This document shows positions 1 to 37,440 of a stretch of 37,440 nt of DNA, one piece after another. The first letter of the stretch is position 1. Each line of letters opens with the position of its first letter. This stretch comes from a virus. The DNA lies in IMG/VR virus record IMGVR_UViG_3300025106_000005, positions 1 through 37,440 of that record. The stretch is one strand, 5' to 3'. A model generated the notes under the pieces. That model worked only from the letters and a program-made list of their open reading frames with translations. It had not been told where the DNA came from and ran no database searches. Position numbers and translations under genes: made by a program.

Positions 1-63
1 AAAAGAGGAGGCAGTGTTTTAGGTGGATTGGGTAATATTTTAGATGGTGATGGTTGGAGATAA
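1..63 (+). CDS. C-terminal end of a host protein (partial)
   Basis: The reading frame is open from the first base and stops with TAA at 61-63, giving the last 20 residues of a protein that starts outside the window. The tail is glycine-rich (SVLGGLGNILDGDGWR), which resembles the ends of DUF937/YidB-type proteins, but 20 residues are too few to assign a family. A strong terminator follows 22 bases later. It marks the left host flank of the prophage. Confidence 0.6.
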   Translation, partial: KRGGSVLGGLGNILDGDGWR

Positions 64-85
64 TTTATCAATAGTTCAATATAAA

Positions 86-119
86 AAAGCGGCAGTGAAC
101 TAAATTTCACTGCCGCTTT
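86..119 (+). terminator. Intrinsic terminator of the left host gene
   Basis: A perfect 14-bp stem (AAAGCGGCAGTGAA at 86-99 with its complement at 106-119) closes a 6-base loop. It lies directly after the host stop codon. The stem is flanked by A-rich and T-rich sequence, so it could also stop leftward transcription leaving the prophage. Confidence 0.85.
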
Positions 120-179
120 ATTAGGGGGCAAAACTAACTAAACAAAAGAGTTCACCGTATAAAATAGTACTGCTGTGCA

Positions 180-251
180 GGTTACAGGTATATTTTGCCG
201 ATTTTTTCCGACTGGTATAGTTGGGTATTGTGCGGTTATAGTTGGATTTTT
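180..251 (+). repeat. Three imperfect 17-18 bp direct repeats, candidate transposase end sites
   Basis: GGTTACAGGTATATTTT (180-196), GGTATAGTTGGGTATTG (214-230) and GGTTATAGTTGGATTTTT (234-251) share the core GGT(T)AYAGTTGG followed by T-rich sequence. Three sub-terminal sites per end is what Mu has (L1-L3). A related string, CTGGTTTGTTAGCATACG, is on the minus strand near 36240-36223 at the other end. The role as transposase-binding sites is inference. Confidence 0.35.
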
Positions 252-273
252 GGGGCAGAAATGCCCCTTTTTT
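252..273 (+). terminator. Rightward intrinsic terminator with GAAA loop
   Basis: GGGGCA (252-257), loop GAAA, TGCCCC (262-267), then six T. The T-run is on the plus strand only, so it stops rightward transcription, yet there is no rightward gene between the host terminator at 119 and this point. It may end a short non-coding transcript or insulate the leftward early operon from outside transcription. Confidence 0.65.
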
Positions 274-321
274 GTGTTTTTGATTTGATTTCTATAGAAA
301 TATGCGGAAAAACAGAAGATT

Positions 322-348
322 AAAAAAAATGCGGTTTAAAACGCTTTT
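322..348 (-). terminator. Weak candidate terminator of the early operon
   Basis: Read on the minus strand, an imperfect hairpin (AAAAGCG, an 8-base loop, CGC) runs into eight T. It is the best leftward terminator candidate downstream of the last early gene at 514, but the stem is short and mismatched. Confidence 0.3.
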
Positions 349-513
349 AACGGTGAATGAATTTGAGTATTTGGAATTTTGTAAAAACTTCACCGTGTAA
401 TTCACCGTTTAAAATGGTGAATGATGTTTGTATTTTTGGTTTTTCAAAGATGTTTGACTGCTGTTATGGCAGCAAAATTTTACATTTTTTAGTTAGATAA
501 AAAGAAAATATTA

Positions 514-750
514 TTAAAAACCATTGCATAACTCTACAAATTCCCAACCAATAAGTATATTCTGATTGTATTTTTTTCTAAACTCAACTATATAATATGG
601 TCTATCAAATTCTGTAGGTTCATCCAATTGATTTTCAATATTAATATTCAATTGCAAATTGTTAACCCTAATTCTTACTTTATCCTCCCTGAAAACACTT
701 GCTGGTGGTAGTAGTTTTCTAGCCTCTTGGATAATATTTTCTAATGTCAT
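514..750 (-). CDS. Hypothetical protein, last gene of the early operon
   Basis: A 78-residue protein that I do not recognise. It is mixed charged and hydrophobic with no membrane segment, signal peptide or clear motif. The ATG overlaps the stop of the upstream gene by four bases (747-750), which suggests translational coupling. It is the most distal gene of the leftward early operon, nearest the prophage end, where Mu-like phages keep non-essential accessory genes. Confidence 0.6.
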   Translation of the reverse strand: MTLENIIQEARKLLPPASVFREDKVRIRVNNLQLNINIENQLDEPTEFDRPYYIVEFRKKYNQNILIGWEFVELCNGF

Positions 751-995
751 AGCTGTGTATATTTTGGAAGATATTCATAAGGTTTAAAGTCTGGGTTTTC
801 ATAATCTGCCTCTCGTTCAAAAAAGCTTTCATGAACACACTCAATTAATAAATTATTTCTATAACAGTAGTCTAAAAATTGAACTAGCTTTTCAGGCTCT
901 TCAATCGAATTCGCATCTTCTCCACCTAATGATACCTTGTAAGCTTCTGCTTTAATTCTTTCATCTCTGTTAATTAGGTAACAATACTGCCCCAA
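747..995 (-). CDS. Hypothetical early protein
   Basis: An 82-residue acidic protein of unknown function. The only start available upstream of the conserved-looking body is TTG at 995; there is no internal methionine, so the start is uncertain. The 5' end overlaps the preceding gene by about 22 bases and its stop overlaps the next ATG. No signal peptide or membrane helix is present. It is packed head-to-tail with the other distal early genes. Confidence 0.5.
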   Translation of the reverse strand: MGQYCYLINRDERIKAEAYKVSLGGEDANSIEEPEKLVQFLDYCYRNNLLIECVHESFFEREADYENPDFKPYEYLPKYTQL

Positions 996-1186
996 GTAAA
1001 ATATGTTTCTATGTCTTTATGTGACCATTGCCATCCTTGTGAATTTGATTTAGATTTAATTCTTCGAATTAGCACTGTCTTTTCTATAATACTTGAGCCA
1101 CCTAATGCTTTTGGTCGATTAATATTACAACGACATAAAGCCTTTACAGTTAAACCAATTGCTGGTAATTGATTTAATTTCTCCAT
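974..1186 (-). CDS. Small basic hypothetical protein
   Basis: A 70-residue lysine- and arginine-rich protein. It carries a CRCN motif near residue 18 and a run RRIKSKSNSQGWQWSHKD in the second half, which would suit nucleic-acid contact, but I cannot place it in a family. It overlaps the gene upstream by 13 bases, consistent with an operon. Confidence 0.5.
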   Translation of the reverse strand: MEKLNQLPAIGLTVKALCRCNINRPKALGGSSIIEKTVLIRRIKSKSNSQGWQWSHKDIETYFTWGSIVT

Positions 1187-1608
1187 TGCTGTGCAGCTAG
1201 GTAGGTTTCACAATATTTTTTCTCTGCATTTCCTTTTACTCTCAGATAAGTATTTATAAAATAAAATGCCATTACTCTATCTTCATCGCTTAACTTTTCC
1301 CAAAGCTTTAAACTGCGTTTACGACTGCTTCTTTGCTTATCATTATACTTGTTCCAAAACATTTCAAATGTTACTTCCTGCGTTAGCTCTACTACAGTTA
1401 CATCGTTTTTACTGCTTATTAGTTTTGCCCATTCGATGAAGCTGTTGATATGTACATGTAGATTTTTTACTACCGATTCTACAATTGAAGTATTAATACT
1501 TTGCTCTTTTATTTCGAATCCTAATAACTGACCAGCTTTGCTGTAAGTGTAAATAACTCCTTCAGGCATTTTTTGACTGGTTACGCTAAACTTGGTAACT
1601 GTTTGCAT
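1174..1608 (-). CDS. Protein with replisome-organiser-like C-terminal motif
   Basis: 144 residues. The C-terminal half shows the pattern FWNKYNDK...KLWEKLSDED...YLAAQQW. This FW..Y / LW..L / YL...W arrangement is seen at the ends of many phage and mobile-element replication-organiser proteins (established pattern, recognised by eye). The N-terminal half has no motif I know. The protein is shorter than full replication initiators, so it may be a stand-alone copy of that module. It overlaps both neighbours. Confidence 0.55.
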   Translation of the reverse strand: MQTVTKFSVTSQKMPEGVIYTYSKAGQLLGFEIKEQSINTSIVESVVKNLHVHINSFIEWAKLISSKNDVTVVELTQEVTFEMFWNKYNDKQRSSRKRSLKLWEKLSDEDRVMAFYFINTYLRVKGNAEKKYCETYLAAQQWRN

Positions 1609-1898
1609 ATTGGTAATTTTGGTTCTATCAATGGTCTTACAAAAGCATTGTAATCATCGCTGGTTGGTGAAAAAATGTTATTAATTGCAAAGCTTTCTGA
1701 AAGCTTTAAATTGAATGTTATATGCTTTTTACCAGTTGGAAAAAATTCAAACTTGTGTAAGAGCCTTTTGTAACAATCGGCAACAACTGTACTTTCTACC
1801 TCCCAATCTTCAACTGGTGCTGCCATCATTGTCTGCTTCACTAGTTCCCCAAAAATTATCCATTGAAATCTGTTGAGCTTTATGGTTACGTTTTTCAT
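1581..1898 (-). CDS. Hypothetical early protein
   Basis: 105 residues, function unknown. The ATG at 1898 gives an 89-base overlap with the upstream gene, unusually long for this compact operon. Methionines at residues 24 and 25 (about 1829 and 1826) would cut the overlap to about 20 bases. I keep the longer form because residues 1-20 look like coherent protein (alternating hydrophobic and charged, KLNRFQWIIFGELVKQ). The stop overlaps the next gene by 28 bases. Confidence 0.5.
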   Translation of the reverse strand: MKNVTIKLNRFQWIIFGELVKQTMMAAPVEDWEVESTVVADCYKRLLHKFEFFPTGKKHITFNLKLSESFAINNIFSPTSDDYNAFVRPLIEPKLPICKQLPSLA

Positions 1899-2091
1899 CT
1901 TCTAATTTTTTCAATTCGGTTTTTACATCAACTTTTAGCCAGCTGTAAAATGTTCTTAAACTTATTTTAAACTTGGGATACACACTTTGATGAAACACAT
2001 ATTCCATTACCATTCCTGGTCTATATTCTGCCTTAAAGAATTCCTGTACTTCTTGTATTCGTTTCAATTTATTTTCAGGTGTGTATGCCAT
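1810..2091 (-). CDS. Small HTH-like early protein
   Basis: 93 residues. Residues 5-50 look like a helix-turn-helix: KLKRIQEVQEFFKAEYRPG followed by SLRTFYSWLK, reminiscent of regulators that recognise DNA through a TFYSWL-type helix. The rest is basic, then acidic at the C-terminus. A role in middle or late gene control is possible, but this is inference from position and fold only. Confidence 0.5.
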   Translation of the reverse strand: MAYTPENKLKRIQEVQEFFKAEYRPGMVMEYVFHQSVYPKFKISLRTFYSWLKVDVKTELKKLEDEKRNHKAQQISMDNFWGTSEADNDGSTS

Positions 2092-2095
2092 GTGT

Positions 2096-2515
2096 TTACA
2101 ATTTTTTTGCAGCTGCTTTTATAAAATCTCTCTTTACTTTTTCGGCATTTCTACGTAGCAACCACAGTTCTTTTGTGTTATAGTTATTGAATGGCTTTTT
2201 TTGCCCATTTACGCCGTAGTTTTCTGCCCAAGCCTTACAATCGTCAACCGTTCTGCCAATGCTTTTAAATATGGCTATTATCGCCTTTCTAAGCTTATCG
2301 TTTTTATCGTTAACATAGTCGGTACTAGTATATTTATTCGGGCTAATATTTACAATTTGCCGTTCGAACTCTTTGAATTCTTGAAACGATAAGGCTGATA
2401 AGCTGCAATGTTTGCCACCAGTAAAATCAAATACTAAATCTTCTTTGGTTACTGCTGCTCCTTGAGCATTTAGTTGGTTAATAATTGCGAAAACTCTAGC
2501 ATATTGATTTTTCAT
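2096..2515 (-). CDS. GemA-like (gp16/DUF1018-type) protein
   Basis: 139 residues from ATG 2515, which sits 2 bases after the previous stop; a longer frame to 2566 exists but would overlap that gene. It has the GemA layout: an N-terminal segment with LVFDFTGGKHCSLSAL...EFKEFERQ (compare the S-x-x-x-LS-x-x-E pattern) and a C-terminal part with CKAWAENYGV and FNNYNTKELWLL. In Mu, GemA alters host DNA supercoiling and gene expression. The assignment is from pattern memory, not a search. Confidence 0.55.
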   Translation of the reverse strand: MKNQYARVFAIINQLNAQGAAVTKEDLVFDFTGGKHCSLSALSFQEFKEFERQIVNISPNKYTSTDYVNDKNDKLRKAIIAIFKSIGRTVDDCKAWAENYGVNGQKKPFNNYNTKELWLLRRNAEKVKRDFIKAAAKKL

Positions 2516-2516
2516 A

Positions 2517-2696
2517 CTAATCGAATTGTTGGTGTGTTTGAATAGCTTCGTGTACATCTGCCCCACTCTGGTAGTATTGTAAAAATTCTTGCTCGGAAAA
2601 CTGATGCCCTACTGAATACGAATATTCTTCAACAGCAATTTTATTGGCGTTTTCCATGTACACTTCAAAACTGATTTGTGTTTTATTGAGTATCAT
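2517..2696 (-). CDS. 59-residue early ORF
   Basis: ATG at 2696 to TAG at 2517, in the gap between the ParB-like and GemA-like genes. It encodes an acidic protein beginning MILNKTQISFEVYMENANK. The stop is followed after one base by the ATG of the GemA-like gene (TAG-T-ATG), so the two are probably translationally coupled. The composition is coding-like and the frame fills an otherwise empty 200-base gap. Function unknown. Confidence 0.55.
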   Translation of the reverse strand: MILNKTQISFEVYMENANKIAVEEYSYSVGHQFSEQEFLQYYQSGADVHEAIQTHQQFD

Positions 2697-2719
2697 TTTA
2701 GGTTTGGTTTAAAGAGGTT

Positions 2720-3433
2720 TTAAAGGTTTATTCTGTTTTTACCATGACGACGAAAGTTGTATAGTTCTAAAAGCATATCGGTATATTGCTTTCTATCGAT
2801 GCACTTTACAAAGCTTCGTTGCTGCTGCTCTATTTGATGAAGCAGAACGCTGATTTCAAAGTTTTCTAAGCTGCTAACTGTAGTGATTGCTCTGATAAAG
2901 CTTACTTGATAAATGAATGTGCCATATTGCTCTAGTTTCTGAAGGATTTCTCCAATTCTATAGGCTTTCATTCCGTTTTCTATTCTAAACTCACCTGCTC
3001 TAAAATCGTCTAAAAGCGACTTAGTGTTAGTTCTACTTTCAAAAAAACCAATGGCTATAGTGAGTGTAATTTTTGGGTATTTATTTAAAAAAGTACTTAG
3101 TTTTTTGTACTCTTCTTTACCTTCTACTACATAAAAATTTAGGTAATATTCAAGCTGCCAATTTTTTTTATTGCTGTTGAGCATAGCAATATCGTTATTC
3201 GTAATGCTACTATCAATTACATAGTAAATAGGTAGTTGTAAAATGGTTGCAGCTTCTAATCTGTGCTGCCCATCGATTACTTGCATCTCCTTATTTACAC
3301 TAATTGGGTTTAGGTGCAATAGGTTTTTTAGACGTATTGCTGCAACTAATTTTTTTACATGTTTTGCATCAACCTCTCGATTGCTATTGATGCTTTTGAA
3401 TATAGCGTAATCCCTTGTTTGTAATACTTGCAT
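2720..3433 (-). CDS. ParB/DGQHR-type protein
   Basis: 237 residues from the ATG at 3433, which lies just after the upstream stop; an earlier ATG at 3466 would overlap that gene. Residues 10-75 form a ParB N-terminal-like fold with the signature VIDGQHRLEAA after a TRDYAIF...REVDAKHVKKLV segment. This domain binds or cleaves DNA, or hydrolyses CTP, in ParB/Spo0J/Srx relatives. The C-terminal 150 residues are alpha-helical with no HTH I can recognise. Mu-like phages often carry a ParB-like gene here. Its exact role is unknown. Confidence 0.65.
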   Translation of the reverse strand: MQVLQTRDYAIFKSINSNREVDAKHVKKLVAAIRLKNLLHLNPISVNKEMQVIDGQHRLEAATILQLPIYYVIDSSITNNDIAMLNSNKKNWQLEYYLNFYVVEGKEEYKKLSTFLNKYPKITLTIAIGFFESRTNTKSLLDDFRAGEFRIENGMKAYRIGEILQKLEQYGTFIYQVSFIRAITTVSSLENFEISVLLHQIEQQQRSFVKCIDRKQYTDMLLELYNFRRHGKNRINL

Positions 3434-3437
3434 GGCT

Positions 3438-3770
3438 TTAGTTTTTAGACATTCCTGCATTTGCAATGCCGTAAGGTGAACGATTGCTATAAATAGCTGG
3501 TGGGCGTTGATAAGGTTTTGTTTCTTGCTGTTTTTCTACAATCACTGGCTCAGATGTAGTGTCGTATTTCTTTGGCAAAACCACATCTTTAACATCTTCT
3601 TTTTTCTGCACCTCTTGTAATTCTTCTTTACTTACTTTATCGAATGCTGTTTTTTGCATTCGCCAAGCTTTAGAAATACATACACCTAATAGTTGTGCTA
3701 TTTCTTTTGTTTTTAAATGAGGGTTGCTTAACAAAAAGGTTCTTTGTTGTTCTGTAATTACTTGTTGCAT
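3438..3770 (-). CDS. HTH-containing early protein
   Basis: 110 residues. Residues 15-45 (LLSNPHLKTKEIAQLLGVCISKAWRMQKT, given here as landmarks only: KTKEIAQLLGV then KAWRMQK) form a clear helix-turn-helix of the replication-initiator or MerR-like kind. A charged linker rich in K, E and V follows, then a proline-containing tail. It is probably a DNA-binding accessory or regulatory protein. Its start overlaps the end of the upstream gene by 13 bases. Confidence 0.55.
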   Translation of the reverse strand: MQQVITEQQRTFLLSNPHLKTKEIAQLLGVCISKAWRMQKTAFDKVSKEELQEVQKKEDVKDVVLPKKYDTTSEPVIVEKQQETKPYQRPPAIYSNRSPYGIANAGMSKN

Positions 3771-4162
3771 GGTGTTACAGGTTTAAAGAGTTCTTCAATG
3801 TCGACGGCTATTTCTTTTACTGTTTCGTTAATCATAATGTTTATGATTATAAGCCTACTTAAATCGCTTGTTACCTCATTGTTTTTATAAACGCCAACAA
3901 TTTTTTCGTTTAATTGAGATAAGCCTATTAAAAGAATATCAGTAAATGCTTTGTAGGTTTCTGTATCTGATATGCCATACTCATGCAATCCATCTTGCCT
4001 ACCACTCCATAAAACGTTTAACATTATAAAATAAAAACGCTTTCGTATATCAGCTATTATGAAAACATTATTAGCGAACATTTTTTCTAATTCTGTATTC
4101 ATTTCAAGCCATAAGTGAATGTAGAAAACCAATTTTGTGATAAAATTTTCTTTGTGAAACAT
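3758..4162 (-). CDS. Hypothetical early protein
   Basis: 134 residues from ATG 4162. An ATG at 4195 is in frame but lies inside the terminator hairpin at 4185-4211, so a downstream start is more likely (another ATG is at 4102). It is largely helical, with isoleucine-rich stretches (RLIIINIMINETVKEIAVDIEEL) but no convincing membrane span. I do not recognise it. It is the first gene after the internal terminator, so its expression depends on read-through or a local promoter. Confidence 0.5.
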   Translation of the reverse strand: MFHKENFITKLVFYIHLWLEMNTELEKMFANNVFIIADIRKRFYFIMLNVLWSGRQDGLHEYGISDTETYKAFTDILLIGLSQLNEKIVGVYKNNEVTSDLSRLIIINIMINETVKEIAVDIEELFKPVTPCNK

Positions 4163-4184
4163 GCTTTTAAATTTTAGTTTTTTT

Positions 4185-4211
4185 AAAAAAACCACCTGTA
4201 GAAACAGGCGG
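4185..4211 (-). terminator. Internal terminator of the early operon
   Basis: On the minus strand CCGCCTGT (4211-4204), loop TTCT, ACAGGTGG (4199-4192, one G-U pair) is followed by seven T (4191-4185). This is a canonical rho-independent terminator between the DUF3164 gene and the next early gene. It would split the operon into a transposition block and an accessory block. Confidence 0.75.
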
Positions 4212-4242
4212 ACAACTTAACCATTGAAATTTACCTATGAGC

Positions 4243-4983
4243 CTACTGCTGTACTTCTTCAGTTGCAGCTGTAGGCTGAGGCTGCTCTTCTTCTATTTCT
4301 TTGGAAGGAAATGGTGCTTCAGAAATGTTTAGCGGCAATACAAGTGTTTCTCCAGTTGTGCTTTTAAACACACATTGTACAAATTCTTTACTCCTTGTTG
4401 GCTTGTAAGCATCCTGTATTATTTGAATAGCATCGATAAAGCTTTCATTGCCTGTTTTATCTGCCATTTGGCGTAATTGCAATACACGAGAAGCCTTTAA
4501 ATTACCTTTACTATCTTTTGATAGCAGCTTTAAAACCGAATCAACTAATACTTGCGTTTCTTGGTTTGTAGCAAGGCTTTTAATATAATCGTTGACTTTC
4601 GCAATTCCAGTGTTCGCTGTATCATCCCAATTATCGCTTAGTCTAAAACCGATGGTAATTTGAATAGCTCCATCTTTACTGGTAAATGTGTGGGTGTTTT
4701 GCTCTTCCTCACGGCCGTATAATTCGGCTTTCATTTTAGTGAGCGTTTTAAAGGTATCGAATGCCAATTCTTTGGCTTCGCTTAAGGCTTCACTTGCCGA
4801 CTTTAATACTGGATATACCGTATGCACTGCATTATCTGCAAGTTCCTTATACTTTGCTCTTTCTTTGGCAATGTTTTCTTTTTTACTTTTTTCCTCTTCA
4901 GCCAATTGTTTCATTAATTCAGCCCTTTGCTCAGGCGTAAGTTTATTAATGTCAATTACTGGTGCTGTTGTTGTTGTTTCCAT
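4243..4983 (-). CDS. DUF3164 family protein
   Basis: 246 residues. The start (VIDINKLTPEQRAELMKQL) and the order of elements match DUF3164, a family almost confined to Mu-like phages and placed just downstream of the transposase and ATPase. After a charged coiled coil (residues 20-80) comes a beta-rich segment with ITIGFRLSDNWDDTANTGIAKV, a helical bundle (VLQLRQMADKTGNESFIDAIQIIQ) and a C-terminal strand region ending in a proline- and glutamine-rich tail. Its biochemical role is not established. Confidence 0.75.
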   Translation of the reverse strand: METTTTAPVIDINKLTPEQRAELMKQLAEEEKSKKENIAKERAKYKELADNAVHTVYPVLKSASEALSEAKELAFDTFKTLTKMKAELYGREEEQNTHTFTSKDGAIQITIGFRLSDNWDDTANTGIAKVNDYIKSLATNQETQVLVDSVLKLLSKDSKGNLKASRVLQLRQMADKTGNESFIDAIQIIQDAYKPTRSKEFVQCVFKSTTGETLVLPLNISEAPFPSKEIEEEQPQPTAATEEVQQ

Positions 4984-5003
4984 GATAAAAAATGGTGTTT
5001 TAT

Positions 5004-5402
5004 TTATAAAATGTTTTCTATTTCTAAAAGCCCTAGCAAGTCTTGCTCAAGGTTTTCATCATTCAATAAGTAGCATTTGTATTGTTCATAGGTTAGGTTA
5101 GCCATCCTTTGAACCTTGTTGTATATATAATGGTGATCATCTTGCATCCACTTAAGTTTCCACCATCTCCAGTACCAGTTTCCTACAATACTTTTCGTTA
5201 GGTAGTTTTCAATTTTCTCGGCATCGGAATCGTAGATGCGACTAAACAAGTGGGCAAACCTTTGTCCGTAATCAAGCATCATATCAATCCACTCCTCTTT
5301 GGTAACTATTTGCTCAATAATTATCAATCTATTGTTGCTAACCTTTAGCATATCTATGCTACATTCTGTACGTGTTACATTATGTGTACTTGCTGTTGGC
5401 AT
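5004..5402 (-). CDS. Hypothetical early protein after MuB-like ATPase
   Basis: 132 residues from ATG 5402, two bases after the ATPase stop. It is rich in aromatic residues (NWYWRWWKLKWMQDDHHYIYNKVQRM) and helical; no family recognised. The 13-base string AGCATAGATATGC, with the start ATG near its end, is duplicated 51 bases downstream around an in-frame ATG at 5351 (residue 18), so two initiation sites are possible. The downstream one would remove a polar N-terminus. Confidence 0.55.
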   Translation of the reverse strand: MPTASTHNVTRTECSIDMLKVSNNRLIIIEQIVTKEEWIDMMLDYGQRFAHLFSRIYDSDAEKIENYLTKSIVGNWYWRWWKLKWMQDDHHYIYNKVQRMANLTYEQYKCYLLNDENLEQDLLGLLEIENIL

Positions 5403-5404
5403 AT

Positions 5405-6322
5405 CTATGCTGATTTACGGTTTAATTTTACCATCTGTTTAATTCTGCGTAAGTCGGTTACTACTCTCAACACAACTGGTTGAGACTTGATGGTTATATT
5501 TTTACGCACTGGCTTACTTTTTTCAAAGGCATCTTTAATTTTTTCCTCGTCATCAAATCCATTCAGTTTGCAAATGCCGATTACTTCTTGTATGGTGCTA
5601 CCAATAAGCTTAATTGAGCGTCTACCAAATCGGCTATCAATTTCATCATAGCCTTTCCAACCGTTTTTTACACCTGTTTCAATTTCTTTATCTAAATCTT
5701 CAGGGCCTGCAATAACAACGCTTAAAAAATCTTCACACTCATTGAATAAGGGTATTAAATACAGCTTTGCAGAACGCTTGAGTTTGTTGGCTTCGTCAAT
5801 TAAAATTTGTGGCTTTAATTGGCTTTTTTGCTGTAGGTGTTCAATTACTATTTCTACCATTTCGTTAGGGTTTTTATAGCCCTTAGAAATGCTTATTCCT
5901 AATGTTTGGCATAGCTTAGACATAAATTCCTTTTTACCCCATTCTAAGCAACGTATATAGTATACATTGCCCCCTTTATCGTTTTGAGCATAGTATTTTA
6001 AGCCTGTGCTTTTGCCAATTCCACCACTATCGACTATTCTTAAAAAAGTACTGTTTACCCTTGCATCGTGAAGCACTTTAGCAATGCTTTTGCAGTCGGT
6101 GTTTTCGTAGGTTAGCCAAGTATTAAATAAGCCCAATTTTAAACCAACTTCAAACCAAGCTTCATCGCCTTTGGTGTTGTATTTGTTGGCTTTCATTAAG
6201 TTGATGGCTGTTGGTGATACGTTGCAAAAAATTGCGACTGCTTCGTATGTGCCTAATTGCTCTTTTTTTGCTTCAATTAGTTGAATGATGCTTTGTTTCT
6301 GTTCTGTTGTTACATTTGGCAT
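5405..6322 (-). CDS. MuB-type transposition ATPase
   Basis: 305 residues, close to Mu B (312). An N-terminal HTH region (residues 25-50, AVAIFCNVSPTAINLMKANK) precedes an AAA+ ATPase with Walker A GGIGKST (100-106) and Walker B ILIDEA (173-178). A sensor-like SVVIAGP follows near 205, and a basic C-terminus (VTDLRRIKQMVKLNRKSA). MuB binds DNA non-specifically in an ATP-dependent way, delivers target DNA to the transposase and gives target immunity. It lies downstream of the transposase gene, as in Mu, but two small genes intervene. Confidence 0.9.
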   Translation of the reverse strand: MPNVTTEQKQSIIQLIEAKKEQLGTYEAVAIFCNVSPTAINLMKANKYNTKGDEAWFEVGLKLGLFNTWLTYENTDCKSIAKVLHDARVNSTFLRIVDSGGIGKSTGLKYYAQNDKGGNVYYIRCLEWGKKEFMSKLCQTLGISISKGYKNPNEMVEIVIEHLQQKSQLKPQILIDEANKLKRSAKLYLIPLFNECEDFLSVVIAGPEDLDKEIETGVKNGWKGYDEIDSRFGRRSIKLIGSTIQEVIGICKLNGFDDEEKIKDAFEKSKPVRKNITIKSQPVVLRVVTDLRRIKQMVKLNRKSA

Positions 6323-6357
6323 AGGAATAAAATTTAACGGTGTTTAAGTTTTGTTGT

Positions 6358-6386
6358 AGAGCGGTGGTGCAAACACCGCTCTTTTT
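6358..6386 (+). terminator. Hairpin between early genes, terminator-like on the plus strand
   Basis: AGAGCGGTG (6358-6366), a 7-base loop and CACCGCTCT (6374-6382) form a perfect 9-bp stem followed by TTTT. The T-run is on the strand opposite to the operon, so it would stop antisense transcription. In the leftward mRNA it would be a stable intercistronic hairpin 36 bases before the MuB-like start, perhaps protecting the mRNA end or tuning translation. Confidence 0.6.
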
Positions 6387-6603
6387 AATCGGCAACTATG
6401 TGTGGGCTTTGTAAATAATCTTTCATTCTTTGTTCTAAAGCCTTAGTTGTTGTAAAGCCATCTTCCAAAGTGTGCCATTCGGGTTTTAAAACTGTTTTGC
6501 CTTTAATACGTCTCGTAAACTTGTGACCAACCATGTGTGTTACTTCTTTACGGATGATTGTAAACCCTGCTTTAAGCAGCTTTAACTGGTCTTTTGCTTC
6601 CAT
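6385..6603 (-). CDS. Small basic hypothetical protein
   Basis: 72 residues and basic, with an N-terminal helix (QLKLLKAGFTIIR) and a C-terminal helix; no membrane span or known motif. It lies between the small membrane protein and the ATPase gene and shares the operon. It may be a DNA-binding accessory protein, but that is only a guess from its charge. Confidence 0.55.
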   Translation of the reverse strand: MEAKDQLKLLKAGFTIIRKEVTHMVGHKFTRRIKGKTVLKPEWHTLEDGFTTTKALEQRMKDYLQSPHIVAD

Positions 6604-6772
6604 TGTTGATTTGTTTTTTAGTTTTTTGAATGTCTTTGAAGATTAGAAAAATGATACATACTAAAAATGTCATGGCTGCTAAAAAGAAGAACAGGAAAAC
6701 GGCTAAAAAGAGCAAGTTTGCATTGTTACTGGTTTCGAGTGTTGAGCCATTAAATAAAAGGAGCAGTTTCAT
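6572..6772 (-). CDS. Small single-span membrane protein
   Basis: 66 residues from ATG 6772. A GTG at 6805 in the same frame would overlap the transposase stop by 14 bases. One strong hydrophobic segment (LLFLAVFLFFFLAAMTFLVC and following, about residues 18-45) is followed by a lysine-rich tail (KDIQKTKKQINNGSKRP), predicting N-out/C-in topology. A membrane protein between the transposase and MuB genes is unusual. It might act in superinfection exclusion or early host takeover, but nothing in the sequence proves it. Confidence 0.55.
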   Translation of the reverse strand: MKLLLLFNGSTLETSNNANLLFLAVFLFFFLAAMTFLVCIIFLIFKDIQKTKKQINNGSKRPVKAA

Positions 6773-6791
6773 ACGTGTTTTTTTTATTGGT

Positions 6792-8882
6792 TTAATATTG
6801 ATCACTAACGTCGTAATCGCTTAAGTTGGCAGTATTGCCTTCAATAAGCGTTTGTGTGGCAGCATCTTCCGCATCTTGACTAATGTATTTATGAGTGCTG
6901 CCAGCTTGTAAAATGCCCATATCGTCAAACCCAACCGCCATTTTATACTGCAACATTTGATTTTTATATTCTTGCAATTGGCGAATAATGGCTTTGTCTT
7001 TACCATAGCCTTCAAAAGCGTTGGGCCCGTATGGATTAATGGCACTTATTTCGGTAGCTGTGCCTAAGAATTTTTTAACCGCTTTGCCTTCGTTTAATTC
7101 GTAGATGTTGATGCTGGTTAAATCTTCTAAGAAATAAGTAATTAATACGGTTTGCTGGTTGGCTACTACATTAATGTCTTCACAACGGAAGTTGAACGTA
7201 ACGCCATTTATTTCAAAGTCAATTAATCCCTCATTTGCAATTTTGGCTTTGCGTTTTAAGCCAAATAAATAGGCATATTGGTCAGCAGCTATTGGTATTA
7301 CATTTGGCTTTTCGCTGGCTTTGTGTATTTCTGCTGGTGTTTGGTGTAAGTTGGCAAATTTGCGGCTGTACACACTGTATTTGGTGCTTCTGTATGCCTC
7401 TATGCAACTGCTCATTTCATCGGCAGCTTTATCATAATTCCAACCCTCTTTATTGGCTACTTTGCGTAAGTGTGCTAGGTACTCTTTGCTACGGTGTGCA
7501 GCTTTGCGTTTACTTTGTACACCTTCACCATAGTAGTAGTCGCTTTCTTGCATGAATACCGTTTGCAATGTACCAAACCAACGTTCTAATTTTCCCTTTC
7601 CTTCAGCTTTATGCGTATAGGTTACTTTTACACCACGCAATTCCAAATCGGCTTGAAAAGCCATGAATTCAGGTGTGTTGTGACCGGGAAATTTATCGAA
7701 CACAATTTCATACGGTAGATAATTGGCTTCTTGAACTGCCATTTTTAAAGCTTCTATGTATGCCCACCTGTTTTCGGCTAAATTGTAGGTGTAGCCCAAT
7801 ACATCACCACTGTGTACATCTCTTACAGCTACTACTGTTAAGTAAGCTTCTTTGTTAACTGTTTTTTCTTTACCTGTTTCCTCGTCAATAATGGTAACCT
7901 TTTGTTTAAAGCTGGTCATGTTTACCCTAGTACCATCCACTTGCCAACAATCGCCAGCATGTAAGGCGTTTTCAAAAGGAGTATAACCTCTGTAGCCTTG
8001 TCCATGTTTACTATTTCCCCAACGGCCACCAGCAGTAATGTATTTTATTTGTGCCTCTGCCATTTTAGTGCCTACCCATCGGCGACTTGGTGTTGGTTTT
8101 TGAAAAACCGTACACATGAATTGCACCTTACGTATAATATACTCTTCCGTAAAGTTTTTACCACTGAAACGGAGATTTACAATCCAGCTTTCTATTTGCT
8201 CATCGTTGCAAAAAACGGCTGCGTTTTGGTTGTTACTACGCTTTAACTGCACTAATTCATGTGCAGGTGTTCCTTGCAACACTGGCAGTAGTTTTTGTTT
8301 GAAGTTTCGGTAGTGACTTGGCAGATAGTCTGCATCTGCTGAGGCGATAAGTTGAACCAAGTCTTTGAATATACTGTCACTTCCACTGTAATTAGTGTTG
8401 GTTGCTTGTATGTAGGCTTTAGCCGCTTCCAAAAAGCAAGCAGCCGTAGCCAATTTAGTTTGTTGAGCTTTTGTGCAATCGCCATAGTATTGGTAAAATT
8501 TAATGACATTGTTTTGTAAGAAAGCTTCTATAAATTGCTGTAAGCTTCCTTTATCTTGTTGATTGGTAGCAGTATTTTGAGCTTTTTGAATTAACTCAAT
8601 TTTACTAGGCAAAGCCGTTTTGTAAAAAGTGGGTGCTTTATCAGCAATTGTGTCGTAATCAATATAGAATGTACCGTCTAGCTTACCATATCTCCAGCTA
8701 CAATCAGGCACATAGGGTAAAAATGGTTTGTTTCTAAAACAATTACTTACTTTTTGACGGTAAGCGTAAAACGCTTTTTTAAGCAAGTAATCTTTGCTTA
8801 GGTTTGGAAGCAGTTGGCATAGCTGGTTTATTTCTATCCAAACCTCGTGGGCTGCTTTTTTGTAAATAATTGGTGATGGCAT
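6792..8882 (-). CDS. MuA-type DDE transposase
   Basis: 696 residues, near the length of Mu A (663). The N-terminal 250 residues contain DNA-binding helical regions. The catalytic core has the DDE triad: D316 in CWQVDGTRV, D396 in VFDKFPGHNTPEF and E433 in KGKLERWFGTLQ. It ends with a beta-barrel region and a C-terminal helical part that would contact the ATPase. It catalyses strand cleavage and transfer for integration and replicative transposition. It is the fourth gene of the early operon, after three regulator-like genes. No frameshift or missing catalytic residue is visible, so the prophage may still be active. Confidence 0.95.
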   Translation of the reverse strand: MPSPIIYKKAAHEVWIEINQLCQLLPNLSKDYLLKKAFYAYRQKVSNCFRNKPFLPYVPDCSWRYGKLDGTFYIDYDTIADKAPTFYKTALPSKIELIQKAQNTATNQQDKGSLQQFIEAFLQNNVIKFYQYYGDCTKAQQTKLATAACFLEAAKAYIQATNTNYSGSDSIFKDLVQLIASADADYLPSHYRNFKQKLLPVLQGTPAHELVQLKRSNNQNAAVFCNDEQIESWIVNLRFSGKNFTEEYIIRKVQFMCTVFQKPTPSRRWVGTKMAEAQIKYITAGGRWGNSKHGQGYRGYTPFENALHAGDCWQVDGTRVNMTSFKQKVTIIDEETGKEKTVNKEAYLTVVAVRDVHSGDVLGYTYNLAENRWAYIEALKMAVQEANYLPYEIVFDKFPGHNTPEFMAFQADLELRGVKVTYTHKAEGKGKLERWFGTLQTVFMQESDYYYGEGVQSKRKAAHRSKEYLAHLRKVANKEGWNYDKAADEMSSCIEAYRSTKYSVYSRKFANLHQTPAEIHKASEKPNVIPIAADQYAYLFGLKRKAKIANEGLIDFEINGVTFNFRCEDINVVANQQTVLITYFLEDLTSINIYELNEGKAVKKFLGTATEISAINPYGPNAFEGYGKDKAIIRQLQEYKNQMLQYKMAVGFDDMGILQAGSTHKYISQDAEDAATQTLIEGNTANLSDYDVSDQY

Positions 8883-8885
8883 AGA

Positions 8886-9401
8886 TTAGGCGTTATCGAA
8901 ATCTTCATTAATAAATTCCTTTGAAACTTTAAAATGATTTGCTATAGCTTCTAATTCCTTATTTGACGTAAAGCCATATTTTACAATAAATTCAAGCCTT
9001 TCTAAAGGAATGCCAATTGCTTTAGCTGCCTGTTCAAGAGATGTATAATTGTGGCTTATTAAAAATTGAATGTTAATTCCAACATGCTTGTTGAGAGATG
9101 TAGTGAGGGTAATATTTTCTGTTTCAGTCTCAATTTTTGAATATGCCAACCTTATTTCATTTGCTTTTTCCCCTCTGTAAACATTGTCGTATTTAGGGTT
9201 TCTTAATCTTCTAACATATTCATTGCTAACACCAAATATTTTAGCAACTTTTGCGGTAAAATGGGAATTTTGTTTAGTTTCTTTTTTAATAACTGGCAAA
9301 CTTGAGTGTATAATAATTATTGGTTTTTTTTGACCTTTCATTTTAAACCCTGCAAGAGCATTATTAGGAATGTTTGTTGGATAATAAGTAATAGTATTCA
9401 T
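8886..9401 (-). CDS. Early regulator with two HTH regions
   Basis: 171 residues in three parts. Residues 1-25 (ITYYPTNIPNNALAGFKMKG) match the start of the next gene upstream. Residues 48-95 (VAKIFGVSNEYVRRLR then VYRGEKANEIRLAY) match the body of the first early gene, a Ner/Cro-like HTH. The C-terminal 60 residues carry another HTH-like repeat (SLEQAAKAIGIPLERLEFIV, then LEAIANHFKVSKEFI). It is likely a DNA-binding regulator or transposition accessory protein lying 4 bases upstream of the transposase gene. The mosaic build suggests duplication and recombination among the early regulators. Confidence 0.6.
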   Translation of the reverse strand: MNTITYYPTNIPNNALAGFKMKGQKKPIIIIHSSLPVIKKETKQNSHFTAKVAKIFGVSNEYVRRLRNPKYDNVYRGEKANEIRLAYSKIETETENITLTTSLNKHVGINIQFLISHNYTSLEQAAKAIGIPLERLEFIVKYGFTSNKELEAIANHFKVSKEFINEDFDNA

Positions 9402-9419
9402 TGTAATTAGTTTTTAAGC

Positions 9420-9671
9420 TTAAATGTGATTTTGTAACAGAAGAATTCTTTTATTATATTCAATAATTTTCTCTTCAAGTATTTGAATAAGAGCAGTAAG
9501 TCTTAGTGCCGTTACCTGATGTAGTGGTAATTTTAAAAGTTTAGAAACATCATAAAATATTTCTTCATAACATCTTTCGATTATTGCAAATGGCTCTGAT
9601 GTGCCTTTTATTTTGAAACCACATAAAGCATTTTCGGAGATAGATCTAGGATAATAAGTTATAGGATTCAT
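9420..9671 (-). CDS. Small early protein sharing the N-terminal module
   Basis: 83 residues. The first 22 (ITYYPRSISENALCGFKIKG) are clearly paralogous to the start of the gene at 8886-9401. The remainder has an HTH-like SKLLKLPLHQVTALRLTAL and an amphipathic C-terminal helix. Function unknown. The shared N-terminal module suggests a common partner, perhaps hetero-oligomer formation. Confidence 0.55.
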   Translation of the reverse strand: MNPITYYPRSISENALCGFKIKGTSEPFAIIERCYEEIFYDVSKLLKLPLHQVTALRLTALIQILEEKIIEYNKRILLLQNHI

Positions 9672-9694
9672 TTGGTGTATTTTTTTGTAAAGAA

Positions 9695-9922
9695 TTAGGC
9701 TGCTTGTATGTTTTGTTGCAAATTCTGGATGATGCGTTGCTTACTTTGTTTGTATTTGATGTAGGCTTTTCTAATTGCCTGTGGTTTTTCACCTTTATAA
9801 CGCTGGTGTTTGGTATCGGCTACAATTTTTCTTATGTAATCATCTGTTACGTTGAAGAGTATTGCAATTTCTCTTGCACAATCGTCGTAAGCTTTAATTC
9901 TGTTTCTAATAGGCTTTTTCAT
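9695..9922 (-). CDS. Ner/Cro-like HTH protein, first early gene
   Basis: 75 residues and basic. The HTH is CAREIAILFNVTDDYIRKIVAD (residues 16-37), followed by the basic segment QRYKGEKPQAIRKAYIKYKQ. Its position as the first gene of the leftward early operon, divergent from the repressor, is that of Ner in Mu or Cro in lambdoid phages, which limit early and repressor transcription. The leader between the predicted start site and the ATG is only about 20 bases. Confidence 0.65.
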   Translation of the reverse strand: MKKPIRNRIKAYDDCAREIAILFNVTDDYIRKIVADTKHQRYKGEKPQAIRKAYIKYKQSKQRIIQNLQQNIQAA

Positions 9923-9946
9923 ATCTTGCTTGTATTAATTTCAAGA

Positions 9947-9977
9947 CAAAAATAGTATTTAATTGGATTTATCCAAA
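9947..9977 (-). promoter_or_regulatory. Early promoter, Bacteroidota type
   Basis: On the minus strand TTTG (9977-9974), 19 bases, then TATTTTTG (9954-9947) matches the Bacteroidota primary sigma factor consensus TTTG-N19-21-TAnnTTTG exactly. It points at the first early gene, whose ATG is at 9922. The whole spacer lies inside the palindromic operator. Confidence 0.75.
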
Positions 9978-9985
9978 TAAATACT
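9954..9985. promoter_or_regulatory. Repressor operator: 32-bp palindrome
   Basis: Two 15-base arms, AGTATTTAATTGGAT (9954-9968) and the near-complement of it (9971-9985, one mismatch), flank a TT centre. The arms cover the -33 box and spacer of the early promoter. A dimeric repressor bound here would block early transcription, and the site lies 15 bases upstream of the repressor ATG, so autoregulation is likely (inference). Confidence 0.75.
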
Positions 9986-9999
9986 GAAAATATTTTTTT

Positions 10000-10422
10000 A
10001 TGAAAGAAATTTATTGGGCTTCTAATTTGAAGTGGCTAAGAAAAAAACAAAACATATCACAAGCTGAAATAGCTGATAAGCTACAATTTACCGTTACTCA
10101 ATGGTCTAATTGGGAAAGTAAAAATGTTTTTCCGAATGTAAAAGACTTGATTGCATTATCCAATTATTTTGGATATAAAATAGATGAGTTGTTGCATGAT
10201 GATTTATCTAAAGTGCAACTTGTTGGAAACTATAAAGGAATGAGTGAGCTTGAAAGCTATAAAAAAAGCAATAGCATTTTAGAGGAAACACTTTTACTAA
10301 ACGCAAAAAATCATGAACGTTTATCTTCATTACAACAGGACAAGATTTTAAATCTTGAAAAGGAAATAATAGAGTTAAAAGAACAAATTAAAAAAAGAGC
10401 AACTGTTAAGGCTATTGGCTGA
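10000..10422 (+). CDS. XRE-family phage repressor
   Basis: 140 residues. An N-terminal HTH of the XRE/Cro-CI family occupies residues 8-65 (LRKKQNISQAEIADKL...VTQWSNWESKNVFPN..DLIALSNYFGYKIDELL). A C-terminal coiled coil follows (residues 85-135, LQQDKILNLEKEIIELKEQIKK) that would mediate dimer formation. There is no S24 self-cleavage domain, so induction would not be by LexA-type autoproteolysis. It is divergent from the early operon across the palindromic operator and is the likely lysogeny repressor. Confidence 0.8.
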   Translation: MKEIYWASNLKWLRKKQNISQAEIADKLQFTVTQWSNWESKNVFPNVKDLIALSNYFGYKIDELLHDDLSKVQLVGNYKGMSELESYKKSNSILEETLLLNAKNHERLSSLQQDKILNLEKEIIELKEQIKKRATVKAIG

Positions 10423-10453
10423 AATAAATTTTATATATTTAAATTAAAAAACT

Positions 10454-10843
10454 ATGAAAAAAAATTGGATTATTGGAATTGCAATTTTCTTAGTGTTAGC
10501 AATTATTGGAAACATAATGAAGAAAAATACTAAGCCAAAAGAAACTGTTGTGAAAGAAACTTTAAAACCAAAAATTGATGAACAATGTACAATGGCAAGC
10601 GTAATCTTAAAGGATTATGTAAAAGAAATGCTTGATGCACCTAAAACTGCTGAATTTCCTTGGAGTGATTATAAGTGTAGATATGAAGGTAATGGAGTTT
10701 ATTTTGTACAGAGTTATGTAGAGTTTAAAAATTTATACAATGTTCCTTTGAAAAGAACTTATCAAATAACCCTTCAGTTTGATGGTGTTGATAAATATTC
10801 ACCTAGAAGTTGGAAGATGTTGAAATTCGGTTGGTTAGATTAA
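10454..10843 (+). CDS. Membrane-anchored protein beside the repressor (lysogenic cargo candidate)
   Basis: 129 residues. An N-terminal hydrophobic anchor (residues 5-22, WIIGIAIFLVLAIIGNIM) precedes a lysine-rich linker and a soluble domain. The domain pattern is VKEMLDAPKTAEFPWSDYKC...YVEFKNLYNVPLKRTYQI, which resembles the widespread small domain with an L.sP.tAkF start and a V..qN..G...R end in bacterial exported proteins of unknown role. It lies 31 bases after the repressor and is probably expressed in the lysogen. Superinfection exclusion or host-fitness roles are possible but unproven. Confidence 0.6.
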   Translation: MKKNWIIGIAIFLVLAIIGNIMKKNTKPKETVVKETLKPKIDEQCTMASVILKDYVKEMLDAPKTAEFPWSDYKCRYEGNGVYFVQSYVEFKNLYNVPLKRTYQITLQFDGVDKYSPRSWKMLKFGWLD

Positions 10844-10857
10844 CTATTGAATAAAAA

Positions 10858-10884
10858 AAGCAACTCAATTTTAATGAGTTGCTT
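10858..10884 (-). terminator. Terminator between immunity region and late leftward operon
   Basis: AAGCAACTCA (10858-10867), a 7-base loop, and TGAGTTGCTT (10875-10884) form a perfect 10-bp stem. The minus strand continues into seven T, so it ends the leftward late operon. The stem may also slow the convergent rightward repressor transcript. Confidence 0.8.
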
Positions 10885-10907
10885 AAGAGTGACCCGTGTT
10901 TTGTTAG

Positions 10908-11279
10908 CTAGTTTATTTTATAGGTTATAAAATTTTCACGTATAATGTGGCATGGTTCGTACGAAACTATTACTTTCTCAATAAAATACAAACCATTTCT
11001 TTCGGTGTTGTTTTTGTTAATGATTTCTAAACCATCACCTGCATTTGTTTGTGGATAACCAAAACCTTTAACACTTCCTGTATAGCCTGTGTAAAAGTAT
11101 TTTTTATAATGGGCTTCTAAAGCCTTTTTAACTTCTGGTATTCCTAAAGGGTTATCCATTGAAAATTCTTTTTTTATTGTTTTGGCATCGGGGTTTGTGC
11201 TGCCAAAAAAAAGTGGTATACTTTTACCTTTTACGTTCAATGTTGTTTCAACCCTAGCTTCCATGTTTAAATATGCCAT
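10908..11279 (-). CDS. Miniature tail-hub (gpD/gp44-like) paralogue
   Basis: 123 residues. The start (MAYLNMEARV) matches the start of the full hub gene at 25442 (MAYLNMQAEV). The last 75 residues match its C-terminal domain (TGYTGSVKGFGYPQTNAGDGLEI against AGFTGNIVGFGFPRTHAGDALEI; FIEKVIVSYEPCHIIREN against MIEKVEVEYAPSHINRDN). About 200 central residues of the full hub are missing. The frame is intact and the protein is co-oriented with the tape measure group, so it is either an internal-deletion duplicate or a specialised hub or spike-plug piece. It is the last gene of the leftward late operon. Confidence 0.7.
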   Translation of the reverse strand: MAYLNMEARVETTLNVKGKSIPLFFGSTNPDAKTIKKEFSMDNPLGIPEVKKALEAHYKKYFYTGYTGSVKGFGYPQTNAGDGLEIINKNNTERNGLYFIEKVIVSYEPCHIIRENFITYKIN

Positions 11280-11288
11280 AAAATTAAT

Positions 11289-11822
11289 TTAAAGTTGTTT
11301 TATTAATTCACCACTTACCTCTACATCTCCATCGTTACCACCTACATAGGTAATCGGCTTTTGAGGCACTGTTTTAAACGCTGTAAACTCATACACTTGC
11401 ACTTGGTAGGCCATTACACCTGTGTCTACAGGATATTCGTCTACCAAGTCTAAACCTGAATTCATCTCCGTAGTACAGCCTTGCAATATCTCATTGATGG
11501 TTTGGTAGCCCATTACTTTGGCTAATGCCTCGTTATAATTGGTAAATATGCTACCAGTTTCTGCCACAGGAGCATCGCTTACTACATGCACTATCAATTC
11601 TCCAATGCCGTTTTTAACCTTGCTTACGCTGCGTTTATTCCACCGTATTTTCCATTGTAAAAACAATGCTGGTGTGGCGTAAAATTCAAATTGTTCGGGG
11701 TTTAAAGTTTGCCCACGATACAAATCAATGGTGGCTATTGGTTGTAAGCCAGCATCAATGAGTAACTGTTTGTTTTCCTCTAATTCAAACAATTCATAAA
11801 TTTTTTGTAATAGTAGTAACAT
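11289..11822 (-). CDS. Putative tail terminator / tail completion protein
   Basis: 177 residues, mixed alpha/beta, starting with a leucine-rich helix (LLLLQKIYELFELEENKQLL). Position next to a gpG-like virion morphogenesis protein and the overall length suit a tail terminator (Mu gp37/gpU-like), as does the strand pattern ending MAYQVQVYEFTAFKTV. I see no diagnostic motif, so this is mainly contextual. Confidence 0.45.
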   Translation of the reverse strand: MLLLLQKIYELFELEENKQLLIDAGLQPIATIDLYRGQTLNPEQFEFYATPALFLQWKIRWNKRSVSKVKNGIGELIVHVVSDAPVAETGSIFTNYNEALAKVMGYQTINEILQGCTTEMNSGLDLVDEYPVDTGVMAYQVQVYEFTAFKTVPQKPITYVGGNDGDVEVSGELIKQL

Positions 11823-11824
11823 AG

Positions 11825-12394
11825 TTAGGTGCTTTGTTTGATGGCTGTGGCAATGTCGGTAAACATTCTCCAGTCAATTCTTTTTATTAATAATGGGCTT
11901 ACACCCATAAACTGCCGTTGCTCTATCTTCATTTTACGTTGGTGGGTGCGTACACTAATAGTGGCTTTGCTATTATCAAACTGCTTACTCGTTCTAGTGC
12001 GTTCATTTCCTTTTTTAGTAGTGTACTTTTCCTTTACCTTTTTATAGCGTTGTCGTTGGTGGGCTTTTACGGTAACTGTACCCTCAAAGCCTTCGTTATG
12101 TGCTTTAGCATAAGGAACAGTAAGGCGACTTGTGCTAATTAATGCAGCTTTGGCATTGGCAAAAACTTTACGAATATCACGTTTCAAAACCCCCTTATCA
12201 ACCAAAATGGCACGGCCTTTATTTCGCTTTGCTTTATCGCTTCTTTTTTTAAAAGGTTTGTTATAAATGTCTACACCACTTGTAAATCTTTCTTTAAAAA
12301 AATTAACCGCTTCGGCTGCACAACGGTCGGGCAATTTTTCATAAGCCTTAGCCACATTGTCTAAAATTTTGAAATATTGTTGCGTTTCCTGCAT
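11825..12394 (-). CDS. Phage virion morphogenesis protein (Mu gpG / P2 gpS-like)
   Basis: 189 residues and strongly basic. It shows the family landmarks AVNFFKERF near residue 30, KPFKKRSDKAKRNKGRAILVDKGVLKRDI in the middle (a long segment with LVDKGVLKRDI as its core), VPYAKAHNEGF, and QFMGVSPLL near the end. gpG/gpS proteins act in tail-to-head joining or tail completion. The central insert KEKYTTKKGNERTRTSKQFD is lysine-rich and not typical of short members. It follows the tape measure stop by two bases. Confidence 0.7.
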   Translation of the reverse strand: MQETQQYFKILDNVAKAYEKLPDRCAAEAVNFFKERFTSGVDIYNKPFKKRSDKAKRNKGRAILVDKGVLKRDIRKVFANAKAALISTSRLTVPYAKAHNEGFEGTVTVKAHQRQRYKKVKEKYTTKKGNERTRTSKQFDNSKATISVRTHQRKMKIEQRQFMGVSPLLIKRIDWRMFTDIATAIKQST

Positions 12395-12396
12395 GT

Positions 12397-14259
12397 TTAA
12401 CTATTTAATCCCACTTCCATTCCACGAGTAAACCTTGTGAGAATATTGATAACAAACTTTTCAAATTCGGCAGGACTCATTTGGCTAAACTGGGTGTTTT
12501 GGCTTATAAAATCGCCACCAATTACGTTTTCTATATTGGTGGTAATATTTCTTACCTGTTCAGCACCACGTATGGCAGTGCCACCGCTTTTGCTTTTATC
12601 TCCTTCAGCTAATACTTTAGAAACCTTTGCATTGGGCCCAGTGGGTGATGGTGGCATAATACTACTCGGTGAAGTAGGTTTAGGATTATCAGGATTGTTC
12701 TTTACCTCCACCACAGGATTATCATTTTTACCAAAGCCAAAAAACGCTTTAACGGTTTTGTACACCCCTTCAATTGCTTCGACCCAAGGTAAAATATAGA
12801 CATCGTAAACAGCTTTAAAAATTGTTCCTACTTTTTTTAAAACTTTGCCTATTGCACCCAAAACAGTGCCTCCCCAACTGAGAGCTTTGCCAAAAAGCCA
12901 AAATAAATCGTTTATCATTTCGCTAGTTGCTAACCATTGATAAAGCGGTTGCAAAAAATCCCATAGGTTTTGCCCAATGGCACTTATAATATTCCAAGCA
13001 CCAAACAATATAGTTTTAATACCCTTCCAAATAGGAGCAAACCTTTCAGCTTGAGCATTCAAGTAAGGCATTAGTTGTTGACCGATATTTAACAACCAAT
13101 CAGCTATTGGGCCGATAACACTATTTACAGCTTGACCCACTTTTATCCAAGCAACATCTATCATGTTGCCAATTTGCACCCATCCGTCCATATCTGTACT
13201 GGCACTTTCAATGGCTTTTTGAAATTGTCCAGTACTATTGGTTACAAAATCTACTGTATCGCCAAATCCTTTTGCATTTTGAGAAAGGATAGAAAGTGTA
13301 CCAGCAGCTTCCATATCTAAACCCAAACTATCTAGTACTTTAGTTCGCTGCTGGTCGCTTAAGCCACTAAGAGCAATTGACAATTGTTCAACCGTATCTT
13401 TAAACGGTTTCATTTTTCCCTCCTGGTCAAAAAGACTGACACCAATTTTTTCAAATCGTTTTGCTTTTTCAGGGTCGCCCAAAACTTTAAATACATTTTC
13501 TAAACCTGTAGCAGCCTGTTCAGCTTTTAAACCTTGAGCAGTTAAGAAAGCGAAAGAGCCACTGACCTGTTCCATATTTAAGCCTACATTTTTGGCAACA
13601 GGTATAATTTTAGGTAAGTAGTTGGCAATGTCGGCAAATTCAGCATTGCCCTTATTTAAAGTGGCAAATAAAATATCGTATAAGCGATTGGCATCTTTAA
13701 TGCCGCTACTATTCATACTGTTGGCAGCTGCTCTAGCCACCGTTTCTACATCGGTAGAACCTGCTTTGGCTGCTTCCAATGTAGGGTTTACAGTTGCCAA
13801 AGCATCGTTTTTATTCATGCCACTGCTTAACAATATATTGTAAGCTTGTGGCGATGCACTGGCAGCCCCTTCAAACTTGCTAAAGGCTGCTGTGTTTAGT
13901 AGTTGGTTGCCTGTAGCCTTTAAATCGGCTTTGCTTTCTTGAGCCGTAACATTGGCTTTAGCCATTCGTTTATCAAAATCGCTAGCAATGTTGCTAGCTT
14001 TAACCATAGCCCCTCCTAAAGCTAATACTGCTGTTGTTGCTAAAACGTAAGGATTTGCAAGAGAGCCTAAAGCACTAGAAAGGCCAGGTATACTATCCTT
14101 AATACTATTAAATGCTTCTATATGGCTACTTTTTAGACTATTTAACCTGTCTTTAATTTCCTTAACATTGGAGTTGACGGTTTGCTTAGCCTTAGCCAAT
14201 GCACCGCCAATGCGTTGTTTAATTTCTAATAGTAAAGAAACTTTTGCTTCTCCGTTCAT
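12397..14259 (-). CDS. Tail tape measure protein
   Basis: 620 residues. The N-terminal coiled coil (1-55) is followed by a TP901-type tape measure core (about 75-350) with PQAYNILLSSGMNKNDAL, VARAAANSMNSSGI, NLPKIIPVAKNVGL-like and AEQAATGLENVFKVLGDP strings. Hydrophobic tryptophan-rich helices follow near 370-500 and the C-terminus carries a proline linker. It sets tail length and is ejected with DNA. At 620 residues the tail should be short to medium. Unlike in most myophages it is not next to the tail chaperone; it sits on the opposite strand beside head-joining genes, about 10 kb away. A 109-base gap (14260-14368) upstream holds no gene. Confidence 0.85.
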   Translation of the reverse strand: MNGEAKVSLLLEIKQRIGGALAKAKQTVNSNVKEIKDRLNSLKSSHIEAFNSIKDSIPGLSSALGSLANPYVLATTAVLALGGAMVKASNIASDFDKRMAKANVTAQESKADLKATGNQLLNTAAFSKFEGAASASPQAYNILLSSGMNKNDALATVNPTLEAAKAGSTDVETVARAAANSMNSSGIKDANRLYDILFATLNKGNAEFADIANYLPKIIPVAKNVGLNMEQVSGSFAFLTAQGLKAEQAATGLENVFKVLGDPEKAKRFEKIGVSLFDQEGKMKPFKDTVEQLSIALSGLSDQQRTKVLDSLGLDMEAAGTLSILSQNAKGFGDTVDFVTNSTGQFQKAIESASTDMDGWVQIGNMIDVAWIKVGQAVNSVIGPIADWLLNIGQQLMPYLNAQAERFAPIWKGIKTILFGAWNIISAIGQNLWDFLQPLYQWLATSEMINDLFWLFGKALSWGGTVLGAIGKVLKKVGTIFKAVYDVYILPWVEAIEGVYKTVKAFFGFGKNDNPVVEVKNNPDNPKPTSPSSIMPPSPTGPNAKVSKVLAEGDKSKSGGTAIRGAEQVRNITTNIENVIGGDFISQNTQFSQMSPAEFEKFVINILTRFTRGMEVGLNS

Positions 14260-14368
14260 AAAAAATGTTTATATATTTGTAGTCTTAATTGAGATAAGTA
14301 CTTAAACCGTAATAATCCTTTAAATGGTGGCTTCTGTGAGGCCCGGCCAATAGCCGAAAGGGGGATTT

Positions 14369-16924
14369 TTACGGTTTTTTGCTTTTATGTATCAAGTACC
14401 CCTTTCTCACTTTTTCTTCCTCGCCCTTTATATTGAACCAAGTATTTATTTCAACATTGTTGTTTTTTAAACCTGTACTTACAACCAAACTTCTACCTTC
14501 AAAATGTTTGATATAACTCGTTTGATAATAATCCTTACCTGCCTCATACTTATAGAAATACACTTCATCAGGATTGGTTAAAATATCTTGAATGAATGGA
14601 AAAAGCTGATGCCTTAACTCTTCATTATTGGTGTAATAATCTTTTGTATGTTTTTTAAAGGTTTTTTCTTGCATTACTATTTTTCTACCCAAATAATCTT
14701 CGTAACGCATAAATTTTTCACCTTTTTTGGGTTTCCAAAGTTCTGAAACATTGTCTTTGGTAATAGAATTATCTAATTCAATGATGGGTAAATCATTCAA
14801 TTCAGCCATACTTTTAAGTTTGTAAAACTTGTAACTAAGTTGGTTTTGCTCCGTAGCTATGTTTAGCTTTTTTAGATACATTTCATTGGCAGTAAATACC
14901 TGTTCAGTTTTACCTCTGTTAATGTTCCACTGGCTTTTCTCACTAATGTCAAGAAGTTTTAAAGCTTCAGCATTGGTTGTTATGCTATCTGCTGGAGGCT
15001 TACCTAAATATTGAATCATTTCGCAACGGCAATTCCATCCACTCGGTGGCCAAATACCCAAACCACTTTCATCGCTTAAGTTAAAAACCTTTCCATCTAG
15101 TACTTGGTGTGAGCTTCTTACTCTGCTATCTCCAACCGTTTGCCATTGAACAAAAGATGTAACAGTATCTTTTTCACGCTGAAATTGTTGCCAACGGCTT
15201 GCATTTTGCCCAACAGCAATAGTATGATTGTACTCAGTTCGTAAATAATTTACATCTGCATTGTTTAGGTATTGCTTAGCCAATACTTTGAATTCATCAA
15301 AAGACCTCACATTTTTGTTTTCATCAAATAACAATTCGTTTAATGCAATAACATTGGCAGCCTCTTTTATTCTTGAAAATTCGAATAAGTTGTATTCCAT
15401 AGCTGCTAAACAATGATGGTCGATAGCATCATAGCCAACATTTAACCTATTACTCCATCCATCAAATAATCCTTCCTGTAACTTGGTATAAGTTGCTACA
15501 CTTTTTTGAATTTCAACAGCTAGCGTATCTTCACCTTTAAACAAAGTGTTTATAAGTAAATCACTCAATTCACTTAAAAAATCAAAACCATCCGCTACAG
15601 CTTCCTTATGCTGGCAACAACCAGCATCTTGTATATAATTTGGCAGCAAAATACCTTTAGCCCCTAAAGCTGCTGCAAACGCAGTAGAGGCATTATTAAA
15701 ATTTCCGTTGTTGGTTGTTGGTTGAGCGGCTACTTTTTTACCAATAATGGGTACTTGAAAGGTTTTGATTAACCAATCTTCCTCTACATCGTATTTTTCT
15801 AAAATGCCTTTAACAATTTCAAAATGTTCCTTTAAAGTCAATTTTTGTGTACGGTCAAAAGCAAATACATCTCCATCGGCAAAGGCTATACCATTTGCTC
15901 TTAAAATAGGTATTAGTTGCCCATTTACCACATACTCTATTCTGCGTTTATCGCTTTCGGCAATTTTATCGTCTAAGTTTTTTTGGTGCGTTTCGCTTTG
16001 GCTTCGGCTGCTTCCGTTGTCGCTAATCATAGTGCCACCAACTAAGCGTTTACTTATGTACTCATCACAAGCTTTCATTAAGCCACCAAACATTTTTTCA
16101 GGATCAATCTTTTCGTAATTGCTCATTACTTCGATTTTTGTTCCTTCAGGTAAAACGGCCACTAAACTTTCACCTGCCTGTTTTAACATGTCCTGAATTG
16201 TTTGTAAACTTTTGGTGTCGCTTTTGGTGCTTGTAGCAATTAAAGGTGGTAAACCGTATTTTTCTGTTGCTTCTGCCCATGCCATTATTGTATTGGCTTT
16301 CCAGTTTAAAACTGGTACAAGCGAGTTAATAATTCCAAAGTCGCTATAATCTTCAATGGTTATAACAGAACTAGCAAATGCAGGATTGTTTAAATCTATC
16401 CCTTTGTCTTCACTTACCTTAGCTAATACCAATTTTTGTTGCAACACATAGTTTCTACGTGGAACATGGTAAAAAAGAATCGGATTGATTTGCTGTAACT
16501 GCAACACGCTGTATTTCTTTAGTTTAGCCTCCAGCACCTGAAGCATAAACTTTTCAAACCATTCACCTTTAAAGATTTTAGTTTTCTCCTGGTCTATTTC
16601 TCCCTGCTTGTTTATAATCATATAATTAGAACAAGTACAGGCATCTGTCCGCAATTCCCATTGACTTTGGAAATGGCTTTCTTCACTTACTTTATCAAAA
16701 ATATCTTGGAGCATTGCCCAACGAGGTTTTTCTGGGTCGGTTGCCAATGTTTGTGCATCCATCCAATCTTGGTTATCCTTCCTGTTACGGTCTTTAAATT
16801 CGTTTATAACCTGTATTTGCACTCCCTTAGTTTGGGTGGGTGCTTTTGTATTCGCTAAGGCAAAGGCAAATTTTTTGATTATGGGCAATTTTGCCACTCG
16901 GTCGGGTATTTGTATAAGTGCCAT
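14369..16924 (-). CDS. Portal (DUF935) - MuF head morphogenesis - nuclease-domain fusion
   Basis: 851 residues in three parts. Residues 1-400 are a Mu gp29-like portal (DUF935): DNQDWMDAQTLATDPEKPRW at the start, then WAEATEKYGLPP, LVGGTMISDNG and HFEIVKGILEKYDV. Residues about 430-640 are a MuF/SPP1 gp7-like minor head protein with VGDSRVRSSHQVLDG (597-611) and WPPSGWNCRCEM (625-636). Residues 713-851 resemble the phage Barnase-EndoU-ColicinE5/D-RelE (PBECR) nuclease group: KKHTKDYY with H759, ILTNPDEVYFY, RSLVVSTGL, INTWFNI with T828 and VRKGYLIH with R840. The portal forms the DNA gate, MuF binds it, and the tail domain may be an RNase delivered with DNA. No adjacent immunity gene is visible. 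The nuclease call is by pattern only. Confidence 0.85.
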   Translation of the reverse strand: MALIQIPDRVAKLPIIKKFAFALANTKAPTQTKGVQIQVINEFKDRNRKDNQDWMDAQTLATDPEKPRWAMLQDIFDKVSEESHFQSQWELRTDACTCSNYMIINKQGEIDQEKTKIFKGEWFEKFMLQVLEAKLKKYSVLQLQQINPILFYHVPRRNYVLQQKLVLAKVSEDKGIDLNNPAFASSVITIEDYSDFGIINSLVPVLNWKANTIMAWAEATEKYGLPPLIATSTKSDTKSLQTIQDMLKQAGESLVAVLPEGTKIEVMSNYEKIDPEKMFGGLMKACDEYISKRLVGGTMISDNGSSRSQSETHQKNLDDKIAESDKRRIEYVVNGQLIPILRANGIAFADGDVFAFDRTQKLTLKEHFEIVKGILEKYDVEEDWLIKTFQVPIIGKKVAAQPTTNNGNFNNASTAFAAALGAKGILLPNYIQDAGCCQHKEAVADGFDFLSELSDLLINTLFKGEDTLAVEIQKSVATYTKLQEGLFDGWSNRLNVGYDAIDHHCLAAMEYNLFEFSRIKEAANVIALNELLFDENKNVRSFDEFKVLAKQYLNNADVNYLRTEYNHTIAVGQNASRWQQFQREKDTVTSFVQWQTVGDSRVRSSHQVLDGKVFNLSDESGLGIWPPSGWNCRCEMIQYLGKPPADSITTNAEALKLLDISEKSQWNINRGKTEQVFTANEMYLKKLNIATEQNQLSYKFYKLKSMAELNDLPIIELDNSITKDNVSELWKPKKGEKFMRYEDYLGRKIVMQEKTFKKHTKDYYTNNEELRHQLFPFIQDILTNPDEVYFYKYEAGKDYYQTSYIKHFEGRSLVVSTGLKNNNVEINTWFNIKGEEEKVRKGYLIHKSKKP

Positions 16925-16971
16925 GTAGATAATTGATTTATGGGGAGATTAAACCAGGTTTAAATGAGTTT

Positions 16972-17409
16972 TTAAAACTTATGCCTAAACGGTTTTCTAC
17001 TTGAAATAAAAATGTCGGTTTTTTGCTCTGAATTTTCCAAATAAGGAAGGGTTGTTTGAATGTTTCCCCTACCTGCATCTTTTAACCAACTAATAGCATC
17101 GTCATAATCGGTTTGGCGGTGGTTAGGTAAATCTTTCGTGCCAACTTGGTGGTATAAATAATATAATGCCACTACCACTACTATTTTAATAATATGCTTA
17201 TTACGTGTATCGCTGCCTGTAGTGTGTGGTGTAAAAATTAAGGAGCAGTTAAATCGGCCGCCCAAATACTCGGTAATGGTGGCAATAGCCGTATCAGTAG
17301 CTCTGACAAATGCCTCAGAAGGCTGTGAGTTTGTGGACTGGCCGATTAACTGCTGTAAAATTTCAGGCTTTATAAAGCCGTTAAAATCTTCGTGTTTTAT
17401 AAATGACAT
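16972..17409 (-). CDS. Mu gp36-like (DUF1320) head-tail protein
   Basis: 145 residues. Landmarks of the DUF1320/gp36 family are the N-terminal IKPEILQQLIG, AFVRATDTAIATITEYLGGRF (an A-x-x-x-A-x-x-x-I-x-x-Y-L-x-x-R pattern), a helix IKIVVVVALYYLYHQV and the C-terminal DYDDAISWLKDAGRGNI. This family acts as a head-tail adaptor. It lies between the large terminase and the portal fusion, as expected, in a tight leftward operon. Confidence 0.75.
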   Translation of the reverse strand: MSFIKHEDFNGFIKPEILQQLIGQSTNSQPSEAFVRATDTAIATITEYLGGRFNCSLIFTPHTTGSDTRNKHIIKIVVVVALYYLYHQVGTKDLPNHRQTDYDDAISWLKDAGRGNIQTTLPYLENSEQKTDIFISSRKPFRHKF

Positions 17410-17411
17410 AA

Positions 17412-18977
17412 TTAATATCGTTTGTTTTTGAAAGTTCTTTTTACAAATTGGGGTTCGAATTTGTCTATGAAAGTCATAGCATCTAATTCTTTAATTCCGA
17501 CACCTATGGCATCAGGGCCATCGTCAGCAGATTGACTACCTTTTTGAAAAGCTAAGAACTGATCTATAGCTTCTTTTTGGTCGTAAGTATCTTTTTCATC
17601 AATATTCCAGTACACCCACATGCGTTCAAATACACCACAAATACTTTCTATATGGTCGAATTTATTACCATACTTCTTTTTATTAGCTGTAACTGGTATG
17701 TAATAGCCCCTTTCTTCACCTTCTCTGTCAAAGTCGCTTACAAATTCATCCTGAGCAAATAAGCCATCTATTTTGTAGGTAATATTATGTTTGCCTAGCT
17801 TTTTGTAGTGATGAAGGTCGTAGAGCCATTTTGCTACATTTTGGCGACTTGTTTGCCTTAAAAAGCTATGAATAATATGAAATTCTTTTCCTTTTTTCCC
17901 AATCAAAAACATGCCTTTAAAGTCAGCTTTATCTTTATAGCTTAAGTCACCAATAAAAATTAATGCATCATAATTATCATAAGACAACATCAATTTATGT
18001 TGCATTTGTTCAGCTTTAAATATTTTACCATCCTGAACGTGCATGTGCATGTATTCACGCATGAAGCCACGAGAATTACGGACATACTTTTTTCTCCAAT
18101 ACTCACTGGTGGTTTTCTCAGGCCAGTTTGGTACAAAATCTATAAGGTCTTTAACAGCTGGAACAGAAAGTATATGATAATTTGTTTTGTATCCTTCTTT
18201 TTTATCTAAGTCAATGTTTTTTTGAAAGAATGCTTTTAATCTGTTTGTAATACTATTTTTATGAAAGTTGTTGTTGCTGTAAACCAATCTTTCTATAGCG
18301 TCCTCATCACTATCGGTATCAAAACAACCTTCTACCTCTTCAGTAATGTATTCAACAGCCTCCTGCATTATTCTATCGTTATTTACATGGGCTTTTGTAT
18401 CAACATCATCAATTACAATATAGGTAGGACGTTGATGTCCTTCCCTCAAACCTCTAGGGCTGCTACCAAAGCCTAAACTAATAAACCTTGCACCGTCTAC
18501 AGTTAAAAAATTGCCTTCACTCCAGTCGCCTTTTTTAACCTTTTCACCATAATCGTTTTTTAAACGTTGGTTGTATTGCAGTTCTGCTTGTATATCGCTT
18601 AAAAGCTTCTTTGCTTTTATATCAGTTTCACCGATTAAAAGCGTAAAAGGATTTTCTTTTTTTACCAAGTAGAGATACAGTGGCAACCCCATATCGATGT
18701 GTACGCTTTTTCCACCGCTTCTAAAAATTTCAGCTAATAGTCTTATTTTTTTAAATTCAATAATCAATTTGGCAAGCATTACATGAAACCATGCACTTTT
18801 CTTTTTTGCATAGTGTGGAAAATTGTATTCAAACCAAGCTATATAGGTTTTTTCTTGCTTAGCAATGCGTTTCAATTTTTCTTCTGGGCGTTCACGCACA
18901 TCCACCACTGTACTTTTAACAATGTGCTGGCAATGTGTTTCGTATTCAGCAAATAGTTTTAAATATTTATTATCCAT
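17412..18977 (-). CDS. Terminase large subunit (Mu gp28-like)
   Basis: 521 residues. The ATPase domain has a degenerate Walker A-like FRSGGKSV (85-92), Walker B YIVIDDVD (186-193) and a coupling-like segment near 230. The RNase H-like nuclease domain has D344 in FIGDLSY, D404 in YKIDGLF and D489 in DGPDAIG, giving the acidic triad. It powers DNA packaging and cuts headfuls; in Mu-type phages this takes flanking host DNA. The start overlaps the small subunit gene by eight bases. Confidence 0.85.
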   Translation of the reverse strand: MDNKYLKLFAEYETHCQHIVKSTVVDVRERPEEKLKRIAKQEKTYIAWFEYNFPHYAKKKSAWFHVMLAKLIIEFKKIRLLAEIFRSGGKSVHIDMGLPLYLYLVKKENPFTLLIGETDIKAKKLLSDIQAELQYNQRLKNDYGEKVKKGDWSEGNFLTVDGARFISLGFGSSPRGLREGHQRPTYIVIDDVDTKAHVNNDRIMQEAVEYITEEVEGCFDTDSDEDAIERLVYSNNNFHKNSITNRLKAFFQKNIDLDKKEGYKTNYHILSVPAVKDLIDFVPNWPEKTTSEYWRKKYVRNSRGFMREYMHMHVQDGKIFKAEQMQHKLMLSYDNYDALIFIGDLSYKDKADFKGMFLIGKKGKEFHIIHSFLRQTSRQNVAKWLYDLHHYKKLGKHNITYKIDGLFAQDEFVSDFDREGEERGYYIPVTANKKKYGNKFDHIESICGVFERMWVYWNIDEKDTYDQKEAIDQFLAFQKGSQSADDGPDAIGVGIKELDAMTFIDKFEPQFVKRTFKNKRY

Positions 18978-19395
18978 TGGTGTTGATTATGTGAGCCAAG
19001 AACTTTTTATTCCATTCTAATAATTCCAATGCAAGCTTTGGGGCTTCTTTTGCCATAAATTCATCCTTTAATTTTAAAACCGCTGCTACTATACCAGGAT
19101 TAATTCTGTCACTAATTCCTTCATAGACTTTAAAAAGCTTACTTAACGCATCTGCATCAATAGTTGGTTTTTCTCCATTTGCTATTAAAATCATTTGCTT
19201 AGCAACTAGGCGTTTCATTTTTATAGGGTTGTTAATTGTGTCTTCTCTACGCTTATCCCATTCATATTTATCACGCCATTTGCTAATAGTATTTTCACTA
19301 ACATTTAGTGCTTCGGCTATTTGTTTTGCATCCCAAAACATCTCTACAAACATGTTCAGGGCAGCCTCTCTTTCTTTTACTTTTTCTTTCGGCAT
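18970..19395 (-). CDS. Terminase small subunit with N-terminal HTH
   Basis: 141 residues from ATG 19395; a GTG two codons upstream is possible but would fall inside the promoter-like element. Residues 15-45 carry the HTH FWDAKQIAEALNVSENTISKWRDKYEWDKRR (core: IAEALNVSENTISKW), typical of terminase small subunits, followed by an oligomerising helical region. It recognises the packaging start. It is the first gene of the leftward late operon, and its ATG is only five bases from the GCATTTTTG element, implying a very short leader. Confidence 0.75.
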   Translation of the reverse strand: MPKEKVKEREAALNMFVEMFWDAKQIAEALNVSENTISKWRDKYEWDKRREDTINNPIKMKRLVAKQMILIANGEKPTIDADALSKLFKVYEGISDRINPGIVAAVLKLKDEFMAKEAPKLALELLEWNKKFLAHIINTNG

Positions 19396-19400
19396 ACCCA

Positions 19401-19510
19401 CAAAAATGCTAAGCAGCGAAGCTGCTTAGTACAGGAGGTGCAACGGTTGCATGATATTCTGCAACCGTTGCAGGACGGCTTGTTTGACTGTTTTCGGTAT
19501 CGCATTTTTG
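19401..19510. promoter_or_regulatory. Mirror-symmetric divergent late promoter region
   Basis: Two inverted copies of GCATTTTTG lie at 19401-19409 (reading left) and 19502-19510 (reading right). Exactly midway (centre 19455.5) is a perfect 13-bp inverted repeat, 19439-19451 with 19460-19472, loop 8. Each arm is itself palindromic (TGCAAC-N-GTTGCA), so there are two sites 21 bp apart. GCATTTTTG resembles a Bacteroidota -7 box with the TA changed, and no -33 TTTG is in place. This suggests activator-dependent promoters for both late operons. Activator identity unknown. Confidence 0.65.
19409..19429. repeat. Hairpin CTAAGCAGC-GAA-GCTGCTTAG
   Basis: Perfect 9-bp inverted repeat with a 3-base loop, immediately next to the leftward GCATTTTTG element. 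It lies in the non-coding late control region, upstream of the small terminase gene. It could be a regulator site, or, if transcribed from outside, a structured RNA. Confidence 0.6.
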
Positions 19511-19528
19511 GTTTCACAAATGCGATAC
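19497..19528. repeat. 11-bp inverted repeat covering the protease start codon
   Basis: GTATCGCATTT (19497-19507) and AAATGCGATAC (19518-19528) are perfect complements with a 10-base loop. The right arm contains the ATG at 19520. Arm centres are 21 bp apart, the same spacing as the two palindromes to the left. As DNA it could bind a dimer over the promoter. As RNA from an upstream start it would hide the start codon. Confidence 0.6.
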
Positions 19529-20701
19529 ACCGAATTAAATAGCACTACAGCAGAATTAAGATTCTACGGCTACATTGGCCAGTGGTGGAATTCTTCAACT
19601 GATTTTGATAACACTATCGAAGACATCGAAAGAAAGTATCAAAATTTACACATTCGACTACACTGCTATGGTGGTGAGGTGTTTGAAGGAAATGTTATTT
19701 ACAATAGACTAGTTCGTACTAAATTAAATGTTACTGTTTATGTAGATGGTGTTGCAGCAAGCATGGGTGGCGTAGTTATTCTACCTGCCAAAAAAATAGT
19801 AATGGCTCCGAATTCTTTCGTAATGATCCATGTGCCAAAAGCTTACACAAGTGGTAGTGCCAATGACCATTTTGCACAAGGTAAAGTGCTTAGAAATATG
19901 GAAGATGCCTTTACAAAGGCATTTAGCAAAAGAACTGGTAAGTCTACTAAAGAAATAGCTAAGTATTTAGATGGTTCAGACCATTGGTTAAGTGCTGATG
20001 AGTGCTTGCAAATGGGTTTGTGCGATGCCATAGAAGGTGAAAGTGCTACTACTGAAGCTGTTGCAAAGCCTGATAGTGGAACGGCAGTTGAAAGCATTTT
20101 TAACCGCTATTCTGCTATTGCGGTAGCAAGTGAGCCAACAAGTGTTACAAACTCAAATTCAAATACCATGACTCTTATTGAAGCGTTAATTATGGCCTTT
20201 GGCCTACAAGGCTTAACCAAAGACAGTAGTACAACGGCTGTGGTTGAAGCTATGAAAAAAGTTGTTACCGATAAGGATGCCAAAATAGCAAGCCTTACAA
20301 CGGAGGTTCAAAATGTAAAAGATGCAACAATTGTTGCTGCTATTGCTTCGAAAGAAACGGAGTTAGGCAAGAAGTTTACAGAATTGGAACTGGAGAATTT
20401 TAAAGCAATTGGCCGATTAAATCCAACCGCTTTAACAACTGTATTAGCAGCTATTCAACCAGTGCCACAACTGCAAAACATTGTGCAACCTGAAGCTAAA
20501 GCAACTGCTTCCGCTACTACACCAACAGGAACTAGTGTTGTTGCTACTGACCGTAAAACATGGAATTGGGCTACATGGCAAGAAAAAGACCCTGATGGAT
20601 TAGAGGCGTTAAGTAAGAGTGCCAAAGCCGAAGATAAGGCCGTGTTTAAAGCTTTATACATTGGTGAGTTTGGTGAAGCTGCTGCTGCCGATTTACAATA
20701 A
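19520..20701 (+). CDS. ClpP-like prohead protease with C-terminal scaffold region
   Basis: 393 residues from ATG 19520. Residues 10-175 are an S14/ClpP-type serine protease: HCYGGEVFEGN, then S81 in DGVAASMGG and H104 in SFVMIHVPKA. Residues 200-393 (variable linker, a coiled coil near VVEAMKKVVTDKDAKIASL, then a C-terminal domain with WNWATWQEKDPDGLEAL) look like a scaffold, as in Mu gpI/gpZ. It cleaves scaffold and capsid during head maturation. An in-frame ATG at 19451 follows AGGAGGTG, but it would add an un-protease-like N-terminus and sits in the operator, so I reject it. Confidence 0.8.
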   Translation: MRYTELNSTTAELRFYGYIGQWWNSSTDFDNTIEDIERKYQNLHIRLHCYGGEVFEGNVIYNRLVRTKLNVTVYVDGVAASMGGVVILPAKKIVMAPNSFVMIHVPKAYTSGSANDHFAQGKVLRNMEDAFTKAFSKRTGKSTKEIAKYLDGSDHWLSADECLQMGLCDAIEGESATTEAVAKPDSGTAVESIFNRYSAIAVASEPTSVTNSNSNTMTLIEALIMAFGLQGLTKDSSTTAVVEAMKKVVTDKDAKIASLTTEVQNVKDATIVAAIASKETELGKKFTELELENFKAIGRLNPTALTTVLAAIQPVPQLQNIVQPEAKATASATTPTGTSVVATDRKTWNWATWQEKDPDGLEALSKSAKAEDKAVFKALYIGEFGEAAAADLQ

Positions 20702-20775
20702 ATTTTTTTGTTCAACAATCCTGCTCCAACACAAGGCTACGTAACAAATCAATTTTAAAATTTAATTCTATACAA

Positions 20776-21855
20776 ATGAAAAAAGTTAAGTACAGTGCTG
20801 CAAACGTAATGACTGCATTGTTTTTTATTGTTTTTACTACCGTAACCTTACATGTGTTGTTTGCTGTTCCCATGCTGCTTAGTGCAATTGTTTTGTCGCT
20901 TTTAAGTTTTCTACCTGTGGTGCAAATGCCGAAAAACAGTTTTTACGAAACATTTTATCGTCAAGCATGGGAAAGTGAAGCAATCAAGCGTTTTGATAAT
21001 GCCAATAATAATAGCTGGAGACAAGGATTGAAAAACTTAGGTAAGTATGCTACTATGTTGGCTGATGGAGAAACATTGGTGATTAACCTTGCCTATTTTG
21101 GTGTAAAGCCTGATGTATTGGTAGATAATACCGCTTACCCGATAGCTATACAGCAACTAGATGCAGAGAATATAGCTATTTCAGTAAGGAAATACCAAAC
21201 CAAAGCAACACCAATTACAGATGATGAATTGTTTGGTTTGGCATACGATAAAATTCGTACTGTTCAAGAAAGTCATATCCTTTCTATTGAAGAAGAGAAG
21301 AATGCAAGAGCCTTACACTCTGTTTGTCCTGTTGCAAATACGGCCGCAACGCCAATATTATTAACTACAGGAGACGTTGTAGCAGGTCGTAGAATGTTGC
21401 GAATCCAAGATTTATTAGATTTTAGAGATAAGTTAAACCGTTTAAAGCAGCCTAAGCTTGGTCGTAGAATGGTATTGTGTAATGACCACATCAACGACTT
21501 ATTAAAGCAAGATGAAAAGTTTGCCAATCAATGGTACAACAAAGAAACTGGTGCTTTAAACAAGATGTTCAATTTTGAATTCTTTGAGTTTGAAGATGCT
21601 CCATATATCAACACAACTACTAGAGCAAAAACAAGCTATGGTGCTGTTCCACAAGCTGGTAGAGATTTTGAAAGTAGTGTGTATTTGCATTCAGCTAGAG
21701 TGGTAACCGTTACTGGACAAACAAAGGTGTATGCTAGCAAAAGCAGCGACGACCCTCAAAACCAAAGAAGCTTGATCAACTACCGTCATTACGATTTAGT
21801 AGTGCCATATAAGCAAGAGGCAATTGGGGCTATCGCATCTGCACCAGGAGCATAG
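20776..21855 (+). CDS. Major capsid protein with hydrophobic N-terminus
   Basis: 359 residues. It lies directly after the protease/scaffold gene, the standard place for the HK97-fold capsid protein. The body has WRQGLKNLGKYATMLADGETLVINLAYFGVKPDVL, DDELFGLAYDKIRTVQESH, GRRMVLCNDHINDLL and a C-terminal RHYDLVVPYKQEAIGAI pattern, all capsid-like. Residues 9-50 form two adjacent hydrophobic stretches (LFFIVFTTVTLHVLFAVPML and LSAIVLSLLSFLPVV). A start at M52 (20929) would remove them, but the codon use looks coding. The hydrophobic arm may be cleaved during maturation (inference). Confidence 0.75.
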   Translation: MKKVKYSAANVMTALFFIVFTTVTLHVLFAVPMLLSAIVLSLLSFLPVVQMPKNSFYETFYRQAWESEAIKRFDNANNNSWRQGLKNLGKYATMLADGETLVINLAYFGVKPDVLVDNTAYPIAIQQLDAENIAISVRKYQTKATPITDDELFGLAYDKIRTVQESHILSIEEEKNARALHSVCPVANTAATPILLTTGDVVAGRRMLRIQDLLDFRDKLNRLKQPKLGRRMVLCNDHINDLLKQDEKFANQWYNKETGALNKMFNFEFFEFEDAPYINTTTRAKTSYGAVPQAGRDFESSVYLHSARVVTVTGQTKVYASKSSDDPQNQRSLINYRHYDLVVPYKQEAIGAIASAPGA

Positions 21856-21917
21856 TAATGATGCTTTTTGAGTGCCTTTATTAAGAAAAAAATATTATTC
21901 ATTTTAATAAAATTGAT

Positions 21918-22271
21918 ATGGCTATCGAAAAAAAAGAATTAGCTGCTTTGTTAAAAGAGCTAAAAGAAAAATACGCTGAAGAAGCCAAAGAAACCGCCAA
22001 AAGCTTAGGTATTACAAAAATTTGGGTAAACAAAAAAGGTGAATTTTTTACCAGTGAAATGAATGCCCAATTAAGCGGTAATAAAGATGAGGTTGTGGGG
22101 TTTGATTTTTCAGAAGAAGAGGAAAAGCAAGCACCTGAGCCAAAAATGGTAAAAACGTCTGTAAAGGTTACACAGGAAATTTTAGACAAGTATCCTGAGC
22201 AGGTAAAACAAGGAATGAAAATCGGTGATACCATCGAAATCGAAGTTCCTGAAGATGTTACAGCAAAATAA
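21918..22271 (+). CDS. Acidic coiled-coil protein after the capsid gene
   Basis: 117 residues. A charged N-terminal helix (KKELAALLKELKEKYAEEAKE), then a segment KIWVNKKGEFFTSEMNAQL typical of a small beta domain, an acidic stretch (SEEEEKQ) and a short C-terminal beta domain. I do not recognise the family. The position suggests a head decoration or head-completion protein, or a small head-tail factor, but this is inference. Confidence 0.6.
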   Translation: MAIEKKELAALLKELKEKYAEEAKETAKSLGITKIWVNKKGEFFTSEMNAQLSGNKDEVVGFDFSEEEEKQAPEPKMVKTSVKVTQEILDKYPEQVKQGMKIGDTIEIEVPEDVTAK

Positions 22272-22301
22272 AACGCAATCATCATAGCAAGCAAGGCAAA
22301 A

Positions 22302-22332
22302 GGGCTACTGAATAAAGTAGGTAGCTCTTTTT
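22302..22332 (+). terminator. Terminator between head and tail genes
   Basis: GGGCTAC (22302-22308) pairs with GTAGCTC (22321-22327, one G-U) followed by five T. An alternative stem, CTACT/AGTAG, lies inside the same loop. This is likely a partial terminator reducing read-through from the capsid genes into the sheath gene. Confidence 0.55.
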
Positions 22333-22367
22333 AAACCACATTTAAAAGTCATTTAAATTATTATAAA

Positions 22368-23663
22368 ATGAGTAGCCTAAAAGGAGCAGGCATACAAAAA
22401 GGAGCAGTTGGGGCTAATTCAAGTAGCCCCACAACTTCTCCGAGTGTATTGTTAAGTAATGCTGCTGTTGCAGATACTACTGTTGTTGTAAATGTACCTG
22501 TTGAGGTTAAGAGTTTAAAGCAAGCTGAAGCACTTGGAATTACGGCTGCTTATGATACAGCCAAAGATGTAGTGTTGCACAGGCATATTGTTGATTTTTA
22601 CGACATGGCTGGTGAGGGTACAAGCTTAACCATTATCCTAGTAGATGCACCTACACCTGCTGATGCTCTTGAAGATGCGGCTGTTGCTTTTGCAAAAAAG
22701 GCAATCGTTTTTGGTGCTGGTAAAATCAGAAATGTTGCATTAAGTTGGAATATACCAATTGCAACTGCCGAAACTACAACTGACGGCATTAGCACACCTA
22801 TTAGAGCTGCTTTACCTAAAGCACAGGTATTAGCTGATTGGGCTTTTGCTACAGATAGGCCAGTGCATATACTTATAGAAGGTAGAAGATTGGCAGATGC
22901 CGTTAACACAGCCATAGATTTACGCAATATTGTAGTTGGTGCAGCACGTTTAGATGCTCCAAATGTAAGTGTGGTAATTGGTCAGGATTGGACTTATGCA
23001 GAAGCACGTAAAACGGCTACTGCTAATACAAAAACGCAATATTATGCTGCCGTTGGTAAAGCTTTAGGAACGCTTGCAGCTGCTGAGATGAATCAAAGTA
23101 TTGCTGAAGTAGCAAGTTTTAATTTAAGTAATGCAGCTAAAGGATTCTTTGTTGTAGGCGGTTTAAGCAATCATAAAAAAATTAGCGAAGTAGAAGCTGA
23201 TTTACAAACGCTTAACGATAAAGGTTACATTTTCCCAATTAGTTATAATACTGAAGCTGTAAGTGGTTTACGTTGGAATGGCGACCATACTTGTGTTGAA
23301 ATTAGAGTAGATGCAGATGGTAACATTAATGATCACATGATATTCTACGCTCGAACGCTCAACGAAGTAAGTAGAAGTTTAAGAAACGTTTTGTTACAAA
23401 GTGTAAAACGTAGAATGCCAGCAAACACCTCAACTGGAAAGCTTACTAGTGGTTCAGTAAAATTGCTTGAAGCAGATGGCAATAAAGTATTTGAGTTGTA
23501 CCAACAAGCTGGATTTATTAGTGGAGGTAGAACCATTGTTGACGCTAACAGCGACCTCGTAACACCTCCTAAAACCTTATTTGCAGATTTTGAAGTTGTA
23601 CCCACATTGATATTAGACAATATCGCTGGAACGGTACGCCTAAAAAAATCTTTCACCGTTTAA
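22368..23663 (+). CDS. Contractile tail sheath protein (DUF2586-like)
   Basis: 431 residues. The order and content fit DUF2586 sheath proteins of Bacteroidota Mu-like phages: a small-residue-rich N-terminus, LKQAEALGITAAYD, HRHIVDFYDMAGEGTSLTIILV, a central DRPVHILIEGRRL and VSVVIGQDW, and a conserved C-terminal region WNGDHTCVEIRVDADGNI...NEVSRSLRNVLLQSVKRRM. The sheath contracts to drive the tube through the envelope. The tube gene follows 14 bases later. Confidence 0.8.
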   Translation: MSSLKGAGIQKGAVGANSSSPTTSPSVLLSNAAVADTTVVVNVPVEVKSLKQAEALGITAAYDTAKDVVLHRHIVDFYDMAGEGTSLTIILVDAPTPADALEDAAVAFAKKAIVFGAGKIRNVALSWNIPIATAETTTDGISTPIRAALPKAQVLADWAFATDRPVHILIEGRRLADAVNTAIDLRNIVVGAARLDAPNVSVVIGQDWTYAEARKTATANTKTQYYAAVGKALGTLAAAEMNQSIAEVASFNLSNAAKGFFVVGGLSNHKKISEVEADLQTLNDKGYIFPISYNTEAVSGLRWNGDHTCVEIRVDADGNINDHMIFYARTLNEVSRSLRNVLLQSVKRRMPANTSTGKLTSGSVKLLEADGNKVFELYQQAGFISGGRTIVDANSDLVTPPKTLFADFEVVPTLILDNIAGTVRLKKSFTV

Positions 23664-23677
23664 TTTTTTAACCCACT

Positions 23678-24106
23678 ATGGCAAATACAGTAGTAGTAGT
23701 TAACCGCCAATATCATCCCGGCGATACAGTTCTTACCTTATTAGGAATTCAAGAAGATGAAGTGATGGAGATTAACTACAATTATAAAAGAGCTCATACA
23801 CACAATAAGAGTTTAAAAGGTCTCTCTAGCTGGAGTATGGGTGGCATTTCTGAAATGACTTGCAGCCTAAAATTGTACATGACTGCTGTGCAACGCATTA
23901 AAGCCATTGCCAAAGCAAATGGTGTAAGCGATCTAACGCTTTTGCAACCCTTTAATGCAGCCGTTACCTATGCTAATGACGAGTTAGCTGAAGTAAACGA
24001 CATTATAACCATGAAGTTTCAAAGCGATGGCCGTGAGGTTACTGGAGAAGAAGGATTAGCCATGAGTTATGAAATGTTCGTAACAGGTATGCAACTAGAC
24101 GTTTAA
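23678..24106 (+). CDS. Tail tube protein
   Basis: 142 residues, all-beta pattern with NYKRAHTHNKSLKGLSSWSMGGISEMTCSLKLYM near the middle and a C-terminal TMKFQSDGREVTGEEGLAMSYEMFVTG. The length, the position after the sheath and before the chaperone, and the repeated beta-strand plus helix arrangement are those of a myophage tube protein (Mu gpM analogue). Confidence 0.75.
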   Translation: MANTVVVVNRQYHPGDTVLTLLGIQEDEVMEINYNYKRAHTHNKSLKGLSSWSMGGISEMTCSLKLYMTAVQRIKAIAKANGVSDLTLLQPFNAAVTYANDELAEVNDIITMKFQSDGREVTGEEGLAMSYEMFVTGMQLDV

Positions 24107-24141
24107 AATTATTTAAAAACCACATAAAACCTGCTCTAATT

Positions 24142-24680
24142 ATGGAACAAGCATTACCAGTTTACGTAACACCAGAAATGTTAGAAAAAGCAAAAACAGA
24201 AAGGACAAATGTAAAGTTAGCAGAATTGTTCGATGATAATGGAAACTACGTGGAATCCATTATCGTTCAACGACCAACCGCTTTTGTCTTTACTCAATTT
24301 GAAAAAATTATTGATAAAGAACCTTACAAAGCAAAAAAAATGTTGATTAAAGATTGTGTTGTTGGAGAAGAACGAGCTAAACAAATAAGCAGCCTTAGCA
24401 ATGACAATCCATTATTCAACGCCGCTTTTGCAGCTTGTTCTGAAATATTGCCAATCGGTAAAGCTGTAGTAAAAAACTTATAAACCAGCGATTTGGCGAA
24501 GCGTTGAAAGAAGAAGAGGTTACTGCTTACTACGATCACTGGTTGAGCATTATCCTCTTTTTTTTTCAAATACGCCATCCAGAAACTGTTACTGAAGAAG
24601 AGTGGTTTGATAAAGTTGAACGCTGGCAACATTTAGAAAAGTATGGTTTTTTACCAGTAAAAATGAAAAACAATGGATAA
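24142..24680 (+). CDS. Tail assembly chaperone, short form plus -1 frameshift extension
   Basis: The 0-frame product (24142-24483) has 113 residues. Just before its stop is the slippery heptamer A-AAA-AAC (24471-24477) in the correct phase. A shift to the -1 frame continues through an uninterrupted frame to the TAA at 24678-24680, adding about 67 residues (LINQRFGEALKEEEVTAYYD and on, with WLSIILFFFQ and ERWQHLEKYG). A short and a long form made by -1 slippage is the hallmark of lambda G/GT-type chaperones and is found in Mu-like phages (gp41/42). The extension overlaps the next gene by eight bases. Usually the tape measure follows; here it does not. Confidence 0.8.
24471..24477 (+). other. 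Programmed -1 frameshift site
   Basis: A-AAA-AAC with 0-frame codons AAA and AAC, two codons before the 0-frame TAA. Both tRNAs can re-pair one base back. The downstream -1 frame is open for 201 bases and codes for a plausible protein. I saw no strong stem-loop in the next 30 bases. Confidence 0.8.
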
Positions 24681-25416
24681 TCTACAGAAACAATTACAAG
24701 AGGCACGTAGTAAAGCGGTTCAGCCTTTTGATTCTCTAGATAAAGCCATTAATCCTGAACGTTTGGCAAGAAGCACACAAACGCTTTTGGAAGGAACAAA
24801 AAATACTGGTAAAGAATTACAGCAAAGAGGCAAACGAGTAATTGATTTAGGAAAACGTTTTGAAAAAGCATTTGGTTTTGTTAGTGGCAACGTACCGAAA
24901 GATTTACAAAACAAAGGCTTTAAAACGGCTATTCAAAATGCTGGTGTTTACGTAAAAAGCAATACCACTTTTGAAACCATGTTGTTAAGAAATGGAAGTA
25001 CTGAGTTGGTATTTGATTATTACAATTTGAATGACAGTTTAGGTGGTTTGTTTGCTCCACCACCGATTGTAAGCTTTAGCAAAAGCAAACGGCAGGAAAG
25101 AACTGTGTTAGATGGCCCTGAAGGAGAAGTGGTAGAAAAATATGGTCACGAGCCTTGGAGCATTACCATTAGAGGTTTATTGATAGATACAGTAAACCAC
25201 AACTACCCAAGCCAAAAAGTGAGAACACTTATCAGCGTATTTAATACAGATGATATGTGGGAAGTAGAGAGCGAAATTTTTCAAGACCACGGCATTAGAA
25301 GCATATACTTTGAACAGATAGACAGTGAAGGTGTGGAGAGCTTTGATGACACTTGGAGTTATACTTTAAAAGCATTTAGCATAAAACCTGTAGAATTTTT
25401 CTTAAGAAAAAAATAA
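24673..25416 (+). CDS. DUF6046-like baseplate-associated protein
   Basis: 247 residues. A helical N-terminal 90 residues is followed by a beta-rich domain with the order seen in DUF6046 of Bacteroidota prophages: RQERTVLDGPEGEVVEKYG, SITIRGLLIDT, YPSQKVRTLISVF, WEVESEIFQDHGIRSIYFE and a final YTLKAFSIKPVEFFL. It occupies the place of Mu gp43-like / hub-loading proteins between chaperone and hub. Exact function unknown; probably baseplate hub assembly. Confidence 0.65.
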   Translation: MDNLQKQLQEARSKAVQPFDSLDKAINPERLARSTQTLLEGTKNTGKELQQRGKRVIDLGKRFEKAFGFVSGNVPKDLQNKGFKTAIQNAGVYVKSNTTFETMLLRNGSTELVFDYYNLNDSLGGLFAPPPIVSFSKSKRQERTVLDGPEGEVVEKYGHEPWSITIRGLLIDTVNHNYPSQKVRTLISVFNTDDMWEVESEIFQDHGIRSIYFEQIDSEGVESFDDTWSYTLKAFSIKPVEFFLRKK

Positions 25417-25441
25417 TCACATGAAATTCTTATTCGCAATT

Positions 25442-26401
25442 ATGGCCTACTTAAATATGCAAGCTGAAGTAATTATTGGTGATATTGTTTTACCACATAT
25501 CAACAGCTTCACCATTAACGAAAGTATTGAAGATATAAGCGATTACGCAACCATAACCATAGCAAAAAACTACAAGCAACTTAAAGGCAATCCCATTTTA
25601 AAATATATACAAGCTGGTTACCCAGTTGAAATTAAATGTGGCTACAATGGTGACATTGCTACTGAATTTACTGGATTTGTAAAGCCTGGCATTAGTGCTG
25701 AGTGGCCTGTAAAAATTGAATGTGATGAGTTGTTTTTGTTGAGACAAGGTAACGTAATTGTAAGCGATAGAAATATTACACTGATTGATTTGCTTACCAA
25801 AATTGCACCACAATACGAAGTAGAAGCCCCAAAAACCAACTTAGGCAAAACGGTGATTAGTAACGTATCGCCTTATCGTGTATTGCAAGATTTAAAGAAA
25901 AAGTATGGCTTTTACAGCCGTATAAATGGCAATAAATTATCGGTAGGTTTTGCCTATGACTTCAATCCATCATTTACCCAAACACATCAATACATAATTG
26001 GCAGAAACGTAAAGGATAGTAAAGGATTAAAGTTTAATACGGAAGTAGACTTTAATGTACGTGTTGAGGCTCATGTATTGGTAAAAGGAAAAAAAGTAAT
26101 TGTTTCTGAAGGCAGTAGCGATAAAGATGCAAAAGTGCAAAAGATTGATTTAAACGAGTACATGACAGAAGAGGAAGCACAAAAAACAGCTAAAGCAAGG
26201 TTGCATAAAATACTCTATGCAGGTTTTACAGGAAACATTGTTGGCTTTGGTTTTCCGCGTACACATGCTGGTGATGCTCTTGAAATTCTCAATCCAAAAT
26301 TACCTGAGCAAGATGGCACTTACATGATTGAAAAGGTAGAAGTAGAATATGCACCAAGCCATATTAATAGAGATAACACATTGAGTTTTAAAATCGTTTA
26401 A
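25442..26401 (+). CDS. Tail hub protein (gpD / Mu gp44-like)
   Basis: 319 residues from ATG 25442, chosen because the miniature paralogue at 10908-11279 begins with the same MAYLNM; an ATG at 25421 would add seven residues. The domain series is that of gpD/gp27-like hubs: an N-terminal beta-barrel (ITINESIEDISDYATITI-like strands), GYPVEIKCGYNG, FTGFVKPG, a central LIDLLTKIAPQYEV, YRVLQDLKKKYGFYSRING and a C-terminal FTGNIVGFGFPRTHAGDALEI. It forms the central baseplate hub holding the spike. Confidence 0.8.
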   Translation: MAYLNMQAEVIIGDIVLPHINSFTINESIEDISDYATITIAKNYKQLKGNPILKYIQAGYPVEIKCGYNGDIATEFTGFVKPGISAEWPVKIECDELFLLRQGNVIVSDRNITLIDLLTKIAPQYEVEAPKTNLGKTVISNVSPYRVLQDLKKKYGFYSRINGNKLSVGFAYDFNPSFTQTHQYIIGRNVKDSKGLKFNTEVDFNVRVEAHVLVKGKKVIVSEGSSDKDAKVQKIDLNEYMTEEEAQKTAKARLHKILYAGFTGNIVGFGFPRTHAGDALEILNPKLPEQDGTYMIEKVEVEYAPSHINRDNTLSFKIV

Positions 26402-26402
26402 A

Positions 26403-26885
26403 GTGGCTTTAACACCTGAAGAAGCATTTGCAGAAGCCTTAAAAAAAGGACATGAAAAGTTCGCTACCAAAACCATTGTTTTTGGTGTAGCAAAAAATGT
26501 AAGAGAAACTGTTTGTGATGTTGAAAGAGATGGCGAGGCAAGCTTGATAGATGTTAGACTAATGGCTTGGGATGATGCGGAAGGATATTGTGTTATAACA
26601 CCCAAAGAGAACAGTATTGTAATAGCTGGAATTGTAAATAATAGCGAAGAGCAAGCTTGCATTATTCAAGCTAGTGAGATTGAAAAGATACATGTAAAAA
26701 TTGCCACAGTAGAAGTAAAAATTAGTGCTGAAGGAGTGGTGGTAAAAAAAGAACAGGACAATTTAAAAGATGTGCTTACACTAATGATAGATGCGGTAAA
26801 ACAGATAACTGTTTTGTATGGCAACAACCCCAACTATTTAAAGTTGCAGCAGGCACAAACTAAAATAAACAACCTTTTGAAATAA
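26403..26885 (+). CDS. Baseplate spike protein (gpV / gp45-like)
   Basis: 160 residues starting at a GTG one base after the hub stop. An OB-fold-like segment (CDVERDGEASLIDVRLMAWD, then VITPKENSIVIAGIV) is followed by strands IHVKIATVEVKISAEGVVVKK that resemble the start of a spike beta-helix, and a C-terminal helical tail. The P-x-x-x-S-x-V-x-x-G pattern and the position after the hub support a membrane-piercing spike. It is short for the family and lacks a visible metal-binding HxH tip. Confidence 0.6.
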   Translation: MALTPEEAFAEALKKGHEKFATKTIVFGVAKNVRETVCDVERDGEASLIDVRLMAWDDAEGYCVITPKENSIVIAGIVNNSEEQACIIQASEIEKIHVKIATVEVKISAEGVVVKKEQDNLKDVLTLMIDAVKQITVLYGNNPNYLKLQQAQTKINNLLK

Positions 26886-27121
26886 TGCCACTGAATAAAG
26901 ATGTTTTAGGCCTTTTGTTATACAACGCTAGAGCTGCATTTGATAATAAAACAATGGATGAATTAATTGCTGAACATGGCACATTGGAAGGGGTAAGATT
27001 GGCAATTTGTAAAGCAGATGCTGAAGCAATAATAAACCATTTTAAAGCCGATGCCACTGTGCCAGCTTTAGGTTTAAACGCACCAAATGGAGCGGTAGTA
27101 GGAATGGCAAAAATTGTTTAA
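26885..27121 (+). CDS. Small baseplate-region protein
   Basis: 78 residues, coupled to the previous gene through TAATG. Alpha-helical, ending PALGLNAPNGAVVGMAKIV. The proline- and glycine-rich end may be a spike tip or a structural cap, but I do not recognise a family. Conserved-looking and placed between spike and gp25-like genes. Confidence 0.5.
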   Translation: MPLNKDVLGLLLYNARAAFDNKTMDELIAEHGTLEGVRLAICKADAEAIINHFKADATVPALGLNAPNGAVVGMAKIV

Positions 27122-27123
27122 TC

Positions 27124-27414
27124 ATGAGAAAGGATATTTTATTGGATGACAATTTTCAGGTAGTGATTGATAATCAAGATATGGTAATTACCAATAGTGA
27201 TGAACAACATGTACAGCTATTGGCAATTACAGAAAAAGGAGCGATAAAATACAACCCTACGGCAGGATTTGGATTGTACGGCCGTTTGAAACAAAGAGTA
27301 GCCAACGTGAGATCCTTTGAAAGAGAATTAAAAATTGAACTAGAGCTGGATGGTTACGGTAGTGCTAGCATTGATACAAGCGAAGGTGTTAACAACGTAA
27401 AAATAGAATTATGA
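27124..27414 (+). CDS. gp25/Mu gp46-like baseplate wedge protein
   Basis: 96 residues. MRKDILLDDNFQVVIDNQDMVITNSDEQHVQLLAITEKGAIKYNPTAGFGL (landmarks: DDNF..VI.NGD-like start, then YNPTAGFGL) is the gpW/gp25 signature, with a C-terminal IELELDGYGSASI strand. gp25-like proteins join wedge and sheath start. The stop overlaps the next ATG by four bases. Confidence 0.75.
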   Translation: MRKDILLDDNFQVVIDNQDMVITNSDEQHVQLLAITEKGAIKYNPTAGFGLYGRLKQRVANVRSFERELKIELELDGYGSASIDTSEGVNNVKIEL

Positions 27415-27914
27415 GAGATGCAAGAATAAGTTTACCAAGAGTGCAGCAACTGCACCCTACTTTGATTAACCAAGTAGTAGAAATAATCAATAAGGTTGAA
27501 ATAAATTTTCCTAAAACTATACAAGTTAGGGTTACTGCAACTTTTAGAACTTTTGCTGAACAGGATGCTCTTTTTAGAAAACGCCCAAAAGTAAGCAATA
27601 GCAGAGGCGGCCAGAGCTATCATAACTATCGTTTAGCTTTTGATTTTGTTCTTATGTACGATTTGAATGGCGATGGCAATTATGAAACAGTTAGCTGGGA
27701 TACCTTGAAAGATTTTGACAGAGATGGACAAGCTGATTGGATGGAAGTAGTAAATGCTTTTAAAGCTGCTGGTTGGGAATGGGGTGGCGACTTTAGAAGC
27801 TTACCTGATAGCCCACACTTACAATTTACCTATAACAAACATTGGAGAGAATTATTAGCCATGCACAATGCAAAAAAATTCATCCCAAAAACTCAATTTT
27901 TAAAACTACCATAA
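27411..27914 (+). CDS. Endolysin, M15-type peptidoglycan peptidase
   Basis: 167 residues. The zinc site pattern of the M15 (VanY / L-Ala-D-Glu peptidase) family is present: VTATFRTFAEQDALF, then SNSRGGQSYHNYRLAFDF with the first His and Asp, and DSPHLQF near residue 142 with the last His. It cuts peptide cross-bridges of the cell wall. No signal peptide is visible, so it needs a holin, and the next gene supplies one. Between them residues 75-105 carry a calcium-loop-like DLNGDGNYET and DFDRDGQADW. Confidence 0.85.
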   Translation: MRDARISLPRVQQLHPTLINQVVEIINKVEINFPKTIQVRVTATFRTFAEQDALFRKRPKVSNSRGGQSYHNYRLAFDFVLMYDLNGDGNYETVSWDTLKDFDRDGQADWMEVVNAFKAAGWEWGGDFRSLPDSPHLQFTYNKHWRELLAMHNAKKFIPKTQFLKLP

Positions 27915-27916
27915 AC

Positions 27917-28903
27917 ATGAAAACAGCAAGCTTCTTAAGCATAAGCACCATTTTAGGATTTTTACAAATTCAATTTTTACCCAACGCTAATTTATTAGCT
28001 TGGGCTTTTGCCATTATTGGTTTAGACTTTGTAACTGGATTGATTAAGTCTGCCGTAAATAAGGTAGCTATTACTAGTACAGGCTTTAGAAACAGTATAA
28101 AAAAACTCATCCAATACATCGGAATTATCCTATTAGGTGCATTGTTAGGCAATGCTTTGCCTAAGGATAACGACATGGTTAGATGGATAAATGATGTTGT
28201 ACTAATCTTCATCATTTATACTGAAGCTTACAGTGTGGTTGAGAACTTGAGAGATGTTAATCCAAATAGTACGATTTCAACTAAAATATTCAGTGGTTTA
28301 TTAACCATTTTAACATTAGGTATTGATAAGCTTTCAAGCATAAAAAAGCCTAGCGATACTGTAAAAATGATTGCTGTTGCTACAACAATTGGATTGGTTG
28401 CTTCTTGTAAAGTAATAAAGCCTGAAACTACAAACTCAACCGATAAAAGCGATAGCACTATTATTAAAAAAGAGTACGTTCCTGTTTTAGTACCAGGAGC
28501 AAATGTAGCTGGTTCTATAAACTATGATAGCTTATACAAAATATGGCGTAATACTTTGCCAACAAACGCCTCAAATACCAATACCGATAGTTTGTTTAAA
28601 GCCTTTTTAAAAACGTTTAAAACTGGCGAAAAAACAACCATTGTAGACCCTAACAGTAAAGTGCAATTAGAGTATTGGATGGATGCTTACGGCAAACTAA
28701 ACATTAGTTGCAGCAGCAAAGACCAAACGCTTCAATTGTTAACCACAGAAATAACAAGACTTACCAAAATAGCTACACAAGCTAAAAAGGTAGAAGTGGT
28801 GGTAAAAGCTCCACAATGGGCATGGATAAGCTTAGCCTTTAATCTATTGTTGTTAGGTGCATTATTGCTAATACTCTTTTTGTTATTTAAAACACGTTCT
28901 TAA
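27917..28903 (+). CDS. Holin fused to a unimolecular-spanin-like lipoprotein
   Basis: 328 residues from ATG 27917. Residues 1-140 are a phage_holin_4-type holin: spans near 8-38 and 62-82, GLDFVTGLIKSAVNK and a third span INDVVLIFIIYTEAYSVVENL. Residues 151-164 (MIAVATTIGLVASC) form a lipoprotein signal with lipobox VASC, C164. A periplasmic region follows and then a C-terminal membrane span (about 303-324, ISLAFNLLLLGALLLILFLL). Lipid anchor plus C-terminal span is the u-spanin design (T1 gp11), which joins inner and outer membranes. M151 (28367) could start a separate spanin of 178 residues. Confidence 0.8.
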   Translation: MKTASFLSISTILGFLQIQFLPNANLLAWAFAIIGLDFVTGLIKSAVNKVAITSTGFRNSIKKLIQYIGIILLGALLGNALPKDNDMVRWINDVVLIFIIYTEAYSVVENLRDVNPNSTISTKIFSGLLTILTLGIDKLSSIKKPSDTVKMIAVATTIGLVASCKVIKPETTNSTDKSDSTIIKKEYVPVLVPGANVAGSINYDSLYKIWRNTLPTNASNTNTDSLFKAFLKTFKTGEKTTIVDPNSKVQLEYWMDAYGKLNISCSSKDQTLQLLTTEITRLTKIATQAKKVEVVVKAPQWAWISLAFNLLLLGALLLILFLLFKTRS

Positions 28904-28904
28904 A

Positions 28905-29204
28905 ATGGCAATTGTACAAGAAGGACAAACCTTGTTAGATGTTGCTATTCAACATTGTGGCAATGCTGAAGCTTTATTCGACATAGTAAAGCTGAATGTG
29001 TTTGAAGACATTACACAAGATGTTGCTGTTGGTACAGAATTACTACTTCCTGAAGTAACCACTGATAACAAAGATGTTGTAGCATTTTTTAGCAATAAAC
29101 AAGTTATTCCTGCTAGTAATGCTACACAAGCAGAACAAGAGCAGCAACAACAAGAACAAGGAATTAATTATTGGGCAATTGGTGAAGACTTTGTGATTAG
29201 TTAA
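28905..29204 (+). CDS. LysM-like small tail protein
   Basis: 99 residues. The first 55 have a LysM/tail-X-like layout: EGQTLLDVAIQHCGNAEALFDIVKLN, then AVGTELLLPEV. A glutamine-rich linker (QAEQEQQQQEQ) and INYWAIGEDFVIS close it. Tail X/LysM-like proteins bind near the hub. It starts one base after the holin-spanin stop. Confidence 0.55.
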   Translation: MAIVQEGQTLLDVAIQHCGNAEALFDIVKLNVFEDITQDVAVGTELLLPEVTTDNKDVVAFFSNKQVIPASNATQAEQEQQQQEQGINYWAIGEDFVIS

Positions 29205-29214
29205 AATTTAAACA

Positions 29215-30096
29215 ATGGCAGCAAGAACTACACAAGAAATATTTGAAATAATGAGGCAAAAGGCCATTGCAGATGCTACTGCTATTGGTGATGTTGATGC
29301 TGTAGAAATGTATGAAGAAAACGATAGTAGTTTCGCTTTTTGGCGTAGTTTCTTTTTTACCGTTGCCTTTATTACACACACTTGTGAGGTAATTTTTGAA
29401 ACGTTTGTACAAACGGTATTGGATATTATAGATCGTTTAAAACCTCACACTCGCAATTGGTATAGAAACAAGATTTTAGACTTCTGCTATGGTATTCCTT
29501 TAGTTACAGATAGCGACAAGTTTAACACTACAGGCTTTACACCTCAGCAGATAGAATTTAGCAAAATAGTAAAGTATTGTGCTATTAACGAAACAACCGT
29601 AAATCAATTACGAGTGCTACAAGTAAAAGTAGCTGGTAGAAATGGGCAAGGTATTCCAATAGCATTAACCGCACCACAAGAGTTGGCTTTAATAACCTAC
29701 ATCGAGGAAATAAAAGATGCAGGCGTAGTTGTTTTGGTTTATAACCAAGCTGCCGATGTAATTAAAGCAAGTTTAAACGTGTATTACAACCCTATGCTTT
29801 TAGATTCTTTGGGCAATCGATTAGATGGTGCTGGTGGTAAACCAATTGAAGAAGCTGCATTGGCTTATCCTTTCAATTTAGGCTTTAATGGTGAGTTTAT
29901 TGCCAGTCGTTTTATTGATGCTGTACAAAGTGCTTATGGCGTAAGTAGAAACAGAGCCGACTTGGTTTTGTTGCAAAAGAAAACAGGTAACAATCAATAT
30001 ATCAATGTAAATAGTTCGTTTGTTCCTGATGCTGGTTATGCGGTTTTTGAAAACAATGGTTTAATAATAAATTATATAGCCGATGTGGTTGGTTGA
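29215..30096 (+). CDS. Baseplate J-like protein (Mu gp47 analogue)
   Basis: 293 residues. The N-terminal helix and a hydrophobic region (WRSFFFTVAFITHTCEVIFETF, residues 42-63) are followed by PHTRNWYRNKILDF, a central beta domain with VLVYNQAADVIKASLNVYYNPMLLD and the family-like end FIASRFIDAVQSAYGVSRNRADLVLLQKK. J/gp47 proteins form the outer wedge linking baseplate and fibres. The sequence is divergent from Proteobacterial J, so the assignment rests on pattern and order. Confidence 0.6.
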   Translation: MAARTTQEIFEIMRQKAIADATAIGDVDAVEMYEENDSSFAFWRSFFFTVAFITHTCEVIFETFVQTVLDIIDRLKPHTRNWYRNKILDFCYGIPLVTDSDKFNTTGFTPQQIEFSKIVKYCAINETTVNQLRVLQVKVAGRNGQGIPIALTAPQELALITYIEEIKDAGVVVLVYNQAADVIKASLNVYYNPMLLDSLGNRLDGAGGKPIEEAALAYPFNLGFNGEFIASRFIDAVQSAYGVSRNRADLVLLQKKTGNNQYINVNSSFVPDAGYAVFENNGLIINYIADVVG

Positions 30097-30553
30097 TTTA
30101 AAAAAGCTAGCACAATGGTATATGCAAAAACCATTGAACAAAGGTCGCAACATGCAAATGGTGTGGGCTGCTACTTTTCCTTTAAGGCAGCTTTATAACA
30201 GGTTTACAAACTTTAGAAAAGAAACCCTTTACTACTTGAGCCACAACAGTCAAGTGTGTTATTTAAGAAAGGTTTGTAATGATAAATGCGACACACAGCT
30301 TCGCCGAATATATATAACAGACTTTAACGGCATACAAGGGGTTTTTGCATGGCCTGATGAAGATGTAAGAGATATTGATGTTACAAACGATATATACCTG
30401 TGGCCTGATAACATGTATGCAGATAGTGGAATAGACTTTACAGTGCATGTGCCAGCTTCAGTAGTTGATACAGATACAAAATTGAATTTTCTAAAAAGCC
30501 AAATCAACACCTACAAGTTACCCGGCAAAAACTACAACATAGAAACATTTTAA
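30083..30553 (+). CDS. Tail protein, gp48/gpI-like position
   Basis: 156 residues; the ATG overlaps the J-like gene by 14 bases. It has FPLRQLYNRFTNFRKETLYYLSHNSQVCYLRKVCNDKCD near the start, with three cysteines (a possible metal or disulphide cluster), then beta strands. It lies where Mu gp48 and P2 gpI lie. I cannot identify the fold directly; inference from order. Confidence 0.5.
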   Translation: MWLVDLKKLAQWYMQKPLNKGRNMQMVWAATFPLRQLYNRFTNFRKETLYYLSHNSQVCYLRKVCNDKCDTQLRRIYITDFNGIQGVFAWPDEDVRDIDVTNDIYLWPDNMYADSGIDFTVHVPASVVDTDTKLNFLKSQINTYKLPGKNYNIETF

Positions 30554-30555
30554 TC

Positions 30556-31374
30556 ATGAAAAGAATTGATTATAGCATTTTACAAGGTTTTCCGCTAAGC
30601 TCTACTATGCTGCGTTATCAGCAAGAGCAGCTAGAGCAGATACAACAACTGAGCAACTTAGCTGGTATCAGTTACATATTAGATGGTTGTACTGAAGCTG
30701 CTGGTGTAGTAAGTGATGGATGGGTAGTTATAAAAGGTGAAGTTTTGCCATTTACAGGTGGGCCAGTAAATAATGGCATTAAAGTAATAATTACAGAACA
30801 AGTAATTAATCGGAATTTTTTTGGAGGCGGTAATAATGCATACTACAGGGTTAGAACTGCCACTTTTGGTGTAAGTGGTAATGTAAATACAGAATGGTTG
30901 TGGGCAGATTTTAAACGTAATAATCCCAATAATGGGTTATTAGCTAGGATGGATAAATTGGAAAAAATAATTGCTCCTTTATTGCCTTATGATAACAACG
31001 GTACACAAGAATGGGGAAGTTATTTATACTGGATGAAGCCAGCTAATTTAATTCCTGATGGTTGGGTTGAAGTTGATGAAGCAGAATGGCGTGGCCGCTT
31101 TCCATTAATAGCAGACCGTACCAATATTAATTACAATACCATTGGTGCAACAGGTGGTGCAGAAACGCATACACTTACTGAAGATGAAATGCCTGCACAT
31201 TCGCATCCAATTAATAATGCTGTAAGAAATGCAGGTTCAGGAGGACAAAATTATACAGGTGGGCCTTACAATTTTTCAATTCCTATAAATGCCACAGGTT
31301 CAGCTGGAGGAAGCCAGCCACACAACAACATGCCTCCATTTAGAATAGTTGTATTTATAAAATTCGTAGGGTAA
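30556..31374 (+). CDS. Tail fibre protein with phage tail-collar domain
   Basis: 272 residues. The C-terminal 110 form a tail-collar domain: WYLYW-like start, DGWVEVDEAEWRGRFPL, GGAETHTLTEDEMPAHSH and the end QPHNNMPPFRIVVFIKF. The N-terminal half carries EQLEQIQQLSNLAG, a short coiled coil, and beta repeats (MKRIDYSILQGFPLSSTML start). It is probably the fibre part closest to the baseplate. Confidence 0.75.
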   Translation: MKRIDYSILQGFPLSSTMLRYQQEQLEQIQQLSNLAGISYILDGCTEAAGVVSDGWVVIKGEVLPFTGGPVNNGIKVIITEQVINRNFFGGGNNAYYRVRTATFGVSGNVNTEWLWADFKRNNPNNGLLARMDKLEKIIAPLLPYDNNGTQEWGSYLYWMKPANLIPDGWVEVDEAEWRGRFPLIADRTNINYNTIGATGGAETHTLTEDEMPAHSHPINNAVRNAGSGGQNYTGGPYNFSIPINATGSAGGSQPHNNMPPFRIVVFIKFVG

Positions 31375-31377
31375 TAA

Positions 31378-31818
31378 ATGAGCCAGTTTAAAAACATAGT
31401 AAAACAATGGTTTCAAAAAAACGATAAGCCAACTGAAGAGCAGTTTGCCCAAAGCTTCGATTATATCTTTTTTAAAGATGAAGTTATTCCTGTGTCGGCA
31501 ATTGAAGGATTAATTGATGTCTTAAATGGAAAAGCCAACAGTAATGCTGTGGCTGCATTAATGCCGATTATTGCAAGCAATGTAGCAACGGTACAAATAC
31601 CTGCATACACATGGGTAACCGCTATTTTAATCTTCAGCAACCAAGATGCAGTGGTTACGGTTGGAACAACTGAAGGTGGAGTTGAGTACAGCGATGGAAT
31701 TAACATTACCAATGGTAAAGGATTAATTGAATACAGCTATGTAACTGGTGCAGCTGCACAAACATTTTACTTCAGTAATGTACCACAAAACGCAATCATC
31801 AAAATATATAAACAGTAA
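31378..31818 (+). CDS. Small fibre-associated protein
   Basis: 146 residues. The N-terminus (SQFKNIVKQWFQKNDKPTEEQFAQSFDYIFFKDEVIPV) resembles the fibre-start pattern of Bacteroidota phages, repeated in many tail fibre genes as a KDxxPTxxQF motif. The C-terminal part is beta-rich (VTVGTTEGGVEYSDGINITNGKGLIEY). It is likely a fibre connector or tip. Confidence 0.55.
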   Translation: MSQFKNIVKQWFQKNDKPTEEQFAQSFDYIFFKDEVIPVSAIEGLIDVLNGKANSNAVAALMPIIASNVATVQIPAYTWVTAILIFSNQDAVVTVGTTEGGVEYSDGINITNGKGLIEYSYVTGAAAQTFYFSNVPQNAIIKIYKQ

Positions 31819-31819
31819 T

Positions 31820-34800
31820 ATGAAAAGAATCATCACAGCCATTTTATTGCTTTTTGCAATTTGGGCAAATGCTCAACAGCAAGTTGATAGCTTGAGAGTA
31901 AAACAAAGCTTACGCATTAAAGATGCAAGGATAACAAATGTAACAACAGATACTAGTTTATCAACCAATGACTTAACTATCATTGCTCCTGCTGCAACTA
32001 TTAAACAGTACTTTCAAAACAACATTAAATCGGTTTCAGGTAGCGGTCAAAATATGGCTAATACCAATTTAGTTCTCACAGCTAATAGAAAGCATTATCT
32101 TAATGGAAGGTCATTTACTTTTTTTAATAGTTTGCCTACAGGTGCTTCCACAACTTCATTTGATAGTACAGGTATAACATTGAGAAATGTAACAGATACT
32201 ACTAATGGTGCATATAATTTTGAAACCAAAATAAACTCTTCGGGGATTCGTACAAGTGAACTTGTTGGCAATTCTTTGGTTTTGACAAACGCTTATTTTA
32301 ATCAAGGAACTTTAACAATTGCAAGTTACTTATCTTCTCTAGGTTACACGGTTAACCCTGCTACATCTGGAATAACAAGAATAAATAAGGACAGTGCTAC
32401 CTTGTTAAACAACGTTACAGGGAAAAGAACCTTGTTGCAAGGCGATAGTATCTTGACACCTAACATAAGACTAACATATGCTTTAGCTGATAATTCCGCA
32501 GATAGTATTGCAGCATTTAAAAATGGTTTATTTGTAAAAATTGCAAGGTCAAATATTGGCGGATTAGACACAACTGTTGGTGATGGAAGATATACAAGGT
32601 TGCAGCGTTTTTTAGATAGCATAGCTGTTGTTAAATCATTGGCAAACTCAAAGCTTACTCAAACCGATGCAGACAATAGATATGCAAGAGTAAATTTTAA
32701 CAACACATTTGCAGCAACGAATATTTTTTTAGATAGTGTATTATTAAAAAACAACACCAATAATTTAATTGCGGCTTATAAATCTACTTTTGGATCAGGA
32801 ATAGGCACTGGAATAATACGAGCATACAACGAAGTCAATTCTAATTATATAGGCTTTAGCGGAGAAGGTAACTTTCAAAGCTTTAGAAACGGGGTTTTAA
32901 CAACGCTACTTGTTGCTGATACTTCATTGCCAACAACTAACACAATGCCTACCAATGTGAATGGTAAATTTGCAAGTAGCACTGGTAGAATAGAGTTAGG
33001 CGTAAATGATGTTGTAGGACTTAATAATAGCCTTAACAACAAAGCCGATAAAGCCACAACCATCACCGTAGGCAGTGGAACTTCTGCACAAGATTTGTCA
33101 GTAAATAGAAGTTTTTTAACCAACGTGCCAAATGTTGATGCAACACAACGATCTAATCATACAGGAACTCAGTTGGCTAGTACAATTAGCGATTTTACAA
33201 ACGCTGCAAGAAGTTCAATTTCTGTATTAACTCCACTAACTTTTAGTAACGGAATAATAAGAATTGATACCAATGCTTATGTTGGTAAGAATAGAAATAA
33301 TGATACGATTTTTGGTGATAAAGTTAATATGGGTGTAGTAAGTATCTTTAATCAAACACCAACATTAAGACTTGTAAATAGTCAAGATAGTTCATTTGCG
33401 TATTTTGAAAGGAGTATAAACGATAATTCGCTAACATTATACAACTCAGCATTGCAACTGAGTGGATCTGGAAATTCTATTCAATTAAATACAAATTCTG
33501 GAGGTACAGCTCCGTACACAGAACAAGATAACTGGAGTGTAAGTGGATGGGTTTACGGAGGTTACACTGGCTTTGACCTTATATTTGCAATTGGTGACAG
33601 AAACGGTAATTGGTTTAGTTTAAACAGATATGATTCAGATAGATTTATTTGGTTTAGTAATGTTAATCAAGGTATAGGCTTTAACATTATTCAAAATAAT
33701 TTTTCAAGGTCTAATTGGGTTCACTTTGCAGTAACATTTGATGGATTTACTACTAAAATATATATTAACAAATTACTCGTTGCAGCTCTTTGGATATCTT
33801 CTATACCTAATCCTTCAAGTGGGTTTATTTATTTAGGAAATGCTCTTAATAAATCATTCGCTGATATGTCCACTTGCGAATTAGACCAAATACTTGTATA
33901 CAACAGAGTTCTAACTCAAAATGGAGTTAGCGGCGATATTGACTTAATTTATAATGGAGGCATAGGGAATGCGGTTATACCTATCAATGGTTTAATTAGA
34001 AGATGGGAGTGGGAGAATAATTTTGGAACAGGAACTGCAATTGAAACAAGTGGCATTTCAGGAGGTCCTTATAACTTTACATTAAACAATGTAATATGGG
34101 CAACTACAGGAATAGTACCTGTACAAGGTAATACTGTTAATTCAATAGGTTTAAGATTTAGAAATGCTGTTGGTAGTGGCGAAAAAATGGAATCGATACT
34201 TGGAGACCCATTAGGTAGGGCAACGTTAAACGGAAGATCAATTTCTTTTCTATTCGGTATTGATAAAACAACATTATTTGCTAGTGCCAGAGGAATTATA
34301 ATAAACCCAAATGGTCTTCCAGTTCAACCGGACTTTAAAAATACTCTAAATGTCATTGGCTCAACGTGTATTGGTTTAAATGATATTGAAGCCCCAACAA
34401 ACGGTTTAATAGTAAGTGGTAATTCAATCTTCTCAAACATTACCACCAAATTTACTACAACGATTGCAGCACAAATAAATTTAGGAGCATCAACGGAATC
34501 AGCTAACACAGGACAAATATTTTTCCCCGATGGCGTAAATCAAACAACTGTTCAGAATGGCCTATTAAATAGAGTTGGAGGCAGTCTGATTTGGAATGTT
34601 AACGGAATAGCCCATCTTACTCCTAGAGCATTAAGAACAACGGCAACGCTTGATTTTCCAAGCATAGCAGCTGGAGCAACAGCAACATTAACTGTTACAT
34701 TAATTAATGCAGTTGAAGCAGACATAGCTGATGTGTCAATTCCAATTGTATCACAATCAGTAGGATTAATATGGGGAAAGCCACGAGTTACAGCAACAAA

Positions 34801-34891
34801 CACAATAGCGTTAGATGTATTCAATCCTACAGCATCTGCAATAGACCCACCAAGTGGAGATTTTGTATTTATTGTAAATAAATTCCTATAA
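31820..34891 (+). CDS. Large tail fibre with signal peptide and LamG-like domain
   Basis: 1023 residues from ATG 31820. A longer in-frame ATG at 31748 would overlap the upstream gene by about 70 bases. The start is a textbook Sec signal (MKRIITAILLLFAIWANA, then Q), odd for a virion protein. The middle holds beta repeats and the fibre motif YTRLQRFLDSIAVV / DADNRYARVNF. Residues about 553-713 resemble a LamG/concanavalin domain: NWSVSGWVYGGYTG, NWVHFAVTFDG, KIYINKLLV, DQILVYNRVLT. The C-terminus is beta-rich with FDPT-like ends. It probably binds a glycan receptor. Confidence 0.7.
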   Translation: MKRIITAILLLFAIWANAQQQVDSLRVKQSLRIKDARITNVTTDTSLSTNDLTIIAPAATIKQYFQNNIKSVSGSGQNMANTNLVLTANRKHYLNGRSFTFFNSLPTGASTTSFDSTGITLRNVTDTTNGAYNFETKINSSGIRTSELVGNSLVLTNAYFNQGTLTIASYLSSLGYTVNPATSGITRINKDSATLLNNVTGKRTLLQGDSILTPNIRLTYALADNSADSIAAFKNGLFVKIARSNIGGLDTTVGDGRYTRLQRFLDSIAVVKSLANSKLTQTDADNRYARVNFNNTFAATNIFLDSVLLKNNTNNLIAAYKSTFGSGIGTGIIRAYNEVNSNYIGFSGEGNFQSFRNGVLTTLLVADTSLPTTNTMPTNVNGKFASSTGRIELGVNDVVGLNNSLNNKADKATTITVGSGTSAQDLSVNRSFLTNVPNVDATQRSNHTGTQLASTISDFTNAARSSISVLTPLTFSNGIIRIDTNAYVGKNRNNDTIFGDKVNMGVVSIFNQTPTLRLVNSQDSSFAYFERSINDNSLTLYNSALQLSGSGNSIQLNTNSGGTAPYTEQDNWSVSGWVYGGYTGFDLIFAIGDRNGNWFSLNRYDSDRFIWFSNVNQGIGFNIIQNNFSRSNWVHFAVTFDGFTTKIYINKLLVAALWISSIPNPSSGFIYLGNALNKSFADMSTCELDQILVYNRVLTQNGVSGDIDLIYNGGIGNAVIPINGLIRRWEWENNFGTGTAIETSGISGGPYNFTLNNVIWATTGIVPVQGNTVNSIGLRFRNAVGSGEKMESILGDPLGRATLNGRSISFLFGIDKTTLFASARGIIINPNGLPVQPDFKNTLNVIGSTCIGLNDIEAPTNGLIVSGNSIFSNITTKFTTTIAAQINLGASTESANTGQIFFPDGVNQTTVQNGLLNRVGGSLIWNVNGIAHLTPRALRTTATLDFPSIAAGATATLTVTLINAVEADIADVSIPIVSQSVGLIWGKPRVTATNTIALDVFNPTASAIDPPSGDFVFIVNKFL

Positions 34892-34892
34892 T

Positions 34893-35081
34893 ATGTCACA
34901 ATTACCAGCAAATCACAGGTTTCCTTGTATAGACGGGAAAGTTCATAATTATGATGAAAATGGCGAGTTAGTAACAGTTTACTAAAAAGCAGAACTACTT
35001 GCACAAAAAGAAAATATCAATCACCAAAGGCTTGAAGAGATTGATTACGTTGACAAAATTTTAGAAAAATTCACTAGTTAA
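34893..35081 (+). pseudogene. Small ORF interrupted by an in-frame TAA
   Basis: From ATG 34893 the frame codes 30 residues (MSQLPANHRFPCIDGKVHNY and on) to a TAA at 34983-34985. The same frame continues for 31 more codons (KAELLAQKENINHQRLEEID and on) to TAA 35079-35081, with a coiled-coil-like sequence and no other stop. The start follows the fibre stop by one base. The simplest reading is one 62-residue gene broken by a nonsense change (TAC-TAA-AAA context). Readthrough or two separate peptides are alternatives. Function unknown; possibly fibre-related. Confidence 0.55.
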
Positions 35082-35090
35082 ATTATAACA

Positions 35091-35303
35091 ATGAAAAAGA
35101 CACTATTCATTTTATTAGTTGTTGGAGCTGTTTTTGGTTTCAACTCGCCAAAATCTTATCGTTTTAATTTAAGCGAAAACGATGCAGTTAAAATTATAGA
35201 AAGCCTGAAAAGATCGCCAGTTATATCAGCAGCTGAAGCGAATGAATTGATTGAAAAAATACAAAGACAAGCTGCTGATACAAGTTTAAACCCAAACAAG
35301 TAG
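35091..35303 (+). CDS. Small exported protein
   Basis: 70 residues. A signal peptide (MKKTLFILLVVGAVFGFNS) is followed by a short soluble part with SENDAVKIIESLKRSPVISAAEANELIEKIQRQ, a helical segment. I do not recognise it. It follows the fibre genes and precedes the methylase gene. It may be a periplasmic lysis or lysogenic factor. Confidence 0.6.
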   Translation: MKKTLFILLVVGAVFGFNSPKSYRFNLSENDAVKIIESLKRSPVISAAEANELIEKIQRQAADTSLNPNK

Positions 35304-35367
35304 TTAAACCAAGTTCTTTGAAATAAAGATTTTAGTATTAATAACGGGGTTCAGAAAACCGTTAAGG

Positions 35368-36153
35368 ATGCAAGCAAAAATGAGAACGCCGATTAGCTAT
35401 TACGGCGGCAAACAAATGATGTTGAGGCACATATTGCCTTTGATACCAGCACACACAATTTATACAGAAGTTTACTTTGGAGGTGGTGCGGTTTTTTGGG
35501 GTAAAGAGCCTAGTAAAGTAGAAGTTATAAACGACATCAATGGTAATGTAATTAACTTTTACAACGTTCTTAAAACAGATTATAAAGCTTTACAGCAAGA
35601 AGTAGAACTTACCATTCACAGCAGAATAGTTTATAAACGTGCAATGGTTATTTATGATGTGCCACAGCTTTTTACACCTGTTCAACGTGCATGGGCTTTT
35701 TGGGTAGCTACAAACATGGGACATAGTAGTCAAGTTGGTTCATGGGCTTTAGACCATTACGGCAAATGTGCTAATAAGGTTCAAGTTAAAATTGAACAAT
35801 TTGGTCAAGAATATGCAGAAAGGCTTAGATATGCTACAATAGAAAACAACGATGCATGTTATGTATTAAAGCATAGAGATAAGCCTGAAGCATTTCATTA
35901 TATTGACCCACCTTATGTAGGTGCAGACCAAGGCCACTATAGTGGTTATACGCAAGCAAACTTTAATGAGTTACTTGCAACAATGGCAACGCTTGAAGGT
36001 AAGTTTATGCTAAGCACATACCACAATGAAGAGTTAACCAAGTATTGTAAAAAACACAAGTGGTATCAAAAAGAATTTGTTATGCAATTAGCAGCAAGCA
36101 ACACAAAAAGTAAAAAGAAAATTGAGGTTGTTACAACCAACTATCCAATTTAA
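35368..36153 (+). CDS. DNA adenine methylase (D12 class)
   Basis: 261 residues (257 if the ATG at 35380, giving MRTPISYYGGK, is the start). It has the D12/Dam layout: PISYYGGKQMMLRHILPLIP, motif I TEVYFGGGAVFWGK, VINDINGNVINFYNVL, and catalytic motif IV FHYIDPPYVGADQGHYSG. It transfers methyl from S-adenosylmethionine to adenine N6; target probably GATC-like but not provable here. It is the last phage gene before the right end and may protect phage DNA from host restriction. Confidence 0.85.
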   Translation: MQAKMRTPISYYGGKQMMLRHILPLIPAHTIYTEVYFGGGAVFWGKEPSKVEVINDINGNVINFYNVLKTDYKALQQEVELTIHSRIVYKRAMVIYDVPQLFTPVQRAWAFWVATNMGHSSQVGSWALDHYGKCANKVQVKIEQFGQEYAERLRYATIENNDACYVLKHRDKPEAFHYIDPPYVGADQGHYSGYTQANFNELLATMATLEGKFMLSTYHNEELTKYCKKHKWYQKEFVMQLAASNTKSKKKIEVVTTNYPI

Positions 36154-36177
36154 AAAAGGGGCTTTAAGCCCCTTTTT
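36152..36177 (+). terminator. Terminator of the rightward late operon
   Basis: GGGGCT (36158-36163), TTA, AGCCCC (36167-36172), with an A-run before and a T-run after the stem. It starts right at the methylase stop and works in both directions. Confidence 0.9.
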
Positions 36178-36201
36178 CTATGTAAGTTCTTTTAAAAAAT
36201 G

Positions 36202-36242
36202 CAGCTGGATGCTTTGCAAATCGTATGCTAACAAACCAGCTG
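36202..36242. repeat. Short inverted repeat near the right prophage end
   Basis: CAGCTGG (36202-36208) and CCAGCTG (36236-36242) are complementary, 27 bases apart. The 36178-36545 stretch has no gene; it holds this repeat, the nested palindrome at 36284-36369 and A+T-rich sequence without features. Confidence 0.4.
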
Positions 36243-36261
36243 TTTGGGGTTCAGTACATAC

Positions 36262-36369
36262 GCTGGAGTGTTTATTTGCGTGTGCTAACAAAACAAAAAA
36301 CCCTTACAGGCCACTCCAGCAATTCCTTCTGTGCAACCTGTAAGGGTAAAAATTTATTGTTTTGTTAGC
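36262..36369. repeat. Nested palindromes with pseudoknot potential; host-side terminator on minus strand
   Basis: Outer arms GCTAACAAAACAA (36284-36296) and its complement (36357-36369) enclose inner arms CCCTTACAGG (36301-36310) and CCTGTAAGGG (36337-36346). GCTGGAGTG (36262-36270) can pair with CACTCCAGC (36312-36320) inside the inner loop, so a pseudoknot is possible. On the minus strand the inner hairpin runs into TTTTTTGTTTT, a terminator for the host gene at 36546. It may be a host palindromic repeat or a structured RNA. Confidence 0.6.
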
Positions 36370-36545
36370 GGTGTAAATGTAGTTTAAGGAGGGTTTACAG
36401 CCAAATTAAAGCCTCTATAATTCAAATTGAATTGACAAAAAGGCATACATTCGAAAAAATGAAACAAAATTTTTCAAAAAAACTCAAACTTGTTTGCATG
36501 TTTGGTTTTGCCGATTAATCTTTTATTTTTAAAAAGAAACTCTTT

Positions 36546-37440
36546 TTATTGTTTTGTAAACGTTTTGCTGCCGATTATTTTTCCTTGTGTATCTACAATT
36601 TGAAGCACATAATTACCTGCTTGAATTGCATTGTTAAGTTGAACATTTTTACTTGTTGATCCGCTTTGAATAAACATTTTTTCTTGTTGTAATAAGCGAC
36701 CATTTATGTCAATAATTTTTGCAAAATAATTACCCAATTCTATATTATTGAACTGAACTTGTAAAGTATTGGTAACCGTAGGATTTGGATATACTCGAAC
36801 AGTTGCTTCTATTATTAAGTTTTCTGTATTTGCTTTTACGGTGCTAGATAATTGTGTAAAACCATCTTTATCTACAGACTGAATGCGATAATAATTACTT
36901 CCTTGAAGTGGAGCAAAATCGGTAAATGCATATTTGCCACCAATACCGTTTGCTTTTACAGTGCCAACTTTATAAAACTGTGTGCCATCAGCACTACGTT
37001 GTACTACAAAATTATTGGTATTCACTTCGTTACTTGTTTGCCAATTTACAACTACAGTACTGTTTTTTGTTGTTGCAGCAATGCTATTATAGGTAAGAGG
37101 TAAAACACCTGTTAGTAGTAAGTTAGATGCATATATTTCTCCGTTTGTTGTTGTTCTACTATCTGGCCAAGCTATTAAAACTCCTCTCGAGCCATTTGTT
37201 AAACTTACAGGAGAAGTTTGGTTGCCTGTTGCATTAGTTACTAAAACTCCATTAGTAGCCCACATAATGGTTTTATCTGCTTTTATTCTTTGTGCGTAAA
37301 TATCTGTACCTGTCGTACCACTATTTCTTGTATCATCCCAAATAATAATTACGCCATCTGCACTGTCTGAAACAATATTTAAGTTACGTGACGATGCCGT
37401 TGGTGAACTAGTTGAAGGTTGATTGCCAGTATTGGTGCAA
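36546..37440 (-). CDS. T9SS-sorted secreted host protein (C-terminal part)
   Basis: Open to the window edge, so partial; at least 297 residues. Repeats of the form W.D.R.....IYAQ.....W..NG (ADGVIIIWDDTRNSGTTG, then RGVLIAWPDSRTTTNGE) look like beta-propeller blades. An Ig/fibronectin-like part follows (VVVNWQTSNEVNTNNFVVQRS). The C-terminus is a type IX secretion sorting domain: VYPNPTVTNTLQVQFNN, ...GNYVLQIVDTQGKIIGSKTFTK. This pathway is restricted to Bacteroidota and fixes the host phylum. It is the right host flank, convergent to the prophage. Confidence 0.85.
   Translation of the reverse strand, partial: CTNTGNQPSTSSPTASSRNLNIVSDSADGVIIIWDDTRNSGTTGTDIYAQRIKADKTIMWATNGVLVTNATGNQTSPVSLTNGSRGVLIAWPDSRTTTNGEIYASNLLLTGVLPLTYNSIAATTKNSTVVVNWQTSNEVNTNNFVVQRSADGTQFYKVGTVKANGIGGKYAFTDFAPLQGSNYYRIQSVDKDGFTQLSSTVKANTENLIIEATVRVYPNPTVTNTLQVQFNNIELGNYFAKIIDINGRLLQQEKMFIQSGSTSKNVQLNNAIQAGNYVLQIVDTQGKIIGSKTFTKQ

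Follow-up and report, generated by a model that had tools for sequence, protein, structure and literature searches.

In phage lysis the inner and the outer membrane are normally attacked by different proteins, each encoded by its own gene and each acting at its own time. The locus described here raises the question of how a holin and a spanin can be supplied by a single reading frame. The window, that is the whole stretch of DNA that was analysed, is a 37,440-base IMG/VR record of a Mu-like phage, the structural genes of which are similar to those of the Winoviridae of Flavobacterium and Winogradskyella. Its host belongs to the Bacteroidota, as far as Bacteroidota-type features tell. Positions 27917–28903 of the forward strand hold 328 uninterrupted codons, with an ATG start and a single stop at the end. 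A sequence-only reading had recognized in this frame the architecture of a holin followed by a unimolecular spanin (u-spanin), and this is borne out by the open frame itself, a match to PF05105, the hydropathy profile and a lipobox. The observation is real and more than chance, and the boundaries given to the two parts in that reading are correct to within a few residues. Each half is of a known kind; what is new is that the two share one frame and that the lipoprotein signal lies inside it. Neither a holin–spanin fusion nor an internal lipobox came up in a full-text search of a literature library.

The fused gene has full-length relatives. These were sought among 160 related loci fetched by capsid alignment, together with holin-profile searches of bacterial genomes; single-protein scans for the fused gene in viral and genome contigs found nothing. 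The protein encoded by the IMG/VR contig L101 is a full-length fusion that is 42% identical to the window protein over residues 13–326 (E 3e-80), with the same domain order and lipobox position, and a second assembly (L178) encodes a protein identical to that of L101. A bacterial genome contig (L207) encodes a fused protein of 327 residues that is 38% identical. All three are fused in the same frame with a linker of similar length. In a fourth locus, L214, a related holin is continued in the same frame by another spanin, one that has no similarity to the other fused spanins; a run of N in this scaffold falls within the holin part and leaves the holin–spanin junction untouched. As there are unfused relatives in which the two genes overlap by four bases, the single frame might have been produced by a sequencing or assembly frameshift that merged two separate genes. 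This is hardly credible here, since the occurrence of the same fusion in the independent records L101, L178 and L207 excludes a frameshift or a missing stop as its source. Comparison of the window with L101 gives a pN of 0.37 against a pS of 0.68 for the holin part and 0.77 for the spanin part; as dS is large or saturated, these values do no more than hint that both parts are under purifying selection. Three further candidates (L118, L164 and L037) were rejected as fusions, being upstream-extended starts of free u-spanins.

The holin part consists of residues 1–137 (27917–28327, + strand). Residues 25–114 match the PF05105 family (Phage_holin_4_1) with an E-value of 5.2e-11 and 43.1 bits (curated cut-off 22.2) and also match the phrog_199 holin (E 1.6e-8), while the match to NCBIfam NF035928 (holin_1) is under its cut-off. 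The PF05105 scores of the fused relatives L101 and L207 are 38.5 and 39.3 bits. Hydropathy and loop charges suggest four membrane spans, at about residues 5–21, 27–43, 64–80 and 91–107, with both ends of the holin part in the cytoplasm. An AlphaFold2 model of low confidence (mean pLDDT 57) contains helices at residues 24–47, 54–78 and 86–114 of this part. The best Foldseek matches are mostly viral holins, none below an E-value of 1e-3, and give support for the holin half only; fold claims for the spanin part were dropped as the model is too poor, and a sequence search of the PDB brought no useful match. The window protein resembles the TcdE/Cph1-type holins of PF05105 in its profile match above the cut-off, its predicted multiple spans and its endolysin neighbour. 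It differs from them in having 190 extra residues, which make up the internal lipoprotein signal, a periplasmic part and a further span.

The endolysin is an M15 protein of 167 residues (27411–27914, + strand; PF13539, E 7e-15; phrog_465 endolysin, E 3e-22) in which no signal sequence was seen. Its gene ends 3 bases before the fused gene, a lysis-cassette position. An M15 endolysin is similarly encoded 5' of the fused gene in L101 (17008–17526) and in G1371 (L224, reverse strand, 3059–3577), and it stands immediately 5' of the fusion in three records, namely the window, L101 and the L207 contig. The other neighbouring genes on the L207 contig belong to a different phage backbone from that of the window. 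The endolysin and the fusion thus behave as a module, as the two again adjoin in L101 and on the L207 contig, the latter with different neighbours. After the fused gene comes a small baseplate protein gene (28905–29204, + strand, 99 residues) that is assigned from a weak phrog_975 baseplate match and from synteny, and its equivalent follows the fused gene in L101 and the holin/spanin pair in L099.

The spanin half consists of a predicted periplasmic part of about 140 hydrophilic residues (165–302; 28409–28822, + strand) and a predicted C-terminal inner-membrane span at about residues 303–325 (28823–28891, + strand). The periplasmic part is 46–47% identical to that of L101, and the span is placed by a hydropathy peak of 2.87, which gives about residues 304–324, and by the alignment of three fused proteins. 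It is preceded by a conserved PxWxW motif. Residues 151–328 have no Pfam or PHROG lysis match and fall into no named spanin family. A free lipoprotein, L181, is weakly homologous to the spanin part (E 3.5e-5; pairwise 4e-6). Iterated profile searches at first appeared to link the C-terminal part to all of the approximately 60 free u-spanins; once the lipobox and span were left out only L181, and marginally L129, exceeded shuffled controls, and so such a family is not claimed. In architecture the spanin half agrees with the unimolecular spanins, of which gp11 of phage T1 is the prototype and 58 are listed in the 2018 SpaninDataBase, as it has a lipobox, a periplasmic part with some predicted strands and a C-terminal span. 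U-spanins are described as N-terminal lipoproteins, however (PMC6139136, the main spanin survey), whereas the signal in the window protein is internal, behind the holin, beginning at residue 151 of 328, and would be N-terminal only if an internal start were used. A second difference is Cys265, which lies within a GKLxxxC motif of the periplasmic part and is conserved in L101, L207 and L181; a periplasmic cysteine is absent from the 58 u-spanins of that survey, an absence that was observed there and is not part of the definition. Many free u-spanin-like proteins of Bacteroidota also have a periplasmic cysteine (for example L205:4390–4869, L007:2865–3368 and L181:741–1253), and a GxLxxxC-like motif is present in 7 of 68 such proteins compared with 1.3% of shuffles.

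The two halves are joined by a Lys-rich linker, KLSSIKKPSDTVK (residues 138–150; 28328–28366, + strand), which is followed by the putative lipoprotein signal and lipobox (residues 151–164; 28367–28408, + strand). This stretch, MIAVATTIGLVASC, is made up of the hydrophobic segment MIAVATTIGLVAS and then Cys164, the TGT codon of which is at 28406. As the sequence-only reading had noted, the segment ends in a lipobox, VASC, and this fits the consensus [LVI][ASTVI][GAS]C (PMC6139136). All four fused proteins have a lipobox at the corresponding position: the consensus is also followed by LSGC (L101) and VIAC (L214), and in IGSC (L207) the second residue is a G. The 13 residues before Cys164 have no identity (0/13) between the window and L101, compared with 35 of 87 identical residues in the other membrane spans (Fisher p 0.0036). 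Directly after this segment, six of the seven residues C164–E170 (CKVxKPE) are identical. A cysteine that is kept while the segment before it drifts points to a discarded signal peptide.

The linker, in which 3 of 13 residues are identical between the window and L101, would serve as the n-region of this signal. It provides the window protein with 4 Lys/Arg and a net charge of +3 in the n-region window, and the corresponding regions of the four fused proteins contain 2–4 Lys/Arg (net +3, 0, +1 and +2, the value of 0 being that of L101). For comparison, all 62 free u-spanins surveyed have at least one Lys/Arg in the signal, and 58 of the 62 signals are net positive. Loop charges point to a cytoplasmic location for the linker and the end of the holin part, which is the orientation that a signal needs. 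A spanin has to get to the outer membrane, which it could not do while still attached to the holin; the contrast of 0/13 with 6/7 identity, the cytoplasmic charges of the linker and the Lys/Arg of its n-region point to a cut at Cys164. The argument that lipidation of Cys164 would require the protein to be cut from the holin is thus supported.

A different use of the same residues is a fusion that stays uncut. Residues 151–163 would then cross the membrane once more, and the C-terminal region would be a periplasmic loop or a regulatory domain of the holin (acting in timing, for example, or as an antiholin) that is held in the inner membrane at both ends. By default a hydrophobic segment inside a multi-span protein stays uncut, and the hydropathy of the segment is sufficient for a span. 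An ordinary helix is disfavoured, however, by the complete divergence of the segment beside a conserved cysteine and its following residues, and by the constant place of the lipobox. Moreover, the neighbouring gene in unfused relatives encodes a lipoprotein, and a chain left uncut would have no way to the outer membrane, while no other lipoprotein spanin was recognized on reading the open reading frames of the window. An uncut fusion is accordingly regarded as improbable.

The signal begins with an in-frame ATG (28367–28369, + strand; Met151), from which the sequence-only reading had suggested that a free spanin might be made in addition to the fused form. The ATG is indeed in frame and exactly at the start of the signal, but a second product from it is not supported as proposed. 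Under such dual initiation translation from 27917 would give the fusion, essentially a holin with a passive tail, and translation from 28367 a free u-spanin of 178 residues that would take over the task at the outer membrane. There are parallels in the relatives. In L207 an ATG is found 22 codons before the Cys, and L101 has a GTG with a good start context (2.5), also 22 codons before the Cys; in unfused relatives the spanin starts at the corresponding point, through an ATGA overlap that couples it to the holin gene. Against this, the position of the start is unconserved: L101 has CTT where it aligns to Met151, its GTG being nine codons further 5', the ATG of L207 is not at the Met151 position, and L214 is without a credible start, as TTG/GTG codons inside the hydrophobic segment or at its edge are all that it has to offer. 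A signal beginning at Met151 would lack Lys/Arg, unlike those of all the free u-spanins surveyed, and in none of the four fused proteins would an internal start give a form with a positive net charge (0 or below in each). The upstream context of Met151 is ambiguous: 17% of in-frame decoy ATGs do as well, and among true starts the score would belong to the lowest 17%. Dual initiation is therefore a minority reading that we consider unlikely. An internal start is not needed to obtain a spanin from this gene and Met151 is probably not required, although a second product from the ATG at 28367 is possible.

The reading that we prefer, with a probability of about 0.58, is that the full-length product is a two-part lysis precursor that would be cut by the signal peptidase II of the host before Cys164 to give a holin and a u-spanin. 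The holin part would be embedded in the inner membrane and end on the cytoplasmic side. Hydrophobic residues 151–163, together with the Lys-rich linker before them, would then act as an internal lipoprotein signal and thread the remaining chain into the periplasm, where Cys164 would be lipidated by host Lgt and the chain cut before it by signal peptidase II (LspA). Cleavage would leave a normal holin that carries a short tail, and a normal u-spanin whose lipid holds it to the outer membrane and whose C-terminal span holds it to the inner one. Finally, triggering of the holin would release the M15 endolysin encoded just upstream, and the spanin would then disrupt the outer membrane. The literature searched offered no precedent for LspA acting on a signal that follows a multi-span protein. 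From the fusion it follows either that such a signal is open to signal peptidase II or that an uncut holin–spanin works.

Some viral polyproteins, for example those of flaviviruses, are known to contain internal signals at which the signal peptidase of the host cuts them. The precursor proposed here would be similar, in that it would be made as one chain and then divided by a membrane peptidase of the host, but it differs in the domain of life and in the peptidase, which here would be signal peptidase II acting together with lipid modification. The wider proposal of a lysis polyprotein, in which one chain with a fixed 1:1 ratio is cut by the host lipoprotein signal peptidase at an internal lipobox and which has arisen at least twice in Bacteroidota prophages, is put at even odds. 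Conservation of the fused gene across divergent phages means that both lysis proteins can be made in a fixed ratio.

The fusion would have formed from two neighbouring genes, and relatives in which these are separate provide the comparison that the sequence-only reading had called for. A homologous holin gene is followed by a gene for a u-spanin-like lipoprotein with a 4-base ATGA overlap in L099, L180, L203 and L205, with a 2-nt gap in L190 and with a 7-nt gap in L209. These adjacent pairs of Bacteroidota prophages thus have the same two components in the same order as the window; they differ in that each gene has its own start and stop, where the window has one frame. In the holin tree the window, L101 and L207 are grouped (support 84/89) and L214 stands apart. 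The tree needs two gains of the fusion, a single gain being obtained in 0/200 bootstrap trees, although the well-supported branches alone do not force two. Taken with the dissimilarity of the L214 spanin to the others, the tree makes it likely that the fusion arose twice.

Among the related loci, 65 free lipoprotein u-spanin-like genes were found in 64 loci, a count that includes two or three doubtful cases and some near-duplicates. Bacteroidetes phages have been reported to use u-spanins exclusively (PMC12596118). As the holin and u-spanin genes adjoin in several Bacteroidota prophages, their position aids in finding spanins in phages so far listed as spanin-less. In L100, L208 and L210 a holin is present with no recognizable spanin beside it. 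L002 (MW202828) was rejected as a holin/u-spanin pair; it has a related holin, but the next gene (4389–5012) lacks a C-terminal span. The product of this gene has an N-terminal span and a strand-like C-terminus, and is possibly another kind of outer-membrane lysis protein.

Several other features of the window were observed. The terminase, portal and tape-measure genes lie on the reverse strand (10908–19401), and the protease, capsid, sheath, baseplate and lysis genes on the forward strand (19451–31818). A single reverse-strand frame of 851 residues (14369–16924) combines a Mu portal (PF06074), a Mu F-like head protein (PF04233) and a C-terminal PBECR2 nuclease-type toxin domain (PF18810). A reverse-strand gene of 123 residues (10908–11279) resembles the baseplate hub gene at 25421–26401 in its first ten and last 119 residues (40% identity); the middle of the hub gene is missing from it, and the two are on opposite strands. 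Finally, positions 36546–37265 of the reverse strand contain the end of a gene with a type IX secretion sorting domain (PF18962). This is apparently host DNA, which places the right end of the prophage before it.
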